DNA of 64,000 bases from Streptomyces sp. RFCAC02 (GTDB lineage: Bacteria; Actinomycetota; Actinomycetes; Streptomycetales; Streptomycetaceae), in contig NZ_SAUH01000001.1 in NCBI RefSeq assembly GCF_004193175.1, positions 4,931,501-4,995,500 of the forward strand. Direction: 5' to 3'. The notes beneath the pieces were generated by a model. It was not told where the DNA came from, made no database searches, and saw nothing but the letters and a program-made list of their open reading frames with translations. This document shows, piece after piece, positions 1 through 64,000 of the stretch; position 1 is the stretch's first letter; each line of letters starts with the position of its first letter. The position numbers were made by a program, and so were the translations under genes.

Positions 1-1
1 C

Positions 2-493
2 TACCTCTACCAGGGCGAGGAACGCGGCCTGCCCGAGGCGGAGATCCCCCTCGACCGCATCGTCGACCCGATGCACCGGCGGTCCGGCGGCGTCGACCCG
101 GGGCGCGACGGCTGCCGCGTCCCCCTGCCCTGGGAGGGCAGCGCCCCGCCCTACGGCTTCGGCGGCGCGGCGACCTGGCTGCCCCAGCCCGGCGACTGGG
201 CGCCGTACACCGCCGAACGGCAGGACGCCGACCCCGACTCCATGCTCAACCTCTACCGCACCGCCATCCGGCTGCGGAACGGCAGGACCGGCCGGGACGA
301 TCCCGCGCTCACCTGGCTCGACGTCCCCGACGGCGCGCTGGCGTTCGCGTGCCCGGACGGCCTGGTCTGCGTGGTCAACCTCGCCGCCGAGCCGGTGGCG
401 CTGCCCGCTCACGCGGCTGTCCTGCTCAGCAGCGCTCCCCTGGACGGAACGGGTCTGCTGCCGCCGGACACGGCGGTCTGGCTGCGGAGCTGA
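2..493 (+). CDS. Alpha-glucosidase (GH13), C-terminal part, truncated by window edge
   Basis: The frame is open from the left edge and ends at TGA 491-493; the N-terminal catalytic barrel lies outside the window. The visible part begins with YLYQGEERGL, the conserved barrel-end motif of GH13 oligo-1,6-glucosidases and alpha-glucosidases. A loop with PLPWEG follows, then W-L-P-Q with a polar stretch, and then a small beta domain (about the last 70 residues, 'ALAFACPDGLVCVVNL') typical of the C-terminal domain of these enzymes. Its role would be hydrolysis of terminal alpha-glucosidic bonds in maltose or isomaltose-type oligosaccharides, probably in the cytoplasm after ABC uptake. A strong hairpin terminator follows at 507-548. 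Substrate specificity cannot be told from this fragment. Confidence 0.85.
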   Translation, partial: YLYQGEERGLPEAEIPLDRIVDPMHRRSGGVDPGRDGCRVPLPWEGSAPPYGFGGAATWLPQPGDWAPYTAERQDADPDSMLNLYRTAIRLRNGRTGRDDPALTWLDVPDGALAFACPDGLVCVVNLAAEPVALPAHAAVLLSSAPLDGTGLLPPDTAVWLRS

Positions 494-506
494 CCCGTCC
501 GCCACG

Positions 507-548
507 CGTGCCCCGCGCCCCCTGCCGCCGCACAAGGCGCGGGGCACG
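507..548. terminator. Rho-independent-type hairpin after the alpha-glucosidase
   Basis: A perfect 13-bp inverted repeat (507-519 and 536-548) with a 16-base loop lies 14 bases after the stop codon. No U-tract follows, which is usual for Streptomyces terminators. Confidence 0.75.
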
Positions 549-561
549 TCCCGTCCCTGCC

Positions 562-567
562 TAAGCT
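562..567 (+). promoter_or_regulatory. -10 element TAAGCT, leaderless start of the CobW gene
   Basis: TAAGCT fits the TAnnnT consensus and ends exactly 6 bases before the ATG at 574. No purine-rich ribosome binding site lies between, so the transcript probably begins at or next to the A of the start codon. Confidence 0.5.
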
Positions 568-573
568 GGGGCC

Positions 574-1698
574 ATGTCCGTCCCGACCACCGACAGCGGC
601 GCCGGCGCAGCCGTTCCGAGCACCGGCCGCATCCCCGTCGTCGTCCTCACCGGATTCCTCGGCAGCGGGAAGACGACGCTCCTCAACCACCTGCTGCGCA
701 ACCGGGCCGGCGTCCGCATCGGCGCGGTCGTCAACGACTTCGGCGACATCCCGGTCGACGCGCTGCTGGTCGCGGGCCAGGCGGACGCCATGGCGACCTT
801 CGGGAACGGCTGCCTGTGCTGCGCGGTGGACACCGAGGACCTCGACCTGGCGCTGGAGCGCCTCAGCGCTCCCGAGGCCGGCATCGATCTGATCGTCGTG
901 GAGGCGAGCGGCCTGGCCGAGCCGGCCGCCCTCGTCCGGATGATCCTCGCCGGCGACGCGCCCCGCACCGTCTACGGCGGCCTCGTCCACGTGGTCGACG
1001 CGGGCGAGCCGGACCGCGCCGGGCACCCGGGCTTCGCCGACCTGATCGTCCTCAACAAGACCGACCGTGTGGGCGCCGGGCGGCGCGACGCGCTCGTCAC
1101 CGCCCTCCGGGAGGCCGCGGGCGGCACGCCCGTCGTGGCCGTCGAGCACGGGCGGATCGACCCCCGGCTGCTCCTCGACCCGGAGGCGGCGCCCGCGCCC
1201 GAGCGCGGCGCGCGGCAGCTCTCGTTCGCCGACCTCGTCGCCGGCGACCCCGACGACCATGCGCACGGACACGGCACGGACCACGCAGGCCACCCGCACG
1301 AGGCGTACACCGCGGTGTCGTTCCGCACGGAGCGGCCGCTCGTCCCCGCGGCCCTGATGCGCTTCCTCGACACCCGGCCCGAGGGCCTGTACCGGATCAA
1401 GGGGCACGTGTCGTTCGGGCCGCCCGGGGCGGACGGCGGCGGCGGACGCTACCTCGTGCACGCAGTCGGCCGCTTCGTGCGCTTCTACCCGTCCGTCCCC
1501 GCCGCGGGCGGCGACGACCCGACCGCGCTCGTCCTGATCGGCGCCGGCATCGACGGCGACGGCCTCCTCGCGCGCCTCGACGCCTGCACCGCGACCGGGG
1601 AGGACGCCGACGGGCCGCAGAGCGAGGGGATCATGGCGGTCCTCCGCTTCACGGACACCCCCGACGACACCGGCGGCGACCCCGCGGCGGCCCGCTGA
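574..1698 (+). CDS. CobW/COG0523-family GTP-binding metal protein
   Basis: A 374-residue GTPase of the CobW/COG0523 (G3E) class, which deliver or insert metals such as zinc or cobalt. Seen: the G-loop GFLGSGKTT near residues 27-35, the GCLCC metal-binding motif (CxCC) near residue 80, an NKTD-type guanine specificity motif (LNKTDR), a His-rich linker (DDHAHGHGTDHAGHPH) near residues 228-243, and a C-terminal CobW domain with the 'EGLYRIKGHVSF' block. The CxCC and His cluster favour zinc or a similar metal over cobalamin synthesis; no cobalamin genes are nearby. It lies convergent with parC, only 19 bases apart. A candidate leaderless promoter sits immediately upstream. I could not identify a Zur box. 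The family is certain, the metal is not. Confidence 0.9.
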   Translation: MSVPTTDSGAGAAVPSTGRIPVVVLTGFLGSGKTTLLNHLLRNRAGVRIGAVVNDFGDIPVDALLVAGQADAMATFGNGCLCCAVDTEDLDLALERLSAPEAGIDLIVVEASGLAEPAALVRMILAGDAPRTVYGGLVHVVDAGEPDRAGHPGFADLIVLNKTDRVGAGRRDALVTALREAAGGTPVVAVEHGRIDPRLLLDPEAAPAPERGARQLSFADLVAGDPDDHAHGHGTDHAGHPHEAYTAVSFRTERPLVPAALMRFLDTRPEGLYRIKGHVSFGPPGADGGGGRYLVHAVGRFVRFYPSVPAAGGDDPTALVLIGAGIDGDGLLARLDACTATGEDADGPQSEGIMAVLRFTDTPDDTGGDPAAAR

Positions 1699-1717
1699 CC
1701 GGGCCGCCGCGCCGCGC

Positions 1718-4165
1718 TCACACCGGACCCGCGACCACCGCCACGACCTTGCCGAGCGGCGCGCCCGAGCCGTCCCGGCGCGGGTCGGGCTCCGGCAGCT
1801 CCAGGGGTGAGCCGCCCGCCGTCGCGGCCCGCGCAGGCGCCGCGCCGGCCCAGGCGAACGTCAGCCGCTCCTCGCCCTTCAGGAACCGCTGGCAGCGCAC
1901 GCCGCCCGTCGCGCGCCCCTTGCGCGGGTACTGGTCGAACGGCGTCAGCTTCGCCGACCCCAGCGAGTCGTCCAGGGTCCCGCTGCCGCCGGCCACCGTG
2001 AACACGACGGCCTCCCCCGCGGGATCGACCGCGGTGAACGACAGGACCTTCGCCCCCTCGCCCAGCTTGACGCCCGCCATGCCGCCCGCCTGCCGGCCCT
2101 GCGGCCGCACCTGCGCCGCCTGGAACCGCAGCAACTGCGCCTCGTCCGTGATGAAGACGAGGTCCTCCTCACCCGTGCGCAGCTCGACCGCGCCCACCAG
2201 GCGGTCGCCCTCCCGCAGGGCGATGACCTCCAGCTCCTCCTTGTTCGCCGGGTAGTCGGGCACGACGCGCTTCACGACGCCCTGCTCGGTGCCGAGGGCG
2301 AGCCCGGGGGAGGACTCGGACAGCGTCGTCAGGCAGAGGACCGTTTCGTCGGGCCGCAGCGACAGGAACTCCGACAACTGGGCGCCGCCCGCCAGGTTCG
2401 GCATGGCGGGGGTCTGCGGGAGCTGCGGGAGGTCGATGACCGACAGGCGCAGCAGCCGGCCCGTCGAGGTGACCGCGCCGATCTCGGCCCTGGTCGTGGT
2501 GGCGACGGCCGACACGATGACGTCGTGCTTCGTCCGCTTGGCGCGCGGCTCGCCGCCCGCCGTGTCGTCCACCGTGCGCGCGAGGAGACCGGTGGAGGAC
2601 AGCAGCACGCGGCACGGGTCGTCGGAGACCTCCAGCGGTACGGCCTCCGCCGTCGCCCCGTCCGACTCGACCAGGACGGTGCGGCGCGGCGTCCCGTACT
2701 TCTTGGCGACCTGCGCCAGCTCGGCGGAGACGAGCTTGCGCAGCTCGCTGTCCGACTCGAGGATGCGGGTCAGCTCGTCGATCTCGGCGGTGAGCCGGTC
2801 CCGCTCGGCCTCCAGCTCGATCCGGTCGAACCGCGTGAGACGGCGCAGCGGCGTGTCGAGGATGTACTGGGTCTGGATCTCCGACAGGCCGAACCGGCCG
2901 ATCAGGGCCTCCTTGGCCGCCGCCGCGTTGTCGCTGGAGCGGATCAGGCGGATGACCTCGTCGATGTCGAGGAGCGCCACGAGCAGGCCCTCGACCAGGT
3001 GCAGCCGGTCGCGCCGCTTCCCCCGCCGGAACTCGCTGCGCCTGCGGACGACCTGCAGCCGGTGGTCCACGTAGACCTCGAGCAGCTCCCTCAGACCGAG
3101 CGTCAGCGGCTGCCCGTCGACGAGCGCGACGTTGTTGATGCCGAAGGTCTCCTCCATGGGCGTCAGCTTGTAGAGCTGCGCGAGGACCGCCTCGGGGTTG
3201 AAGCCGTTCTTGATCTCGATGACGAGCCGCAGCCCGTGCTCGCGGTCGGTGAGGTCCTTGACGTCGGCGATGCCCTGCAGCCGCTTGGCGTTGACCAGGT
3301 CCTTGATCTTGCCGATGACCTTCTCCGGGCCGACGGTGAACGGCAGCTCCGTCACCACGAGACCCTGGCGGCGGGCCGTCACCTTCTCCACGGCCACGCT
3401 CGCCCGCATGCGGAACACGCCGCGCCCGGAGGCGTACGCGTCGCGGATGCCGTCGAGCCCCACGATCTGCCCGCCCGTCGGCAGGTCGGGTCCGGGGACG
3501 AACCGCATCAGCGTGGCGAGGTCGGCGTTCGGGTGGCGGATGAGGTGCCGCGCCGCCGCGATGACCTCGACCAGGTTGTGCGGCGGCATGTTGGTGGCCA
3601 TGCCGACGGCGATGCCGCTCGACCCGTTCACCAGGAGGTTGGGGTAGGCCGCCGGCAGGGCCAGCGGCTCCTGCTCGCTGCCGTCGTAGTTGGGGACGAA
3701 GTCGACGGTGTCCTCGTCGATCGACTCCACCATCAGCCCGGCCGCCGGCGCGGAACGGCACTCCGTGTACCGCATGGCGGCGGGCGGGTCGTCGTTGCCG
3801 AGGGAGCCGAAGTTGCCGTGGCCGTCGACCAGCGGCAGGCGCATGGAGAACGGCTGCGCCATCCGCACCAGGGCGTCGTAGATGGCGCTGTCGCCGTGCG
3901 GGTGGAGCTTGCCCATGACCTCGCCGACGACCCGGGCGCACTTCACGTAGCCGCGGTCGGGACGCAGGCCCATGTCGTGCATCTGGTAGAGGATGCGCCG
4001 GTGGGCCGGCTTGAGGCCGTCGCGCGCGTCGGGCAGGGCGCGCGAGTAGATCACCGAGTAGGCGTACTCCAGGAAGGAGCCCCGCATCTCCTCGACCACG
4101 TCGATGTCGAGGATGCGCTCCTCGAACTCCTCCGGCGGCGGGGTTTTCGAACTACGGCGGGCCAT
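1718..4165 (-). CDS. parC: DNA topoisomerase IV subunit A (GyrA-like)
   Basis: An 815-residue type IIA topoisomerase A subunit, which cuts and rejoins DNA during chromosome decatenation with its ParE partner (not in the window). Seen: the N-terminal winged-helix/tower region with the quinolone-resistance segment GKLHPHGDSAIYDALVRMAQ (residues 85-104), catalytic Tyr133 in AAMRYTECR, the coiled-coil region around residues 420-480 ending in a conserved breakage-rejoining core, and a C-terminal beta-pinwheel. The pinwheel lacks a clear GyrA-box (QRRGGKG), which supports ParC over GyrA. Start ATG 4163-4165 gives MARRSSKTPP, usual for actinobacterial ParC. Divergent from the M16 peptidase operon. 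Confidence 0.92.
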   Translation of the reverse strand: MARRSSKTPPPEEFEERILDIDVVEEMRGSFLEYAYSVIYSRALPDARDGLKPAHRRILYQMHDMGLRPDRGYVKCARVVGEVMGKLHPHGDSAIYDALVRMAQPFSMRLPLVDGHGNFGSLGNDDPPAAMRYTECRSAPAAGLMVESIDEDTVDFVPNYDGSEQEPLALPAAYPNLLVNGSSGIAVGMATNMPPHNLVEVIAAARHLIRHPNADLATLMRFVPGPDLPTGGQIVGLDGIRDAYASGRGVFRMRASVAVEKVTARRQGLVVTELPFTVGPEKVIGKIKDLVNAKRLQGIADVKDLTDREHGLRLVIEIKNGFNPEAVLAQLYKLTPMEETFGINNVALVDGQPLTLGLRELLEVYVDHRLQVVRRRSEFRRGKRRDRLHLVEGLLVALLDIDEVIRLIRSSDNAAAAKEALIGRFGLSEIQTQYILDTPLRRLTRFDRIELEAERDRLTAEIDELTRILESDSELRKLVSAELAQVAKKYGTPRRTVLVESDGATAEAVPLEVSDDPCRVLLSSTGLLARTVDDTAGGEPRAKRTKHDVIVSAVATTTRAEIGAVTSTGRLLRLSVIDLPQLPQTPAMPNLAGGAQLSEFLSLRPDETVLCLTTLSESSPGLALGTEQGVVKRVVPDYPANKEELEVIALREGDRLVGAVELRTGEEDLVFITDEAQLLRFQAAQVRPQGRQAGGMAGVKLGEGAKVLSFTAVDPAGEAVVFTVAGGSGTLDDSLGSAKLTPFDQYPRKGRATGGVRCQRFLKGEERLTFAWAGAAPARAATAGGSPLELPEPDPRRDGSGAPLGKVVAVVAGPV

Positions 4166-4258
4166 CGCGGCGCGGGCTCCTTCGTACGGATGGACGGGTG
4201 CGGACGCGGACCATTGTGGACCGCCCCTCCGACAACCGGGAACTTCACACAGCCCGGC

Positions 4259-4276
4259 TCACCTTGCATAAGGTGA
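4259..4276. repeat. 7-bp perfect palindrome in the parC / M16 intergenic region
   Basis: TCACCTT-GCAT-AAGGTGA is a perfect inverted repeat with a 4-base spacer, between divergent parC and the M16 operon. It overlaps a plausible -10 (GCATAA) placed after TTCACA at about 4244. It could be a repressor operator or part of the promoter; the regulator is unknown. Confidence 0.45.
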
Positions 4277-4310
4277 CAGCAGATCCGAGCCGTCCGAGAG
4301 AAGGGACCTC

Positions 4311-5678
4311 ATGCCCATGGGCCACACGGCCACCCCGCAGGATACCGTCGGCGGGCTCACCGCTACCGAGCACAGGCTGGCCAACGGGCTGCGCGTGGTG
4401 CTCTCCGAGGACCATCTCACCCCGGTCGCCGCCGTGTGCCTGTGGTACGACGTCGGCTCGCGCCACGAGGTCGCGGGCCGCACCGGCCTCGCGCACCTCT
4501 TCGAACACCTGATGTTCCAGGGCTCGCAGCAGGTCGAGGGCAACGGCCACTTCGAACTGGTGCAGGGCGCCGGCGGTTCACTGAACGGCACCACCAGCTT
4601 CGAGCGCACCAACTACTTCGAGACCATGCCGGCCCACCAGCTCGAACTCGCCCTGTGGCTGGAGGCCGACCGCATGGGCACCCTCCTGACCGCGCTGGAC
4701 GACGAGTCGATGGAGAACCAGCGCGACGTCGTGAAGAACGAGCGCCGCCAGCGGTACGACAACGTGCCCTACGGCACCGCGTTCGAGCGGCTCACCTCCA
4801 TGGTGTTCCCCGACGGCCACCCGTACCACCACACGCCCATCGGGTCGATGGCCGACCTGGACGCGGCCTCCCTCGAGGACGCGCGGGAGTTCTTCCGCAC
4901 CTACTACGCGCCGAACAACGCGGTGCTCGCCGTCGTCGGCGACATCGACCCGGAGCGGACGCTCGCCTGGATCGAGAAGTACTTCGGCACCATCCCCGCG
5001 CACGACGGGAAGCGCCCGCCGCGCGACGGCACCCTGCCGGACGTGATGGGGGAGGAGGTGCGCCGGCTCCTGCGCGAGGACGTCCCGTCGCGCGCCCTGA
5101 TGTCCGCCTACCGGCTGCCGCACGACGGCACCCGCGAGGCCGACGCCGCGGACCTCGCGCTGACCGTCCTGGGCGGCGGCGAGTCCTCCCGGCTGCACAA
5201 CCGGCTCGTCCGCCACGACCGCACCGCCGTCTCGGCCGGGTTCGGCATGCTGCGGCTCGCCGGCGCGCCGTCGATGGGCTGGCTGGACGTCAAGGCGTCG
5301 AGCGGCGCGGAGGTCGCCGACATCGAGCGCGCCGTGGACGAGGAGCTGGCCCGCTTCGCCGAGGAGGGGCCGACGCCCGCCGAGATGGAGCGCGCGCAGG
5401 CCCAGTTGGAGCGGGAGTGGCTCGACCGCCTCGCGACCGTCGGCAGCCGCGCCGACGAACTGTGCCGCTACGCCGTGCTGTTCGGCGACGCCCAGCTCGC
5501 CCTGACCGCGGTCGGCCGCATCCTCGAGGTCACGCCGGAGGAGGTGCGCTCGCTCGCCCGGGCCCGCCTGCGCCCGGACAACCGCGCCGTCCTCGTCTAC
5601 GAACCGGACCCCGGCGCCGCGGACGACGCGGCCACCGGGACCGAGACCGCGCAGCCCGAGGAAGGGGCGGACCAGTGA
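4311..5678 (+). CDS. M16 family zinc metallopeptidase (catalytic subunit)
   Basis: A 455-residue M16B-type (processing-peptidase-like) metalloendopeptidase. Seen: the inverted zinc motif HxxEH as HLFEH (residues 62-66), a downstream Glu ligand candidate in VVKNERRQR (E144), the two-lobe arrangement with NNAVLAVVGDID closing the first lobe, and the C-terminal inactive lobe. A purine-rich AGAAGGGA precedes the first ATG; a second ATG two codons downstream is also usable. The stop overlaps the start of the next gene by 4 bases (GTGA), so the two are co-translated. No signal peptide is seen, so it probably acts in the cytoplasm. Partner and substrate are unknown; M16B enzymes commonly work as pairs in which only one subunit has the zinc motif. 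Confidence 0.9.
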   Translation: MPMGHTATPQDTVGGLTATEHRLANGLRVVLSEDHLTPVAAVCLWYDVGSRHEVAGRTGLAHLFEHLMFQGSQQVEGNGHFELVQGAGGSLNGTTSFERTNYFETMPAHQLELALWLEADRMGTLLTALDDESMENQRDVVKNERRQRYDNVPYGTAFERLTSMVFPDGHPYHHTPIGSMADLDAASLEDAREFFRTYYAPNNAVLAVVGDIDPERTLAWIEKYFGTIPAHDGKRPPRDGTLPDVMGEEVRRLLREDVPSRALMSAYRLPHDGTREADAADLALTVLGGGESSRLHNRLVRHDRTAVSAGFGMLRLAGAPSMGWLDVKASSGAEVADIERAVDEELARFAEEGPTPAEMERAQAQLEREWLDRLATVGSRADELCRYAVLFGDAQLALTAVGRILEVTPEEVRSLARARLRPDNRAVLVYEPDPGAADDAATGTETAQPEEGADQ

Positions 5679-7072
5679 CCGAGCACGCCACTCCGACACC
5701 GAGCATGGACCTGCACCCCCGCCCCACCGCGGGCGAGCCGACGCCCTGGGCGTTCCCGGCGCCGGACCGCGGCACCCTCCCCAACGGGATGGCCGTCCTG
5801 CGCGTCCACCGCCCCGGCCAGCAGATCATCGCCGTCGAGATCAACCTGCCCGCGCCGCTGGCGGCCGAGCCCGCCGGGCAGGAGGGCGTGGCCACGATCA
5901 TGGCCCGCGCGTTCGCCGAGGGCACCGACCGGCACACGGCCGAGGAGTTCGCCGCCGAGCTGGAGCGCTGCGGCGCCACCTTCGACGCCCACGCCGACCA
6001 CCCCGGCGTGCGGGTCTCCCTGGAGGTGCCCGCCTCGCGCCTGACGAACGCGCTGCGCCTCGTCGCGGACGCCCTGCGCGCCCCCGCGTTCCCCGAGCAC
6101 GAGATCGAACGCCTCGTCCGCAACCGCCTCGACGAGATCCCCCACGAACTGGCCAACCCGGCCCGCCGTGCCGCGATGGCGCTGTACGACACGCTGTTCC
6201 CGGCCGAGTCGCGCCTCTCCCGGCCGCGCCAGGGCACGGCGGAGAGCGTCGAACGCGTCGACGCCAAGGCGGTGCGGGCGTTCTACGAGGCCCATGTCCG
6301 CCCGGCCGGCGCGACGGCCGTCGTGGTCGGCGACCTGACCGGCATCGACCTCGACGCCGTGCTGGCCGACACCCTCGGCGCGTGGTCCGGGCAGCCGGCC
6401 GCCGAGCCCGTGTGGGAGCCGGTCACCGCGGACGACACCGGGCGCGTCGTCATCGTGGACCGGCCCGGCGCGGTGCAGACGCAGCTGCTGATCGCGCGGA
6501 CGGGACCCGACCGCCACGACCCGGTGTGGGCCGCGCAGCGGCTCGGCATCTACTGCCTCGGCGGCACGATCACCTCGCGCCTCGACCGGGTGCTGCGCGA
6601 GGAGAAGGGCTACACGTACGGCATCCGCGCGTTCGCCCAGGTGCTGCACTCCCCCGCGGACGGCACCGGGCTCGCGCTGCTCGGCATCCGCGGCTCGGTC
6701 GCGACGGACGTGACCGGCCCGGCGCTCGCCGACCTGTGGCAGGTGCTGCGGACGCTGGCCGCCGAGGGGCTGACCGACGACGAGCGGGACGCCGCCGTCC
6801 AGTTCCTGGTGGGCGTGGCGCCGCTCAGCTTCGAGACGTCGGCCGCCGTCGCCGGGACCCTCGCCGACCTCGTGGAGGAGGGGCTGCCGGACGACTTCCA
6901 GGCCCGCCTGTACGCGCGGATGGCGGAGACCGGCACCGTGGAGACCACCGCGGCCGTGGTCCGCGCCTTCCCGCTCGACCGGCTCGTGACGGTGCTGGTC
7001 GGTGACGCGGCGCAGATCGCCGAGCCGGTACGCGCCCTCGGCATCGGCGAGGTCACCGTCATCGGCGGCTGA
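5675..7072 (+). CDS. M16 family peptidase-like protein lacking the zinc motif (partner subunit)
   Basis: 465 residues, starting at GTG 5675 inside the stop codon of the preceding M16 gene. It has the M16 fold signature, including the C-terminal R/Y substrate-binding block SRLDRVLREEKGYTYG, but where HxxEH should be the sequence reads GVATIMARAF. It therefore cannot bind catalytic zinc in the usual way. By analogy with bacterial M16B heterodimers and mitochondrial processing peptidase, it probably forms the non-catalytic half of a dimer with the gene upstream. A hairpin terminator at 7088-7119 ends the operon. Confidence 0.88.
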   Translation: MTEHATPTPSMDLHPRPTAGEPTPWAFPAPDRGTLPNGMAVLRVHRPGQQIIAVEINLPAPLAAEPAGQEGVATIMARAFAEGTDRHTAEEFAAELERCGATFDAHADHPGVRVSLEVPASRLTNALRLVADALRAPAFPEHEIERLVRNRLDEIPHELANPARRAAMALYDTLFPAESRLSRPRQGTAESVERVDAKAVRAFYEAHVRPAGATAVVVGDLTGIDLDAVLADTLGAWSGQPAAEPVWEPVTADDTGRVVIVDRPGAVQTQLLIARTGPDRHDPVWAAQRLGIYCLGGTITSRLDRVLREEKGYTYGIRAFAQVLHSPADGTGLALLGIRGSVATDVTGPALADLWQVLRTLAAEGLTDDERDAAVQFLVGVAPLSFETSAAVAGTLADLVEEGLPDDFQARLYARMAETGTVETTAAVVRAFPLDRLVTVLVGDAAQIAEPVRALGIGEVTVIGG

Positions 7073-7087
7073 CCCGCCGCCGCCCGC

Positions 7088-7119
7088 ACGGCCCCGCGTC
7101 CTCCCGGGCGCGGGGCCGT
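7088..7119. terminator. Hairpin terminator of the M16 operon
   Basis: An 11-bp perfect stem (7088-7098 with 7109-7119) and a 10-base loop, starting 16 bases after the stop codon. Confidence 0.7.
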
Positions 7120-7270
7120 CCCGCGTCGTGCGGCGCGTGAAAAGGGCCGGAAAACATTCCTTCACCAGGGGCGCCATCGGCAAGCGCGGATTCTTGCCAT
7201 ACAGTTCGGGTAAAGAGCCGGCAGCAAATGCGGCAAGGGCTGGCGCCGGTGATGGCAGTGGGGGTTTGTC

Positions 7271-7948
7271 ATGCGTATCTCCGCGCACACGGTATGCACG
7301 GCAATCCGTGATGACATCGTCGGCGGGGTCCTGCCGCCGGGTGCCCGGCTGGCCGAGGAACAGCTCGCCCAGCGGTACGGGGTCTCCCGCGTGCCCGTGC
7401 GCGAGGCGCTGCGGACGCTCGAGTCGGAGGGCTTCGTCGTCTCCCGGCGCCACGCGGGCGCCTGCGTCGCGCAGCCGGGCGACCGCGAGGCGGCCGACCT
7501 GCTCGACATGCGCGCGCTGGTCGAGCCCCTCGGCGCCGCCCGCGCGGCCCAGCGGCGCACGGAGGCGCACCTCAAGGTCCTGCGCGGGCTCGTGCGCCTC
7601 GGGCGCCAGCGCGCGGGCCAGGGGCACGAGGGCGACCTGCGCTCGCTGGCCGACTGGTTCCACGAGACCCTGGCGCAGGCGACGTGCAGCCCCGGTCTCA
7701 CGGCGCTGATGGTGCAGTTGCGGCGGAAGGTGACCTGGCTCTACGCGACGGAGCCGGCGTCGCGCGCCGTGGTCCTGTGGCAGGAGCGCGGCGCGCTCGT
7801 GGACGCGGTCGCACGCGGCGACGCCGAGCGCGCCCGCGCCCTCGCCGCCGCCCAGCTGGACCGGGCCGCCCCCGTCCGCCGCCAGTTCCGCGCGGTGGCC
7901 GTGAGAAGCCCGAAACCTGCTGTAAACACGGCGCGCGGACAGATTTAA
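7271..7948 (+). CDS. GntR family transcriptional regulator (FadR/FCD type)
   Basis: 225 residues. The N-terminal winged helix-turn-helix (about residues 5-68) contains the GntR signature 'LAEEQLAQRYGVSRVPVREALRTLESEG'. The C-terminal alpha-helical FCD effector-binding domain (about 75-205) has the WFHETLAQA block that supplies metal/ligand contacts in this subfamily. Start is ATG 7271 after GGGGG. It stands alone between the M16 operon and the oppositely oriented ptsH. Its target and effector are unknown; local proximity to HPr suggests, but does not show, a role in carbon metabolism. Confidence 0.88.
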   Translation: MRISAHTVCTAIRDDIVGGVLPPGARLAEEQLAQRYGVSRVPVREALRTLESEGFVVSRRHAGACVAQPGDREAADLLDMRALVEPLGAARAAQRRTEAHLKVLRGLVRLGRQRAGQGHEGDLRSLADWFHETLAQATCSPGLTALMVQLRRKVTWLYATEPASRAVVLWQERGALVDAVARGDAERARALAAAQLDRAAPVRRQFRAVAVRSPKPAVNTARGQI

Positions 7949-8051
7949 CAGGCGCCGTATAGACCTGGATCACCGGACGGTCAATTCCATTGCCGGATGA
8001 GCCGCCGCAAATAGTCCTGCCCGGAATTACGGGGGGCTTGATCCGTCATTC

Positions 8052-8342
8052 TCAGACGGTTTCCGGAAGCTCCTCCAAACCTTCGGAAACGAGCCGCGCG
8101 AGCCGTTCCACCGCCGCCCGGGCGGCGTCCTCGTCCTCGGCCGGCGACCCGAGCACCACCTCCTCGCCGCGCTCGGCACCGAGCGTCAGCACGGCGAGCA
8201 GCGAGGCGGCGTTCACCGGTTCACCGCCCTTCCTGGCGATCGTCACCGGCACACCGGCGGCGGTCGCGGCGCGCACGAAGATCGAGGCGGGCCGGGCATG
8301 CAGCCCATCGGCCCAGCCGACGGTGACACGGCGTTCGATCAT
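8052..8342 (-). CDS. ptsH: HPr phosphocarrier protein of the PTS
   Basis: 96 residues, near the usual HPr length. The EI-dependent phosphorylation site is His15 in ADGLHARPAS. A canonical regulatory Ser46 segment is not evident: the region reads VNAASLLAVLTLGA, as in actinobacterial HPr. The protein carries phosphate from enzyme I to sugar-specific EIIA domains in the cytoplasm. Neither enzyme I nor an EII is in the window. The gene diverges from the patA-like gene, with 97 bases between them. Confidence 0.93.
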   Translation of the reverse strand: MIERRVTVGWADGLHARPASIFVRAATAAGVPVTIARKGGEPVNAASLLAVLTLGAERGEEVVLGSPAEDEDAARAAVERLARLVSEGLEELPETV

Positions 8343-8427
8343 GCTGTTGCCCTCCGGTGAGGTCGGGGTGGTCGTCCGCTGCCGCGCCGGAGCCCTCGCG
8401 AGCCTCCCGCCCGGTCACGGCCCACCG

Positions 8428-8433
8428 TACGCT
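8428..8433 (+). promoter_or_regulatory. -10 element TACGCT, leaderless start of the GNAT/acyl-CoA synthetase fusion
   Basis: TACGCT (TAnnnT) ends 6 bases before ATG 8440 and no Shine-Dalgarno intervenes. This supports 8440 as the true start rather than codons further upstream in the same open frame. Confidence 0.5.
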
Positions 8434-8439
8434 GAGGCC

Positions 8440-11142
8440 ATGGCCGCACCCGCCGAGCATCCCTACCCGGCCCACTGGGAGGCCGACGTGGTGCTGCGCG
8501 ACGGCGGCACGGCCCACATCAGGCCCATCACCCCGGCGGACGCCGACCGGCTGGTCAGCTTCTACGAACGCGTCTCCGACGAGTCGAAGTACTACCGCTT
8601 CTTCGCGCCCTACCCCCGGCTCTCCGACCGCGACGTGCACCGCTTCACCCACCACGACTACATCGACCGCGTCGGCCTCGCCGCCACCGTTCGCGACGCC
8701 TTCCTCGCCACCGTCCGCTACGACCGCGTCGGTCCCGCTGGCGGCACCGGCGGCGACCGCGCCGAGGTCGCCTTCCTCGTGGCGGACGCCCAGCAGGGCC
8801 GCGGTCTCGGCTCGATCCTGCTGGAGCACATCACCGCCGTCGCCCGCGAGCGCGGCATCCGCCGCTTCGAGGCGGAGGTCCTGCCCGCCAACGGCAAGAT
8901 GATCAAGGTCTTCACGGACGCCGGCTACTCGCAGCGGCGCAGCTTCGAGGACGGGGCCGTCCGTCTCACCCTCGACCTCGCGCCCACCGCCGAGTCGCTC
9001 GCCGTCATGCGCGCACGCGAGCAGCGCGCCGAGGCCCGCTCCGTCCAGCGGCTCATCGCGCCGCGGTCCGTCGCGGTCGTGGGCGCGGGACGGCGGCCGG
9101 GCGGCGCGGGGCGCACGGTCCTCGCCGCCCTGCGCGCCGGCGGTTTCACGGGGCGCCTCCACGCGGTGAACGAGCGCCTGCCCGCCGGCGTGCGCGAGAT
9201 CGACGGCGTGCCCGCCCACCCGAGCGTCGGTGCCGTCGGCGAGCCCGTGGACCTCGCGGTCGTGGCCGTGCCCGCCGGGCGTGTCGCCGATGTCGTGACG
9301 GACTGCGGCGAGGCCGGGGTGCAGGGCCTGCTGGTCCTGGCCGCCGGGCTGACCCGCGACGAGCAGCGCGCGCTCGTCCACCGCGCGCGCCGGCACGGCA
9401 TGCGGATCGTCGGACCCGATGCGTTCGGCCTGATCAACACGGACCCGGCCGTACGGCTGAACGCGAGCGCGGCACCCCGGCTGCCCCGCGCGGGGCGGAT
9501 CGGCCTCTTCACGCAGTCCGCCGCCATCGGGATGGCCGTCCTCGCGGACCTGGAGCGGCGCGGCGCCGGCGGGCCGGGGAGCCCGGGCCTGTCGACGTTC
9601 GTCTCCGCGGGCAACCGCGCCGACGTCTCGGGCAACGACCTCCTCCAGTACTGGGACGAGGACCCGGCCACCGGAGTCGCCCTCATGTACCTGGAGTCCA
9701 TCGGCAATCCGCGCAAGTTCACCCGCCTCGCCCGGCGCACCGCCGCCGCCGGCACGCCCGTGGTCGTGGTGCGCGGCGGCCGGCACACCGGCGGCACCCC
9801 GCCGCCGGGCCACGACGTCGTCCCGGGCGGCACCCCGGAGGCCACCGTGTCCGACCTGCTGCGGCAGGCCGGCGTCATCGAGGCCGACACCGCGACCGAC
9901 CTCGTGGACTTCGGCCTGCTGCTCGCCGGGCAGCCGCTGCCCGCCGGGCCGCGCACCGCCGTCGTCGGGAACGCCGAGTCCCTCGCGCTGGTCGCGTTCG
10001 ACGCCTGCCGCGCCCAGGGCCTCGACCCGCTGCCGCCGCGCGCCCTGGGATCGGCGGCCCGCCCCGGGGCGTACCGTGCCGCCCTGGCCGCCGCGCTCGC
10101 CGACCCGGACACCGACGCCGTCGTCGTCACGGTCGTGCCCGCGCCCCCGGGTGCCGACGGGACGGCGGACGGCACCGGCGGGCTCGCCGACACCATCGCC
10201 GGGGCCGCCGCCGGGCACCGGGCGACCGTGGCCGCCGCCGTGCTCGGCGACGACGCCCTGGCCGCCGGCCTCGCGCGGCATGGCATCCCCGCCTACCCCT
10301 CCGCCGAGCGCGCCGTCCACGCCCTGGCCCAGGCCGTCCGGCACGCCCGGTGGCGCGCCCGCGCCGCCGAGCCCGGACGCGCCCCCGTCTTCGACGACAT
10401 CGACGAGGCGGCCGCCGCCCGCCTGCTCGCCGCCACGGCCCCGGCCGGCGGCCAGACCGCCGTCACCCTGGACGACGGCGACGCCCGCGCCCTGCTGGCC
10501 GCCTACGGCATCCACGTCCCCGAGGCCCTGCCCGCCCCGACGCCCGACGCGGCCGCCGCGGCGGCCCGTACGCTCGGCTATCCGGTCGCCCTCAAGACCA
10601 CCGCGCCCCACCTCCGCCACCGTGCCGACCTCGGCGGCAACCGGCTCGGCCTCGCCACCGAGGGCGAACTCCGCCGTGCCCACGCCGATCTGACGCGCCG
10701 CCTCGGGGACGCCGCCGACCTGTGGCCCGTCGTCCAGCGGATGGCCGAGCGCGGCGTGGACACGGTGCTCCGCGCCGCCGTGGACCCGGCCGTCGGCGCC
10801 GTGCTCTCCTTCGGCCTGGCCGGCCCCGCGTCCGAACTCCTCGGCGACATGGGGCACCGGCCGCTGCCCGTCACCGACCGGGACGCCGCCGAACTCGTCC
10901 GCTCCCTCCGCGCCGCCCCCATGCTCTTCGGCTGGCGCGGCGCGGGCCCCGTCGACACCGACGCCCTCGAACGCCTCCTCCTGCGCCTCGGCCGCCTCGT
11001 CGACGACCACCCCGAGATCGCGTCCGTCGCGCTCGAACCGGTCGTCGTCGCCCGCCGCGGCGCCGTGCCGCTGGCCGCGACCGTCCGCGTCGCACCGCCG
11101 CCGCCCCGGCCCGACCTCGGCCCGCGGCGGCTGCGGACCTGA
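8440..11142 (+). CDS. Bifunctional GNAT N-acetyltransferase / NDP-forming acyl-CoA synthetase-like protein (PatA-like)
   Basis: 900 residues. Residues about 25-180 form a GNAT domain with the acetyl-CoA P-loop QQGRGLGSILLEH (118-130). From about 205 the protein continues as an NDP-forming acyl-CoA synthetase: a CoA-binding Rossmann domain (SVAVVGAGRRPGGAG), succinyl-CoA-ligase-like middle domains, and an ATP-grasp-type domain in the last 220 residues (ALLAAYGIHVPEA onward). This order, GNAT first, matches the Streptomyces PatA class of protein lysine acetyltransferases that acetylate acyl-CoA synthetases. The synthetase part is usually regarded as a sensory rather than a catalytic module. The frame is open for 150 codons upstream, but that part does not look like protein. 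Confidence 0.88.
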   Translation: MAAPAEHPYPAHWEADVVLRDGGTAHIRPITPADADRLVSFYERVSDESKYYRFFAPYPRLSDRDVHRFTHHDYIDRVGLAATVRDAFLATVRYDRVGPAGGTGGDRAEVAFLVADAQQGRGLGSILLEHITAVARERGIRRFEAEVLPANGKMIKVFTDAGYSQRRSFEDGAVRLTLDLAPTAESLAVMRAREQRAEARSVQRLIAPRSVAVVGAGRRPGGAGRTVLAALRAGGFTGRLHAVNERLPAGVREIDGVPAHPSVGAVGEPVDLAVVAVPAGRVADVVTDCGEAGVQGLLVLAAGLTRDEQRALVHRARRHGMRIVGPDAFGLINTDPAVRLNASAAPRLPRAGRIGLFTQSAAIGMAVLADLERRGAGGPGSPGLSTFVSAGNRADVSGNDLLQYWDEDPATGVALMYLESIGNPRKFTRLARRTAAAGTPVVVVRGGRHTGGTPPPGHDVVPGGTPEATVSDLLRQAGVIEADTATDLVDFGLLLAGQPLPAGPRTAVVGNAESLALVAFDACRAQGLDPLPPRALGSAARPGAYRAALAAALADPDTDAVVVTVVPAPPGADGTADGTGGLADTIAGAAAGHRATVAAAVLGDDALAAGLARHGIPAYPSAERAVHALAQAVRHARWRARAAEPGRAPVFDDIDEAAAARLLAATAPAGGQTAVTLDDGDARALLAAYGIHVPEALPAPTPDAAAAAARTLGYPVALKTTAPHLRHRADLGGNRLGLATEGELRRAHADLTRRLGDAADLWPVVQRMAERGVDTVLRAAVDPAVGAVLSFGLAGPASELLGDMGHRPLPVTDRDAAELVRSLRAAPMLFGWRGAGPVDTDALERLLLRLGRLVDDHPEIASVALEPVVVARRGAVPLAATVRVAPPPPRPDLGPRRLRT

Positions 11143-11199
11143 ACGACCGCGCGCGCGGCCGGGGCCGACCGACGCGGCACCGCTGTCGTACCCGCCCCG

Positions 11200-11205
11200 T
11201 AGGAT
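11200..11205 (+). promoter_or_regulatory. -10 element TAGGAT, leaderless start of the DUF5998 gene
   Basis: TAGGAT ends 7 bases before ATG 11213. It overlaps the alternative upstream ATG at 11204, which argues against that start. Confidence 0.5.
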
Positions 11206-11212
11206 GGTGCAC

Positions 11213-11800
11213 ATGGCGAAGACCGGTACAACGTCCCAGGGGCTGCGGGAGGCGATCGAGCGCAGCGGTTACTACCCGGCGCTGGTCGCCGAGGCGGTGG
11301 AGGCGGCCGTGGGACGCGAGGCCGTCGTCTCCTTCCTCGTTCACCAGGAGACGACCTTCGACAGCAACGAGGTGCGCCGGCACGCCACCGTCCTCGTCCT
11401 CACCGGCACCCGGTTCATCGTCAGCCACACCGACGAGCAGGCCGCCGACTCCTCCGCGCCCGCCCCGTACGCCACCACCTCGACCGAGTCGGTCAAGCTG
11501 TCCCGGATCTCCTCCGTGGTGCTGAGCCGCGTCGTCTCCGAGCCGCAGTCCTACGTCCCGGGCACCCTGCCGCGCGAGGTCGTCCTCACGATCGGCTGGG
11601 GTGCCGTCAACCGCATCGACATGGAGCCCGCCGCCTGCGGCGACCCCAACTGCGACGCCGACCACGGCTACACCGGCTCCAGCACCGCCGACGACCTGTC
11701 GCTGCGCGTCAGCGAGGCGGGCGACGGTCCCGAGACGGTCCGTCAGGCCCTCGACTTCGCCCAGGCGCTGTCCGAGGCGACGGCGGCGGCGGGCAGGTGA
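11213..11800 (+). CDS. DUF5998 family protein
   Basis: 195 residues starting MAKTGTTSQGLREAIERSGYYP, a conserved actinobacterial protein of unknown function. Seen: a helical N-terminus, a beta-rich middle with HTDEQAADS and a TTSTESVKLSRISSV block, and a potential metal site CGDPNCDADHGYTGSSTADD (Cys, Cys, His) near residues 143-162. The final helix is followed by GTGA overlap with the phosphodiesterase gene, so the two are co-transcribed and probably work together. An in-frame ATG at 11204 is possible, but the -10 element overlaps it. Confidence 0.85.
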   Translation: MAKTGTTSQGLREAIERSGYYPALVAEAVEAAVGREAVVSFLVHQETTFDSNEVRRHATVLVLTGTRFIVSHTDEQAADSSAPAPYATTSTESVKLSRISSVVLSRVVSEPQSYVPGTLPREVVLTIGWGAVNRIDMEPAACGDPNCDADHGYTGSSTADDLSLRVSEAGDGPETVRQALDFAQALSEATAAAGR

Positions 11801-12990
11801 CGCACGCCCCGGCCCCCGACCCCGTGCCACTCGACCCGCGCGAAGCCCCCGTGCCCCGCTACGGCGGCGGCTCCCTCGCCGACCTCCTGCCCGCGGTGGC
11901 CGCCGGGCTCGAAGTCCCCGGCTTCTCCGCGGACCTGGGGGTGGAGCCCGCCGACCGCGTGTGTGTCTTCCTCGTGGACGGCCTCGGCTGGGAGTCCCTC
12001 GTGGCCCACGCGTCGGAGGCCCCGTTCCTCGCCTCGCTGCTGCCGTCCTCGCGCGGCGGCGCCGGCGAGCCCATCACCTGCGGGTTCCCCTCCACGACCG
12101 CCACGTCCCTCACCTCCGTCGGCACGGGCCTCCCGCCGGCAGCCCACGGCCTCGTGGGCTATCAGGTGCGCGACCCGGCCACCGGTGACCTGATGCACCA
12201 GTTGCGCTGGGAGCCGTGGACCGACCCGGTGCTCTGGCAGCCGCACCCCACCGTCTTCCACCTGGCGCACTCCGCCGGGATCGCGACGGCCCAGGTGAAC
12301 ACCCCGCGGTTCGAACGCACCCCGCTCACCCGGATCGCGCTGTCCGGCGGCACGTTCCTCGGCCGCCTCGACGTGAACGAGCGCGTCGACCTCGCCGCCG
12401 AGCGCCTCGCCGCCGCCGACCGGGCGCTCGTCTACACGTACTACGCCGAACTCGACGGCGCCGGCCACCGCTTCGGCGTCGACTCGGACGCCTGGCGGCG
12501 CGAACTGCGCGAGGTGGACCGGCTCGCCCGCCGCCTCGCCGAGCGGCTGCCGCCCCGGTCCGCCCTCTACGTCACCGCCGACCACGGCATGGTCGACGTC
12601 CCCCCCGGCGAGGCCGCCCGCCACGACTTCGACGACGACTGGGAGCTGCGCGCCGGCGTCGCCCGCCTCGGCGGCGAGGGCCGTGCCCGCCACCTGTACG
12701 CGGTCCCCGGCGCAGCGGCCGACGTCCACGCCGTGTGGCGCGAGGTGCTGGCCGAGGACGCCTGGGTGGTGACGCGCGACGAGGCCGTCGAGCTGGGCTG
12801 GTTCGGCCCGCCCGGCGCCGACTTCGGCCCCCGGGTGCGCGACCGCATCGGCGACGTGGTCGTCGCGATGACGGGCGTCGCCGCCGTCGTGGCCACCGTC
12901 ACCGAGCCCAAGGAGTCGGCGCTCGTCGGCATGCACGGCTCCCTCACGTCCGCCGAGCTGCTCGTCCCGCTGCTCGAAGTCCGCACCTGA
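11797..12990 (+). CDS. Alkaline-phosphatase-fold nucleotide pyrophosphatase/phosphodiesterase
   Basis: 397 residues. Metal and nucleophile motifs of the type I phosphodiesterase/nucleotide pyrophosphatase family are present: VFLVDGLGW (Asp61), the nucleophile Thr in FPSTTATS (about 100-101), a middle Asp/His pair in ELDGAGHRFG, and TADHGMVD. No signal peptide is visible, so it is probably cytoplasmic. The start is GTG 11797, overlapping the DUF5998 stop. Its natural substrate is unknown. It is followed after 21 bases by tdk, so the three genes may form one transcript with a nucleotide-related theme. Confidence 0.88.
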   Translation: MTHAPAPDPVPLDPREAPVPRYGGGSLADLLPAVAAGLEVPGFSADLGVEPADRVCVFLVDGLGWESLVAHASEAPFLASLLPSSRGGAGEPITCGFPSTTATSLTSVGTGLPPAAHGLVGYQVRDPATGDLMHQLRWEPWTDPVLWQPHPTVFHLAHSAGIATAQVNTPRFERTPLTRIALSGGTFLGRLDVNERVDLAAERLAAADRALVYTYYAELDGAGHRFGVDSDAWRRELREVDRLARRLAERLPPRSALYVTADHGMVDVPPGEAARHDFDDDWELRAGVARLGGEGRARHLYAVPGAAADVHAVWREVLAEDAWVVTRDEAVELGWFGPPGADFGPRVRDRIGDVVVAMTGVAAVVATVTEPKESALVGMHGSLTSAELLVPLLEVRT

Positions 12991-13011
12991 ACCGCAGAAA
13001 GCACCCGTCCC

Positions 13012-13677
13012 GTGGCCGAACTCGCCTTCTTCTCCGGCACGATGGACTGCGGCAAGAGCACGCTTGCCCTCCAGATCCAGCACAACCGCTCCGCCCGCGG
13101 TCTCGCCGGCATGATCTTCACCCGCGACGACCGGGCCGGTGAGGGCCGGCTGTCCTCGCGGCTCGGCCTGATCACCGAGGCGATCGAGGCCGGCGCCGGT
13201 TTCGACTTCCACGCCCACCTGGTCCGGCACCTGACGGCCGGCGGCCGCGCCGACTACGTCATCGCCGACGAGGCGCAGTTCCTGGCGCCCGAGCAGGTCG
13301 ACCAGCTCGCCCGCGTCGTCGACGACCTCGGGGTCGACGTGTACGCGTTCGGCATCACCACGGACTTCAGGACGCGGCTCTTCCCCGGCTCCCAGCGCCT
13401 CATCGAACTGGCCGACCGGGTCGAGGTCCTGCAGGTCGAGGCGCTGTGCTGGTGCGGTGCCCGCGCCACCCACAACGCCCGCACCGTCGGCGGCCGGATG
13501 GTCGTGGAGGGCGCCCAGGTCGTCGTCGGCGACGTGGGCGCGCACCAGGAGGTCGGCTACGAGGTGCTGTGCCGCCGCCACCACCGGCGCCGGCTGACCG
13601 CCGCCACGGCGGGCGCGGCCGCCCTGTCGCCCGACGTCCTGCCGGTGGACGCCGCCACCGCCCCGCGCGCCGACTGA
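13012..13677 (+). CDS. tdk: Thymidine kinase, TK1-like (type II)
   Basis: 221 residues. Walker A GTMDCGKST (9-17), the lid/Walker B region with DEAQFL, the lasso region, and a zinc site formed by CWCG (about 145-148) and CRRHH near the C-terminus define the TK1-like family. It phosphorylates thymidine to dTMP in pyrimidine salvage. The start is GTG 13012; no strong ribosome binding site is seen. The C-terminal 25 residues after the zinc site are a variable tail. It is convergent with the VOC gene. Confidence 0.92.
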   Translation: MAELAFFSGTMDCGKSTLALQIQHNRSARGLAGMIFTRDDRAGEGRLSSRLGLITEAIEAGAGFDFHAHLVRHLTAGGRADYVIADEAQFLAPEQVDQLARVVDDLGVDVYAFGITTDFRTRLFPGSQRLIELADRVEVLQVEALCWCGARATHNARTVGGRMVVEGAQVVVGDVGAHQEVGYEVLCRRHHRRRLTAATAGAAALSPDVLPVDAATAPRAD

Positions 13678-13720
13678 ACGGGCGGCACGGCCGCCGCGCG
13701 GCGCCCGTACCGCCGCGTCC

Positions 13721-14506
13721 TCAGCGCTCCGCCGACTGGATCACGGCGAACGGCGCGCCCTCCGGATCCGTCAGCACGGCACGGCGGCCGAACGGCGAGT
13801 CCAGCGGCCCGCCCACCGTCCGCGCGCCCAGCTCGGCGGCGCGGGCCACGGCCTCGTCCACGTCCGGCACCGAGAAGTACGTGAGCCAGTGCGGCCCGTG
13901 GTTGTGCGGCAGCGCCCCCCGCGCCACGCTCCTGACGCCTGCGACGGCCCGGCCGTCCAGACGCAGCACGATCCGGTCCCCGGGCGCCGCGTCCGCCGCC
14001 TCGGGCACCCGCTCGTAGCCGAAGACGTTCGTGTAGAAGAGGCCGACACCCGTCGAACCCGGGGTGATCAGCTCGTTCCACACGGGGGCGCCGTGCGGTC
14101 CGGTGAACGGGCCGCTGCGCCGCGGCCCGCCCTGCCACACGCCGAACGCCGCGCCGCCCACGTCCGCCGCGATCGCGAGCCGCCCGACGTGCTCCACGTC
14201 GAGCGGGCCGACGGCGACCGTGCCGCCGCAGTCGCGGATGCGGGCGGCCGTGTCGTCCGCGTCGTTGGTCGCAATGTACGGCAGCCACGCGACGACCCGG
14301 CGCGCGCCCGCGGCGATCTCGCCGAGCCCCGCGACGGGATGCCCGTCCCGCAGCGCCCGCACGTACGGCCCGAGCTGCGGCGCGTGCTCGTCGAACTCCC
14401 AGCCGAACAACGCCCCGTAGAAGCGCCGGCTCGCCGCCAGGTCGTGCACCATCAGGCTGACCCACCGGTGCGTCCCGGGTACGGGCGGGCTCGCTGTCTC
14501 GGCCAT
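13721..14506 (-). CDS. VOC superfamily protein with two glyoxalase/bleomycin-resistance domains
   Basis: 261 residues in two tandem VOC modules (about 10-125 and 140-255), each with the paired beta-alpha-beta fold; motifs include WVSLMVHDLAASRRFYGALFGWEF and its second-copy counterpart GVGLFYTNVFGYE. The start ATG 14504-14506 follows GGAGAGG (reverse strand). The open frame continues upstream without protein-like sequence. Function could be a lyase, dioxygenase or ligand-binding protein; no substrate can be assigned. Confidence 0.85.
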   Translation of the reverse strand: MAETASPPVPGTHRWVSLMVHDLAASRRFYGALFGWEFDEHAPQLGPYVRALRDGHPVAGLGEIAAGARRVVAWLPYIATNDADDTAARIRDCGGTVAVGPLDVEHVGRLAIAADVGGAAFGVWQGGPRRSGPFTGPHGAPVWNELITPGSTGVGLFYTNVFGYERVPEAADAAPGDRIVLRLDGRAVAGVRSVARGALPHNHGPHWLTYFSVPDVDEAVARAAELGARTVGGPLDSPFGRRAVLTDPEGAPFAVIQSAER

Positions 14507-14566
14507 CGTCGCCTCTCCTGTCCATCGCCCCCGGCCCGCTCGTGGCGGGTCCTCCCGGTGGGTGGG

Positions 14567-14572
14567 AAGAAT
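14567..14572 (+). promoter_or_regulatory. -10-like AAGAAT, probable leaderless start of the rhodanese gene
   Basis: AAGAAT lies 6 bases before ATG 14579. It lacks the first T of the consensus but has the same spacing as other starts in the window. Confidence 0.35.
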
Positions 14573-14578
14573 GGGGCC

Positions 14579-15424
14579 ATGACCCCCATGATCCCCGCTG
14601 CCGCACTCGCCGCCGCACTCGCCCCCGGGGCTCCGCCCGCCGACCGGCCCGTCCTGCTGGACGCGCGCTGGCAGCAGGGCGGCCCGCCCGGCCGGCCCGC
14701 GTACGACGCCGGGCACATCCCGGGAGCCGTCTTCATCGACCTCGACACGGACCTCGCGGCGCCACCGGGACCGGGCGGGCGGCACCCGCTGCCGGACCCG
14801 GAGATCTTCGGCGCGGCGATGCGGCGGGCCGGTGTGTGCCACGGCCGGCCGGTCGTCGTGTACGACGGCGGGCAGAACTGGGCCGCCGCCCGAGCGTGGT
14901 GGCTCCTGCGCTGGGCAGGACACGATCGGGTGATGGTGTTGGACGGCGGGCTGGCCGCCTGGCCGGGTGAGCTGACGCGGGAGGTGCCCGACCCGCCGGA
15001 GGGCGACTTCGTGCCGCGCCCCGGCGCCGTGCCCGTCCTGGACGCCGACGCCGCGGCGGCCCTGGCCCGCGACCCGGGCGGCGTGCTGCTGGACGCGCGC
15101 GCGGGGGAGCGGTACCGCGGTGAGGTGGAGCCGATCGACCCGGTGGCCGGCCACATCCCCGGCGCGCTGTCCGCCCCGACGACGGAGAACGTCGGCCCGG
15201 ACGGGCTGCTGCGCGCGCCGGAGGAGCTGGCCGCCCGGTACGCGGCGCTCGGCGTGCGGCCGGGCACCGCCGTCGGCGTCTACTGCGGCTCCGGGGTCTC
15301 CGCGGCGCACGAGGTGCTCGCCCTCGCGTCGGCCGGCATCGAGGCGGCGCTGTACCCGGGGTCGTGGAGCGAGTGGACGGCGCGGCCGGAGCGGCCGGTG
15401 GCCACCGGGCCCGACGCGGGCTGA
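14579..15424 (+). CDS. Sulfurtransferase, tandem rhodanese (thiosulfate / 3-mercaptopyruvate type)
   Basis: 281 residues with two rhodanese domains. The N-terminal inactive copy contains AYDAGHIPGAVFIDLDTDLA; the C-terminal copy carries the active-site loop CGSGVSA with the persulfide Cys. The CGSGVT/S-type loop is typical of 3-mercaptopyruvate sulfurtransferases rather than CRKGVT thiosulfate rhodaneses. It would transfer sulfane sulfur to thiols or cyanide in the cytoplasm. The ATG at 14579 (MTPMIPAA) is preferred to a second ATG three codons later because of the nearby -10 element. A strong hairpin separates it from convergent sepH. Confidence 0.9.
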   Translation: MTPMIPAAALAAALAPGAPPADRPVLLDARWQQGGPPGRPAYDAGHIPGAVFIDLDTDLAAPPGPGGRHPLPDPEIFGAAMRRAGVCHGRPVVVYDGGQNWAAARAWWLLRWAGHDRVMVLDGGLAAWPGELTREVPDPPEGDFVPRPGAVPVLDADAAAALARDPGGVLLDARAGERYRGEVEPIDPVAGHIPGALSAPTTENVGPDGLLRAPEELAARYAALGVRPGTAVGVYCGSGVSAAHEVLALASAGIEAALYPGSWSEWTARPERPVATGPDAG

Positions 15425-15433
15425 CCGGCCCGC

Positions 15434-15464
15434 GGGTGCGGCGCGGCGGCCCCGCGCCGCACCC
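15434..15464. terminator. Bidirectional hairpin between rhodanese and sepH
   Basis: A 13-bp perfect stem (15434-15446 with 15452-15464) and 5-base loop lie between convergent genes, so it can serve both. Confidence 0.75.
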
Positions 15465-15475
15465 GGCGAGCCGGA

Positions 15476-16516
15476 CTACTCCTTCTTCTTGCGCCGGGTG
15501 CCGAAGACGATCTCGTCCCAGCTTGGCACGGCCGCGCGCCGCCCGGGCCGTACGCCGTCCGCCTCGGCCTGGCGGTCGGTCGAGCCCGTCAGACGCTCCC
15601 GGTGGCCGCCGACCGACCGGGGCATCAGGACGTCCGCGTACGTCGAGCCGGCGCTGGCGGCCGGGGCCGAGGGACCGCGGGGGACCGGCGGTCCCTCGGG
15701 CAGGTCGTCGTCGTCCGGTTCGGGCTCGGAGGCCGCCGCCGCGGCGAGCGCGGAGGCCGGCTCGGGCACCATCAGGTCGCCCCGGAAGCTCGGGACGGCC
15801 TCCAGCAGGCTGGTGAGGGAGTCCGGCTCGGAGTCGCCCCGCCCGCCGCGCTCGACCGGATCCGCCCCGCGGGACGGCGACCGGTCCGACTCCCGCGGCA
15901 GCCGGGCGATGCGCGGCACGAACGGCGTGCTCGGCTCCGGTGTGTCGTCCGTCTCGCCGAGGAGGGAACGCGCCTCGTCGTCCACGGCCTGCACGAGGCG
16001 GCGCGGCGGGTCGTACATCCAGCTCGCGGAGTGGGTCTCGCCGGCGACACGGTAGACGAGCAGCACTTCCCAGGTGCCGTCGTCGCGGCGCCAGGAGTCC
16101 CAGCGCACGGCGTCCTTGTCGGCGCCGCGCAGCATGAGGCGGTCCGCGACGGCCTCGCCGAGCTGCGGCCCGGCCGTCTCGCCCGGCCGCCGCACGGGGG
16201 TCTTGCGGGCGCGCTCCGCCATGAACGCGCGCTCGGCCAGCACCGGCCCCTCGAAGCGCCGCACCCGGTCCACGGGGATGCCGGCGAACTGGGCGACCTC
16301 CTCGGCCGTCGCGCCGGCTCTTATCCGCGCCTGGATGTCGCGGGGGCGGAGGTGGTTCTCCACCTCGATCTCGATCTGACCGAGACGCGCGCGGTCGTTG
16401 CGCACGGCGGCGCGCAGCCGCTCGTCGATCGGAAGGGTGTATTCCGTGTTGTCGGCAGCCTTGAGCACCAGACGTGTGCCGTCATTGCTCACGGCCACGA
16501 CACGCAGTTCGGGCAC
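15476..16516 (-). CDS. sepH: Septation protein SepH
   Basis: 346 residues, starting at GTG 16514-16516 (VPELRVVAVSNDGTRLVLKA). The GTG is preceded by GGGAGGTCC, which decides against the longer open frame. The N-terminal DUF3071 domain (about 1-170) includes a helix-turn-helix-like segment 'AEEVAQFAGIPVDRVRRFEGPVL'. The C-terminal half is low-complexity and acidic and ends in KKKE. In Streptomyces and mycobacteria SepH binds FtsZ and stimulates its assembly during cell division. A palindrome (16541-16557) lies just upstream of the coding start. Confidence 0.93.
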   Translation of the reverse strand: MPELRVVAVSNDGTRLVLKAADNTEYTLPIDERLRAAVRNDRARLGQIEIEVENHLRPRDIQARIRAGATAEEVAQFAGIPVDRVRRFEGPVLAERAFMAERARKTPVRRPGETAGPQLGEAVADRLMLRGADKDAVRWDSWRRDDGTWEVLLVYRVAGETHSASWMYDPPRRLVQAVDDEARSLLGETDDTPEPSTPFVPRIARLPRESDRSPSRGADPVERGGRGDSEPDSLTSLLEAVPSFRGDLMVPEPASALAAAAASEPEPDDDDLPEGPPVPRGPSAPAASAGSTYADVLMPRSVGGHRERLTGSTDRQAEADGVRPGRRAAVPSWDEIVFGTRRKKKE

Positions 16517-16934
16517 GAGGACCTCCCGGGTGGTGCCTGCCGACGTCACGTACGTCGCTGCTCTCCCGCTGACGAGTGTGACCTGCCCGGGTGCAGCCTG
16601 CCACAACCTTGCCGACTTGCCCGGCGTGTCGGGCCATGGTCTTTCGTCGTCGCTATGGCACAGTCACCACTTTGCCACGTGCGGTGACCGCTGCGGGCCG
16701 GACCCCCGCGCGGGCCGGACGAGGACCAGGACCAGGTGCCGTCAGACTACTCCATCCGGACCGGCCGGGTGGGGTGCCATGCACCGGAAGTTCACACCGG
16801 GCAAGGGAGTTGGACGGGCGGTTCTCGACACTTTCGGGTGGTAAGTCTCACAGGATCCGCAAATATGGAACTTTCGGCCCGCCTCGTATGTCTCTTACGT
16901 GGACAGAGTGCGAGGAGTGTGCGGGTAGCGGCAA
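16517..16934. other. 418-base divergent intergenic region, sepH / membrane protein
   Basis: No credible gene is present. Close to sepH is the palindrome CGACGT-CACGT-ACGTCG (16541-16557). The right half is unusually A/T-rich for this genome around 16810-16890 and probably holds the promoter of the membrane protein. I could not place -35/-10 boxes with confidence. Confidence 0.6.
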
Positions 16935-17843
16935 ATGGTGGAACCTCGGGCAAAGAATGCGGAGCCGGGTGACGGCGGGCCGGCGACGGCCGCGCCGGGC
17001 CGACGGCGTATCGAACTCACGGCCACACAGGTCGCGGCCAGCGCGGCGGCGGCCGTCACGGGCGCGATGCTGGCGTCGGGCCTCGGCGTGTACGGCACGG
17101 TGATCGGCGCGGCGGTGATCAGCGTCGTCGCGACGGCGGGCGGTGCCGTGTTCCAGCACGTCTTCGACTCGGCGCGGCGCGCGGGCCGCGACCGCGCCGC
17201 CGGTGAGGCGGGGACGCGTGCCGCGCCCGGCCGGCGCCGGGCACGGGAGAGCCGGCGCGACGGCCGCCGGCCGCGGAAGCGGCGGCTGGTCGTCGCGTCT
17301 TTCGGTGTCTTCCTGATCGCCATGGCGGCGGTCACCGGCATCGAGCTGGCCGGCGGGTCGTCGCTGTCGGGCTGGTGGGGCCGTGACGACGGCGGTACGT
17401 CGGTCGGCCGCATATTCGACGGCGGCGGCACGCAGGACGACGGCACCACCGACACCGACGACACCGACATCGACACCGACGACGGCGGCACCGGTGGCGA
17501 CGGTGCCGACAGCGGCGACGACGGCACCGACGGCGGCGCGGGGGACGAGGGCGGCTCCTCGCCCTCGGACAGCGGCACGCCCGCGCCGGACGAGTCCGGC
17601 GGCACGGACGACGGCGTCACACCGTCTCCCGGCACGAGCGGCGGCACCGACGAGGACGGCACGGACCAGGGCGGCACCGATCAGGACGGCGCCGACCAGG
17701 GCGGCGGCGACGAGGACGGCACGGACCAGGACGACACCGGCACCACCCCCGCCCCGACGACCGACCCGACCAGCCCCGGAAGCGACACCACCGGCGCGCC
17801 CGACGCGACCGGGGACGGTGCCGCCGGGAGCGGGGCCGGCTGA
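16935..17843 (+). CDS. Membrane protein with long Asp/Gly/Thr-rich C-terminal tail, function unknown
   Basis: 302 residues. The N-terminal cytoplasmic stretch has a Thr/Gln motif ([21 protein letters not shown]), then a hydrophobic glycine-rich segment (about 35-75, two short passes or a hairpin). A very basic linker follows (about 85-118), then one clear membrane helix (about 119-140, [20 protein letters not shown]). The remaining 160 residues are almost only D, G, T, S, P and Q, so this acidic tail is probably extracellular and wall-spanning or unstructured. The stop overlaps an in-frame ATG of the ferrochelatase gene (TGATG), hinting at coupling. ATG 16935 and GTG 16938 are both possible. 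No family is recognised. Confidence 0.75.
17420..17760 (+). repeat. Low-complexity Asp/Gly/Thr coding repeat
   Basis: The DNA repeats degenerate GAC-GGC-ACC and GAC-GAC units in register with codons, giving the acidic tail of the membrane protein. Unit length is irregular; such tracts are prone to length change. Confidence 0.7.
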
Positions 17844-17860
17844 TGGCAGGATCTAGAGCC

Positions 17861-18988
17861 ATGGACCGTGCGACCGATGCCCACCCCTACGACGCCCTGC
17901 TCCTCCTGTCCTTCGGCGGCCCCGAGGGTCCCGACGACGTGCTGCCGTTCCTGGAGAACGTGACGCGCGGCCGCGGCATCCCGCGCGAGCGTCTGGCCGA
18001 GGTCGGTGCCCACTACCACCTCTTCGGCGGCGTCAGCCCGATCAACGAGCAGAACCGCACGCTGCTCGCCGCCCTCCGCGCCGACTTCGCCGAGCACGGC
18101 GTCGACCTGCCCGTCTACTGGGGCAACCGCAACTGGGCGCCCTACATCACCGACACCCTCCGCGAGATCGCCGCCGCCGGACACCGCCGCGTGCTCACGC
18201 TCGCCACCAGCGCGTACGCCTCGTACTCGGGCTGCCGCCAGTACCGCGAGGACCTCGCGGGCGCGCTCGCCGCGCTGACGGCCGAGGGCATCGAACTGCC
18301 CCGGATCGACAAGCTCCGGCACTACTTCAACCACCCGGGCTTCCTCGACACCATGACCGACGGCGTCCTCACGGCGCTCGCCGAGCTGCCCGGCGAGGTC
18401 CGCGACGGCGCGCACCTCGTGTTCACCACGCACTCGATCCCCGACAGCGCCGCCGACACGTCGGGTCCGCCCGCGAGCCACCGGGCCGGCGGCGCGTACG
18501 TCGCCCAGCACCTGGACGCCGCGCGGACCGTCGCCCGCGCCGTCCACGAGGCCACCGGCGTCGACCGTCCGTTCGAGCTGGTCTACCAGTCACGCAGCGG
18601 CTCCCCGCAGATCCCGTGGCTGGAGCCGGACATCGTGGACCGGCTGCGCGAGCTGCACGGGCAGGGCGCCCCGGCCGTCGTCATGATCCCGATCGGCTTC
18701 GTCTCGGACCACATGGAGGTCCTGTACGACCTCGACACCGAGGCGATGACGGCCGCCCGCGAGCTGGGGCTGCCGGCCGTCAGGTCGGCGACGGTCGGCT
18801 CCGACCCGCGGTTCGTCGCCGCCGTCCGCGACCTCGTGCTGGAGCGCGCGGCCACCGAGCGCGGCGAGTCCCCGGCCCGCTGCGCTCTCGGTGACCTCGG
18901 GCCGAGCCACGACGTGTGCCCGGTCGGGTGCTGTCCGGGGCGGGTCGCCAAGCCGGCCGCCGCGGGCGCCGACAGCCCGTACGCCTGA
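17861..18988 (+). CDS. hemH: Ferrochelatase (coproporphyrin III ferrochelatase type)
   Basis: 375 residues from ATG 17861. Ferrochelatase signatures: [14 protein letters not shown] at the N-terminus, FGGVSPIN, the metal-site His in [19 protein letters not shown], and [17 protein letters not shown]-terminal Cys cluster (CALGDLG...DVCPVGCC) matches the [2Fe-2S]-binding tail of actinobacterial enzymes. In Actinobacteria the family inserts iron into coproporphyrin III (CpfC) in the coproporphyrin-dependent haem pathway. An alternative ATG at 17843 overlaps the preceding stop; AGGA upstream of 17861 favours the shorter form. The next gene is an inositol monophosphatase homologue. Confidence 0.92.
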
Positions 18989-19056
18989 CACCGCGCCGTC
19001 CCCCGCACGCCCCCGCCAGCACCGCCGCCCCCGCACCGCCGAGGAGTCGTCCCACC

Positions 19057-19874
19057 GTGTCCCGAGCCGAACTCGCCGCCGACCTGCTCGCGCTGGCCCA
19101 GGAGGCGGCCGGCCGCGCCGGCCGGCTGCTGCGCGAGGGCCGTCCCGCCGACCTCGGCGTCGCGGCCACCAAGTCGAGCCCGATCGACGTCGTCACCGAG
19201 ATGGACCTGGCCGCCGAGCGCCTGATCACCGGTTTCCTCACCGAACGCAGGCCCGACGACGCCGTGCTCGGCGAGGAGGGCGGCGCGCGGAGCGGCGGCA
19301 GCGGCGTGCGCTGGATCGTCGACCCGCTGGACGGCACCGTCAACTACCTGTACGGGCTGCCGAACTGGGCGGTGTCGATCGCCGCCGAACTGGACGGCGA
19401 GACCGTCGCCGGTGTCGTCGCGGCCCCCATGCGCGGCGAGACGTACACCGCCCTGCGCGGGGCGGTGCCCACCGGCTGACGGACGGCGGTGCACGCGAGC
19501 CGATGCGGCCGCGCCCCTCGCCGCCGCTGGACCAGGCGCTCATCGGCACGGGCTTCAACTACGTGACCGCCGTGAAGACGGCCCAGGCGGCCGTCGCGCA
19601 GCGGCTGATCCCCCGGGTGCGCGACATCCGGCGGTCCGGCTCCGCCGCCATCGACCTGTGCGACGTGGCCCAGGGGTGTCTCGACGGCTACTACGAGCGG
19701 GGGCTCGCCCCCTGGGACCTCGCGGCGGGCGACCTCGTCGTGCGGGAGGCCGGCGGGTTCACCGGCGGGCGCCCGGGCGGCCGGCCGGACGGCGATCTCA
19801 CCGTCGCCGCGTCCCCTGGGGTCTTCGAGCGGCTCCAGCCCCTCCTGGACGAGCTGGGCGCCTGGCACGACTGA
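19057..19874 (+). pseudogene. Inositol monophosphatase family gene with a -1 frameshift
   Basis: The start is GTG 19057 with GAGGAG upstream. The first frame gives an N-terminal IMPase half with GEEGG and WIVDPLDGTVNYLYG (metal-binding motif), then runs into a stop at 19477-19479. The C-terminal half, with GFNYV, SAAIDLCDVA and PWDLAAGD (second metal motif), lies in the next frame to 19874. Adding one G to the run at 19459-19462 restores a continuous reading frame of usual length. The region is 818 bases long, one short of a multiple of three. The family hydrolyses inositol phosphates or related sugar phosphates. It is either a real inactivation or a one-base sequencing deficit. Confidence 0.85.
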
Positions 19875-19918
19875 CCGGCCGGCGCGGGAAGGCCCCTGGA
19901 CGCCCCCTGAACGCGCCG

Positions 19919-19948
19919 GAGCGCCCCCGGGACGTCCCGGGGGCGCTC
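19919..19948. terminator. 30-base perfect palindrome, bidirectional terminator
   Basis: Two 15-base arms (19919-19933 and 19934-19948) with no unpaired loop in the perfect form lie between the convergent inositol monophosphatase and the small minus-strand gene. Confidence 0.7.
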
Positions 19949-19964
19949 ACCGTTCGGACAGGGC

Positions 19965-20138
19965 TCAGGCGGCCCGGGAGCCGACTTCGACGCCGTGCTC
20001 CTCGGCCAGTCGGCGCAGGTCGTCCAGCTCGGACTGCTGGACGTCCATGGTGAAGAGATCTCCGGCTTCGCGAGCGCGGTGGAGACCGGACTCGGTGTTC
20101 TCGATGCGCTGCAGGATTCCAGCGGTGAACGCGTCCAA
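19965..20138 (-). CDS. Small hypothetical protein (57 aa), TTG start
   Basis: 57 residues ending VEVGSRAA, mostly predicted helical with a heptad-like pattern (LQRIENTESGLHRAREAGDLFTMDVQQSELDDLRRLAEEHG). TTG 20136-20138 is chosen because GAGGGGG lies 6 bases before it and because the upstream in-frame extension to an ATG at 20243 is Pro/Arg-rich and not protein-like. It has no known domain. A helical hairpin that dimerises is plausible. It is divergent from cutR. Confidence 0.6.
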   Translation of the reverse strand: MDAFTAGILQRIENTESGLHRAREAGDLFTMDVQQSELDDLRRLAEEHGVEVGSRAA

Positions 20139-20426
20139 GGTGCGCCCCCTCGTCTTCGATCGGCGGCACGGGGGAGTGCCGGGGGTGGGTGCGGCCACGG
20201 CGGGCCCCTGAGGTGGTCGGCAGCGCGGGGCTTGCCGCCGCATCGGGGGGTGGTCGCGGGGTGTGAAGCTGTCCTCCCCGCCCGTACCGCTCCGGAAACA
20301 TGGTCGGCGCAGAAAAACACACGGGACCGCGCGCCGGTGCGCGCCCGGTCGCTTACCCGCTGTTTACGGGGGGCCGGGGCAGGATGGAGGGCGCCGGGCG
20401 GGACGACGACGAGAGAAGGGTGTGAC

Positions 20427-21080
20427 GTGCGCGTACTGGTGGTGGAGGACGAACAGCTCCTCGCGGACGCCGTGGCCACCGGCCTGCGCCGCGAGAGCAT
20501 GGCCGTGGACGTCGTGTACGACGGCGCCGCCGCCGCCGAGCGCGTCGATCTCAACGACTACGACGTCGTGGTCCTCGACCGCGACCTGCCGCTCCTGCAC
20601 GGCGACGACGTCTGCCGCCACATCGTCGCGGCCGGCAAGCCGACGCGCGTGCTGATGCTCACCGCGGCCGGTGACGTGTCCGACCGCGTGGAGGGCCTGG
20701 AGATCGGCGCGGACGACTACCTGCCGAAGCCCTTCGCGTTCAGCGAGCTGACCGCCCGCGTCCGCGCGCTCGCCCGGCGCGCCACGGCGCCGCTGCCGCC
20801 CGTCCTGGAGCGCTCCGGCATCCGCCTCGACCCGAACCGCCGGGAGGTCCTCCGGGACGGCAGGCCGGTCCAGCTCGCCCCGAAGGAGTTCGCCGTGCTT
20901 GAGGTCCTGATGCGCGGCGACGGCAACGTCGTCTCGGCCGAGCAGCTCCTGGAAAAGGCGTGGGACGAGCACACCGACCCGTTCACCAACGTGGTCCGCG
21001 TCACCGTCATGACGTTGCGGCGCAAGCTGGGCGATCCGCCCGTCATCACGACCGTTCCCGGCGCCGGCTACCGGATCTGA
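20427..21080 (+). CDS. cutR: CutR response regulator (OmpR family)
   Basis: 217 residues from GTG 20427. The receiver domain (1-115) has the acidic pair ED (8-9), phospho-acceptor Asp51 in VVLDRDLPL, and the Lys of YLPKPFAF. The C-terminal OmpR winged helix (about 125-217) ends TVPGAGYRI. Sequence and gene order (cutR then cutS, 4 bases apart) match the Streptomyces CutRS system, historically identified as a repressor of actinorhodin production. Confidence 0.93.
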   Translation: MRVLVVEDEQLLADAVATGLRRESMAVDVVYDGAAAAERVDLNDYDVVVLDRDLPLLHGDDVCRHIVAAGKPTRVLMLTAAGDVSDRVEGLEIGADDYLPKPFAFSELTARVRALARRATAPLPPVLERSGIRLDPNRREVLRDGRPVQLAPKEFAVLEVLMRGDGNVVSAEQLLEKAWDEHTDPFTNVVRVTVMTLRRKLGDPPVITTVPGAGYRI

Positions 21081-21084
21081 CGCC

Positions 21085-22350
21085 ATGGCAGCCGCACCGC
21101 CCCCCGTACCACCGCTCCCGGGCCACCGCCCCGCGCCCCCGCGGCCGTCGAGACCGCCGCAGGAGGCCGAGCGCCGCGCCGGCTGGCTCAGGCCGACGAT
21201 CCGCATCCGCCTGACGCTGCTGTACGGCGGCATGTTCCTGATCGCCGGCATCCTGCTGCTGTCGATCATCTACCTGCTCGCCGCGCAGGCCTTGAACCGG
21301 GGCAACGACATGCCCTACGACATCTCCGACGGCGCCCAGGTGCGGATCACCTCCGACACCTGCGCCGAGATCTCGGGAGTCGTCAGCGGCGACGTGTTCA
21401 TGAAGTGGGCGCAGGAGTGCCAGGGCATCCAGCGCGACATCGCGCTCGACCAGCTCCTGCGCAGCTCCCTGCTGACGCTGCTCGGGCTCGCGGTGGCGGC
21501 GTTCGCCTTCGGCTACGTCATAGCCGGGCGCGTGCTCGCCCCGCTCGGCCGCATCACGCGCACGGCGCGCCAGGTCGCCGGCTCGGACCTGCACCGCAGG
21601 ATCGAGCTCGACGGGCCGGACGACGAGCTGAAGGAGCTGGCGGACACCTTCGACGAGATGCTGGACCGGCTTGAGCGCGCGTTCACGTCGCAGCAGCGGT
21701 TCGTCGCCAACGCGTCGCACGAGCTGCGCACCCCGCTCGCGATCAACCGGACGCTGCTGGAGGTCCAGCTCTCCGACCCGGCGGCCTCGCCGGAGCTCGT
21801 GCAGCTCGGGAACACCCTGCTCGCCACCAACGAGCGCAGCGAGCAGCTCGTGGAGGGCCTCCTGCTGCTCGCCCGCAGCGAGAACGAGCTGGTGGACCGC
21901 AAGCCCGTGGATCTCGCGGAGGTGGCCGCCCAGGCCGTCGAGCAGGTCCGGGGCGAGGCGGCGGAGCGCGGCGTCGCCCTGCACGGCACCCGGGAGCCTG
22001 CCCGGGTCCAGGGGAACGGCGTGCTCCTGGAGCGGATCGCGCTCAACCTCGTGCAGAACGCCGTGCGGTACAACACCGGGCGCGACGGCTGGGTCCGGGT
22101 GGAGACCCGGGCCGGTCCCGGGCACGCGCTGCTCGTGGTGGAGAATACGGGGCCGGTGGTGCCCGCCTACGAGATCGACAACATGTTCGAGCCCTTCCGG
22201 CGGTTGCGCACACAGCGCACACGGAGCGACAAAGGTGTCGGTCTCGGCCTGTCCATCGTCCGGTCCGTCGCCCGCGCGCACGGCGGGTACGTGGTGGCCG
22301 AGCCGCGCGAGAGCGGTGGTCTCGTGATGCGGGTCGCCATCCCGGTCTGA
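21085..22350 (+). CDS. cutS: CutS sensor histidine kinase
   Basis: 421 residues. A Pro-rich cytoplasmic N-terminus, TM1 (about 45-69), an extracellular loop (about 70-127) containing two cysteines (Cys93 and Cys112), TM2 (about 128-150), HAMP (151-200), a HisKA domain with phospho-accepting His212 in ASHELRTPL, and a C-terminal HATPase domain (NxxxNAVRYNT, KGVGLGLSIV). The two extracellular Cys could form a redox-sensitive disulfide. It partners CutR. Confidence 0.93.
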   Translation: MAAAPPPVPPLPGHRPAPPRPSRPPQEAERRAGWLRPTIRIRLTLLYGGMFLIAGILLLSIIYLLAAQALNRGNDMPYDISDGAQVRITSDTCAEISGVVSGDVFMKWAQECQGIQRDIALDQLLRSSLLTLLGLAVAAFAFGYVIAGRVLAPLGRITRTARQVAGSDLHRRIELDGPDDELKELADTFDEMLDRLERAFTSQQRFVANASHELRTPLAINRTLLEVQLSDPAASPELVQLGNTLLATNERSEQLVEGLLLLARSENELVDRKPVDLAEVAAQAVEQVRGEAAERGVALHGTREPARVQGNGVLLERIALNLVQNAVRYNTGRDGWVRVETRAGPGHALLVVENTGPVVPAYEIDNMFEPFRRLRTQRTRSDKGVGLGLSIVRSVARAHGGYVVAEPRESGGLVMRVAIPV

Positions 22351-22507
22351 GACCCTGTCCGGACGGGAAGGAAAGAGCATGTGATCAATCGCATAGTGCG
22401 GACTCGTGTGCGAGGGTCCGCGGCGGCCCCGACCGGCATTTCGGGCGGTCTCCGCCCCGATCGGCACCCGGGATGATCACCTCTTCAGGCGTTCGGTTGG
22501 GTGTCGA

Positions 22508-22538
22508 TTGAGTAACAGCACTTGAAGTGAGGCAAAAT
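22508..22538 (+). promoter_or_regulatory. Possible promoter of the DUF4193 gene
   Basis: TTGAGT (22508-22513) and CAAAAT (22533-22538) with a 19-base spacer lie about 85 bases before the start, in a locally A/T-richer stretch. The spacing is long and the assignment tentative. Confidence 0.35.
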
Positions 22539-22623
22539 CTCGGCCTCGGGTCGGGCACAAAGTCCGACCCCCGCGCGTTACGTGCGCTGGAGACACCACA
22601 GACACCCGGAGGGGGAGTACGAA

Positions 22624-22923
22624 ATGGCAACCGACTACGACACTCCACGCAAGACCGACGATGACGTCAACGAGGACAGCATCGAGGAGCTGAAGGCACG
22701 CCGCAACGACAAGTCCGCGTCCACGGTCGACGTCGACGAGTTCGAGCAGGCGGAGGGCCTGGAGCTGCCCGGTGCGGACCTCTCCAACGAGGAGCTGTCC
22801 GTCCGGGTGCTGCCGAGGCAGGCCGACGAGTTCACCTGCATGAGCTGCTTCCTGGTCCACCACAGGTCCCAGCTCGCCCAGGAGAAGGACGGCCAGCCGA
22901 TCTGCCGCGACTGCGCGGCCTGA
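22624..22923 (+). CDS. DUF4193 family protein, zinc-ribbon-like
   Basis: 99 residues, acidic, with the strong ribosome binding site GGAGGGGGAG 6 bases before the ATG. The C-terminal end has two Cys pairs (FTCMSCFL and ICRDCAA) that probably bind zinc; the N-terminal half is charged and likely unstructured. The family is conserved in Actinobacteria near dut and DUF3710, as here. The strong translation signal suggests an abundant protein. Function is unknown. Confidence 0.9.
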   Translation: MATDYDTPRKTDDDVNEDSIEELKARRNDKSASTVDVDEFEQAEGLELPGADLSNEELSVRVLPRQADEFTCMSCFLVHHRSQLAQEKDGQPICRDCAA

Positions 22924-22943
22924 GGTGTCCGCCCGGACCGGCG

Positions 22944-23396
22944 TCAGGCCACGTCCGGGCGGGCCGCGGTGAGCGCCGCACGCAGACGGTCGGGCTGCCG
23001 GGTCGAGAGATACAGGTAGGGCGTCGGGTCCTCCGGGTCCGTCACCTCGACCCGCACCGCCGTGGGGATGTAGGCGCGCAGCAGCATATGGGCCCGGACA
23101 TCCGCCCGATGGGTCCGCCAGGCGCGCGCCTCCTCGGCGTCGAGCGTCCGGGCCTCGCCCAGCGCCGTCAGGGGAATCCTGGCCCGCCCCGCGATCAATG
23201 AGCCGCCCGTGACGCGGATGCGCGCCGATCCGTAGGAGCTGAGGGCCGCCCCGATCACGGCTCCGCCGGCGGCCAGCCCGCACAGCAGGGCGACGGCGCC
23301 CAGCGGGAGGAGGGCCACCGCCAGCAGGGCGGCGCAGCCGATGCCCATCAGCCACCAGGAGCGGGGAACGGTCAGGCGCTCGTCGTAAGGCTTCAT
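22944..23396 (-). CDS. DUF3093 family membrane protein
   Basis: 150 residues from ATG 23394-23396; an in-frame TTG three codons upstream is also possible. Two adjacent membrane helices (about residues 14-55) are followed by a cytoplasmic domain with [18 protein letters not shown] and the [16 protein letters not shown] motif typical of DUF3093. It is divergent from dut with only 59 bases between. Function unknown. Confidence 0.88.
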
Positions 23397-23442
23397 GGTG
23401 CCCAAGCATGGCAGGCACGCCCCCCGCGCCCGCGCGCGGCGG

Positions 23443-23448
23443 TAGGGT
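23443..23448 (+). promoter_or_regulatory. -10 element TAGGGT, leaderless start of dut
   Basis: TAGGGT ends 7 bases before GTG 23456, supporting that codon over GTG 23471. Confidence 0.5.
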
Positions 23449-23455
23449 CTGCATC

Positions 23456-23983
23456 GTGAGTGCCGACCCTGTGAGCCGTCCCCCGGTGGACGTGCTGATC
23501 CGGCGGATCGATCCGGCGGTTCCCCTTCCCTCCCGCGCGCATCCCGGTGACGCCGGCGTCGACCTGGTGACCACCGCCGCCGCCGAGCTGGCGCCCGGCG
23601 AGCGGGCCGTACTGCCCACCGGCGTGGCCATCGCCCTGCCGGACGGCTACGCGGCGTTCGTGCACCCGCGCTCCGGCCTCGCGGCCCGGTGCGGCGTGGC
23701 CATGGTGAACGCGCCGGGGACCGTGGACGCCGGGTACCGTGGGGAGATCAAGGTCATCGTGGTCAATCTGGACCCGCGCGAGACAGTGCGGTTCGAGCCG
23801 TTCGACCGGATCGCCCAGCTCGTCGTCCAGCAGGTGGAGACGGTGCGCTTCCACGAGGTGGCCGAGCTGCCCGGCTCGGCCCGGGGGACCGGGGGTCTCG
23901 GATCGACGGGCGGCCATGCCGGCGTGCGGAAGCCCTATGCTGCGGTCGGTCCCGGCGGGAGCGCCGACCGGAAAGGACAGTGA
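23456..23983 (+). CDS. dut: Deoxyuridine 5'-triphosphate nucleotidohydrolase (dUTPase)
   Basis: 175 residues. All five trimeric dUTPase motifs are present: [53 protein letters not shown], and the C-terminal arm [13 protein letters not shown], followed by a 20-residue species-specific tail. It converts dUTP to dUMP and diphosphate, preventing uracil incorporation and supplying thymidylate synthesis. The next gene starts 1 base after its stop. Confidence 0.94.
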
Positions 23984-23984
23984 C

Positions 23985-24773
23985 GTGTTCGGACGTCGTC
24001 GCAAGCGGAACGAGGAGCCGAAGGACGCGGTCGAGGAGACGACCGCGTCCGAGGCTTCGGACGAGGCGGGGGAGGAGGCCGCGGACGAGGCGGAGGCGCG
24101 CCGGGTCAGGCTCGAACCCGCGCCCCGGCCCGACGGCCCCTGGGACCTGGACGAGGTCGGCGCGCCGGGTGAGGGCCGGGTCGACCTCGGCGGCCTGTTC
24201 GTGCCGGGCGTGCCCGGCATGGAGCTGCGGGTCGAGGTCGCCGGGGACGCCATCGTCGCCGCCACCGTCGTCCTCAAGGACAGCGCCATCCAGCTCCAGG
24301 CGTTCGCCGCGCCCAGGCGCGAGGGCATCTGGGGCGAGGTGCGCGAGGAGATCGCCGCCGGCATCACCAAGCAGGGCGGCTCGATCGAGGAGACCGAGGG
24401 GCCGCTCGGCTGGGAGCTGCGCGCCCAGGTCCCGGTGCCGCTGCCCGACGGCAAGCGCGGCCTCCAGGTCGTCAGGTTCGTCGGTGTGGACGGCCCTCGC
24501 TGGTTCCTGCGCGGGGTGATCTCGGGCCACGGCGCGGTGCAGCCGCAGGCCGCCGGGCTGCTGGAGCAGATCTTCCGGGACACCGTGGTCGTCCGCGGGG
24601 CCTCCCCGATGGCGCCCCGCGACCCGATCGTGCTGAAGCTCCCGCAGGACGCCCAGATGGTGCCCGACGGCGTCAAGCAGGACAAGACCGGCAGCACCGA
24701 CGCCCCGGTGTCGCGGTTCGCCGGCGGCCTCGACAAGCTCCGCCGCGGACCGGAGACCTCCGAGGTGCGCTGA
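23985..24773 (+). CDS. DUF3710 family protein
   Basis: 262 residues from GTG 23985, with GAAAGGA upstream. A basic start (FGRRRKRNEEPKD) leads to an acidic, low-complexity region (about 12-40). The conserved DUF3710 domain follows (about 45-230; GPWDLDEVGAPGEGRVDLGGL, GVDGPRWFLRGVISG, AAGLLEQIF). It always travels with dut in Actinobacteria and is co-transcribed with it here. Function unknown. A strong terminator follows. Confidence 0.9.
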   Translation: MFGRRRKRNEEPKDAVEETTASEASDEAGEEAADEAEARRVRLEPAPRPDGPWDLDEVGAPGEGRVDLGGLFVPGVPGMELRVEVAGDAIVAATVVLKDSAIQLQAFAAPRREGIWGEVREEIAAGITKQGGSIEETEGPLGWELRAQVPVPLPDGKRGLQVVRFVGVDGPRWFLRGVISGHGAVQPQAAGLLEQIFRDTVVVRGASPMAPRDPIVLKLPQDAQMVPDGVKQDKTGSTDAPVSRFAGGLDKLRRGPETSEVR

Positions 24774-24795
24774 CGCCGCCGTTCCGGCCGTACCA

Positions 24796-24836
24796 CCGAG
24801 GGCCGCCCCGCGCACGACGCGCGGGGCGGCCCTCGG
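24796..24836. terminator. 18-bp perfect hairpin terminator after dut-DUF3710
   Basis: Arms 24796-24813 and 24819-24836 pair perfectly around a 5-base loop, 22 bases after the stop. Confidence 0.8.
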
Positions 24837-24922
24837 CGTACGGGCGGGCAGGTGTCACCGCCGGCGGCCCGGGTACTCGGGCGGCCTTCCGGCGGACGGA
24901 CACGTGCAGGGAGGCGAGGACG

Positions 24923-25213
24923 ATGCGCGACCGCGGACGGCGGACCGGTACCGAGCCGGTCACCGCCCAGAGCGACCTGGGGCTGCGGCTCATCCTGTCC
25001 TGGATCTTCGTGCCCCTGTTCCTCGCGGCGACGGTCCTCTTCGCCGTCTGGTGGGGCGCGGCCGACGACGACAACACGCCGAACCCGACGCAGCTCGGCT
25101 GGCTGACGCTGGTCTGCGCGCTGCTGACGATCGTCGCCGTCATCGACCTCCTCGTCGTGTCGCGGCTCCGCGCGCGACGACGCGCCCTGCACCGGCGCGG
25201 TCGCGGGATGTGA
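24923..25213 (+). CDS. Small two-helix membrane protein, DUF6343-like
   Basis: 96 residues. The start RTGTEPVTAQSDLGLRL resembles the Streptomyces DUF6343 family. Two membrane helices (about 23-46 and 59-80) flank a short acidic loop (WGAADDDNTPNPTQLG). The C-terminus is very basic (RLRARRRALHRRGRG), so it should face the cytoplasm. It lies just upstream of the kdp regulatory region, in the same direction; no functional link is shown. Confidence 0.7.
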   Translation: MRDRGRRTGTEPVTAQSDLGLRLILSWIFVPLFLAATVLFAVWWGAADDDNTPNPTQLGWLTLVCALLTIVAVIDLLVVSRLRARRRALHRRGRGM

Positions 25214-25230
25214 GCCACCGGGCGGCGGCC

Positions 25231-25289
25231 GTCAGGACGTCGTCAACGCGGTGAGCGCGCCCGTCAGGGAGCCGTCAAGGACGGCGTCA
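25231..25289 (+). promoter_or_regulatory. Tandem GTCA repeats, candidate KdpE operator array
   Basis: GTCA occurs at 25231, 25242, 25263, 25274 and 25286, that is with 11, 21, 11 and 12 bases between successive copies, about one or two helical turns. Copies are mostly followed by A/G-G (GTCAGGA, GTCAAC, GTCAGGG, GTCAAGG). Direct repeats at 11-base spacing are the usual target of OmpR-family regulators such as PhoP and KdpE. The array ends 66 bases before the first start codon of the kdp operon. Confidence 0.5.
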
Positions 25290-25315
25290 CCCCTCCCGAA
25301 CAGGGGTTCTCTGGG

Positions 25316-25340
25316 TGAGTCAGGTGCTCGTACCGACTCA
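25316..25340. repeat. TGAGTC/GACTCA inverted repeat in the kdp leader
   Basis: Perfect 6-base arms (25316-25321 and 25335-25340) are separated by 13 bases, just upstream of the ribosome binding site. This could be an operator half-site pair or a weak RNA hairpin. Confidence 0.35.
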
Positions 25341-25354
25341 TTCAGGAGATTCCG

Positions 25355-25438
25355 ATGGCCGACGCGGTCTTCGTCCTGGTCACCGTGGTGTGCTTCGCGC
25401 TGGTGACCCTCGTCGCCCGGGGGGTGACGAAGCTGTGA
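25355..25438 (+). CDS. 27-residue membrane peptide overlapping kdpF
   Basis: ATG 25355 is preceded by CAGGAGA at optimal spacing. The 27-residue product is a single hydrophobic helix ([20 protein letters not shown]) ending in ARGVTKL, the same layout as KdpF. The last codons overlap kdpF by GTGA (25435-25438), so kdpF translation is probably coupled to it. It is too short to be found by most gene callers. It may be a second small subunit or assembly peptide of the Kdp complex, or a leader peptide. Confidence 0.65.
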
Positions 25439-25533
25439 GCGCCGGGACCGCCGAGAACATCGTCGGGCTCTGCCTCGCCGTGGGTCTGCTCGGCTACCTC
25501 GTCGCCGCGCTGCTGTTTCCCGAGAGGTTCTGA
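25435..25533 (+). CDS. kdpF: KdpF, small subunit of the K+-transporting ATPase
   Basis: 32 residues from GTG 25435: [20 protein letters not shown] followed by [12 protein letters not shown]. The ending ALLFPERF and the single membrane helix are diagnostic of KdpF. It stabilises the KdpABC complex in the membrane. It sits 8 bases before kdpA. Confidence 0.85.
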
Positions 25534-25541
25534 GCGCGCCG

Positions 25542-27206
25542 ATGAACACCACGCTCGCGGACGTCCTCCAGATCAGCGCGCTCGTCGTCGCGCTCGTCCT
25601 GGTGCACCGTCCCCTCGGTGACTACATGGCCACCGTCTTCACCTCCCCCCGCCACCTCCGCGCGGAACGCTGGATCTACCGCGCGATCGGCGCCGACCCG
25701 GACGCCGGGATGCGCTGGCCCGCGTACCTGCGGGGCGTCCTCGCGTTCTCGGTCGCCGGGGTGCTGTTCCTGTACGGCCTCCAGCGGCTGCAGGACGTGC
25801 TGCCCCTCTCGCTCGGCTTCGCCCCCGTACCGGCGGACCAGGCGTTCAACACGGCCGTCTCGTTCGTCACCAACACGAACTGGCAGAGCTACGCGGGCGA
25901 GTCCACCATGGGCCACCTCGTGCAGGCCGGCGGCCTCGCCGTGCAGAACTTCGTGTCGGCCGCCGTCGGCCTGGCCGTCGCCATTGCCCTGGTGCGCGGC
26001 TTCGCCCGGTTCCGCACCGGCGAACTCGGCAACTTCTGGGCCGACCTCGTCCGCGGCACGGTCCGCATCCTGCTGCCGCTGTCCGTCCTCTTCGCGCTGG
26101 TCCTCGTCGCCCTCGGCGCCGTGCAGAACTTCGGCGACGGCGCCACCGCCGACACCCTCACCGGCGCCGCCCAGCAGCTCACCGGCGGCCCGGTCGCCTC
26201 CCAGGAGGCCATCAAGGAACTCGGCACCAACGGCGGCGGCTTCTACAACGCCAACTCCGCACACCCGTTCGAGAACCCGAACGGCCTCAGCAACCTGCTG
26301 GAGATCTTCCTCCTCCTGCTGATCCCCTCCGCGCTGCCCCGGACGTTCGGCCGCATGGTCGGCAGCGTCCGGCAGGGCTACGCGATCGTCGGCGCCATGG
26401 CCGTCATCTGGCTCGCCGGCGTCATCGCCGTCACGGTCGTCGAACGCCAGGCGCCCGGCGCCGCGTCGCAACTCGCCGGCGGCGGCATGGAGGGCAAGGA
26501 GCAGCGCGTCGGCGTCGGCGGATCCGCGCTCTTCGCCGTCTCCACCACCATGACGTCCACCGGCGCGGTCGACGCCGCGCACGACTCGTTCCAGGGCCTG
26601 TCGGGCGGCGTGCTGATCCTCGGCATGGCGCTGGGCGAACTCGCCCCCGGCGGCGTCGGCTCGGGCCTGTACGGCATGCTGATCATGGCCGTGATCGCCG
26701 TGTTCGTCGCCGGCCTCATGGTGGGCCGCACCCCCGAGTACCTCGGCAAGAAGATCGGCACCCGCGAGATCAAGCTCGCCGCGACCGCCATCCTCATCAC
26801 CCCGGCCCTCGTCCTCACCGGCACCGCGCTCGCCATGGCCCTGCCCGACGGTGAGGAGGCCATGGCCAACACCGGGCCGCACGGCTTCTCCGAAGTCCTC
26901 TACGCCTACACCTCCGCCGCCAACAACAACGGCAGCGCCTTCGCCGGCCTCGCGGCGAACACCGGGTTCTTCAACACCACCCTCGGCATCGCCATGCTGC
27001 TGGGCCGCTTCCTGCCCATGGTGTTCGTGCTCGCGCTGGCCGGTTCGCTGGCGGAGCAGCGCCGCGTGCCCGTCACGGCCGGGACGCTCCACACCCACAA
27101 ACCGCTGTTCACGGGCCTGCTGGTGGCGAGCACCGTCATCGTCGCGGGGCTGACGTTCTTCCCGGCGCTCTCGCTCGGCCCGCTCGCGGAAGGACTCGCC
27201 GCATGA
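25542..27206 (+). CDS. kdpA: KdpA, K+-binding channel-like subunit
   Basis: 554 residues, about ten membrane helices. The four degenerate selectivity-filter loops are visible: TNWQSYAG (first), [17 protein letters not shown] (second), [14 protein letters not shown] (third) and [14 protein letters not shown] (fourth). It receives K+ from outside and passes it to KdpB. The stop overlaps the start of kdpB (ATGA). Confidence 0.96.
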
Positions 27207-29310
27207 CCACCACCACACCGTCGCCGCGCCCGGCCGATGCCGGGCGGGCCGCGCCGCCCGCCCCGGACGGACCGCGGCCGGCCGGGCGCACCCCGCGCGG
27301 CCGGTTCGATCCCCGCCTCATGGCGGCGTCCCTGCCCGAGGCGCTGCGCAAACTCGACCCGCGCCGCATGGTGCGCTCGCCCGTCATGTTCGTCGTCGAG
27401 GTCGGCTCCGTGCTCACCACGGTCCTCGCCGTCACGCACCCGGGCGACTGGTTCGGCTGGACGATCGCCGCCTGGCTGTGGGCGACCGTCCTGTTCGCCA
27501 ACGTCGCCGAGGCCGTCGCCGAGGGCCGCGGCCGCGCCCAGGCGGCCGCCCTGCGCCGGACCCGTACCGACATCGTCGCCCGCCGGATCACCGGCACCGG
27601 CGGCGCCGAGGAACGCGTCCCCGGCACCGACCTGCGCGTCGGCGACCTCGTGGTCTGCGAGGCCGGCGACGTCATCCCCGGCGACGGTGACGTGGTGGAG
27701 GGCGTCGCCAGCGTCGACGAGTCGGCCATCACCGGCGAGTCAGCGCCCGTGATCCGTGAGTCGGGCGGCGACCGCTGCGCCGTCACGGGCGGCACCCGGG
27801 TGCTGTCCGACCGCATCGTGGTCCGCGTGACGGCGCGGCCCGGCGAGACGTTCATCGACCGCATGATCGCGCTGGTCGAGGGCGCGGCCAGGCAGCGCAC
27901 ACCCAACGAGATCGCGCTCACCATCCTGCTGTCGAGCCTCACCATCGTCTTCCTGCTGGCCGTCGTCACGCTCCAGCCGTTCGCCGCCTACGCGGGCGCC
28001 GAGCAGTCGATGATCGTCCTGACCGCCCTGCTGGTGTGCCTCATCCCGACGACCATCGGGGCGCTGCTGTCCGCCATCGGCATCGCGGGCATGGACCGGC
28101 TCGTGCAGCACAACGTCCTCGCCACGTCCGGGCGCGCCGTCGAGGCGGCGGGCGACGTCTCCACGCTGCTGCTGGACAAGACGGGCACCATCACCCACGG
28201 CAACCGGCGCGCCGCCGCCTTCCTGCCCGCGCCCGGCGTCGACGCGGCGGAGCTCGCCGAAGCGGCGCAGCTCTCCTCCCTCGCCGACGGGACGCCCGAG
28301 GGACGCTCCATCGTGGAACTCGCCACCGGGGAGTACGGCAGGCCCGCTCAGGACAGCGACGGGCTCCCCGGCGCCGTGTGGGTGCCGTTCAGCGCCCGCA
28401 CCCGCATGTCGGGCGTCGACACCGGGGAACGGCGCATCCGCAAGGGGGCGGCTGTTGCCGTCGGCGCCTTCGCCGAGGAGCGGGGCGGCACTGTCCCCGG
28501 CGAGGTCCGCGAGACGGTGGAGTCCGTCGCGGCCGCCGGCGGGACACCGCTGCTCGTCGCCGACGGGCCGCGCGTCCTCGGGACCGTCCACCTGAAGGAC
28601 GTGGTCAAGGACGGCGTCGCCGAACGGTTCGCCGAGCTGCGGGCCATGGGCATCAGGACGGTCATGATCACCGGCGACAACGCCACCACCGCCCGCGCCA
28701 TCGCGGCGGAGGCCGGCGTGGACGACGTGCTCGCCGAGGCCACCCCGAGGACAAGCTCGCCCTCATCCGGCGCGAGCAGGCCGGCGGCCGGCTCGTCGCG
28801 ATGACCGGCGACGGCACCAACGACGCGCCCGCCCTCGCGCAGGCCGACGTCGGGGTCGCCATGAACACCGGCACCTCCGCCGCGAAGGAGGCCGGGAACA
28901 TGGTGGACCTCGACTCCGACCCGACGAAACTGATCGACGTCGTGCGGATCGGGAAACAGCTCCTGATCACTCGTGGTGCCCTGACGACCTTCTCCATCGC
29001 CAACGACATCGCCAAGTACTTCGCGATCATCCCCGCCATGTTCGCCACGGCCTACCCGGGCCTCGACCGCATCGACATCATGGGGCTCACGTCGCCCGAG
29101 TCCGCGATCCTGTCGGCCGTCGTGTTCAACGCGCTGATCATCATCGCCCTGGTCCCCCTCGCCCTGCGCGGCGTCGCCTACCGGCCGATGGGCGCCGACC
29201 GCCTGCTGCGCCGCAACCTCGGCGTCTTCGGCCTCGGCGGGCTGATCGCGCCGTTCATCGGCATCAAACTCATCGACCTCCTCGTCTCCCTCATCCCAGG
29301 CATCGGGTGA
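27203..29310 (+). pseudogene. kdpB: kdpB, P-type ATPase subunit, disrupted by a -1 frameshift
   Basis: The first frame (27203 to a stop at 28804) has the actuator domain with the TGES motif (ITGESAP), and the phosphorylation motif DKTGT with Asp325. It reads correctly to [14 protein letters not shown]. The expected continuation [31 protein letters not shown] is in the next frame and runs to 29310. One base is missing in the C-run 28743-28746; with it, a 702-residue KdpB results. As it stands the hinge Asp motif (GDGTND) and the last membrane helices are lost, which would abolish ATP-driven K+ uptake. kdpC overlaps its stop by GTGA. Sequencing error is a real possibility. Confidence 0.9.
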
Positions 29311-29915
29311 TCCGCGTCATGTTCCCCAACCCCCGCGTGCTCCTGGCCGGGCTGCGCGCCCTGCTCGTGCTCACCCTCGTCACCGGCGTCCTGTACCCGC
29401 TGCTCGTCACCGGCGTCGCGCAGACGCTCATGCCGGGCCGGGCCGACGGCTCCCTCGTACGGGAGGACGGCCGCGTCATCGGCTCCGAGCTGATCGGCCA
29501 GACCTGGAACGACGCCGACGGCGAGCCGGACCCGCACTGGTTCCAGCCCCGCCCCTCCGCGAGCGCCTACGATCCGCTCGCCACCGGCTCGGGACAGCTC
29601 GCCGCCGGCGACGCCGGACTGGCCGCCAGCGTCCGCGCCGCGCGCGACGAGGTCGCGGCCTTCAACGGCGTGCCCGTCGACGACGTGCCGCCGGACGCGG
29701 TCACCGCGTCCGCCTCCGGTGTCGACCCGCACATCTCGCCCGCCTACGCCCGCATCCAGGTGGACCGCGTGGCCGAGGCGAACGGCCTGCCGCCCGAGCA
29801 GGTGCGCAGCCTCGTGGACGACCGCACCGAGGGCCGCGACCTCGGCTTCCTCGGCGAGGAGCGCGTCAACGTCCTGCTGCTCAACCTGGACCTGCGGGAC
29901 CTGATCGCCGGCTGA
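29307..29915 (+). CDS. kdpC: KdpC subunit
   Basis: 202 residues; GTG 29307 overlaps the kdpB stop (ATG 29319 is an alternative). One N-terminal membrane helix (about 12-36) precedes an extracellular domain with [39 protein letters not shown] and [18 protein letters not shown], all typical of KdpC. It binds KdpA and increases the ATP affinity of KdpB. Confidence 0.94.
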
Positions 29916-29924
29916 CCGGCACCC

Positions 29925-29966
29925 CGCGCGGGCGGGCGCACGGACCGCCGTGCGCCCGCCCGCGCG
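29925..29966. terminator. 19-bp bidirectional hairpin between kdpC and the helicase-like gene
   Basis: Arms 29925-29943 and 29948-29966 pair perfectly with a 4-base loop, between convergent genes. Confidence 0.8.
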
Positions 29967-29968
29967 CC

Positions 29969-32377
29969 TCACACCGGCCGTACGTCCCGCAGCGCGGCCA
30001 GCCTCATCGTGTCGCCGCGCCCGATCCGGCTCGGGTAGGAGTACAGGAGGAACGGCGCCTCCATCAGCAGGTCGACGCCCGGCCGCACGTCCCGCTCGCC
30101 CGTCTCCGTCTCGTACTCGATCTCCACCGGCCGCCGGCGCCGCAGCGCGTCCCGCAGGCAGCCGACGGCCTCCTCGGAGAGCTGGGGCGCGCAGTACGCG
30201 ATCAGGTCGTCGTCCCGATCGTCCGACTCCAGCAGCCGCGCGACCGCCCGGAACAGCTCCTGCTCCCGGTCCCGCACCGGCCGCCGCGCCTCGCGCCGCT
30301 GCCGCGGCACGGCCGCAGGCCCCTCCCGCACCGGCTCGGCCCGGGTGCGCTCCGGCCGCTCGATGCGCACCGTGCCGTCCGGCGCCTCCTCCACCGGCGC
30401 GTACCCGGCCGCCCGCAGCGCCGCCAGCGCGTCGGCGGCCGGCGCGCGGCTCACCAGCACGGTGGGCGCCAGCATCCGCAGCCCGAGCGCCGCGAGCCCC
30501 CGGTGGTAGAGCAGCTCCCGCAGCAGTGCCGCGTCCTCGGCGTGCAGGACGCACGCGGCGCCCACGACGCGGACCCGGCCGTGCTGCCGCGCGGTGTCGT
30601 CGATCAGATACGCGAGCGGCTGCGGCAGCGGCCCGCCCCCGATCTCCGTCAGCGCCCGCGTGAGGTTCTCGGCCGTCTCACCGGCGTCCAGCGCCCGCCG
30701 GACGCTCGCCGGACCGAACCGCCACACCGACGCCGTACCGCGCGACTCCCGGTCGGCCGCGGTGTCCAGCAGCCGTTCGAGGCGGGCCGAAGGCGCCCCG
30801 GTCACGACGGCCGTCAGGTCGCTGCCGAGGCGCGCCGTGTCACGGGCCGCGGGCAGCAGCTCCCGCAGGCGGCGGGGCAGCTCCCCCTCGTCGGCGGAGC
30901 GCAGCGCCGCCCCCACCGGTGTCAGCGCGCCCCGCGCGATGACACCGAGCAGCCGGGCCTCGGCCAGCAGGGAGGCGAACGGCACCCGGTCCTCGTCCCG
31001 CTGCGCCACCCACGGCCGGTACCAGGCGATCATCTCCGCGTAGCCGGCGTCGTCGCGCAGCCCCCGGCCGGCCGGCAGCCGGCTCGCGGCCGTGGCAAGG
31101 GTGCGCCGGGCCACCAGGTAGTCGCGGCGCGGCCGGCGGAAGGCGAGCGGCGGGACGGGTCTGCCGTCCCGGTCCAGGACGCGGCTCGGCCGCGCCGGCA
31201 TCCGCCACCAGGCCCGCAGCAGTACGGCGACCCGCTGCGCCGGCTCGCCCGCGGCCCACGCGTCGTACGCCCCCGTGACGGGGAAACGGTTGTCCTCCCT
31301 GGCCAGCAGGCCGGCCTCCTGCGCCAGCTCGAGGATCAGGCCGGTCTCCGCCTCCCCGCACCGCGCGGCCCGCGCCACACGCTGCAGCTCGCGCGCCCCC
31401 ACCCCGGCCGACCCGGACCGCAGGCGCTCCGGCGGCCTGGCGGCGCACTCGAGCAGCACGGCCGCCGCATGGCCGGCGAACGCCGTCAGCGCCGCCACGG
31501 CCTCCCGCGTCACCTCCTGCTCGCCCACCGGTACGAGGTCGGGCGCGGGCGGCGCGGGCGTGAACGGCGCGCGCCACTCGTCGCCGCGCAGGATCGCCGC
31601 CACCTCGGCCGGGAGCTGCGGCCCGGGCAGGTGCCGCGTCCGCATGAGCAGGCCGTGCTCCAGCAGCCACCGCAGACCGGGCGCGTCGTGGGGGACCCGG
31701 TCGTCCCGGCCGTCCGTCTCCGCCGTGCCCGGCGTCGCCCCGGCCCGCAGCCGGTCGGCCAGCAGCCGTGCCGCCTCCGGGGGCGCGCCCGCGGCCAGCG
31801 GGCGGACCGCCGCCGGATCGGTGAGGAACGCGCCCAGCACCTCCTGCCGCCGCGTCCGCCCCGACTGCGGCGGCAGCCCGACCGCGGCCGTCATCTCCAG
31901 CAGCTCGGTGTGGGTGCGCTCGGCGAGGAGGTCGGCCACGGCCGGACCGAGCCCGAGCGGCGCCGGCCAGGCGCGCTCCAGCTGGGGCACGAGCCACAGC
32001 CTGCCGTCCTCGTCGGGCCACATCAGCGCCAGCCGCCGGAGCTGGGCCACCGCCCCCTCCGCGGCCTGCCGGCTGCCGGCGGCCGACAGGTCGAGCAGCG
32101 CGGTCAGCCGCTCCTCGGTGGCCCGCGCCCCGAGGGCGGCCGCGGCCTCGGCCGCCTGCTGGGCGGGCCGGGTGAGCTGGGCGACGGCCTGGGCCACGGA
32201 CGCGTCCTGCAGCAGCCGGTCCCTGAGCGCGCCGGGACTGGTGGGGGGCGAGGGGCGCAGGATGTCGGCCCTGGCGGTGAGCAGCTCGGCGAGCTGGGAC
32301 GCGGACAGCCCGCGCAGCCAGGACAGCAGGTGGGCCTTGGCTGGGCCGGACGACTTCGGCGTGGGGATCGGACTCAC
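29969..32377 (-). CDS. Helicase-associated (XPB N-terminal-like) DNA-binding protein
   Basis: About 802 residues from GTG 32375-32377; the frame continues to a GTG at 32476 that adds 33 residues. Alpha-helical repeats (AHLLSWLRGLSASQLAELLTARAD) start the protein, and C-terminal segments resemble the helicase XPB/Ssl2 N-terminal domain (YLIDDTARQHGRVRVVGAACVLHAED, RALDAGETAENLTRALTEI). A C-terminal WYL-like beta domain follows (RRPVEIEYETETGERDVRPG). There is no Walker A or DEAD/DEAH box, so it is not itself a helicase. It is widespread in Actinobacteria with unknown role, perhaps in DNA repair. Confidence 0.8.
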   Translation of the reverse strand: MSPIPTPKSSGPAKAHLLSWLRGLSASQLAELLTARADILRPSPPTSPGALRDRLLQDASVAQAVAQLTRPAQQAAEAAAALGARATEERLTALLDLSAAGSRQAAEGAVAQLRRLALMWPDEDGRLWLVPQLERAWPAPLGLGPAVADLLAERTHTELLEMTAAVGLPPQSGRTRRQEVLGAFLTDPAAVRPLAAGAPPEAARLLADRLRAGATPGTAETDGRDDRVPHDAPGLRWLLEHGLLMRTRHLPGPQLPAEVAAILRGDEWRAPFTPAPPAPDLVPVGEQEVTREAVAALTAFAGHAAAVLLECAARPPERLRSGSAGVGARELQRVARAARCGEAETGLILELAQEAGLLAREDNRFPVTGAYDAWAAGEPAQRVAVLLRAWWRMPARPSRVLDRDGRPVPPLAFRRPRRDYLVARRTLATAASRLPAGRGLRDDAGYAEMIAWYRPWVAQRDEDRVPFASLLAEARLLGVIARGALTPVGAALRSADEGELPRRLRELLPAARDTARLGSDLTAVVTGAPSARLERLLDTAADRESRGTASVWRFGPASVRRALDAGETAENLTRALTEIGGGPLPQPLAYLIDDTARQHGRVRVVGAACVLHAEDAALLRELLYHRGLAALGLRMLAPTVLVSRAPAADALAALRAAGYAPVEEAPDGTVRIERPERTRAEPVREGPAAVPRQRREARRPVRDREQELFRAVARLLESDDRDDDLIAYCAPQLSEEAVGCLRDALRRRRPVEIEYETETGERDVRPGVDLLMEAPFLLYSYPSRIGRGDTMRLAALRDVRPV

Positions 32378-32635
32378 CTCGGTGGCGTCAGGGGCGTGGG
32401 GGGACAGGAGCACGCGCGCGGGCGCGCGCCGGCGGATCCGGTCGCGGAGGGCGACACCTCCGAACCGGACCGTCACCGTAGCGTCCTTGCTACGCCCCCC
32501 GCGTCGGTTTCGGGGATATCCGCAGGCCGGCCGTCAACCCGCCGGGCCGCCCGTTCCCCCGGACGCACGGTGATCCATACGCGATCCTGACGCCCGCGGC
32601 ACCCGTGCGGACCCGTGGTCCGCGCCGCGAACGGC

Positions 32636-32641
32636 GAGAAT
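32636..32641 (+). promoter_or_regulatory. -10-like GAGAAT, probable leaderless start of kdpD
   Basis: GAGAAT ends 6 bases before ATG 32648. The open frame extends upstream to 32615, but that part overlaps the promoter. Confidence 0.4.
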
Positions 32642-32647
32642 GGACCC

Positions 32648-35236
32648 ATGGCACGACGCGGCAAACTCCGGATCTACCTCGGGGCGGCCCCCGGCGTCGG
32701 CAAGACCTACGCCATGCTCTCCGAGGCCCACCGCCGCGCCGAGCGCGGCGCGGACCTGGTCGTCGCCCTCGTGGAGCACCACGACCGGCCCCGCACCCGG
32801 CTCCTCCTGCGCGGTCTCGAGCAGACGCCCCGCCGCGAGCTGCGCCACCGCGACGGCGTCTTCACCGAGATGGACACCGACGCCGTCCTGCGGCGCGCGC
32901 CCCGCGTCGCCCTCGTCGACGAACTCGCGCACACGAACGTCCCCGGCTCGCGCAACGAGAAGCGCTGGCAGGACATCGAGGAACTCCTCGACGCCGGCAT
33001 CGACGTCATCTCGACCGTCAACATCCAGCACCTCGAATCCCTCGGGGACGTCGTCGAGTCGATCACCGGTGTCCGGCAGCGCGAGACCGTGCCCGACGAG
33101 GTCGTCCGCCGCGCCGACCAGATCGAACTGGTGGACATGGCGCCCGAGGCGCTGCGCCGCCGCCTCGCCCACGGCAACGTGTACGCGCCCGACAAGGTCG
33201 ACGCCGCGCTCTCCCACTACTTCCGGCCCGGCAACCTCACCGCCCTGCGCGAGCTCGCCCTCCTGTGGACGGCGGACCGCGTCGACGCGTACCTGCGGCA
33301 GTACCGCGCCGAGCACAACATCCACTCCACCTGGCACGCCCGCGAGCGCATCGTCGTCGGCCTCACCGGCGGCCCCGAGGGCGCCACCCTGATCCGCCGG
33401 GCCGCCCGGATGGCCGCCAAGAGCAGCGGCGCCGAGATCATGGCCGTCTACATCTCCCGCTCCGACGGCCTCACCTCGGCCTCGCCGCGCGAGCTGGCCG
33501 ACCAGCGGACCCTCGTCGAACAGCTCGGCGGAACGTTTCACCATGTGATCGGTGACGACGTGGCCGCCGCCCTGCTCGACTTCGCGCGCGGCGCGAACGC
33601 CAACCAGATCGTCCTCGGGTCGAGCCGCCGCAAGACCTGGCAGTACGCCTTCGGCCCGGGCGTCGGCGCCACCGTGGCCCGCGAGTCCGGCTCCGACATC
33701 GACGTGCACATCGTCACGCACGCCGAGGTCGCCAAGGGCCGCGGCCTGCCCGCCGCCCGGGGCGCGCGCCTCGGCCGCTCACGCCTGATCGCCGGCTGGC
33801 TCGTCGGCGTCCTCGGCCCCACGCTCCTGACCCTGCTGCTCGCGGAACCGTCGGGCGGCGCGGAGTTCGCGAGCGACGTCCTGCTGTTCCTGTCGCTCAC
33901 GGTGATGGCCGCCCTCGCCGGCGGCCTGCTGCCCGCGCTCGCATCGGCCGCGGTCGGCTCCCTGCTGCTCAACTACTCCTTCGCCCACCCCACCGGCGGC
34001 TGGACCATCGAGGAGGGGCACAACGTCGTCGCCATCGTCGTCTTCTTCGCCATCGCCGTGGCCGTCGCGACCGTCGTGGACCGCTCCGCCCGCCGCACCC
34101 AGCAGGCCGCGCGCCTGCGCGCCGAGTCCGAGACGCTCACCCTCCTCGCCGGCAGCGTCCTGCGCGGCGACGACACCCTCGGTGCCCTGCTGGAGCGTGC
34201 CCGCGAGACCTTCGGCATGGACACCGCCGCCCTCCTGGAACGCGACCCCGACCGCCGCCGCTGGACGTGCGTGCGCAGCGTGCCCGCCGACGGGCAGGCA
34301 CGGCCCCTCAACGGCCCCGAGGACGCCGACGTGGACGTGCCGATCGGCGACCGCGCCATGCTCGCCCTCTCCGGCCGCGTCCTGCCCGCCGAGGACCGGC
34401 GCGTCCTGAGCGCGTTCGCCGCGCAGGCCGCCGGGATACTGGAACGGCAGCGCCTGAAGACCGAGGCCATGCGCGCCCACAAGCTCGCCGAGGGCAACCG
34501 CATCCGCACGGCCCTGCTCGCCGCCGTCTCCCACGACCTGCGCACCCCGCTGGCCGCCATCAAGGCCAGCGTCTCCAGCCTGCGCTCCGACGACGTGGCC
34601 TGGTCCCCCGAGGACGAGGCCGACCTCCTGGAGAGCATCGAGCAGGGCGCCGACCGCCTCGACCAGCTCGTCGGCAACCTCCTGGACATGTCCCGCCTCC
34701 AGACCGGCACCGTCGAGCCCCTGATCCGCCTGATCGACCTCGACGAGGTCGTGCCCCGCGCCCTCGGCGGCCTCCCGGAGGACGGCGTCGACCTCGACAT
34801 CCCCGCCACGCTGCCGTACGTCGCCGCCGACCCCGGCCTGCTGGAGCGCAGCGTCGCCAACATCGTCGAGAACGCCGTCAAGTACAGCCCGCCCGGCACC
34901 CCCGTGCGGGTCCGCGCCAGCGCGCTGGGCCGCCGCGTCGAGCTGCGCGTCGTGGACCGCGGCCCCGGCGTCCCCGACAGCGAGAAGGAACGGATCTTCG
35001 AGCCGTTCCAGCGCCACGGCGACACACCGCGCGGCAACGGCGTCGGCCTCGGCCTCGCGGTCGCCCGCGGCTTCGCCGAGGCCATGCGCGGCACGCTCGA
35101 CGCCGAGGACACGCCGGGCGGGGGACTCACCATGGTCCTCACCCTCCCCACCAGCGACACCACCCCCGCCCCTGCCCCCGGGGACGCGGACGAGGAACGG
35201 AAGGCCGCCCATGCACCGGGTGCTCGTAGTCGATGA
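32648..35236 (+). CDS. kdpD: KdpD sensor histidine kinase
   Basis: 862 residues. An N-terminal KdpD domain with Walker A GAAPGVGKT (12-20) and VDELAHTNVPGSRNEKRWQD, then a USP-like domain (about 235-365), four membrane helices (about 380-478, DUF4118), a GAF-like region, HisKA with phospho-accepting His629 (AAVSHDLRTPLAAIK), and HATPase (NIVENAVKYSPPGT, GVGLGLAVARGF). It senses K+ limitation or turgor and phosphorylates KdpE. It is separated from kdpFABC by the convergent helicase-like gene, so structural and regulatory genes are transcribed independently. Confidence 0.95.
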   Translation: MARRGKLRIYLGAAPGVGKTYAMLSEAHRRAERGADLVVALVEHHDRPRTRLLLRGLEQTPRRELRHRDGVFTEMDTDAVLRRAPRVALVDELAHTNVPGSRNEKRWQDIEELLDAGIDVISTVNIQHLESLGDVVESITGVRQRETVPDEVVRRADQIELVDMAPEALRRRLAHGNVYAPDKVDAALSHYFRPGNLTALRELALLWTADRVDAYLRQYRAEHNIHSTWHARERIVVGLTGGPEGATLIRRAARMAAKSSGAEIMAVYISRSDGLTSASPRELADQRTLVEQLGGTFHHVIGDDVAAALLDFARGANANQIVLGSSRRKTWQYAFGPGVGATVARESGSDIDVHIVTHAEVAKGRGLPAARGARLGRSRLIAGWLVGVLGPTLLTLLLAEPSGGAEFASDVLLFLSLTVMAALAGGLLPALASAAVGSLLLNYSFAHPTGGWTIEEGHNVVAIVVFFAIAVAVATVVDRSARRTQQAARLRAESETLTLLAGSVLRGDDTLGALLERARETFGMDTAALLERDPDRRRWTCVRSVPADGQARPLNGPEDADVDVPIGDRAMLALSGRVLPAEDRRVLSAFAAQAAGILERQRLKTEAMRAHKLAEGNRIRTALLAAVSHDLRTPLAAIKASVSSLRSDDVAWSPEDEADLLESIEQGADRLDQLVGNLLDMSRLQTGTVEPLIRLIDLDEVVPRALGGLPEDGVDLDIPATLPYVAADPGLLERSVANIVENAVKYSPPGTPVRVRASALGRRVELRVVDRGPGVPDSEKERIFEPFQRHGDTPRGNGVGLGLAVARGFAEAMRGTLDAEDTPGGGLTMVLTLPTSDTTPAPAPGDADEERKAAHAPGARSR

Positions 35237-35891
35237 CGAGCCGCAGATCCTGCGCGCGCTCGTCATCAACCTCAAGGCGCGCAGGTACGAGGTGGACACC
35301 GCCCCGGACGGCGCGACCGCGCTGCGCCTGGCCGCCGACCGGCACCCCGACGTGATCATCCTCGACCTCGGCCTGCCCGACATGGACGGCGTCGAGGTGA
35401 TCAGCGGCATCCGCGGCTGGACCCGCGTCCCGATCATCGTGCTGTCCGCACGCCAGACCTCCGACGAGAAGGTCGAGGCCCTCGACGCCGGTGCCGACGA
35501 CTACGTGACGAAACCGTTCGGCATGGACGAACTGCTCGCCCGCCTGCGCGCCGCCGTGCGCCGCGCCGAACCCGGCGCCGCCGACGGCACCGCCGTCGTC
35601 GAGGCCCAGGGCTTCACCATCGACCTGGCCGCCAAGAAGGTCCACCGCGAGGGCCGCGACGTACGGCTCACCCCCACCGAGTGGCACCTGCTGGAGGTCC
35701 TGATCCGCAACGCGGGCCGCCTCGTCAGCCAGCGCCAGCTCCTCCAGGAGGTCTGGGGGCCGTCCTACCGCACCGAGACGAACTACCTGCGCGTCTACAT
35801 GGCGCAGCTCCGCCGCAAGCTGGAGGCCGACCCCTCGGCGCCGCGCCACCTGATCACCGAACCGGGGATGGGATACCGCTTCGAGCGCTGA
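35211..35891 (+). CDS. kdpE: KdpE response regulator
   Basis: 226 residues starting within the last 26 bases of kdpD. The receiver domain has DDE (8-10), Asp52 in IILDLGLPDMDG and the Lys in YVTKPFGMDE. The C-terminal OmpR-type winged helix carries LTPTEWHLLEVL and ends LITEPGMGYRFER. It is the expected activator of kdpFABC, probably through the GTCA repeats at 25231-25289. Confidence 0.95.
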   Translation: MHRVLVVDDEPQILRALVINLKARRYEVDTAPDGATALRLAADRHPDVIILDLGLPDMDGVEVISGIRGWTRVPIIVLSARQTSDEKVEALDAGADDYVTKPFGMDELLARLRAAVRRAEPGAADGTAVVEAQGFTIDLAAKKVHREGRDVRLTPTEWHLLEVLIRNAGRLVSQRQLLQEVWGPSYRTETNYLRVYMAQLRRKLEADPSAPRHLITEPGMGYRFER

Positions 35892-35907
35892 GGGCGGCGC
35901 GCCACGT

Positions 35908-35913
35908 TACGCT
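35908..35913 (+). promoter_or_regulatory. -10 element TACGCT, leaderless start of the OB-fold gene
   Basis: TACGCT ends 6 bases before ATG 35920, with no ribosome binding site between. Confidence 0.45.
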
Positions 35914-35919
35914 GATGGC

Positions 35920-36321
35920 ATGAGTACGGAGGGCCGATCCGGAATGCTGCGGCGGCTGCTGGGACGCGGCCGGGAGAGCGGCACCGGGGCGGGCGACGAC
36001 CTCGCCGCCGCGACGGAGCCACCCGATGCGGGCTGCACCCGCATCCGCGACTGCTGCGAGGGGCCGCGCGGCCGCCCCGTCCTGCGGGTGAGCGGCACCC
36101 TGCGCGCCGTCGGCGAGCGCACGGTCGCCGGCATGCCGGCGCTGCACGCCGAGCTGGACGACGGCACCGCCCGCCTGGACGTGGTGTGGCTCGGGCGGCG
36201 GACGATAGCGGGCGTGGAGCCCGGCCGGGAGCTGGTCGCCTCCGGCCGGATCGCCGAGATGCACGGGCGTCCCGTGCTGTTCAACCCCCGCTATCAGCTC
36301 CAACCCCTCGGACAGGAGTAG
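35920..36321 (+). CDS. OB-fold nucleic-acid-binding domain protein
   Basis: 133 residues. A basic start (MLRRLLGRGR) and flexible linker (about 20-35) precede an OB-fold region (about 45-130) with 'LRVSGTLRAVGERTVAGMPALHAELDDGTARLDVVWLGRRTIAGVEPGRELVASGRIAE', similar to the tRNA anti-codon/RecG-type OB domain. It is 3 bases upstream of the DUF3159 gene, a pairing common in Actinobacteria. Partner and role unknown. Confidence 0.85.
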   Translation: MSTEGRSGMLRRLLGRGRESGTGAGDDLAAATEPPDAGCTRIRDCCEGPRGRPVLRVSGTLRAVGERTVAGMPALHAELDDGTARLDVVWLGRRTIAGVEPGRELVASGRIAEMHGRPVLFNPRYQLQPLGQE

Positions 36322-36324
36322 CCA

Positions 36325-37107
36325 GTGAGCTCACCCGACAGCCGCACCGTCGCCCCGCAGACACCGGACGAGGCGGCCACGCGAGCGGCCTTCTTCGAGG
36401 CGTTCGGCGGCGTCCGGGGCATGATCGAGACGACGGTGCCGGGCCTCGTCTTCGTGCTCAGCTACACGATCAACCGTTCCATCAACGTCTCGGCCGTCGC
36501 CGCGCTCAGCATCTCGGCGGTCCTGGCCATCGCCAGGCTCGCCCGCCGCGACACGGTGAAGCACGCGTTCAGCGGCGTCTTCGGCGTGGCGTTCGGCGCC
36601 GTGTTCGCCATGATCTCCGGCGACGCGAAGAACTTCTACCTGCCCGGCATGCTGTACACCCTCGGCCTCGCCGTGGCGTACATCGTCACCTCGCTCGCCG
36701 GGGTCCCGCTGCTCGGCCTGATGCTCGGCCCCGTCTTCCGCGAGAACCTCTCCTGGCGCACCCGCAACCCGGGCCGCAAGGTCGCCTACACCCGCGCCAG
36801 CTACGTATGGGGCGGCATCCTGCTGGCCAAGTCGGCGATCACCTTCCCCATCTACTTCTGGGGCGACGCGACCCAGCTCGGCTGGCTGCGGGTGGCCCTC
36901 GGCATCCCGCCGTTCCTCGTGGCCGTGTACTTCACCTGGATCATCCTGGTGAAGGCGCCGGCGCCGATCGACGTGATCGCCGAGTGGGAGGCCCGCGAGG
37001 AGGCCGAGAAGGCCGAGAAGGCCGAAAGGGAGGCCGCCGCCCGCTCCGCCGACGGGCCGGCGGAGCAGGAGGGGGCCGTGCAGGCCGGCGAGGGCAGCGG
37101 CGCCTAG
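36325..37107 (+). CDS. DUF3159 family membrane protein
   Basis: 260 residues from GTG 36325, preceded by GGACAGGAG. About six or seven membrane helices span residues 30-215, including VPGLVFVLSYTINRSINVS and SYVWGGILLAKSAITFPIYFW. The cytoplasmic tail is rich in Glu, Lys and Ala and looks like a coiled coil (EAREEAEKAEKAEREAA). Function unknown. It is convergent with the TrkA genes; given the neighbourhood a role in ion or osmotic balance is conceivable but not shown. Confidence 0.87.
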   Translation: MSSPDSRTVAPQTPDEAATRAAFFEAFGGVRGMIETTVPGLVFVLSYTINRSINVSAVAALSISAVLAIARLARRDTVKHAFSGVFGVAFGAVFAMISGDAKNFYLPGMLYTLGLAVAYIVTSLAGVPLLGLMLGPVFRENLSWRTRNPGRKVAYTRASYVWGGILLAKSAITFPIYFWGDATQLGWLRVALGIPPFLVAVYFTWIILVKAPAPIDVIAEWEAREEAEKAEKAEREAAARSADGPAEQEGAVQAGEGSGA

Positions 37108-37120
37108 AGCCTGTCCGGCG

Positions 37121-37152
37121 GCCCGGCGCGTCACTGCCGTGGCGCGCCGGGC
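37121..37152. terminator. Hairpin between DUF3159 and trkA
   Basis: A 10-bp perfect stem (37121-37130 with 37143-37152) and 12-base loop; its right arm overlaps the last codons of the convergent trkA gene. Confidence 0.55.
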
Positions 37153-37844
37153 ATGTCGAGCGGCCCGTCCGACGGCGGGGGAGTGCCGCCCGGGCTCAGC
37201 AGGGTCTGCAGCTCGCCCTCCCGGTCCTGCGCCGCCACGAACAGCAGCTCGTCCCCGGCCGCCAGCGCGTCGTCCGGGTCGGGGATGAGCACACGCGCCC
37301 CCCGGATGATCGTCACGAGCGCCGTGTCGTGCGGCCACGCCACCTCGCCGACCCGCGTCCCGACCAGCGGCGCGCCCTCCGGGAGGGTCACCTCGACGAG
37401 GTTCGCCTCGCCCTGGCTGAACCGCAGCAGCCGCACCAGGTCGCCGACCGACACGGCCTCCTCGACCAGCGCCGACATGAGGCGCGGCGTCGAGACCGCC
37501 ACATCGACGCCCCACGCGTCGGTGAACAGCCACTCGTTCTTCGGATTGTTCACCCGCGCCACGACCCGCGGCACCGCGTACTCCGTCTTGGCGAGCAGGG
37601 ACACCACCAGGTTGACCTTGTCGTCGCCGCTGGCCGCGATGACGACCTGGCAGCGCTCCAGGGCCGCCTCGTCCAGCGTGCTGATCTCGCACGCGTCGGC
37701 CAGCAGCCACTCCGCCTCCGGGACCCGCGCCACCGACACCGCCTCGGGCGACTTGTCGATCAGCAGCACCTGGTGCCCGTTCTCCAGCAGCTCACCCGCG
37801 ATGGAACGGCCCACCGCGCCCGCTCCGGCGATCGCCACCCGCAT
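37131..37844 (-). CDS. trkA: TrkA-type K+ uptake regulator (RCK_N plus RCK_C)
   Basis: 237 residues. A Rossmann NAD-binding RCK_N domain (VAIAGAGAVGRSIAGELLENGHQVLLID; acidic residue at the end of strand 2) is followed by an RCK_C ligand domain (about 140-215). A hydrophilic tail follows. Such proteins form the cytoplasmic gating ring of Trk/Ktr or APC-type K+ transporters. Its ATG overlaps the upstream trkA-like stop by one base (TGATG), so both are translated together and may form a hetero-oligomer. Confidence 0.9.
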   Translation of the reverse strand: MRVAIAGAGAVGRSIAGELLENGHQVLLIDKSPEAVSVARVPEAEWLLADACEISTLDEAALERCQVVIAASGDDKVNLVVSLLAKTEYAVPRVVARVNNPKNEWLFTDAWGVDVAVSTPRLMSALVEEAVSVGDLVRLLRFSQGEANLVEVTLPEGAPLVGTRVGEVAWPHDTALVTIIRGARVLIPDPDDALAAGDELLFVAAQDREGELQTLLSPGGTPPPSDGPLDMPGAPRQ

Positions 37845-38509
37845 CAGGAACCCTCCTCGGGACCCAGCAGGCACGCCGCCTCGACCTCGGCGACCTGATC
37901 GCTGTACATCATCACGTGCACCAGATCACCCTCCTGGAGCACGGTCCGCGCGGTCGGCAGCATGGCCTCGCCGAGCCGCGTCAGGAACGCGACCCGTACC
38001 CCGGTGCGGTCCTGGAAGCGGCTCACCCGGTGGCCCACCCACGCCGGCGCCACGTGCACCTCCGAGAGCTGGACACCGCCGCTCGGGTCCCGCCACAGCG
38101 GCTCGGCCCCGGCCGGCAGCAGACGCCGCAGCATCTGGTCCGCCGTCCACCGGACGGTCGCGACGGTCGGGATGCCGAAGCGTTCGAACACCTCGGCGCG
38201 CCGCGAGTCGTAGATCCGCGCCGTCACGTTCTCCACGCCGAACACCTCGCGGGCGACGCGGGCGGCGATGATGTTCGAGTTGTCCCCGCTGCTGACGGCG
38301 GCGAACGCGCCCGCGTCCTGCAGCCCGGCCTCGGTGAGCGTGTCCCGGTCGAAACCGAGGCCCGTCACCCGCCGGCCCGCGAAACGCGAGCCGAGGCGCC
38401 GGAACGCGGTGGGGTCCTGGTCGATCACGGCGACGGAATGCCCCCGTTCCTCCAGATTCAGCGCCAAGGTCGCGCCCACCCGGCCGCAGCCCATGATCAC
38501 GATGTGCAT
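37844..38509 (-). CDS. TrkA-type K+ uptake regulator, second copy
   Basis: 221 residues from ATG 38507-38509. RCK_N motif MHIVIMGCGRVGATLALNLEERGHSVAVIDQDP, then NIIAARVAREVFGVENVTARIYDSRRAEVF, and an RCK_C domain (about 138-220). It is first in the operon, divergent from the KimA/KUP-like transporter with 84 bases between, which suggests that the two TrkA proteins gate that transporter. The open frame extends far upstream without protein-like content. Confidence 0.9.
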   Translation of the reverse strand: MHIVIMGCGRVGATLALNLEERGHSVAVIDQDPTAFRRLGSRFAGRRVTGLGFDRDTLTEAGLQDAGAFAAVSSGDNSNIIAARVAREVFGVENVTARIYDSRRAEVFERFGIPTVATVRWTADQMLRRLLPAGAEPLWRDPSGGVQLSEVHVAPAWVGHRVSRFQDRTGVRVAFLTRLGEAMLPTARTVLQEGDLVHVMMYSDQVAEVEAACLLGPEEGS

Positions 38510-38580
38510 ACGTCTCCTTCGTGCGCACCACGCTACCCGGGTCACGACCGTGCGTCCCTCCCCGGGCCGGTCACCGGCGG

Positions 38581-38586
38581 TAATGT
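38581..38586 (+). promoter_or_regulatory. -10 element TAATGT, leaderless start of the APC transporter
   Basis: TAATGT ends 7 bases before ATG 38594. Confidence 0.5.
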
Positions 38587-38593
38587 CCCGATC

Positions 38594-40627
38594 ATGGCCG
38601 TTACCAAACGCCTGCTCCTCGGCCGCGCGCTCCGCAGCGACGACCTGAACGAGACCCTCCTCCCGAAGCGTCTCGCCCTCCCCGTCTTCGCGTCCGACCC
38701 CCTGTCGTCGGTGGCCTACGCGCCGGGCGAGGTCCTGCTCATCCTCTCCATCGCCGGGCTGGCGGCGTACCACAACAGCGTCTGGATCACCCTGGCCGTC
38801 GTCGTCCTGATGGTCACCGTCGTCGCCTCGTACCGGCAGACCGTGCACGCCTACCCGAACGGCGGCGGCGCGTACGCCGTCGTCTCCGCGAACTTCGGGC
38901 AGCACGCCGGCATGACGGTGGGCAGTGCCCTCCTCGTCGACTACGTGCTGACCGTGGCCGTGTCCGTCTCCTCGGGCGTGGACAATCTCGGCTCCGCCGT
39001 CGGGTTCGTCGAGCGCAACGAGGTGCTGTGCGCGCTGGTCGTCGTCCTGCTGCTGATGCTGATGAACATGCGCGGTGTCCGGGAGTCGGGGACGCTGTTC
39101 GCCGTCCCGACGTACCTGTTCGTGGTGTGCGTCCTCGGGACGGTCGCCTGGGGCGCCGTCCGCGGGCTCGTCCTCGGCGACACGATGCGCGCGCCGACGG
39201 CCCACCTCGACATCGTGGCCGAGCAGACGGACCTCGCGGCGCCGGCGATGGCGTTCCTGCTGCTGCGGGCCTTCTCCTCCGGCTGCGCGGCGCTGACCGG
39301 CGTCGAGGCGATCAGCAACGGCGTGCCGGCGTTCCGCGAGCCGAAGGAGCGCAACGCCGCCGCCACCCTCACCGTCATGGGCGTCCTCGCGACCACCATG
39401 TTCCTCGGCATCATGGCCCTCGCCCTCGCCGGTGACGTCCGGGTCGCCGAGCACCCGGCGCGCGATCTGCTCGCCGACGGCGAACCGGTCGGCCCCGGCT
39501 ACCACCAGGACCCCGTCATCGCGCAGGTCGGCGCCACCGTCTTCGGCGACGGCTCGATCCCCTTCGTGATCCTGGCCGCCGCCACCGCGCTCGTCCTCTT
39601 CCTCGCCGCGAACACCGCCTACAACGGCTTCCCCGTCCTCGGTTCGATCCTCGCCCAGGACCGCTACCTCCCCCGCCAGCTCCACACGCGCGGCGACCGG
39701 CTCGTCTTCAGCAACGGCATCGTCTTCCTGACCGTGCTGGCCGGGCTGCTCGTCGCCGCGTTCGAGGCCAACGTCAACCAGCTCATCCAGCTCTACATCG
39801 TCGGCGTCTTCGTGTCGTTCACCTTCAGCCAGAGCGGCATGGTCCGGCACTGGAACCGGCTGCTGCCCCACGAGACCGACCCCGCCGTCCGCCGCCGCAT
39901 GCTGCGCGCCCGGGCACTCAACGGCTTCGGCGCCGGGCTGTGCCTCCTCGTGCTGGTCATCGTCGTGATCACGAAGTTCGCGCAGGGCGCGTGGGTGTCA
40001 CTGGTCGGCATGGCCGTGTTCTACGCGCTCATGACGCTGATCCGCCGCCACTACGACCAGGTCGCCGACGAGCTGGCCGTGGACGTGCCCGAGACGGTGC
40101 TCACCGTACGGCCCTCCCAGGTGCACGCCGTCGTCCTCGTGTCCCAGATCCACAAGCCGACACTGCGCGCCCTGTCCTACGCGAAGCTCGTACGGGCCGA
40201 CAGCCTCGTCGCCATCACGATCGCCGTGGACGCGGACGCCGCGAGACAGCTGAAGGCGGAGTGGCGGAGCCGGCACATCGACATCCCGCTCAAAGTCCTC
40301 GACGCCCCGTACCGCGAGATCACGCACCCCGTCATCGCCTACGTGAAGCGCCTGCGCCGCGCCCACCCCAACGACGTGGTGAGCGTCATCATCCCCGAGT
40401 ACGTCGTCGGGCACTGGTGGGAGAACATCCTCCACAACCAGAGCGCCCTGCGCCTGAAGGGCCGCCTCCTGCTGGCGCCCGGCGTCACCGTGACGTCCGT
40501 CCCCTGGCAGCTGAACTCCGCCGAGGCGGCCAGGGCGCGCGCGAAACGGCGTGCCAGACGGCGCTCCCAGCTCCGCGCGCCGGGGGCCGTGCGGCGGGGG
40601 GCGGGGCCGTCGCGGCGGCGGCCGTAG
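38594..40627 (+). CDS. APC-superfamily transporter, KimA/KUP-like, probable K+ importer
   Basis: 677 residues with about twelve membrane helices (residues 40-480). LPVFASDPLSSVAYAPGEVL, YPNGGGAYAV and FSSGCAALTGVEAISNGVPAF are typical of the amino-acid/polyamine/organocation fold. The last 200 residues are a soluble USP-like domain (VRPSQVHAVVLVSQIHKPTLRALSYAKLVRADS), an arrangement known from the Bacillus K+ importer KimA. Two divergent TrkA-type genes and the Kdp genes favour K+ over amino acids as the substrate. Databases often label this family as amino-acid permease. C-terminal Arg-rich tail. Confidence 0.82.
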   Translation: MAVTKRLLLGRALRSDDLNETLLPKRLALPVFASDPLSSVAYAPGEVLLILSIAGLAAYHNSVWITLAVVVLMVTVVASYRQTVHAYPNGGGAYAVVSANFGQHAGMTVGSALLVDYVLTVAVSVSSGVDNLGSAVGFVERNEVLCALVVVLLLMLMNMRGVRESGTLFAVPTYLFVVCVLGTVAWGAVRGLVLGDTMRAPTAHLDIVAEQTDLAAPAMAFLLLRAFSSGCAALTGVEAISNGVPAFREPKERNAAATLTVMGVLATTMFLGIMALALAGDVRVAEHPARDLLADGEPVGPGYHQDPVIAQVGATVFGDGSIPFVILAAATALVLFLAANTAYNGFPVLGSILAQDRYLPRQLHTRGDRLVFSNGIVFLTVLAGLLVAAFEANVNQLIQLYIVGVFVSFTFSQSGMVRHWNRLLPHETDPAVRRRMLRARALNGFGAGLCLLVLVIVVITKFAQGAWVSLVGMAVFYALMTLIRRHYDQVADELAVDVPETVLTVRPSQVHAVVLVSQIHKPTLRALSYAKLVRADSLVAITIAVDADAARQLKAEWRSRHIDIPLKVLDAPYREITHPVIAYVKRLRRAHPNDVVSVIIPEYVVGHWWENILHNQSALRLKGRLLLAPGVTVTSVPWQLNSAEAARARAKRRARRRSQLRAPGAVRRGAGPSRRRP

Positions 40628-40630
40628 ACT
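40625..40630 (+). promoter_or_regulatory. -10 element TAGACT of the RNA methyltransferase
   Basis: TAGACT overlaps the stop codon of the transporter gene and predicts a transcription start near 40637 and a leader of about 40 bases. Confidence 0.4.
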
Positions 40631-40677
40631 GGACCGCTGCTGCGCCCCGCACCCCCGTTCTCAGGAGTTCCCCGCCC

Positions 40678-42033
40678 ATGGCCACCGCTGATCCCTCGTC
40701 GTCCACGGCCGCGTCCCTCGTCGGCCAGGAGTACGAGGTCGAGATCGGCCCGGTGGCCCACGGCGGCCACTGTGTCGCCCGCACGCAGGAGGGCCGCGTC
40801 CTGTTCGTACGGCACGCGCTGCCGGGCGAGCGGGCCGTCGTCCGCGTGACGGAGGGGCACGAGGACTCCCGTTTCCTGCGCGCCGACGCCGTGCGGGTGC
40901 TGGACGCGTCCAAGGACCGTGTCGAGGCCCCCTGCCCCTTCGCCGGGCCGGGCGCCTGCGGCGGCTGCGACTGGCAGCACGCGAAGCCCGGTGCCCAGCG
41001 GCGGCTGAAGGGCGAGGTCCTCACCGAGCAGCTCCAGCGGCTCGCGGGCCTGACGCCCGAGGAGGCCGGCTGGGACGGCACGGTCGAGCCGGCGCCGGGC
41101 GACAAGGTCGCGCCCGGTGAGGTGCCGGCGTGGCGCACGCGGGTCCAGTTCGCGGTGGACGACGAGGGCCGGGCCGGGCTGCGCAAGCACCGTTCGCACG
41201 AGGTCCAGCCGATCGACCGGTGCCTGATCGCGGCCGAGAGCGTCGAGGAGCTGGGCGTCGAGGCCCGCGAGTGGCCCGCGACGGCCTCCGTCGAGGCGGT
41301 CGGCGCGACCGGGTCGAACGACCGCCTGGTCGTGCTCACGCCCCGCCCCGGGGGCCGGCTGCCGCTCGTGCAACTCGACCGCCCAGTCTCCGTCCTGCGG
41401 GCGGAGGAGCAGCGCGGCCGCGGCGAACCCGCGCTGCACCGGGTGCACGGCCGCCCGTTCGTCCGGGAACGCGCCGACGACCGCACGTGGCGGGTGAGCG
41501 GCGGCGGCTTCTGGCAGGTGCACGAGCGGGCGGCCGCCCTGCTGGTGGACGCGGTGATGCGCGGCCTCACCCCGCGCAAGGGTGAGACGGCGCTCGACCT
41601 GTACTGCGGCGTGGGCCTCTTCGCGGGCGCGCTCGCCGACCGCGTGGGCGAGCGGGGCGCGGTCCTCGGCATCGAGGCATCGCCCCGCGCCGTGGCCGAC
41701 GCGCGCCACAACCTGGCCGACTTCCCGCGCGTCCGTGTCGAACAGGGCACGGTCGAACGCGTCCTGCCGCGGACCGGCGTGACACAGGCGGACCTCATCG
41801 TCCTCGACCCGCCGCGCTCCGGCGCGGGCCGCACGGTCGTACGCCACCTGGCGGCGCTGGGCGCACGCAGGATCGCCTACGTGGCCTGCGACCCGGCGGC
41901 CCTGGCACGCGACCTGGCGGACTTCAGGACGGCGGGCTACAAACCCCGCTTCCTGCGGGCGTTCGACTTGTTCCCGATGACCCACCACATGGAGTGCGTC
42001 GCCATCCTGGAACCGGCCACGAAGGGCTCCTGA
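40678..42033 (+). CDS. Class I SAM-dependent RNA methyltransferase with TRAM domain (RumA/TrmA family)
   Basis: 451 residues. An N-terminal TRAM domain (about 15-75), a Cys cluster (PCPFAGPGACGGCDWQHA, about 82-99) of the type that binds an iron-sulfur cluster in RumA, then the Rossmann methyltransferase with DLYCGVGLFAGAL, VLDPPRSGAG and the catalytic Cys of VACDP. It methylates uridine at C5 in rRNA or tRNA. It is the last conserved housekeeping gene before the accessory region. Confidence 0.92.
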   Translation: MATADPSSSTAASLVGQEYEVEIGPVAHGGHCVARTQEGRVLFVRHALPGERAVVRVTEGHEDSRFLRADAVRVLDASKDRVEAPCPFAGPGACGGCDWQHAKPGAQRRLKGEVLTEQLQRLAGLTPEEAGWDGTVEPAPGDKVAPGEVPAWRTRVQFAVDDEGRAGLRKHRSHEVQPIDRCLIAAESVEELGVEAREWPATASVEAVGATGSNDRLVVLTPRPGGRLPLVQLDRPVSVLRAEEQRGRGEPALHRVHGRPFVRERADDRTWRVSGGGFWQVHERAAALLVDAVMRGLTPRKGETALDLYCGVGLFAGALADRVGERGAVLGIEASPRAVADARHNLADFPRVRVEQGTVERVLPRTGVTQADLIVLDPPRSGAGRTVVRHLAALGARRIAYVACDPAALARDLADFRTAGYKPRFLRAFDLFPMTHHMECVAILEPATKGS

Positions 42034-42058
42034 CCTGCGCACGCGGTCCGATGCGGCG

Positions 42059-42848
42059 TCACCGGCCGACGGAGCCGTCGAGCTGTTCCCGGAGGATGTC
42101 CGCGTGGCCGGTGTGCCGGGCTGTTCCCTCGATCATGTGCACGAAAATCCAGCGGAGTGAAGGCGGCGGTGTCTCGGTCCGGGTGAAGCCCGCGCGGATC
42201 CGGCCCGTGCCGGGGATGTCGAGGTCGCCGTCACCGTGCACGGTCACGGTGTCGGGCAGGGCGATGCGGGCGAGCCGGTTGACCTCCGGGTAGGTGGTGC
42301 CGGGGAACGGGATGCCCGCCCAGTCGCGGACCCGGCTGCGGGCGCCGTCGCACCCCACCAGGTAGCGGCCGGTCACCCGGTAGGGACCTTCGGGGCCGCG
42401 CACGTCCACGACCACCCGGTCGTCGTCCTGCCGCATGCCGGTCGCCTCATGGCCACGGCGGACGGCGACGCCGAGTTGCGGCGGCGCGCGCGCCGAGCAC
42501 CTGCTCCAACTGCTGCTGGGGGAGCGCCAGGGCGTGCATGGGCGGATCGGGCAGCTCGGTGAAGTCGAGGTGCAGACCGGCGAACGGGAAGCGGGGAGCC
42601 GGGACGGGGCCGACGCACGCCGCTTCGCAGCGCTCCCGCAGCCCTCGGTAGCTCAGCAGGTCCAGGATCTGCCCGCCCAGCCCGCCGGCCTTCGGGGTGT
42701 CGCGGGGTTTCGGCTGCCGTTCCAGCACGAGCGGGCGTACGCCGGCGAGGGAGAGTTCGGCCGCGAGCATCAGGCCGGTCGGGCCGCCCCCCACGATGAC
42801 GACGTCCGACTCGACGGCCGGACGCGGTCCGGTTCCTGCGCTCTTCAC
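42059..42848 (-). pseudogene. Fused gene relic: flavin monooxygenase fragment joined to a DUF664/DinB tail
   Basis: GTG 42846-42848 (AGGAAGAGG upstream) starts a polyketide-hydroxylase-type flavoprotein: SDVVIVGGGPTGLMLAAELS, then LVLERQPKPRDTPKAGGLGG. It shifts frame at about 42478 (one extra base near GTTGCGG) and continues [29 protein letters not shown], up to GFTRTET. There, near 42160, it passes in frame into [20 protein letters not shown] and a short tail to the stop, which is the end of a DUF664 (DinB-like) protein, an unrelated family. The middle and C-terminal parts of the monooxygenase and most of the DinB gene are missing: a deletion scar. Confidence 0.8.
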
Positions 42849-43035
42849 GGGGTGTGCCTCTTCCTGGGACGCGCCACGACGCGTCCGGACGTCTCGCCGT
42901 GAACCTCCGGAGCCGGCGGCGTTACACGCGGCGCCGGGACGGAGATCATACGACACGGTCCGGTCCGTCTCGCAAGCGCGATGGCGGCGGAACCGTCGTG
43001 GACGCTCCACGATCCGCCCCCGGGTACCGGACCGA

Positions 43036-43041
43036 TATCGT
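43036..43041 (+). promoter_or_regulatory. -10 element TATCGT, leaderless start of the antitoxin
   Basis: TATCGT (TAnnnT) ends 6 bases before ATG 43048. Confidence 0.45.
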
Positions 43042-43047
43042 CGCCGC

Positions 43048-43242
43048 ATGGCGATGACGCTCCGACTCCCCGACGATCTCGACGCGAGGCTCACCGAGCG
43101 GGCGCGCCGCGAGGGCCGCAGCAAGCACGATCTCGCCGTCGAGGCCGTCCGGGAAGCGCTGGACCGGGCCGAGCCGCGGGTCGAGGACGTCCTGGCCGAG
43201 CTGTCGGCCAGTGACGCGGAGATCCTGGACTACCTGAAGTGA
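43048..43242 (+). CDS. Ribbon-helix-helix antitoxin (CopG-like)
   Basis: 64 residues. The N-terminal MTLRLPDDLDARLTERARRE is a typical RHH DNA-binding strand and helix; the C-terminal DVLAELSASDAEILDYLK is the toxin-neutralising tail. The stop overlaps the toxin start by 4 bases (GTGA), the classical arrangement of type II toxin-antitoxin operons, in which the antitoxin-toxin complex usually represses its own promoter. Confidence 0.85.
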   Translation: MAMTLRLPDDLDARLTERARREGRSKHDLAVEAVREALDRAEPRVEDVLAELSASDAEILDYLK

Positions 43243-43631
43243 CCGCGGTGCGCCATCTCCGGATCGACGAGGTCCTGACCATCGCCCGCACGGTGAACGG
43301 CACCGAGCACTGCGTGCGTGACATGGGGTTGCTGGTCTCGGCGATCGAACGGCCCAGGACCAACGTGTTCGGGACCGAGCTGTACCCGACACCGCATGAG
43401 CAGGCGGCGGCTCTGCTGCACTCCGTGGCACGGAATCACGCGCTGATCGACGGGAACAAGCGCACGGCGTGGCTCGCGATGCGTGTCTTCCTGCGGTTCA
43501 ACGGCCTGAGTGCCGGAGTCCCGCCGCCGCACGTCTCCGTCGCCGGCCCGTTCGTCGAGGAAGTCGCGCAGGACACCGTCGACGTACCGGCCGTCATCGA
43601 GCGCCTTGCGGCCTGGTTCCCCCTCGTCTGA
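43239..43631 (+). CDS. Doc-type Fic-domain toxin
   Basis: 130 residues from GTG 43239. The Fic/Doc motif HALIDGNKRT (67-76) matches HxFx(D/N)GNKR apart from Leu for Phe. The size and the absence of an N-terminal inhibitory helix fit Doc, which phosphorylates elongation factor EF-Tu and stops translation. The partner antitoxin is RHH-type rather than Phd. It lies next to the deletion scar, typical of a stabilising mobile cassette, but no mobility gene is seen. Confidence 0.88.
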   Translation: MTAVRHLRIDEVLTIARTVNGTEHCVRDMGLLVSAIERPRTNVFGTELYPTPHEQAAALLHSVARNHALIDGNKRTAWLAMRVFLRFNGLSAGVPPPHVSVAGPFVEEVAQDTVDVPAVIERLAAWFPLV

Positions 43632-43692
43632 CAGCCGACGGCACGACGGGCACGCACATCGTCGGGCCGGGGGTGGCTCCGGGCGTCGGCGT

Positions 43693-43707
43693 ACAACCTG
43701 TGGTTGT
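43693..43707. repeat. ACAACC-TGT-GGTTGT inverted repeat upstream of the isochorismatase gene
   Basis: A perfect 6-base palindrome with a 3-base spacer; a further GGTTGT copy follows at 43726. Possible operator for the next gene; the regulator is unknown. Confidence 0.35.
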
Positions 43708-43824
43708 GCGCAGGCGGCAGAGCGGTTGTTTGACCTGCTGTTGTGCTGCCCGATTGGCTGTCGCGCACCACTGACGGCGACAGGCGCCGCGATCAGGCAC
43801 GACGACAGCAAGGAGCGCATCCGC

Positions 43825-44424
43825 GTGACCACTGCCCCCGCACTCGACCCCGCGCAGACCGGGCTCCTCGTCATGGACTACCAGCCGGCGGTCCTCGCCG
43901 CGCTGCCCGAAGGCGGGGACCGCGAGGCCCTGATCGGCCGCGCGGAGAGGGCCGTCGCCGAAGTCCGCGGCAGGGGCGGCATCGTCGCCCATGTGCGCTC
44001 CGGCTTCACCGAGGCCGACTGGGACGCGATCCCCGCCGGCAACAAGTCGTTCGCCCCGCTGGCCCGGCATCGCGGCATGCATCACGAGGACCCCATGTCC
44101 GCCTTCCACGAGCGTCTCACTCCCAGGGACGGCGACATCGTCGTACGCAAGACCCGCTTCGGCGGCATGTCCACCACCGACCTCGACCGGCGGCTGCGCG
44201 AACGCGGCGTCACCACGCTGGTCGTCTGCGGCGTCAGTACGAGCGGCGTCGTCCTGTCCACCGTCATCGACGCGGCCGACCGCGACTACCGGCTCTACGT
44301 TCTCTCCGACTGCATCGCGGACCCGGACACCGAAGCCCATGCCGTTCTGCTCCGTCGAGTACTCCCGTCACGGACACACGTCATCGACACCACCGAACTG
44401 CGTGACATGCTGCGAACCGACTGA
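43825..44424 (+). CDS. Isochorismatase-family cysteine hydrolase
   Basis: 199 residues from GTG 43825, with AGGAG upstream. Catalytic triad candidates: Asp18 in LLVMDYQ, Lys in VVRKTRFGG, Cys in VVCGVSTSGVV. Family members hydrolyse amides (nicotinamidase, ureidoacrylate) or isochorismate; the substrate here is not evident. It is monocistronic, in a region of mixed accessory genes. Confidence 0.87.
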   Translation: MTTAPALDPAQTGLLVMDYQPAVLAALPEGGDREALIGRAERAVAEVRGRGGIVAHVRSGFTEADWDAIPAGNKSFAPLARHRGMHHEDPMSAFHERLTPRDGDIVVRKTRFGGMSTTDLDRRLRERGVTTLVVCGVSTSGVVLSTVIDAADRDYRLYVLSDCIADPDTEAHAVLLRRVLPSRTHVIDTTELRDMLRTD

Positions 44425-44508
44425 CCCGGACCGGGAACCGGCCCTCCCGCGAGCCAGGGTTCGCGCGCACCTTCGTGCACTCGTTTCGCGACGGACGGGA
44501 GTATGTGG

Positions 44509-44742
44509 GTGAACGGCACGACCATCGGGCAGTTCCAGGATGTGACGAGCTTCCATCGGAATCTGCCGTCACGGCCCGCAGGCCCGAATCTTCTTGTCGC
44601 CAACACCCGCGACGACAATGTTGTGCATATCCGCCACAGCACCGGCACGGTCGTGTGCATCCCACCGAACGAGAGCTGGATCGTCGGGGGGAGCAGCCCG
44701 CTGACGGGCGTTCGCATCCTCGATGCGCCAACGTGCTTCTGA
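44509..44742 (+). CDS. Small hypothetical protein, unidentified
   Basis: 77 residues from GTG 44509 (GGACGGGAG placed 7 bases before it; an ATG at 44503 is also in frame). The sequence (NGTTIGQFQDVTSFHRNLPS, then a VVHIRHSTGTVVCIPPNESW block) is rich in beta-forming and polar residues with lower GC than its neighbours. No family is recognised. It could be a horizontally acquired gene or a fragment of a larger one. Confidence 0.4.
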   Translation: MNGTTIGQFQDVTSFHRNLPSRPAGPNLLVANTRDDNVVHIRHSTGTVVCIPPNESWIVGGSSPLTGVRILDAPTCF

Positions 44743-44829
44743 GTGTCCTTGATCGCTTATCCAGTCGTCGGTGAACGCGGAGCATGTGGCGGCCGATACC
44801 CGACCTTCGAGGTCGCTTGCGGCGGTGCA

Positions 44830-46365
44830 TCAGTGGTGAGTCGGCTCGTTGGTCAGTTCTTGGTCGCGTAGCAGGAACCATGCGATAGCCGAGGCGAGGA
44901 GGAGTGATGTCGCGCCCACGGCTGTTGCGGTCGTCATTCCGGTGGTGAAGGACTCGCGTGCCGCGGTGAGCAGTGTGGCGGCTGTTTCGGGGGGCATGTG
45001 CGATGCGGCCACCACGGCTCCGGCCAGTGATTCGTGTGCCGCCTCCGGTGTGCCGGCCGGGCCGGTGAAGTCCTGGTAGATCGAGGTCACCACGGAGCCC
45101 AGCAGTGCGATGCCGAGGGCCGTGCCCAGTTCGTACGCCGTCTCCGACACCGCCGAGGCGGCGCCGGCCTGGTCCTCGGGGACGGCGGTGAGGATGACGT
45201 CCGCGGTGACCGTGAACGACAGTCCCGCGCCGAAGCCGACCACCAGCAGGGCGGTGCCGAGCAGGGGATAGCCCGTGGAGACGTTGATCGTGGTCAGCGC
45301 GGCCAGCGCCAGGCCGATCACCGCGAGGCCGCCGGAGACGACCGCGCGTACGGAGAAGCGCCGGGCCGCGGTGCCGGCGACGAGGCCGGCGACGACGGCG
45401 CCGACCGCGGCCGGGAGTTCGGCGACGCCGGCTTCGACGGGCTGCCGGTCCTGGACCAGTTGCAGGTACTGGGAGAGGAAGAACAGCAGCCCGGACAGCC
45501 CGAGGATCGTCAGCAGATCCGCCAGGACGGCGCCGCTGAAGCCCCGGTTGCGGAACAGCCGGACATCGACCAGCGGGACGGGCAGGCTGCGCTGGCGCCG
45601 GACGAACGCCCACAGAGCCGCCGCGCCCAGCAGCCCCGCGCCGGCGGCGGGCCAGGTGACCCCGTCGGCGGCGGTGTCCTTGACGGCGTAGACGACGCCG
45701 ACCATGCCGATCAGCGACAGGAGCACGCTCGGCAGGTCCCAGGGGCCGGGGGAGGGGTTGCGCGACTCCGGAAGCAGCTTGATCCCGACGGCGACCAGCA
45801 GGGCCATCACCGGCAGGTTGATGAGGAAGACCGAGCCCCACCAGAAGTGTTCGAGCAGGAAGCCGCCGACGATCGGGCCGATCGCCATGCCCGCCGAGGC
45901 GGCGGCGCTCCAGATGCCGATGGCGAGGCTGCGCTCCCGCGGATCGTGGAAGAGGTTGCGGATCAGCGCCAGCGTGGACGGCATGAGCGTGGCGCCGGCG
46001 ACACCGAGCAGCGCGCGGGTGACGATCATCGTCCCGGGCGTGTGCGCGTAGGCGTTGAGCACCGAGAGCAGCCCGAACGCGGTGGCGCCGAGCAGCAGCA
46101 GGCGCTTGCGGCCGATACGGTCGCCCAGGCTGCCCATGGAGATCAGCAGGCCGGCGATCACGAACGAGTAGGCGTCGCCGATCCACAGCAACTGGGTGCC
46201 GGACGGCTGCAGATCCTCGCTGAGGTAGGGCGTGGCGAGGCCGAGCACGGTGGCGTCCACGGCCACGAGCAGGACGGCGAGCACCAGGACGCCCAGGGCC
46301 AGCCAGCGGCCCGGCTGCTGCCGTACGCCGGCCGCCCGTTCGGCCGGGCGCGGTGCGGCGGTCAC
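44830..46365 (-). CDS. MFS drug:H+ antiporter, DHA2 (14-TM) family
   Basis: 511 residues, 14 predicted helices. Motif A (GSLGDRIGRKRLLLLG) follows TM2; motif C-like GIWSAAASAGMAIGPIVGGFL lies in TM5, as in EmrB/QacA exporters. GTG 46363-46365 overlaps the stop of the TetR gene upstream (GTGA), so both form one operon and the regulator probably represses it until a drug is bound. The exported compound is unknown. Confidence 0.92.
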   Translation of the reverse strand: MTAAPRPAERAAGVRQQPGRWLALGVLVLAVLLVAVDATVLGLATPYLSEDLQPSGTQLLWIGDAYSFVIAGLLISMGSLGDRIGRKRLLLLGATAFGLLSVLNAYAHTPGTMIVTRALLGVAGATLMPSTLALIRNLFHDPRERSLAIGIWSAAASAGMAIGPIVGGFLLEHFWWGSVFLINLPVMALLVAVGIKLLPESRNPSPGPWDLPSVLLSLIGMVGVVYAVKDTAADGVTWPAAGAGLLGAAALWAFVRRQRSLPVPLVDVRLFRNRGFSGAVLADLLTILGLSGLLFFLSQYLQLVQDRQPVEAGVAELPAAVGAVVAGLVAGTAARRFSVRAVVSGGLAVIGLALAALTTINVSTGYPLLGTALLVVGFGAGLSFTVTADVILTAVPEDQAGAASAVSETAYELGTALGIALLGSVVTSIYQDFTGPAGTPEAAHESLAGAVVAASHMPPETAATLLTAARESFTTGMTTATAVGATSLLLASAIAWFLLRDQELTNEPTHH

Positions 46366-46913
46366 GATCCGCTCCGCCGTGTCGCGCCGCCGAGCAGCAG
46401 CTCGACGACCATGTGGCCGAAGTCGTTGCGGGCCATCCGGCCCTCGGCGACGGCCCAGCTCCCGGCGGCCAGCAGGCCGTAGAGGGCCTCGGTGAGCCAC
46501 GCCGCGCTCAGGTCGAAGCGGAACTCGCCGCGCTCCTGGCCCCGGCGGAACAGCCGGGTGAGCCGTTCGTCGATGCGGGACCAGCCCGGGTTCTGCTGTT
46601 CGCCCTCGAAGAGCTGGTTCTCGGAGTAGAGGAAGGCGAGCAGGCCCGCGCTGGGCTCGATCGCGCGGACGAGGTGGCGTACCGCGTCCGCGGCCGGCCC
46701 CTCCTCGGGGTGTGCCGCGTCCAGGGCCGTCTCGCACTCGGCGATGCCGAGGTCCTCCAGGGCGCGCACGAGGGCGTCGCGGCCGGCGAAGTGACGGTTC
46801 AGCGTCGCCCTGCTGATGCCGGCCGCGCGGGCGACCTCCTCCAGGGTCGCCGTGGACCTCCGCGCCAGCAGATCGGCCGCGGCGCGCAGGACATGGTCAC
46901 GATCGAAGCTCAT
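46362..46913 (-). CDS. TetR family repressor of the MFS exporter
   Basis: 183 residues from ATG 46911-46913 (MSFDRDHVLRAAADLLARR); an upstream ATG at 46940 overlaps the operator and is less likely. The N-terminal TetR helix-turn-helix has LEEVARAAGISRATLNRHFAGRDALVRAL. The C-terminal ligand domain is variable. The palindrome at 46933-46950 lies 20 bases upstream. Confidence 0.9.
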   Translation of the reverse strand: MSFDRDHVLRAAADLLARRSTATLEEVARAAGISRATLNRHFAGRDALVRALEDLGIAECETALDAAHPEEGPAADAVRHLVRAIEPSAGLLAFLYSENQLFEGEQQNPGWSRIDERLTRLFRRGQERGEFRFDLSAAWLTEALYGLLAAGSWAVAEGRMARNDFGHMVVELLLGGATRRSGS

Positions 46914-46950
46914 GAGACAACGGTACGCCATGTGAGACATTGGCGTCTCA
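46913..46950. promoter_or_regulatory. TGAGAC repeats, probable TetR operator
   Basis: A perfect TGAGAC-ATTGGC-GTCTCA palindrome (46933-46950, 6-base spacer), plus a third TGAGAC at 46913-46918 overlapping the start codon. Centre-to-centre layout fits autorepression of the TetR/MFS operon. Confidence 0.55.
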
Positions 46951-46974
46951 GGTGGTGCATGGATGCCTCGGTGG

Positions 46975-47751
46975 TCAGTGCCGCTCGGCCAGGTCGTCCT
47001 CCAGGGCGTGCGCCGCGGCGGTCAGGGTCGTGACCAGGGACTGGAGACGGTGCGGGTCGTACCGCACGCTCGGCATCGACACCGACAGGCCGGCCAGCGC
47101 ACGGCCGTCCCGGTCGCGCACGGGGACGCCGACGGCGGTCAGCCCCCGCTCGGACCGCTCCCGGTTGACGGCGAACCCGGTACGCCGCAGCCGGGCCAGT
47201 TCCGCGCGCAGGCGGGCGAGGTCGGGGCGGTCGGCCGGACGGTCGCGGTAGCGCTCGGCCGCGTACACCCCGTCGAGTTCCCCCTCGGGCAGGTCGGCGA
47301 GCAGGAGCAGCCCGGCCGTGGTGCGGTGCGCGGGGAACACCATGCCCTCGCGCGACCCCACCCGGAGCGACTGCCGGCACTCGGCGCTGGCGATGAACCG
47401 CGCCGTGTCCCCGGTGCGCACGACGAGGTTCGCCGTCTCGTCCAGCAGGTCGACGATCCGGCGCAGGTGGGGCAGGGCCGCCGCGCGCAGCCGGGAGACG
47501 AGCGACTGGGAGTGCGCGGCGATCTCGAGCACCGGACCGGCGCGGTAGACGCGGTCCTCGTCCTGGACGGCGAAGTCGCGGTAGACGAGCATCGAAAGGA
47601 TCCGGTGGGCGGTCGAGCGGGCGACGCCCAGCCGTTCGGAGATCTGGGAGACGGTCGCGCCGCCCTCCATCTGCAGGATGGCCGCCGCCCGCAGCGCGTG
47701 GTCCACGCTGGCGATCGGATACGGCGGCGGCGTCTTGAGCGGCTTGTCCAT
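46975..47751 (-). CDS. IclR family regulator of the gentisate operon
   Basis: 258 residues. The N-terminal winged helix (about 12-75) has ATVSQISERLGVARSTAHRILSMLVYR. The C-terminal GAF-like effector domain (about 85-250) contains RRTGFAVNRERSERGLTAVGVPV, a typical IclR block. It is divergent from the gentisate operon; the 7-bp palindrome at 47766-47784 between them is the likely operator. IclR proteins next to gentisate genes usually respond to the aromatic substrate or gentisate. Confidence 0.92.
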   Translation of the reverse strand: MDKPLKTPPPYPIASVDHALRAAAILQMEGGATVSQISERLGVARSTAHRILSMLVYRDFAVQDEDRVYRAGPVLEIAAHSQSLVSRLRAAALPHLRRIVDLLDETANLVVRTGDTARFIASAECRQSLRVGSREGMVFPAHRTTAGLLLLADLPEGELDGVYAAERYRDRPADRPDLARLRAELARLRRTGFAVNRERSERGLTAVGVPVRDRDGRALAGLSVSMPSVRYDPHRLQSLVTTLTAAAHALEDDLAERH

Positions 47752-47765
47752 GGGTCCGTCCTATT

Positions 47766-47784
47766 GATTCTGCTCTCCAGAATC
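47766..47784. promoter_or_regulatory. GATTCTG/CAGAATC palindrome, probable IclR operator
   Basis: Perfect 7-base arms (47766-47772 and 47778-47784) around CTCTC, between divergent iclR and the gentisate operon. The A/T-rich arms stand out from the GC-rich background, as IclR-family sites do. Confidence 0.55.
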
Positions 47785-47811
47785 TACCGGTTCTCCCTGC
47801 CGGGCGCGGCG

Positions 47812-47817
47812 CACGCT
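47812..47817 (+). promoter_or_regulatory. -10-like CACGCT, leaderless start of gentisate dioxygenase
   Basis: CACGCT ends 6 bases before GTG 47824 and lies 28 bases after the operator palindrome, a position where a bound regulator could act on RNA polymerase. Confidence 0.4.
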
Positions 47818-47823
47818 GATGCC

Positions 47824-48984
47824 GTGACTGAGACCTCCATAGCCCATGACACCGCCACGGGTTCCCCGGTCCGGCTCCAGGCTGTCGCCGCCGAGGGGCA
47901 GCCCGAGGTCACCCCGGCGCTCGAAGAGCTGTACCACGGCTTCGAACAGGAACTGCTGGTCCCGCTGTGGACCGAGATCGGCGACCTGATGCCGGCCCAC
48001 CCCCGCTCGCGCGCCGTGCCGCACCTGTGGCGCTGGGACCGGCTGCGGCGGCTCGCCGCCCGGGCCGGCGACCTGGTCCCCGTCGGCCGCGGCGGCGAGC
48101 GCCGCGCCATCGCGCTGGCCAACCCGTCCCTCGGCGGCAGGCCGTTCGCCACGCCGACGCTGTGGGCGGCCATCCAGTACCTCATGCCCGGCGAGGACGC
48201 CCCCGAGCACCGGCACACCCAGCACGCCTTCCGCTTCGTCGTCGAGGGCTCGGGCGTGTGGACGGTCGTCGGCGGCGACCCGGTGCCCATGAACCGCGGC
48301 GACTTCCTCCCGCAGGCCGGCTGGAACTGGCACGCCCACCACAACGCCACGTCCGAGCCGATGGCGTGGATCGACGGCCTGGACATCCCCCTCCAGTACG
48401 CCACCGAGGCACAGTTCTTCGAGTTCGGCCGCGACGGGATCGACGACACCGAGCGCATCACCCCCGAGCGGTCTCGCTCCGAACGCCTGTGGGGCCACCC
48501 CGGCCTGCGCCCCCTCGCGGCCGCCCCGGCCACACCGGGCAGCCCGCTGCTGTCGTACAAGTGGGAGCACACCAACGCCGCGCTCCGCGACCAGTGCCTC
48601 CTGGAGCGCGAGGGCTTCGGCGGCACCGTCGAGCCGGGCCACGCCGCGGTGCGGTACACCAACCCGCACGACGGCTGTGACGTCCTGCCGACGATCCGCG
48701 CCGAGTTCCACCGCGTCGTCCGCGGCGCCGAGACCGCACCGGTCCGGGAGACCGGATCGTCGGTGTACCAGGTCTTCGACGGCTCCGGCGTGGTGACCGT
48801 CGGCGACAGGGCGTGGACGGTGACCCGCGGCGACCTGTTCGTCGTCCCGTCCTGGGAGCCGTTCTCCGCCAGGTCCGAGGCCGGCGCGACCGACTCCGAC
48901 GAGGGCGCCCTCGACCTCTTCCGCTTCTCCGACGCGCCCGTCTTCGAGGCGCTCCGGCTCGACCGCACCCAGAAGGACGCCTGA
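47824..48984 (+). CDS. Gentisate 1,2-dioxygenase
   Basis: 386 residues of a bicupin. The N-terminal cupin has the iron-binding motif EDAPEHRHTQHAFRFVVEG (His-x-His) and a following DFLPQAGWNWHAHHN; the C-terminal cupin (about 290-370) is degenerate, with VYQVFDGSGVVTVG. It opens the ring of gentisate between C1 and C2 to maleylpyruvate, using Fe(II) and O2. First gene of the operon; start GTG 47824. The next gene follows after 2 bases. Confidence 0.92.
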   Translation: MTETSIAHDTATGSPVRLQAVAAEGQPEVTPALEELYHGFEQELLVPLWTEIGDLMPAHPRSRAVPHLWRWDRLRRLAARAGDLVPVGRGGERRAIALANPSLGGRPFATPTLWAAIQYLMPGEDAPEHRHTQHAFRFVVEGSGVWTVVGGDPVPMNRGDFLPQAGWNWHAHHNATSEPMAWIDGLDIPLQYATEAQFFEFGRDGIDDTERITPERSRSERLWGHPGLRPLAAAPATPGSPLLSYKWEHTNAALRDQCLLEREGFGGTVEPGHAAVRYTNPHDGCDVLPTIRAEFHRVVRGAETAPVRETGSSVYQVFDGSGVVTVGDRAWTVTRGDLFVVPSWEPFSARSEAGATDSDEGALDLFRFSDAPVFEALRLDRTQKDA

Positions 48985-48986
48985 CC

Positions 48987-49814
48987 ATGAAGCTCGCCAC
49001 CCTCCGCACCGCCGGCGGCACCAGGGCGGTCCGCCTCGACGGCGACGTCCTGGTCGACCTCGGGTACGCCGACCTGGGGGAGCTGTTCGCCGATGACGAC
49101 TGGCGCGCCACGGCCGCCGCGGCCACCGGCGCCACCCACCCCGCCGACGGCGCCGACCTCGCGCCGGTCGTGCCCAACCCCTCCAAGATCATCTGCGTCG
49201 GGCACAACTACACCGACCACATCAAGGAGATGGGCCGGGAACTGCCCGACCACCCGACCCTCTTCCCCAAGTTCGCCGACACCCTGCTGGGCGCGCGCGA
49301 CGACATCGTCAAGCCCGCCGAGACGGACGCGCTCGACTGGGAGGTCGAACTGGCCCTCGTGATCGGCAGCGCGGTGCGCCGCGCCGACGAGCGGCAGGCC
49401 GCCGACGCCATCGCCGGCTTCACCGTCATGAACGACATCTCCGCGCGCGACTGGCAGTTCCGCACGATCGAGTGGACGCAGGGCAAGATCTGGGAGGCGT
49501 CCACCCCCGTCGGCCCCTACGTCGTCACCCCCGACGAGGTCGGCGGCGTACGCCCCTCGCTCGGTGTCACGACGCTCGTCGACGGGCAGGTGATGCAGCA
49601 GGACGACACCGGGACGCTGCTGTTCGACCCGGTGTTCCTGGTGCGGTACATCTCCACGGTGATCACCCTGCGCCCCGGCGACATCATCGCCACCGGCACC
49701 CCGGCCGGCGTGGGCAACGCCCGCGACCCGAAGGTCTTCCTCCGCCCGGGCAGCACGGTGGTCACCGAGATCACGGGTCTCGGCGCCTGCGTGAACAGGG
49801 TGGTGGAAGCATGA
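48987..49814 (+). CDS. Fumarylpyruvate hydrolase (FAH family)
   Basis: 275 residues. The FAH fold has KIICVGHNYTDHIKEMG, WEVELALVIG (metal Glu), NDISARDWQ (metal Asp) and IATGTPAGVG. It hydrolyses fumarylpyruvate to fumarate and pyruvate, the last step of the mycothiol-dependent gentisate route. Its stop overlaps the isomerase start (ATGA). Confidence 0.88.
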   Translation: MKLATLRTAGGTRAVRLDGDVLVDLGYADLGELFADDDWRATAAAATGATHPADGADLAPVVPNPSKIICVGHNYTDHIKEMGRELPDHPTLFPKFADTLLGARDDIVKPAETDALDWEVELALVIGSAVRRADERQAADAIAGFTVMNDISARDWQFRTIEWTQGKIWEASTPVGPYVVTPDEVGGVRPSLGVTTLVDGQVMQQDDTGTLLFDPVFLVRYISTVITLRPGDIIATGTPAGVGNARDPKVFLRPGSTVVTEITGLGACVNRVVEA

Positions 49815-50443
49815 CGGACACGGCACGCACCCCCGCCCTCGCGCGCGCCTGGGTCCGCGCGGGCACGGAACGGGTCCTCGCCGCCGTCGCCGGCCTCGAC
49901 GAGGCAGGACTCTCGGCCGGCACCGTGCTCCCCGGCTGGACCCGGGCGCACCTCGCCGCCCACATCGCCGCGAACGCCGACGCCCTGGGCAACCTCGTGC
50001 GCTGGGCCGCCACCGGCGTGCGGACACCGATGTACGCCTCCCCCGGGGAACGCGCCGCCGGCATCGACAGGGGGCCGGCGCTGTCGGCCGCCGAGCTGCG
50101 TGCCTGGCTGACCGACTCGGCGCACCGGCTCGCCGCGGGACTCGACGGGCTCACCGACGAGCAGTGGCGCCACGAGGTCGTCACCGCCCAGGGCCGCACC
50201 GTCCCCGCCACCGAACTGCCGTGGATGCGCGCCCGCGAGGTGTGTGTCCACGCCGTCGACCTCGGCGCCGGCACGGCCTTCGCCGACCTGCCGGACGGTT
50301 TCCTGACCGCGCTGGTCGACGAGGTCCGCGAGAAGCGCGGCCTGACCGGACTGCCCGACGGGCCGCTGCCGGACGTCGCGGCCTGGCTGACCGGCCGCCC
50401 CCACGCGCTCGCCGGCGCCCCCGAACTCGGCCCGTGGCTGTGA
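49811..50443 (+). CDS. Mycothiol-dependent maleylpyruvate isomerase
   Basis: 210 residues. DinB-like metal-binding helical bundle with GWTRAHLAAHIAANADALGNLVRW (His47/His51) and REVCVHAVDL (Glu-x3-His), then a C-terminal domain. The Corynebacterium homologue uses mycothiol as cofactor to isomerise maleylpyruvate to fumarylpyruvate. Position between the hydrolase and the hydroxylase confirms the role. Confidence 0.88.
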   Translation: MTDTARTPALARAWVRAGTERVLAAVAGLDEAGLSAGTVLPGWTRAHLAAHIAANADALGNLVRWAATGVRTPMYASPGERAAGIDRGPALSAAELRAWLTDSAHRLAAGLDGLTDEQWRHEVVTAQGRTVPATELPWMRAREVCVHAVDLGAGTAFADLPDGFLTALVDEVREKRGLTGLPDGPLPDVAAWLTGRPHALAGAPELGPWL

Positions 50444-50454
50444 GGAGCCGGACC

Positions 50455-51708
50455 ATGACCCACCCCGATGTGATCGTCGTCGGCGGCGGCATCGGCGGCC
50501 TCGGCGCCGCGTACGCACTGACCCGCCGCGGCCTGCGCGTCCGCCTGCTGGAACGCGCGGCGGAGTTCGGCGAGGTCGGCGCCGGCATCCAGCTCGCGCC
50601 CAACTGCACCCGCATCCTCGACGACTACGGCCTGCTCGCGGAGGCCAGGAGCCTCGGCGTCGTCCCCGACTCCATGGTCATGCGCGACGCCGTCGACGGC
50701 ACCGAGCTGACCCGCCTCGACCTGCGCGACCTGGAGAAGCGCTACGGCCACCCCTACCTCGTCATCCACCGCAGCGACCTGCACGGCCTGCTCCTGCGGG
50801 CGTGCCGGCGCGCCGGCGTCGACCTGATCACGGACGCGCGGGTGATCTCGTACGGGAACACCGCCGACGGCGCCCGCGTCACCCTCGCCGACGGGGAGAC
50901 CCACGAGGCCGGCGTCGTGATCGCGGCCGACGGACTGCACTCCGTCGCCCGCGCGCTGCTCGTGGACGACGAGCCCGTCTCCTCGGCGTACGTCGCCTAC
51001 CGCGGCACCGTCCCCGCCGAACTGCCGCGGGTGGCGGCCGTCGACCTCGGCGAGGTCGCCGTGTACGTCGGCCCCCGCTGCCACTTCGTGCACTACGGCC
51101 TGCGCGGCGGCGAACTGCTCAACCAGGTCGCCGTCTTCGAGTCGCCGAAGGCCCTGGCGGGGCGGGACGACTGGGGCACGCCCGACGAACTCGACGCCGC
51201 CTTCGCCGCGACCTGCGACTTCGTCAGGGACGGCCTGCCGTTCATGTGGCGGGACAAGTGGTGGCGCATGTTCGACCGCGACCCGGTCATGACGTGGGTC
51301 CACGGTCGGATCGCGCTGCTCGGCGACTCGGCGCACCCGCCGCTGCAGTACATCGCGCAGGGCGCCGTCATGGCGATCGAGGACGGCTGGGTGCTGGGCG
51401 AGCACGTCGCCCGCCACCGCGCCGCCGACGGCACGGTCGACTGGGACGCCGCCCTCGCCGCCTACGAGGCGGTCCGCCCCGAGCACTGCCGCCGCGTGCT
51501 CACCACCTCCCGCGCGTGGGGCGAGCTGTGGCACCTCGACGGCGTCCCGCGCGAGCAGCGCAACGCGCTGCTGCGCGCCCGCGACACGTACGACTACTCC
51601 TTCGTCGACTGGCTGTACGGCCCGACCGCGCTCACGCCGGACCAGGAGCCGCCCATGTTCACGCCGGTCCCGCTGGACGCCGCGGTCGCCGAGGGGAGCG
51701 CGGCATGA
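50455..51708 (+). CDS. 3-Hydroxybenzoate 6-hydroxylase (FAD monooxygenase)
   Basis: 417 residues. The FAD-binding motif IVVGGGIGGLGAAYAL, the GAGIQLAPNCTRIL loop, and the GDSAHPPLQYIAQGA second FAD motif place it with 3-hydroxybenzoate 6-hydroxylases and salicylate hydroxylases. Its position in a gentisate operon makes 3-hydroxybenzoate to gentisate (NADH, O2) the best call; salicylate 5-hydroxylation is less likely because those enzymes are multicomponent. TGA-ATG overlap with the thiolase. Confidence 0.87.
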   Translation: MTHPDVIVVGGGIGGLGAAYALTRRGLRVRLLERAAEFGEVGAGIQLAPNCTRILDDYGLLAEARSLGVVPDSMVMRDAVDGTELTRLDLRDLEKRYGHPYLVIHRSDLHGLLLRACRRAGVDLITDARVISYGNTADGARVTLADGETHEAGVVIAADGLHSVARALLVDDEPVSSAYVAYRGTVPAELPRVAAVDLGEVAVYVGPRCHFVHYGLRGGELLNQVAVFESPKALAGRDDWGTPDELDAAFAATCDFVRDGLPFMWRDKWWRMFDRDPVMTWVHGRIALLGDSAHPPLQYIAQGAVMAIEDGWVLGEHVARHRAADGTVDWDAALAAYEAVRPEHCRRVLTTSRAWGELWHLDGVPREQRNALLRARDTYDYSFVDWLYGPTALTPDQEPPMFTPVPLDAAVAEGSAA

Positions 51709-52898
51709 ACGACGCCTACCTGTACGCCGCCGTCCGCACACCGTTCGGCCGTCTGGGCGGCGCCCTCGCGGCAACACGCCCCGACGACCTCGCCGCGACC
51801 GCGCTGGCCGGCCTGCTCGACCGGGCACCGGGCCTCGACCGCGCCGCGATCGACGACGTCGTGTGGGGCAACGCCAACGGCGCCGGCGAGGACAACCGCA
51901 ACGTGGGCCGGATGGCCGTCCTGCTGGCCGGGCTCCCCGTGAGCGTGCCCGCCACGACCGTCAACCGGCTGTGCGGCTCCGGCCTGGACGCGGCGATCAC
52001 CGCGTCGCGCGCCCTGGAGTCCGGTGACGCGGACATCGCCGTCGCCGGCGGCGTCGAGTCCATGACCCGGGCGCCCTGGGTGCTGCCCAAACCGGACCGC
52101 GCCTTCCCCGCCGGCCACACCACCGCCGTCTCCACCACCCTGGGCTGGCGGCTGGTCAACCCGGCCATGCCCGCCGAGTGGACGGTGTCGCTGGGCGAGT
52201 CCAACGAACTGCTCCGCGAGCGGTACCCGGTCACCCGCGAGCGGCAGGACGCGTTCGCGCTGCGCTCCCACCGGCTCGCGGCGCGCGCTTGGGACGAGGG
52301 CTTCTACGACGACCTGGTCCTGCCGGTCGACGGACTCCCGCGCGACGAGGGCATCAGGCCCGACACCGACCCCGGGAAGCTGGCCGCCCTGAAGCCGTCG
52401 TTCCGCCCGGACGGCACGATCACCGCCGGCAACGCGTCGCCGCTCAGCGACGGGGCGTCCGCGCTGCTGCTCGGCACCGGGACCGCCGCGGACCGGATCG
52501 GCCTCGACCCCGTCGCCCGCGTCGCCGGGCGCGGCGTGCACGCCGTCGAGCCGCCCCTGTTCGGGTACGCGCCGGTCGAGGCCGCCGGGAAGGCGCTGCG
52601 ACGCGCCGGCATCGGCTGGGGCGACGTGGGTGCCGTCGAGCTGAACGAGGCGTTCGCCGTGCAGTCGCTCGCGTGCCTGGACGCGTGGGGCGTCGATCCG
52701 GAGATCGTCAACGTCAGGGGCGGCGCCATCGCGATCGGGCACCCGCTGGGCGCCTCCGGCGGCCGGCTGCTCGGCACCCTGGCGAAGGTGCTGCGCGAGC
52801 GGCGGGAGCGGTGGGGCGTCGCCGCCATCTGCATCGGCGTGGGCCAGGCCCTCGCCGTCGTGCTGGAGAACGTCACCGGGGAGGTGAGCGGCCGATGA
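51705..52898 (+). CDS. Acetyl-CoA acyltransferase (thiolase), 3-oxoadipyl-CoA type
   Basis: 397 residues. Catalytic Cys90 in NRLCGSGLDA, the His loop GGAIAIGHPLGASG, and the second Cys in ICIGVGQA. It is closest in layout to degradative thiolases such as PcaF. It cleaves a 3-oxoacyl-CoA to acetyl-CoA and a shorter acyl-CoA. The gentisate pathway does not need it, so it probably serves another product. It overlaps both neighbours (ATGA). Confidence 0.9.
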   Translation: MNDAYLYAAVRTPFGRLGGALAATRPDDLAATALAGLLDRAPGLDRAAIDDVVWGNANGAGEDNRNVGRMAVLLAGLPVSVPATTVNRLCGSGLDAAITASRALESGDADIAVAGGVESMTRAPWVLPKPDRAFPAGHTTAVSTTLGWRLVNPAMPAEWTVSLGESNELLRERYPVTRERQDAFALRSHRLAARAWDEGFYDDLVLPVDGLPRDEGIRPDTDPGKLAALKPSFRPDGTITAGNASPLSDGASALLLGTGTAADRIGLDPVARVAGRGVHAVEPPLFGYAPVEAAGKALRRAGIGWGDVGAVELNEAFAVQSLACLDAWGVDPEIVNVRGGAIAIGHPLGASGGRLLGTLAKVLRERRERWGVAAICIGVGQALAVVLENVTGEVSGR

Positions 52899-53590
52899 GC
52901 GCGACGACCATCGCCGCCACGGCCGACGAGGCCGTGGCGGGCGTGGCGGACGGATCGACGGTCCTGGTGGGCGGGTTCGGTCTCGCCGGCATGCCGTTCG
53001 ACCTGATCGACGCGCTGATCCGGCAGGGCGCCGGGGACCTGACCGTGGTGTCCAACAACGCCGGCAACGGTGACGTGGGCCTGGCCGCGCTGCTGGCGGC
53101 GGGCCGCGTCCGCAAGGTGATCTGCTCCTTCCCGCGGCAGAGCGACTCGTACGTCTTCGACGGCCTGTACCGGGCGGGCCGCGTGGATCTCGAAGTGGTC
53201 CCGCAGGGCACCCTGGCGGAACGGATACGGGCCGCCGGGGCCGGCATCGGCGCGTTCTACAGCCCCGTCGGCGTCGGCACGCCGCTCGCCGAGGGCAAGG
53301 AGACCCGGCGGATCGACGGGCGCACCCACGTCCTGGAACACCCGATCAAGGGTGACGTGGCCCTCATCTCGGCGCACCGCGCCGACACCGCGGGCAACCT
53401 CGTCTACCGCAGGACGGCCAGGAACTTCGGGCCGGTGATGGCGACGGCGGCCGGCACCGTGATCGTCCAGGTCACCGACATCGTGCCCGCGGGGGAGATC
53501 GACCCGGAGACCGTCGTCACCCCCGGCATCTACGTCGACCGCCTGGTGCGGGCCGAGGCCCGCCGCCTGACCGTGCGAGGAGCCCGCTGA
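52895..53590 (+). CDS. 3-Oxoacid CoA-transferase subunit A
   Basis: 231 residues. Signature VLVGGFGLAGMPFDLIDALI near residue 23, followed by LTVVSNNAGNGDVGLAALL and FPRQSDSYVFDGLY. It forms a heterotetramer with subunit B and activates a 3-oxoacid (3-oxoadipate or acetoacetate) with succinyl-CoA. The stop overlaps the next start by one base. Confidence 0.9.
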   Translation: MSATTIAATADEAVAGVADGSTVLVGGFGLAGMPFDLIDALIRQGAGDLTVVSNNAGNGDVGLAALLAAGRVRKVICSFPRQSDSYVFDGLYRAGRVDLEVVPQGTLAERIRAAGAGIGAFYSPVGVGTPLAEGKETRRIDGRTHVLEHPIKGDVALISAHRADTAGNLVYRRTARNFGPVMATAAGTVIVQVTDIVPAGEIDPETVVTPGIYVDRLVRAEARRLTVRGAR

Positions 53591-54264
53591 TGACGACGAC
53601 CCACGCCGCGGCCCCGCGCGAGCACGCCGACCGCGGGCCGCTCACCACCGACGAACTCGCGGCCCGGATCGCGCGCGACATCCCGCCCGGCGCCTACGTC
53701 AACCTCGGCATCGGACAGCCGACCCGGATCGCCGAGCACCTGCCGGCGGACGCGGGAATCGTCCTGCACACCGAGAACGGCATGCTCGGCATGGGGCCGG
53801 CGGCCACCGGCGACGAGGTGGACCCCGACCTCACCAACGCCGGGAAGGTGCCCGTCACGGAGCTGCCGGGCGCGGCGTACTTCCACCACGCCGACTCGTT
53901 CGCCATGATGCGGGGCGGCCACCTCGACGTGTGCGTCCTCGGCGCGTTCCAGGTCTCGCACCACGGCGACCTCGCCAACTGGCACACCGGCGACCCGGAC
54001 GCCGTCCCGGCCGTGGGAGGGGCGATGGACCTGGCGGTCGGCGCGCGGCGGGTGCTGGTGATGATGCGGCTGTTCACCCGCGACGGCGCCCCCAAGCTGG
54101 TGTCCGAATGCACCTGTCCGCTGACCGGTGCCGGCTGCGTGAGCCTCGTCTACACCGACCACGGTGTCTTCGAGCCGGGTCCCGACGGGGTGCGGGTGAA
54201 GGAGACGTACGGCATCACGGTGGCCGGGCTGCGCGAGCGGCTCCCCGTCGACCTCATCGGCTGA
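53590..54264 (+). CDS. 3-Oxoacid CoA-transferase subunit B
   Basis: 224 residues. The catalytic Glu lies in VLHTENGMLGMGP, the subunit-B SENG-type motif; YVNLGIGQPTRIAEHLP precedes it. It forms the enzyme with subunit A; thiolase and transferase together resemble the lower beta-ketoadipate pathway. Last gene of the IclR-controlled transcript. Confidence 0.9.
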   Translation: MTTTHAAAPREHADRGPLTTDELAARIARDIPPGAYVNLGIGQPTRIAEHLPADAGIVLHTENGMLGMGPAATGDEVDPDLTNAGKVPVTELPGAAYFHHADSFAMMRGGHLDVCVLGAFQVSHHGDLANWHTGDPDAVPAVGGAMDLAVGARRVLVMMRLFTRDGAPKLVSECTCPLTGAGCVSLVYTDHGVFEPGPDGVRVKETYGITVAGLRERLPVDLIG

Positions 54265-54289
54265 CCGGGGGCCGCTCGCGGGCGGGCGT

Positions 54290-54295
54290 TAGGAT
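54290..54295 (+). promoter_or_regulatory. -10 element TAGGAT, leaderless start of the TetR gene
   Basis: TAGGAT ends 6 bases before ATG 54302, so the regulator can be transcribed apart from the gentisate operon. Confidence 0.5.
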
Positions 54296-54301
54296 CCCGG
54301 C

Positions 54302-54910
54302 ATGGCGAACCTCCGACAGGCGCAGAAGCGGATGACGCGCCGCCTGCTGCTCGAGTCCGGGCTCGAGCTGTTCACGGCGAAGGGGTACGCCGCCACCACC
54401 GTCGACGACATCGCGACGGCCGCGGGCACCACCCGGGTGACGTTCTACGCCTACTTCCCGTCGCGCAGCGAGCTGATGCGGGCGCTCATCGACGAGCAGC
54501 TCAACGAGGCGCTGCAGCGCGTCCGTTCGCCCGAGCACGGCTCCACGGCCCAGGGCCTCGTGGACACCGTCGCCGCCGGGACGGCCGAGGCCATCGCGGA
54601 CTGGCTGCGGCGCACCGCCGAGGCGTGGCCGACGGTCCGGCCGATCATCCGCGTGGGCCGGGACGCCGCCGCGGTCGATCCGGAGCTGGCCGACCTCGTG
54701 GAGCGGTGGATGGCCGAGGCCATCGGCGACATCGAGGACGGGCTGACGGCCGCCGGACGTTTCGCGCCCCACCAGCGGCGGTTCCGCGGGGTGCTGGCGA
54801 TGGCCGAGCTGGACTACGTCGCCCAGCACTGGGACGGCGCCGACTGGAAGCTCACGCGCGGGCAGATGCTCGACGAGCTGGCCGCGAGCTGGACGCGGCT
54901 GCTGACCTGA
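54302..54910 (+). CDS. TetR family regulator, candidate controller of the hydrolase operon
   Basis: 202 residues. N-terminal TetR helix-turn-helix with TTVDDIATAAGTTRVTFYAYFPSRSELMRALI. The C-terminal domain (about 75-195) is a helical ligand pocket, with WKLTRGQMLDELAASWTRLL at the end. A terminator (54931-54960) follows and then the hydrolase operon. Its operator may be the near-palindrome at 55084-55107. Confidence 0.88.
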   Translation: MANLRQAQKRMTRRLLLESGLELFTAKGYAATTVDDIATAAGTTRVTFYAYFPSRSELMRALIDEQLNEALQRVRSPEHGSTAQGLVDTVAAGTAEAIADWLRRTAEAWPTVRPIIRVGRDAAAVDPELADLVERWMAEAIGDIEDGLTAAGRFAPHQRRFRGVLAMAELDYVAQHWDGADWKLTRGQMLDELAASWTRLLT

Positions 54911-54930
54911 CCTCGACCTGACCTGTTCCG

Positions 54931-54960
54931 ACCGGACCGGCCGCCGTGCGCCGGTCCGGT
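54931..54960. terminator. 10-bp hairpin after the TetR gene
   Basis: Arms 54931-54940 and 54951-54960 pair perfectly around a 10-base loop. Confidence 0.65.
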
Positions 54961-55083
54961 TCCCGTGGTGCCGTGACACGGCGCCCGTCTTCCGGCACCG
55001 CCATGCGCCGATGCCATGCCCGTTGCTCTGCATTCCCCCCATTTCGCAACCCCTCGTACGTTATTTTTTCTTGGTGTCCGTTT

Positions 55084-55115
55084 CATTGACGCTATGTAAA
55101 GTGAATGGCTAATGT
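55084..55115 (+). promoter_or_regulatory. Promoter and possible operator of the hydrolase operon
   Basis: TTGACG (55086-55091) and TAATGT (55110-55115) with an 18-base spacer lie in the most A/T-rich stretch of the window (about 55055-55115). CATTGAC (55084-55090) and GTGAATG (55101-55107) form an imperfect inverted repeat (one mismatch) across the spacer, where a repressor would block the promoter. Start codon 53 bases downstream. Confidence 0.55.
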
Positions 55116-55167
55116 GACAGCCACCGGGTGCGCCGACGCACCCCCACCGGACACGTGAGGGCCTCTC

Positions 55168-56142
55168 ATGAGCGCGAACAGCACCACCGTGAACACCGTC
55201 CTGGGCGCGGTGCCGGCCGACGAACTGGGCGTCGTCTCGGTCCATGAGGCGCTGCTGTCGGTGCTCCCCGGTGCCGAGCACGCGTACGACATCACCCTCG
55301 ACCGGGCCGAGATCTTCGAGACGCTGGCCGCCCGGCTGCGGGACTTCCGCGCACACGGCGGCGGCACGATCGTCGACAGCACCGGCATGTTCCACGGGCG
55401 GGACGTCCCGCTGTACGAGGCCCTGTCCCGCGCGACCGGCGTCCACATCGTCGCCTCGACCGGCCAGGGACCCGAGGAACTGCTCGGCGGGTACTTCCTC
55501 ACCCCGCAGACCAACCCGCCGACACCGTGGCCGGCCGACAGGTTCGCCGACCTCTTCGCCCGGGAGATCACCGAGGGCATGGTGGTCCCGCGCGTCGAGC
55601 GCCGCGGCCCCGCCGGCCTCGTGGCCACGGCCGCGACCCGTACCGGCCGGACGGCGACCGACGAGAGCCTGCTGCGCGGCGCGGCCCGGGCCGCCCTCGC
55701 CACCGGCGTCGCGCTGTCCGTCCGCCACGGCGCCGACGCCGCCGGCGACCTCGGCGTCGTCCTGGACGAAGGGCTGCCCGCCGACCGCGTCGCCGTCGGC
55801 GGCCTCGACCGCCAGGACGCCGTGGCCGCCGGCGCGCCCGAGCGGATCGCCGGCCTCGGCGCCCGCGTCGTGCTCGACCACGTCGGCACCGAGGACGCCG
55901 GGCACCTCACCGACGCCGAACGCGCCGACCTGGTCACCGGTCTCGTGCGGGCCGGCTTCGGCGACCGGATCCTGCTGTCGAGCAGCGCGACCGGGGTGGC
56001 GAAGGGCCACCCGGCCACCGGCACGCCGTACAGCCACGTCCTGACCGCCTTCGTGCCGCTGCTGACCGCGCGCGGCCTCGACGGCGACGATGTGCGGCGG
56101 ATCCTCGTCGCCAACCCGCGCGACCTGCTCGCGACGCGCTGA
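55168..56142 (+). CDS. Phosphotriesterase-family protein without metal ligands (pseudoenzyme)
   Basis: 324 residues with the same plan as the next gene: VNTVLGAVPADELGVVSVHE at the start, GGGTIVDSTGMFHGRDV, TGVHIVASTGQ, and ILVANPRDLL at the end. Aligned with its neighbour, the metal site has decayed: the second His of HxH is Ala28, the bridging Lys is Ala153, the first barrel His is Arg186 (His187 adjacent), the second is Gly212, and the catalytic Asp is Ser273. It cannot be a normal binuclear hydrolase. The frame is intact and protein-like, so it is probably kept for a structural or regulatory role, perhaps as partner of the next gene. Confidence 0.85.
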   Translation: MSANSTTVNTVLGAVPADELGVVSVHEALLSVLPGAEHAYDITLDRAEIFETLAARLRDFRAHGGGTIVDSTGMFHGRDVPLYEALSRATGVHIVASTGQGPEELLGGYFLTPQTNPPTPWPADRFADLFAREITEGMVVPRVERRGPAGLVATAATRTGRTATDESLLRGAARAALATGVALSVRHGADAAGDLGVVLDEGLPADRVAVGGLDRQDAVAAGAPERIAGLGARVVLDHVGTEDAGHLTDAERADLVTGLVRAGFGDRILLSSSATGVAKGHPATGTPYSHVLTAFVPLLTARGLDGDDVRRILVANPRDLLATR

Positions 56143-56191
56143 GCGCACCGGTCCCGACGACCGTCAAGTCCTCTTCCCGAAGGTGAGTGTT

Positions 56192-57148
56192 GTGTCGAGA
56201 GTGAACACCGTGCTGGGGCCGGTCCCCGCCGAGGAACTGGGTTTCGTGGCCGTCCACGAGCACATCGGGTACGGCATGCCCGGCTCCGAGCTGGACACCA
56301 CGTGGTGGAAGACCCCCGAGCAGCGCTACGAGGAGACTGTCCCCAAGCTGCGCAGGTTCCACGAACTCGGCGGCGGCACCCTCGTCGACGTGACCGGCAT
56401 CTGCAACGGCCGTGACGTCGACCACTACCGGTCCCTGTCCGCGAAGACGGGCGTCCACATCGTCGCCTGCACCGGCTTCGTCGGCGGCGACACCGCGCTG
56501 CCGCACTTCGCGCGCGCCGAGGTCGACTACCTCACGCGGCAGTTCGTCCACGAGATCACCGTCGGTATCGGCGGCACCGGCAGCCTCGCCGGCGTCATCA
56601 AGGTCGGCGTGAGCCGCGGCGGCCGCATGACGGAGCTCGACAAGCGCATCTACCGCGCAGCGGCCCGCGCCTCGCTCACCACGGGCGTACCGATCCTCAC
56701 CCACCTCGCGATCGACGCCGAGAACGCCGTCGCGATCTTCGAGGAGGAGGGCCTGCCGCTGGACCGCGTGCTGTTCGGGCACGTGGACGACGGCGTGAAC
56801 GCCGAGCGCACGCGCGACGTCTGGATCGCCGAGCAGGGCGGCCGCATCGGCTTCGACACGTTCGGCTACGAGACCGAGCTGCCCGACCCGCCGTTCTGGG
56901 CACGGCCGCGCAAGGAACGCCTCGACCACTTCCTGCGGTTCATCGACGGGGGCCGCCGCCTGGGGCAGGTCCTCGCCTCCGCCGACGCCAACTGCAGCCC
57001 GCTCGGCTGGCCGGGCGTCGAGGGCCACACCGTCAACTACCTCTTCGACGAGCTCATCCCCGACCTGCGCGCGGCCGGTCTGGACGAGGCCGCCATCCGG
57101 ACCGTCTTCGTCGACAACCCCGCCGGCTTCCTGACCATCCAGAAGTGA
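56192..57148 (+). CDS. Phosphotriesterase-family metal-dependent hydrolase (PLL-like)
   Basis: 318 residues from GTG 56192, with GAAGGTGAG placed before it (GTG 56183 and 56201 are alternatives). A complete binuclear site: His22 and His24 (VHEHIG), bridging Lys137 (VIKVG), His171 (LTHLA), His197 (FGHVDD) and Asp265 (ASADAN). The family includes phosphotriesterases and lactonases; the natural reaction is more probably opening of a lactone or cleavage of an ester. It follows the pseudoenzyme by 49 bases. Confidence 0.88.
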   Translation: MSRVNTVLGPVPAEELGFVAVHEHIGYGMPGSELDTTWWKTPEQRYEETVPKLRRFHELGGGTLVDVTGICNGRDVDHYRSLSAKTGVHIVACTGFVGGDTALPHFARAEVDYLTRQFVHEITVGIGGTGSLAGVIKVGVSRGGRMTELDKRIYRAAARASLTTGVPILTHLAIDAENAVAIFEEEGLPLDRVLFGHVDDGVNAERTRDVWIAEQGGRIGFDTFGYETELPDPPFWARPRKERLDHFLRFIDGGRRLGQVLASADANCSPLGWPGVEGHTVNYLFDELIPDLRAAGLDEAAIRTVFVDNPAGFLTIQK

Positions 57149-57161
57149 GAGAGACCGAACC

Positions 57162-58277
57162 ATGCACTCCTCGGACCTGAAAAACCTGAAGGTCGCGATC
57201 GTCGGCGCCGGATACGGCGGCGCCGCGGCGGCCAAGGCCCTGGGCCTGCTGGGTGCGCGCGTCGACGTCTACGAGCAGGCGAACCGGATCCGCGAGGTCG
57301 GCGCCGGCATCGGCCTGCGTCCCGCCACCATCAACCGGTTCCGCCAGTGGGGCATCTTCGACGCGATCGACCGCGTCAGCTCGCCCAGCGAGTACTTCGA
57401 GATCCTCACCGCGACCGGTGAGCCGATCACGAAGGAGACCTGGCCCGCGGACGGGGATCAGACCCGCACCCACCTGATCCACCGCGGCGACTTCATCGAC
57501 GCCCTCCTGGGCGTGCTGCCCGAGGGCGTCCTCCACCTCGGCCACAGGCTCCGGGCCGTCGAGGACAGGGGCGACGGCGCCACCCTCGTCTTCGCGGACG
57601 GCAGGACCGTCGACGCGGACCTCGTCGTGGGCGCCGACGGCATCAAGTCGGTCGTGCGGCAGCGGCTGTTCAGCGACAAGGGGCCGGTGTTCTCCGGCGA
57701 GCACGCCTACCGCGCCGTCATCTCCCTGGACGACGCCCACGGCATGGTCGCCGACGACAACCTCCGCATGTACATCGGCAGGGGGACGAAGGTCTACCTG
57801 CTGCCGCTCCGGCACCGCAACCAGGTGTCGTTCGACATCACCGCCCTGTGCCCGGACGGCACCTGGACGCCCAGCGTCACCAAGGACGACCTGCTGCGGA
57901 CGGTCCGCGGCTTCGACGAACGCCTCGTGCGCATCACGCGCGGCCTCGACATGGACACCGTCAACATCCGCGCCGTGTACGACATCGACCCCATCGACAC
58001 CTGGCACTCGGACTCCGTCGTCCTTGTCGGCGACGCCGCCCACTCGATGCTCCACCACCAGGGCCAGGGCGCGAACTCGGCCATCGAGGACGCGGGCGCG
58101 CTCGCCGACGCCCTGCGCGACGCCGCGTCCGTGACCGAAGCCCTCGCCCGGTACCAGGCCACCCGCAAACCCGTGACCGACACGCTGCAGGCCGTCTCCC
58201 GCCAGGGCTGGACCGAGGACGAGATCGACGAGGTCTTCCCCGGCCAGCGGCCCGCGGCCGCCGCCGTGAAGGAGTGA
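57162..58277 (+). CDS. FAD-dependent monooxygenase (salicylate hydroxylase-like)
   Basis: 371 residues. KVAIVGAGYGGAAAAKALGL (FAD), GAGIGLRPATINRFRQWGI, LVVGADGIKSVVRQRL (DG motif) and VVLVGDAAHSMLHHQGQGAN. It would hydroxylate an aromatic or ring substrate with NAD(P)H and O2. Located inside the hydrolase operon; it may produce the hydroxylated compound that the hydrolases then open or deacylate. Confidence 0.88.
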   Translation: MHSSDLKNLKVAIVGAGYGGAAAAKALGLLGARVDVYEQANRIREVGAGIGLRPATINRFRQWGIFDAIDRVSSPSEYFEILTATGEPITKETWPADGDQTRTHLIHRGDFIDALLGVLPEGVLHLGHRLRAVEDRGDGATLVFADGRTVDADLVVGADGIKSVVRQRLFSDKGPVFSGEHAYRAVISLDDAHGMVADDNLRMYIGRGTKVYLLPLRHRNQVSFDITALCPDGTWTPSVTKDDLLRTVRGFDERLVRITRGLDMDTVNIRAVYDIDPIDTWHSDSVVLVGDAAHSMLHHQGQGANSAIEDAGALADALRDAASVTEALARYQATRKPVTDTLQAVSRQGWTEDEIDEVFPGQRPAAAAVKE

Positions 58278-58284
58278 CGTCGTC

Positions 58285-59211
58285 ATGCCGCTGCACCCCG
58301 AGATCGCCGCGTTCATCGCCGCCCTGCCCGCCCCGCCCGGCGGCCCGCTCGACCCGGCCGCCCTGCGCGCCGCCGAGGAGGCGCACGTCACCCCCGAGGG
58401 GGAACGCCGCCCGCTGCACGCCGTGGCGGACACGACCGCGCGGACCGCATCCGGCGACGTGCCGGTACGGATCTACACGCCGACCGCCGCCGACCGCCAC
58501 GGCCTGCTCGTGTACTTCCACGGCGGCGCCTTCTTCCTCGGCAGCCTGGAGACCCACGACCACGTGGCACGCTCACTGGCGGCGGAGACCGGGCTCAAGG
58601 TCGTCTCCGTGGGCTACCGCCGCGCGCCCGAGGCCCCCTTCCCCGCCGGGCTCGACGACTGCCACGCCGTCGTGCGCTGGGCCGCCGCCGAGGGCGGCCG
58701 GCTCCTCGGCTGGGACGGCGCCACCCTGGCCGTCGCCGGGGACAGCTCCGGCGGGAACTTCGCCGCCGCCGTCGCGGCCGGGGCGTACGACGAGGGCTTC
58801 GGCGGGATCACCCACCAGATCCTCTACTACCCGTCCCTCGACCTGGACTTCGACACCGACCGCTACCCGTCGCTGCGCGAGAACGCCGTCGGCTACGGGC
58901 TGGAGACGGCCGGCCTCGCGCCGTTCAACGCCTTCTACCTCGACAGCGGCGCCGACCCCGCCGACCCGCTCGTCTCCCCGGTCAAGCGGGCCGACCTCGC
59001 CGGGCTGCCGCCCGCGCTCGTCGTCACCGCCGAGTTCGACCCGCTGCGCGACGAGGGCGAGCTGTACGCCCGCCGGCTGCGGGAGGCCGGCGTGCCGGCG
59101 GTCGTGCGCCGCGTCGCCGGGGCGAACCACGGATTCGTCCAGAACTTCCCGCACATCCCCGAGTTCCGCGAGGTCTTCGCCGCCACCCGCGACTTCCTCG
59201 CCGGGCACTGA
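58285..59211 (+). CDS. Alpha/beta hydrolase, hormone-sensitive-lipase family esterase
   Basis: 308 residues. Oxyanion motif YFHGGAFFLGS, nucleophile Ser in AGDSSGGNFAAA, the Asp of VVTAEFDPLRDEGE and the His of GANHGFVQNF complete the HSL triad. An esterase for short acyl esters, acting in the cytoplasm. It is 7 bases after the monooxygenase. Confidence 0.9.
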   Translation: MPLHPEIAAFIAALPAPPGGPLDPAALRAAEEAHVTPEGERRPLHAVADTTARTASGDVPVRIYTPTAADRHGLLVYFHGGAFFLGSLETHDHVARSLAAETGLKVVSVGYRRAPEAPFPAGLDDCHAVVRWAAAEGGRLLGWDGATLAVAGDSSGGNFAAAVAAGAYDEGFGGITHQILYYPSLDLDFDTDRYPSLRENAVGYGLETAGLAPFNAFYLDSGADPADPLVSPVKRADLAGLPPALVVTAEFDPLRDEGELYARRLREAGVPAVVRRVAGANHGFVQNFPHIPEFREVFAATRDFLAGH

Positions 59212-59243
59212 CGAGGACCGGGCACGAGTCAGGAGAGAGGGCC

Positions 59244-60206
59244 ATGACGCCGGAAGGCACCGTCCACCCCGTGGTCTCGCCGTGGGGCCGCTTCGGTCTG
59301 TACAGCTTCTTCATCGACGCGCCCGAGCCGGCGATCGTCGACACCGGGATCGCGTCGTCGCCCGCCGAGGGCATCGTCCCGGCCCTCGCGGCGATCGGGC
59401 GCCGCGTCGAGGACGTGCGGTGGATCCTGCTCACGCACGGGCACATCGACCACATCGGCGGGGCGCACGCCCTGTGGGAACTCACCGGCCGGCGCGCGCG
59501 GGTCGTCATCCACGAGGCCGACGCGCCGATGCTCCGCTCACGGCAGGCCCACGTGGCGGAGTACCGCGCGGGACGCGGCCGGTACCTGCGCGATCCCGGG
59601 GGAGAGGCCCGGGTCGCGGCGGCGGCGGACGCCGTCATCTCCGGCGAGATGGAACCCACCCTGCTCGTCAGGGGCGGCGAGACCCTCTCCCTCGGCGGCG
59701 GCATCACCGTCTCCGTGCACGCCCTCCCGGGCCACACCCCCGGCTCGGTCGCCTACGTCATCGACGGCCGGCGCGCCGCGTTCACCGGCGACGCCGTACA
59801 GGTCCACGGAGCCGCCAACGGCTTCCCCGGCTACACCGACCCGGCGGCCTACCGCGCCGGCCTCGAACACCTCCGCGACGAGATCCGCCCGCTGAACCTC
59901 TACCTCGGGCACCCCTACCGCCGCGCGGACGGCACCCCGTACGGCGTCGAACTCGACGAGGCGCAGGCCCGGGAAGCCCTCACCCACAGCCTCGACGCCG
60001 AACGCCGCATCGCCGCCGCCGCCCGCGCCTGCCTGGAGGCCGGGCCGCGGGAGACGGACTCGCCGTACTCCCCCTTCGCGCCCGTCGCGGCCGCGCTCGG
60101 CTACACGGGCGACCCGACGCTCGAACCGTCACCGTTCTTCACCTCGCTGCACGGCTACCGCATGCAGCACAACAGGACCGCGCAGCACAGGAGTCACCGA
60201 TCATGA
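59244..60206 (+). CDS. MBL-fold metallo-hydrolase
   Basis: 320 residues. The zinc motif THGHIDH (64-70), HALPGHTPGSVAYVIDG, AFTGDAVQVH and LYLGHPYRR give the full metallo-beta-lactamase-fold ligand set. It could be a lactonase or thioesterase. It is preceded by AGGAGAGAGG, a strong ribosome binding site, and overlaps the next gene by ATGA. Confidence 0.9.
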   Translation: MTPEGTVHPVVSPWGRFGLYSFFIDAPEPAIVDTGIASSPAEGIVPALAAIGRRVEDVRWILLTHGHIDHIGGAHALWELTGRRARVVIHEADAPMLRSRQAHVAEYRAGRGRYLRDPGGEARVAAAADAVISGEMEPTLLVRGGETLSLGGGITVSVHALPGHTPGSVAYVIDGRRAAFTGDAVQVHGAANGFPGYTDPAAYRAGLEHLRDEIRPLNLYLGHPYRRADGTPYGVELDEAQAREALTHSLDAERRIAAAARACLEAGPRETDSPYSPFAPVAAALGYTGDPTLEPSPFFTSLHGYRMQHNRTAQHRSHRS

Positions 60207-61951
60207 CCGACCTCCGGACGATACGGGCGGGCGAGCGGACCATCGCCGTCCGCAAGGACCTGCGGGCGCCGATGCGCGACGGCGTCGAACTCGCCCTGGA
60301 CGCCTACCACGGCCTGGACGACACGCCGCGCCCCGCCCTGATCGCGATGAGCGCCTACGGCAAGGAACTGCAGGCCCTCGCCCTCACCACACCGCCGCAG
60401 CGCAGGCCGAGCCCGATGTGGGACGGCTGCATCGAGGCCGGCGACATCGCCCGCGTCGTGCGGGAGGGCTACGTCCACGTCATCGGCGACATGCGCGGCA
60501 CGGGCGACTCGGGCGGCGTCATGATCGGCAACTACAACGCGGGCGGCGTGCCCCAGGGCCGGGACCTGTACGACGTGGTCGAGTGGGTCGCCGCCCAGCC
60601 GTGGTGCGACGGCAACGTCGGCATGATCGGCATCTCGTACTTCGGCTCCATGCAGGTGCTCGCCGCGGCCGAGCGCCCGCCGCACCTGAAGGCCGTCTTC
60701 GTCAGCGGGGGGCACTTCGACTTCTACGAGACGACGTACCACGGCGGGATCATGTGGTTCATGCCGCGTGCCGCGCGCGAGGGACGCGGCGGCGACTCCG
60801 GCATCGCGCACACCGACGTCAGGTCCCGCATGCAGGCGGTGCACAGCCCCGAGGAGCTGCGGAGACGCGTCGACGAGCGGCTGGCCGACCCGGACGTGGC
60901 GGCGTGGCCGAACCTCGTCCATGTGCTGAAATACCCGAAGAACCGCGAGTTCTGGTTCGACATCGTGCTGAACCCCCTCGACGGCGACTGGTACGAGGAG
61001 CGCAACCCGGTCAACCTCGCCCGGAACATCGACATACCGGTCTATCTGCAGATCGACCAGGGCCGCGGCTGGACGGTCGACGGCCACATCGAGCTGTTCG
61101 ACGTGCTCAAGGGGCCGAAGAAGCTGGACATCGGCTCCTACCCGCCGATGCAGTCGCGCCCCTGGATCGAGGAGCACGACAAGATGTTCCGCTGGTACGA
61201 GTACTGGCTCAAGGGCGTCGACAACGGGATCATGGACGAGCCTGCCGTCAGCGTCTTCGTGGAGGGCTCGCGCGAGGTCGTCACGGCGGCGCAGTGGCCC
61301 CCGAAGGAGATCGCGTACCGGTCCCTGCACCTGCGGCCGCGCCACAGGCTGTCCTTCGAGCCGGAGCACATGGGCGCCGAGCACGCCGCGCCCGACGGCT
61401 TCTACCAGGCGCCGCTCACCGTCACCGACACGGTCCAGGTGCTCTCCTGGCGCACCGAGCCGTTCGACGCCCCCACCGAACTGATCGGCAGCGGCGCGGC
61501 GCACCTGTTCGCCGAGATCGACCAGGACGACACCAACTTCATCCTGCGCCTGTGGGACGAGGCACCGGGCGGCGGCCGGCAGCTCATCACCAGCGGCTAC
61601 CTCAAGGCGTCCCACCGCGAACTCGACACGGAGCGCACCACCGAGGGCGACCCGTACCACCCGCACACGCGGGCGGTGCCGGTGGAGCCGGGGGCGATCG
61701 AGGAGTACGTGCTGCGGCTCTATCCGTTCGCGGCGACCCTGCTGCCGGGACACCGCCTGGTGGCGGAACTGTCGAACGACGAGCCCCTGGCCGACGCGCA
61801 CAACGCGCTGCTGCCGCCGGACGCGTTCCACCTGCCGGTGGGCCGCCCCGTGACCCACAAGATCTACCGCGACGCGGCACACCCGTCCCGCCTGGTCCTT
61901 CCGTTCACGGAACCCTCGGCACGGAACGCGCCACGACCGCGCTCCGAGTGA
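60203..61951 (+). CDS. CocE/NonD-family hydrolase with atypical catalytic site
   Basis: 582 residues. The X-Pro dipeptidyl-peptidase S15/CocE layout is clear: MRDGVELALDAYHG, VHVIGDMRGTGDSGG, nucleophile Ser145 in GMIGISYFGS, and a C-terminal jelly-roll domain (about 350-560). Two usual triad partners seem absent: the GWYD-type Asp region reads LQIDQGRGWTVDG and the GP..H region reads IGSYPPMQSRPW. Either another Asp/His takes over (EEHDKMFRWYEY is nearby) or it is a divergent form. Last gene of the operon. Confidence 0.82.
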   Translation: MTDLRTIRAGERTIAVRKDLRAPMRDGVELALDAYHGLDDTPRPALIAMSAYGKELQALALTTPPQRRPSPMWDGCIEAGDIARVVREGYVHVIGDMRGTGDSGGVMIGNYNAGGVPQGRDLYDVVEWVAAQPWCDGNVGMIGISYFGSMQVLAAAERPPHLKAVFVSGGHFDFYETTYHGGIMWFMPRAAREGRGGDSGIAHTDVRSRMQAVHSPEELRRRVDERLADPDVAAWPNLVHVLKYPKNREFWFDIVLNPLDGDWYEERNPVNLARNIDIPVYLQIDQGRGWTVDGHIELFDVLKGPKKLDIGSYPPMQSRPWIEEHDKMFRWYEYWLKGVDNGIMDEPAVSVFVEGSREVVTAAQWPPKEIAYRSLHLRPRHRLSFEPEHMGAEHAAPDGFYQAPLTVTDTVQVLSWRTEPFDAPTELIGSGAAHLFAEIDQDDTNFILRLWDEAPGGGRQLITSGYLKASHRELDTERTTEGDPYHPHTRAVPVEPGAIEEYVLRLYPFAATLLPGHRLVAELSNDEPLADAHNALLPPDAFHLPVGRPVTHKIYRDAAHPSRLVLPFTEPSARNAPRPRSE

Positions 61952-62383
61952 ACACCGCACGTTGGCGGCACCGGCGGGCATCGGTGGCCGGTTCTCACCG
62001 TCCAGGGCCGTAGTACAGCCGGAGGAACTCCTCCATCGCCGCGTCGACGCCGGCGCGGTCGCCGGTGGCGACGCCGAGCCCGGCCCGGCTGCGGGCCGTC
62101 GCCGGGTCCGTCCCGGCGGCGACCTGTTCGGCCTGCGTCCGGCGCAGTACGCGGCGTTCGAGACCGCGCTGTGCGAGGCGCTGCGGCTCCGGGCCGGCGC
62201 CTGCCGGTCCGTCGAACCGGAACCGACCTGGTCACGGCAAGCCCAGCCACTGACGGCCTGACACGACTCTCACTCATCCGCACACAACGCGCCCCGGACT
62301 GGTCCCACCCGCAGCGACCGCCGCCCGCCCCGCCGGGCTCAACTGGTCCGGCGGGGCGGGCGGCGGCCTGGTGGTGGGGGTGG
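61952..62383. other. Intergenic region with a degenerate gene remnant
   Basis: No intact gene was found in 432 bases. On the minus strand an open stretch ends at TGA 61995-61997 with GLGVATGDRAGVDAAMEEFL and a short tail, which resembles the C-terminal end of a regulator or another helical protein but has no start within a reasonable distance. A plus-strand frame (GDLFGLRPAQYAAFETALCE) also looks locally protein-like. It is probably the worn end of a lost gene, marking an island boundary. The right part holds the metE terminator. Confidence 0.4.
62318..62366. terminator. 19-bp hairpin terminator of metE
   Basis: Arms 62318-62336 and 62348-62366 pair perfectly around an 11-base loop, 17 bases downstream of the metE stop (minus strand). 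Confidence 0.75.
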
Positions 62384-64000
62384 TCAGTGATCCGGAAGTT
62401 CCGCGCGGACCGTGTGGGCGGCCTTCACCAGGTTGTGCAGTGATTCCCGTGTCTCCGGCCAACCGCGTGTCTTCAGGCCGCAGTCGGGGTTGACCCACAG
62501 CCGGTCGGCCGGGATCGCGTCGAGGCCGGTGCGCAGCAGGGCGGCGGCCTCCTCCGCGCTCGGTACGCGGGGGGAGTGGATGTCGTAGACGCCGGGACCT
62601 GCCTCGCGCGGGTAGCCGTGGGCGGCCAGTTCGCGGGCGACCTGCATGTGCGAGCGGGCCGCCTCCAGGCTGATCACGTCCGCGTCCAGGTCGTCGATGG
62701 CCCGCACGATGTCGCCGAACTCCGCGTAGCACATGTGCGTGTGGATCTGCGTCGCCGCACGGACCCCGGCGGTGGTCAGGCGGAACGCCTCGGTCGCCCA
62801 GGCCAGGTACGCGGGACGGTCGGCGGCGCGCAGCGGAAGCGTCTCCCGCAGCGCGGGCTCGTCCACCTGGATGACGGAAGTGCCGGCCGCCTCCAGGTCG
62901 TTCACCTCGTCGCGCAGGGCGAGGGCGACCTGGCGGGCGGTGTCGGCGAGCGGCTGGTCGTCGCGTACGAACGACCAGGCCAGCATGGTGACCGGCCCGG
63001 TGAGCATGCCCTTGACCGGGCGCTCGGTGAGGGACTGCGCGTACGTCGTCCAGCGCACCGTCATCGGTTCGGGGCGGGAGATGTCGCCCGCGAGGATCGG
63101 GGGGCGCACGTAACGGGTGCCGTACGACTGGACCCAGCCGTGCCGCGTCGCGAGGTAGCCGGTCAGCTGTTCGGCGAAGTATTGGACCATGTCGTTGCGT
63201 TCGGCTTCACCGTGCACGAGGACGTCGAGACCGGCCCGCTCCTGGAAGGCGACGACCTCGCGGATCTCCGCCCTGATCCGCTCCTCGTAGCGCGCGGTGT
63301 CGATGCGGCCGGCGCGCAGGTCGGCGCGGGCGGTGCGCAGTTCGCCGGTCTGCGGGAACGAGCCGATCGTTGTCGTCGGCAGCGGGGGCAGCGCGAGGTG
63401 GGCGCGCTGGGCTGCGGCCCGTTCGGCGTACGGCTGCGGGCGGCGCGTGTCGGCGACCGTGACCGATCCGGCGCGGGCGCGCACGGCCGGGTCGCGGGTG
63501 ATGGGGGAGGCGGCGCGGGCGGTGAGGTCGGCCCGGTTCGCGGCGAGGGCGGCGGCGATCGTGTCGGTGCCGTGGGCGAGGCCCCTGGCGAGGGTGACGA
63601 TCTCGGTGGTCTTCTGGCGGGCGAAGGCGAGCCAGCGGAGGATGCCCGGCTCGATGTCCTTCTCCGCCGCCGCGTCGAGGGGAACGTGCAGCAGCGAGCA
63701 GGACGACGACACGTCTACCCGGTCGGCGAGGCCGAGGAGGGTGCCGAGCGTGGACAGCGACCGCCGCAGGTCGTTGATCCAGACGTTGCGGCCGTCGACC
63801 ACACCGGCGACCAGGCGTTTCCCGGGCAGTCCGCCGACGGCGGCCAGGTCGTCCAGGTTCGCGGCGGCTGCCCCGGTGAAGTCCAGGGCCAGTCCCTCGA
63901 CGGGGGCCTTGGCGAGGACGGGCAGGGCGTCGCCCAGGCGGTCGAAGTAGGAGGCGACCAGCAGCTTCGGGCGGTCGGTCAGGCCGCCGAGGACGCGGTA
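62384..64000 (-). CDS. metE: Cobalamin-independent methionine synthase, C-terminal part
   Basis: The frame is open from the right edge to TGA 62384-62386, about 538 residues of an enzyme normally near 770. Seen: the C-terminal catalytic domain starting [25 protein letters not shown], the zinc ligands in [11 protein letters not shown] (His and Cys) and [13 protein letters not shown] (Cys), and [12 protein letters not shown]. It transfers the methyl group of 5-methyltetrahydropteroyl-polyglutamate to homocysteine. The start and any upstream cobalamin riboswitch lie outside the window. Confidence 0.94.

Follow-up and report, generated by a model that had tools for sequence, protein, structure and literature searches.

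A conserved phosphotriesterase-family pseudoenzyme lies beside its predicted active relative in an actinobacterial catabolic operon and is a putative non-catalytic partner subunit

The window analysed here (a stretch of 64,000 bp from Streptomyces sp. RFCAC02) carries two adjacent genes of the phosphotriesterase family, PTE1 and PTE2, separated by 49 bp. Each scores above the PF02126 gathering threshold of 22.4 (111.8 bits for PTE1), and PTE1 residues 7-321 align with PTE2 at 37% identity. Both fall below the cut-offs of the named NCBIfam equivalogs PRK09875, organophos_OPH and PhFuoseLconase, the best equivalog scores being 68.8 (PTE1; cut-off 486) and 119.1 (PTE2; cut-off 500). The predicted PTE1 monomer, obtained by the structure prediction that a first-pass annotation of this DNA had proposed as a check, is a phosphotriesterase-type beta/alpha barrel, and a Pfam search found no second domain in PTE1. 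The PTE2 start is likely the GTG at 56192, which is preceded by AAGGTGAG; the upstream ATG at 56090, taken from a mechanical ORF list, was set aside in its favour. A candidate promoter- or operator-like element 5' of PTE1 is conserved in an alignment of 15 upstream regions, the window among them.

The remaining features are collected in Table 1. The solved proteins nearest to the FAD monooxygenase are tropone 2-monooxygenase and 6-hydroxynicotinate 3-monooxygenase (PDB 8rqh, 148 bits; 8uiq, 140 bits), and the alpha/beta hydrolase scored 303.2 bits with the LipP1 model, under its cut-off of 350. Names for the aromatic-catabolic genes on the other side of the pair are kept at family level because several of their equivalog scores are under the curated cut-offs. 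A LysR regulator is present at the locus in relatives. A P450 accompanies the operon in many relatives, the copy at one locus (L034) being of CYP199 type; a search of the window's own genome at E 1e-40, run without a positive control, detected none.

Table 1. Genes and sequence features around the PTE1-PTE2 pair (window coordinates; residue counts are for 158 PTE1 sequences).
Feature	Position	Strand	Remarks
Aromatic-catabolic genes adjoining the pair (family-level names)	47824..54264	+	gentisate-dioxygenase-like, FAA hydrolase, mycothiol maleylpyruvate isomerase-like, 3-hydroxybenzoate 6-hydroxylase-like, thiolase, CoA-transferase A and B
TetR-family regulator adjoining the pair	54302..54910	+	PF00440, 56.9 bits
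Candidate promoter- or operator-like element 5' of PTE1	55081..55118	+	TTTCATTGAC, then TGTAAA; putative function
PTE1, first gene of the pair	55168..56142	+	324 aa; PF02126; five of six metal ligands absent
PTE1 His26-Glu-Ala28 (second His of HxH to Ala)	55243..55251	+	position 28: Ala 155, Ser 3
PTE1 residues 106-122, most conserved block of the clade	55483..55533	+	3' of strand beta3; extra residues relative to PTE2
PTE1 residues 133-147, second conserved stretch	55564..55608	+	extra residues before strand beta4; mean pairwise identity 0.888
PTE1 Ala153 (bridging-Lys position)	55624..55626	+	A 112, T 45, V 1
PTE1 Arg186 (third-His position)	55723..55725	+	R 156, L 1, G 1
PTE1 Gly212 (fourth-His position)	55801..55803	+	G 148, D 8, A 1, E 1
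PTE1 Ser273 (Asp-ligand position)	55984..55986	+	G 71, N 45, S 41, R 1
PTE2, predicted intact phosphotriesterase-like metallohydrolase	56192..57148	+	318 aa; GTG start; PF02126, 155 bits
FAD monooxygenase	57162..58277	+	PF01494, 106.6 bits
Alpha/beta hydrolase, hormone-sensitive-lipase type	58285..59211	+	PF07859, 223.8 bits
Metallo-beta-lactamase-fold hydrolase	59244..60206	+	PF00753, 73.1 bits
CocE/NonD-family serine hydrolase, last gene of the six-gene core	60203..61951	+	TIGR00976, 206.5 bits (above cut-off); PF02129, PF08530

The first-pass annotation had claimed that the first gene of the pair lost its metal site. The ligands of the binuclear centre (HxH, Lys or Glu, His, His, Asp) are complete in PTE2 and not in PTE1, and the five replacements named at that time are all correct when PTE2 is numbered from the GTG at 56192: His24 corresponds to Ala28, Lys137 to Ala153, His171 to Arg186, His197 to Gly212 and Asp265 to Ser273. 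The claim must be narrowed to five of the six ligands, since the first His of HxH (PTE2 His22, PTE1 His26) is kept in 158/158 PTE1 sequences. None of the other five was found in any of the 158, which comprise 38 loci, the window and 119 of the 120 matches listed (two homologue searches each scored 8000 candidates and listed the best 120); among those listed matches all five were missing in 119 of the 119 examined. The 158 are mostly close Streptomyces relatives, some species are possibly counted twice, and one locus truncated by a contig end (L071) was excluded. The 53 distinct sequences are the better base, and there Arg occupies the third-His position in 52 and His26 is present in all. As judged from these alignments the ligand loss is an observation beyond chance, since both proteins pass the family score at the identity given above and the replacements are common to the PTE1 clade. 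All six ligands are present in 38 of 39 PTE2 sequences; the remaining row is gapped at the Asp and is presumably that of locus L035, where the PTE2 frame is just 256 aa. Three near-invariant polar residues are specific to PTE1 and absent in PTE2, namely His76 (157/158), Glu103 (157/158) and Arg186, and the most divergent member, L116, has Ala in place of His76. The pocket-side residues D70 and D237 of PTE1 are invariant, and equally so in PTE2, and hence are uninformative on PTE1 in particular.

Comparison of coding sequences indicates that PTE1 is under purifying selection. The median dN/dS was 0.320 for PTE1, 0.316 for the operon flavoenzyme and 0.197 for PTE2, and no sequence pair reached 1; these are Nei-Gojobori estimates at a GC3 of about 0.93, so that the absolute values are rough and the comparison between genes is safer. 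Gene copies were dropped if coverage was <85% or identity <45%, or if they contained an N or a stop or were not a multiple of three in length. The PTE1 frames are full-length from Corynebacterium to Streptomyces, with a steady length of about 317-334 aa among the 120 matches listed. Homologues that are randomly broken, the outcome named beforehand as contrary to a conserved pseudoenzyme, were looked for and not seen: no random PTE1 frameshift beside an intact PTE2 was found in close strains at the loci examined. The reverse arrangement was met twice, at L035, where the remainder of PTE2 was matched separately, and in genome G672, where the PTE2 match is limited to residues 2-240, with PTE1 full-length in each; these are either sequencing faults or broken PTE2 genes beside an intact PTE1.

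The two genes keep company with great regularity. PTE1 and PTE2 are both present in the same 5 of 394 genomes of the class (the window's own genome counted), and PTE1 adjoins PTE2 in 20 of the 20 PTE2-bearing genomes tested, some of which are of the same species as the collected loci. Order and strand are identical in 37/37 loci (L034-L070) with a gap of 2-63 bp, and the six-gene core is seen at 35 loci out of 38; contig ends cut the remaining three. Counts from the genomes and from the loci must not be summed, because some of the genomes are the same as collected loci (e.g. L113 and L043, with identical sequences). The evolutionary distances of PTE1 and PTE2 are correlated with r 0.86 (partial 0.69; 38 taxa), the top value of 6 operon pairs, and with r 0.91 (partial 0.84; 18 taxa), the top of 15; those of the neighbouring FMO and ABH are likewise strongly correlated (partial 0.64 and 0.67). 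Co-occurrence and adjacency would also follow from one catabolic operon moving as a block. The pair search and dN/dS comparison suggested at first pass support its description of PTE1 as a conserved pseudoenzyme: homologue lengths are constant, the Arg is near-fixed, the median dN/dS is 0.32 and PTE1 adjoins PTE2 in all 20 of the PTE2 genomes tested.

The strongest constraint on PTE1 falls on residues 106-122 and not at the former metal-ligand positions. Mean pairwise identity there is 0.972, against 0.683 outside residues 106-147, in 28 sequences from taxa hand-chosen for breadth; the block is the top 17-residue window and contains the sole invariant run of at least five residues (106-113), whereas the top window of PTE2 is its loop 8 (residues 264-280). 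A column shuffle in this comparison gave 0/5000, a figure which overstates significance, as it ignores the likeness of neighbouring columns. The PTE1 monomer model has a pLDDT of 57 at residues 101-110 and 61 at 111-120, and the PTE2 model (85.9) falls to 63 at residues 271-280; low values also occur outside these loops (PTE1 71-80, 63, and 141-150, 65; PTE2 31-40, 63). The SsoPox counterpart of PTE1 106-122 touches the other subunit: W263, in loop 8 of SsoPox, is reported to be in contact with F104 across the monomers (PMC3781021), and a second report describes an interface cavity linking both active sites (PMC7084321). The same two reports describe an influence of the SsoPox homodimer interface on activity (PMC3781021, PMC7084321). 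A shortened PTE2 beta3 loop complemented by PTE1, suggested by an alignment gap, was dropped as an idea because the hand-counted spacing from TG to the conserved Phe equals that in SsoPox.

In a tree holding both PTE1 and PTE2 (79 rows) the two are sisters with support 100/95, though the tree program cautioned that long branches meet there. Without PTE2, PTE1 came to lie next to a Glu-bridged group of 10 rows, weakly supported (83/45); without PTE1, PTE2 fell with the Lys-type group (98/92). The L111 and L033 rows were dropped from both of these trees. The idea that PTE1 is descended from a duplicated PTE2 gene was rejected as unproven, because the placement of PTE1 shifts when PTE2 is removed; monophyly of the PTE1 clade and of the PTE2 clade is the only firm result of the sequence trees. 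A second type of phosphotriesterase pair also has an altered first gene, with the third His missing in 12/12, and a second gene that is intact in 11 of the 12; one example of this type lies at L022:1177-2301 and 2298-3368.

As its alignments and monomer model show, PTE1 retains the predicted barrel, has lost its ligands in a manner fixed across the clade, is under purifying selection, and lies immediately 5' of PTE2 in all cases where the two were looked for. We consider it probable (roughly 0.6) that PTE1 is a conserved pseudoenzyme serving as the putative non-catalytic subunit of a heteromeric hydrolase, of which PTE2 would be the catalytic subunit. The partner subunit suggested at first pass is thereby favoured, on grounds of sequence and homology, by the strict adjacency, the co-occurrence, the top distance correlation and a peak of constraint in the segment by which the monomers touch in one solved homodimer of a phosphotriesterase-like lactonase (PLL). 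PTE1 and PTE2 would assemble in the manner of a PTE-family dimer, PTE1 replacing one subunit; its invariant block would pack on PTE2 loop 8 (about residues 265-281), shaping or gating that active site, after the model of SsoPox residue 104 touching Trp263 of the other monomer. Arg186 and His26 may fill the vacated metal site or else provide a binding place for an anion. The substrate to be cleaved would be an ester or lactone intermediate of an aromatic-degradation pathway, with the FAD monooxygenase and the operon's three other hydrolases as presumed partners. A more specific form, which we hold only tentatively and think on balance rather doubtful, is a composite active site in which the PTE1 block crosses the interface to complete or gate the PTE2 site, an arrangement that probably evolved twice in Actinobacteria with the dead copy as the first gene each time. 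PTE2, having a full metal site by itself, might be a homodimer, and the conserved block could alternatively have its role in binding a ligand to PTE1 itself.

In one alternative, which takes in the ligand sensor suggested at first pass, PTE1 is an independent binder or sensor of small molecules, its emptied barrel taking up an anionic aromatic through Arg186 and His26 and signalling or buffering, with no stable PTE2 complex. The near-fixed Arg and the constant His26 of the distinct sequences suggest a retained pocket, and PTE1 is the first gene 3' of the conserved upstream element; but the constraint peaks after beta3 and not at the former ligand positions, the distances of PTE1 follow those of PTE2 more than those of any other gene, Pfam detects no second domain, D70 and D237 carry no PTE1-specific signal, and the TetR protein, plus LysR in relatives, are already present as regulators, so that we regard this reading as unlikely. 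About as unlikely is the view that PTE1 retains catalytic activity, as a hydrolase or lyase that needs one metal or none and acts through His26, Arg186 and PTE1-specific residues (His76, Glu103, block 106-122). The near-invariant polar residues missing from PTE2 speak for it, as does an Arg more nearly fixed than drift would lead one to expect; against it, His26 is the sole family metal ligand left, His76 is replaced in L116, and the fourth-His (G, D, A, E) and Asp (G, N, S, R) positions are variable, which is unusual for a working active site.

That PTE1 acts as a folding or metallation chaperone of PTE2 (inserting the two metals or aiding Lys carbamylation) and is absent from the final enzyme seems improbable. 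The constant pairing with PTE1 upstream would suit such a role, and His26 could briefly hold a metal, but a whole barrel with an interface-side hot-spot would be unneeded for it, and we know of no PTE enzyme that requires a folding or metallation factor. Least credible, to the point of being very nearly dismissed, is a decaying duplicate carried by the operon: PTE1 does evolve faster than PTE2 and two of its ligand positions drift, but its constraint is that of the flavoenzyme with no pair at or above a dN/dS of 1, its frames are full-length across genera, its block is near-invariant and it is found in 20/20 PTE2 genomes. A decaying pseudogene was accordingly rejected on dN/dS, intact frames and co-occurrence.

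Phosphotriesterase and the lactonases related to it serve as standard models of enzyme evolution and detoxification. If the heteromer reading is true, the natural PTE1/PTE2 pair would let the interface contribution be separated from that of the metal centre, many proteins annotated 'phosphotriesterase' in Streptomyces and relatives would not be metal hydrolases, and PTE2 expressed by itself may yield a dead or misassembled enzyme. The first-pass annotation knew of no described pair of this kind, and we likewise found no report of a PTE pseudoenzyme or PTE heteromer in the open-access literature on phosphotriesterase, a body which covers few subscription papers. Characterised PF02126 members are, to our knowledge, homodimers. 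Compared with PTE, OpdA and the phosphotriesterase-like lactonases SsoPox, GkaP and DR0930, PTE1 is without five of the six ligands, has additional conserved residues after beta3 and before beta4, and was seen only beside PTE2.

The closest parallels lie outside the family. Dihydroorotase belongs to the same amidohydrolase superfamily as PTE, and the plant protein PDX1.2 co-assembles with active copies. In the Pseudomonas ATCase dodecamer an inactive dihydroorotase-like chain, pDHO, is reported to be required for the activity of its partner (PMC7053772). PTE1 shares with such pseudoenzyme-enzyme heteromers the loss of catalytic residues, purifying selection and constant co-occurrence with a partner; the partner of pDHO is an unrelated enzyme, whereas that of PTE1 is a predicted active member of the same family. 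In the synthesis of vitamin B6 by plants, PDX1.2 is described as a paralogue without catalytic function (PMC6829848); it differs from PTE1/PTE2 in family and kingdom and in being without bacterial operon pairing. The RNase III-type editing endonucleases of trypanosomes are reported as two related proteins that are both required, with one alone catalytically competent (PMC9508840); their fold and process are unrelated to those of PTE1/PTE2, and the pairing is experimental there and genomic here.

Alignment of PTE1, the first gene of the phosphotriesterase pair, with the intact second gene PTE2 and with SsoPox (a solved phosphotriesterase-like lactonase, homodimeric, used as structural reference) showed that PTE1 retains His26, the first His of HxH, and carries Ala for the second His, Ala for the bridging Lys, Arg for the third His, Gly for the fourth His and Ser for the Asp ligand. 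The five replacements claimed by the first-pass annotation were thus seen here and across the PTE1 sequences: His26 was present in 158 of 158, and the other columns read, in the same order, A155/S3, A112/T45/V1, R156/L1/G1, G148/D8/A1/E1 and G71/N45/S41/R1 (n = 158). The 53 distinct sequences agreed (Arg at the third-His position in 52, His26 in all). PTE2 had the full ligand set across 39 sequences, save one row gapped at Asp. The RFCAC02 genome (6.1 Mb, two contigs) encodes a third PF02126 protein 41 kb from the pair, with its ligand set intact (tree-alignment row O_L002). The most divergent PTE1 (53-59% identity), matched at 7024 of locus L116 in genome G202, had Val, Ser, Arg, Asn and Gly at the five lost-ligand positions in the tree alignment, with residues 106-122, termed the block, unchanged despite the divergence. 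PTE-family proteins at L108, L008 and L033 read DY or DF at the HxH columns, which may represent misalignment or another variant.

Features of the pair, its upstream region and the second pair type
Feature	Coordinates	Length	Family	Remarks
Promoter- or operator-like element	55081-55118			upstream of PTE1; TTTCATTGAC, then TGTAAA; conserved in 15 aligned upstream regions
PTE1	55168-56142	324 aa	PF02126	
PTE2	56192-57148	318 aa	PF02126	start GTG 56192
Second pair type	L022:1177-2301 and 2298-3368			genome G031; frames overlap by four bases

The ORF list begins PTE2 at an upstream ATG, 56090, an improbable start because it falls within PTE1; we preferred the GTG, which is preceded by AAGGTGAG, the end of the spacer being common to L034, L037 and L043.

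Selection was assessed as Nei-Gojobori dN/dS, taking the median over pairs with dS 0.1-0.6. The values were 0.320 for PTE1 (848 pairs), 0.197 for PTE2 (939), 0.316 for the FAD monooxygenase (FMO; 1002), 0.265 for the alpha/beta hydrolase (ABH; 343), 0.283 for the metallo-beta-lactamase-fold (MBL) hydrolase (123) and 0.217 for the CocE-type hydrolase (239), and no pair in any of these six operon genes reached 1. The 38 loci gathered through PTE1 (L034-L071) come from genera that include Streptomyces, Thermomonospora, Nonomuraea, Microbispora, Actinomadura, Intrasporangium, Geodermatophilus, Rhodococcus, Nocardia, Kocuria, Arthrobacter, Citricoccus and Corynebacterium. With the ligand loss fixed, the earlier proposal of a conserved pseudoenzyme is solid, and PTE1 is conserved, not decaying.

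A search for the same pair in other genomes, suggested along with dN/dS in the first-pass annotation, found that it recurs. PTE2 lay downstream of PTE1 on the same strand, with a gap of 2-63 bp, in all 37 loci having both on the contig (L034-L070; L071, the 38th, is cut by a contig end). These loci were gathered through PTE1, and therefore the converse search from PTE2 weighs more: PTE1 stood beside PTE2, about 11-119 bp from its match by the listed coordinates, in 20 of 20 genomes tested (15 other genus genomes, four class genomes and G047). The pair is uncommon. PTE1 (E 1e-60) was found in 5/394 class genomes, own included, with PTE2 adjacent in the same five, and PTE2 in 16/392 genus genomes, own included; no split pair was seen in the class and genus genomes searched. 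Beside a full-length PTE1, PTE2 matched over residues 2-240 only in G672 (L132), and in L035 its frame was 256 aa with the remainder matched separately; the two rows are near-identical, and PTE2 seems interrupted in them, through a sequencing fault or a real break. L041, whose PTE2 frame is likewise abnormal and whose ABH and MBL genes match in pieces, looks like a case of poor sequence.

The six genes PTE1, PTE2, FMO, ABH, MBL and CocE formed a group in 35 of the 38 loci, the other three being cut by contig ends, with MBL on the opposite strand in L055, L056, L065 and L070. All six were also found in 5/5 loci L113-L117, of which L113 is apparently the same species as L043, one of the 38. A CYP199-type P450 matched upstream in 28/38 loci, two of them (L042, L047) with a partial match, and was often accompanied by ferredoxin, ferredoxin reductase and LysR genes. 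Genes of the gentisate pathway are frequent neighbours of the operon in relatives. In L042 and L047 the P450-group genes matched partially, as if being lost. In the window a TetR gene directly adjoins PTE1; the P450, ferredoxin, ferredoxin reductase and LysR genes are absent near PTE1 (54910-55168), and a search at E 1e-40 did not find this P450 elsewhere in the RFCAC02 genome. By gene content, the operon is an aromatic-catabolic cluster rich in hydrolases.

A second pair type (L022, L148-L151, L157-L164) was found via adjacent genes in the relative G031 (L022). Among the 120 first-gene matches listed, 39, mostly more distant, had all six ligands and 81 had at least one changed or gapped, in many combinations. 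In 12/12 strong-match genomes (4/323 of the genus and 8/180 of the family of G291) the first gene lacked the third His and the second gene was adjacent, with a full set and Glu bridge in 11/12; in L161 the second gene is split in two and can be read only in part. The third His was the sole change in L157, L159 and L163, twice to Asp, and metal loss in these is not certain. Median dN/dS was 0.347 (first gene, 55 pairs) and 0.259 (second gene, 45 pairs). Unlike PTE1, this first gene varies in its ligands while the protein is kept. Phosphotriesterase pairs thus recur, with altered first-gene ligands in two clades. The L022 pair clusters together in the tree, apart from PTE1 and PTE2; this favours separate origins, with the caveat that the positions of deep branches are not secure. 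Another adjacent pair, L111:2636-3649 and 3653-4669 (G163), has both copies seemingly intact by eye.

The best-supported mechanism is that PTE1 serves as a partner subunit of PTE2 (probability about 0.6). Their dN distances correlated most highly of six pairs over 38 taxa (r 0.859, partial 0.692) and of fifteen pairs over 18 taxa (r 0.908, partial 0.837); the FMO and ABH genes, likewise neighbours, also correlated (partial 0.64 and 0.67), and part of the signal may therefore reflect adjacency and joint transfer. Over 28 diverse taxa, mean pairwise identity in PTE1 was 0.972 for the block, its highest 17-residue window (best outside 95-130, 0.898), 0.888 for 133-147 and 0.683 outside 106-147. 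Its sole invariant run of at least five residues is 106-113; PTE2 has eleven such runs, and its top windows begin at 264-267 in loop 8, where the Asp ligand sits, at 19, covering HxH, and at 87. PTE1 106-110 aligns with SsoPox 102-106. In that enzyme Phe104 of the second monomer is described as being touched by Trp263, which lies where loop 8 begins and positions substrate (PMC3781021), and an interface cavity as joining one active site with the other (PMC7084321). The block region 101-120 (pLDDT 57 and 61) and PTE2 271-280 of loop 8 (pLDDT 63) were modelled with low confidence in the monomers despite their strong conservation; PTE1 71-80 and 141-150 and PTE2 31-40 were other low-confidence loops. 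Because both segments are conserved, are poorly modelled alone and have SsoPox counterparts that touch across the dimer, we infer that the block and loop 8 may fold against each other, the weakest link in the argument. A composite active site, bolder than the plain partner-subunit reading, is put forward tentatively and is rather doubtful.

In the open literature searched we found no report of an inactive phosphotriesterase homologue kept as partner. Such partners are a known kind elsewhere, examples being pDHO-ATCase (PMC7053772), PDX1.2 (PMC6829848) and the RNase III-type editing proteins (PMC9508840).
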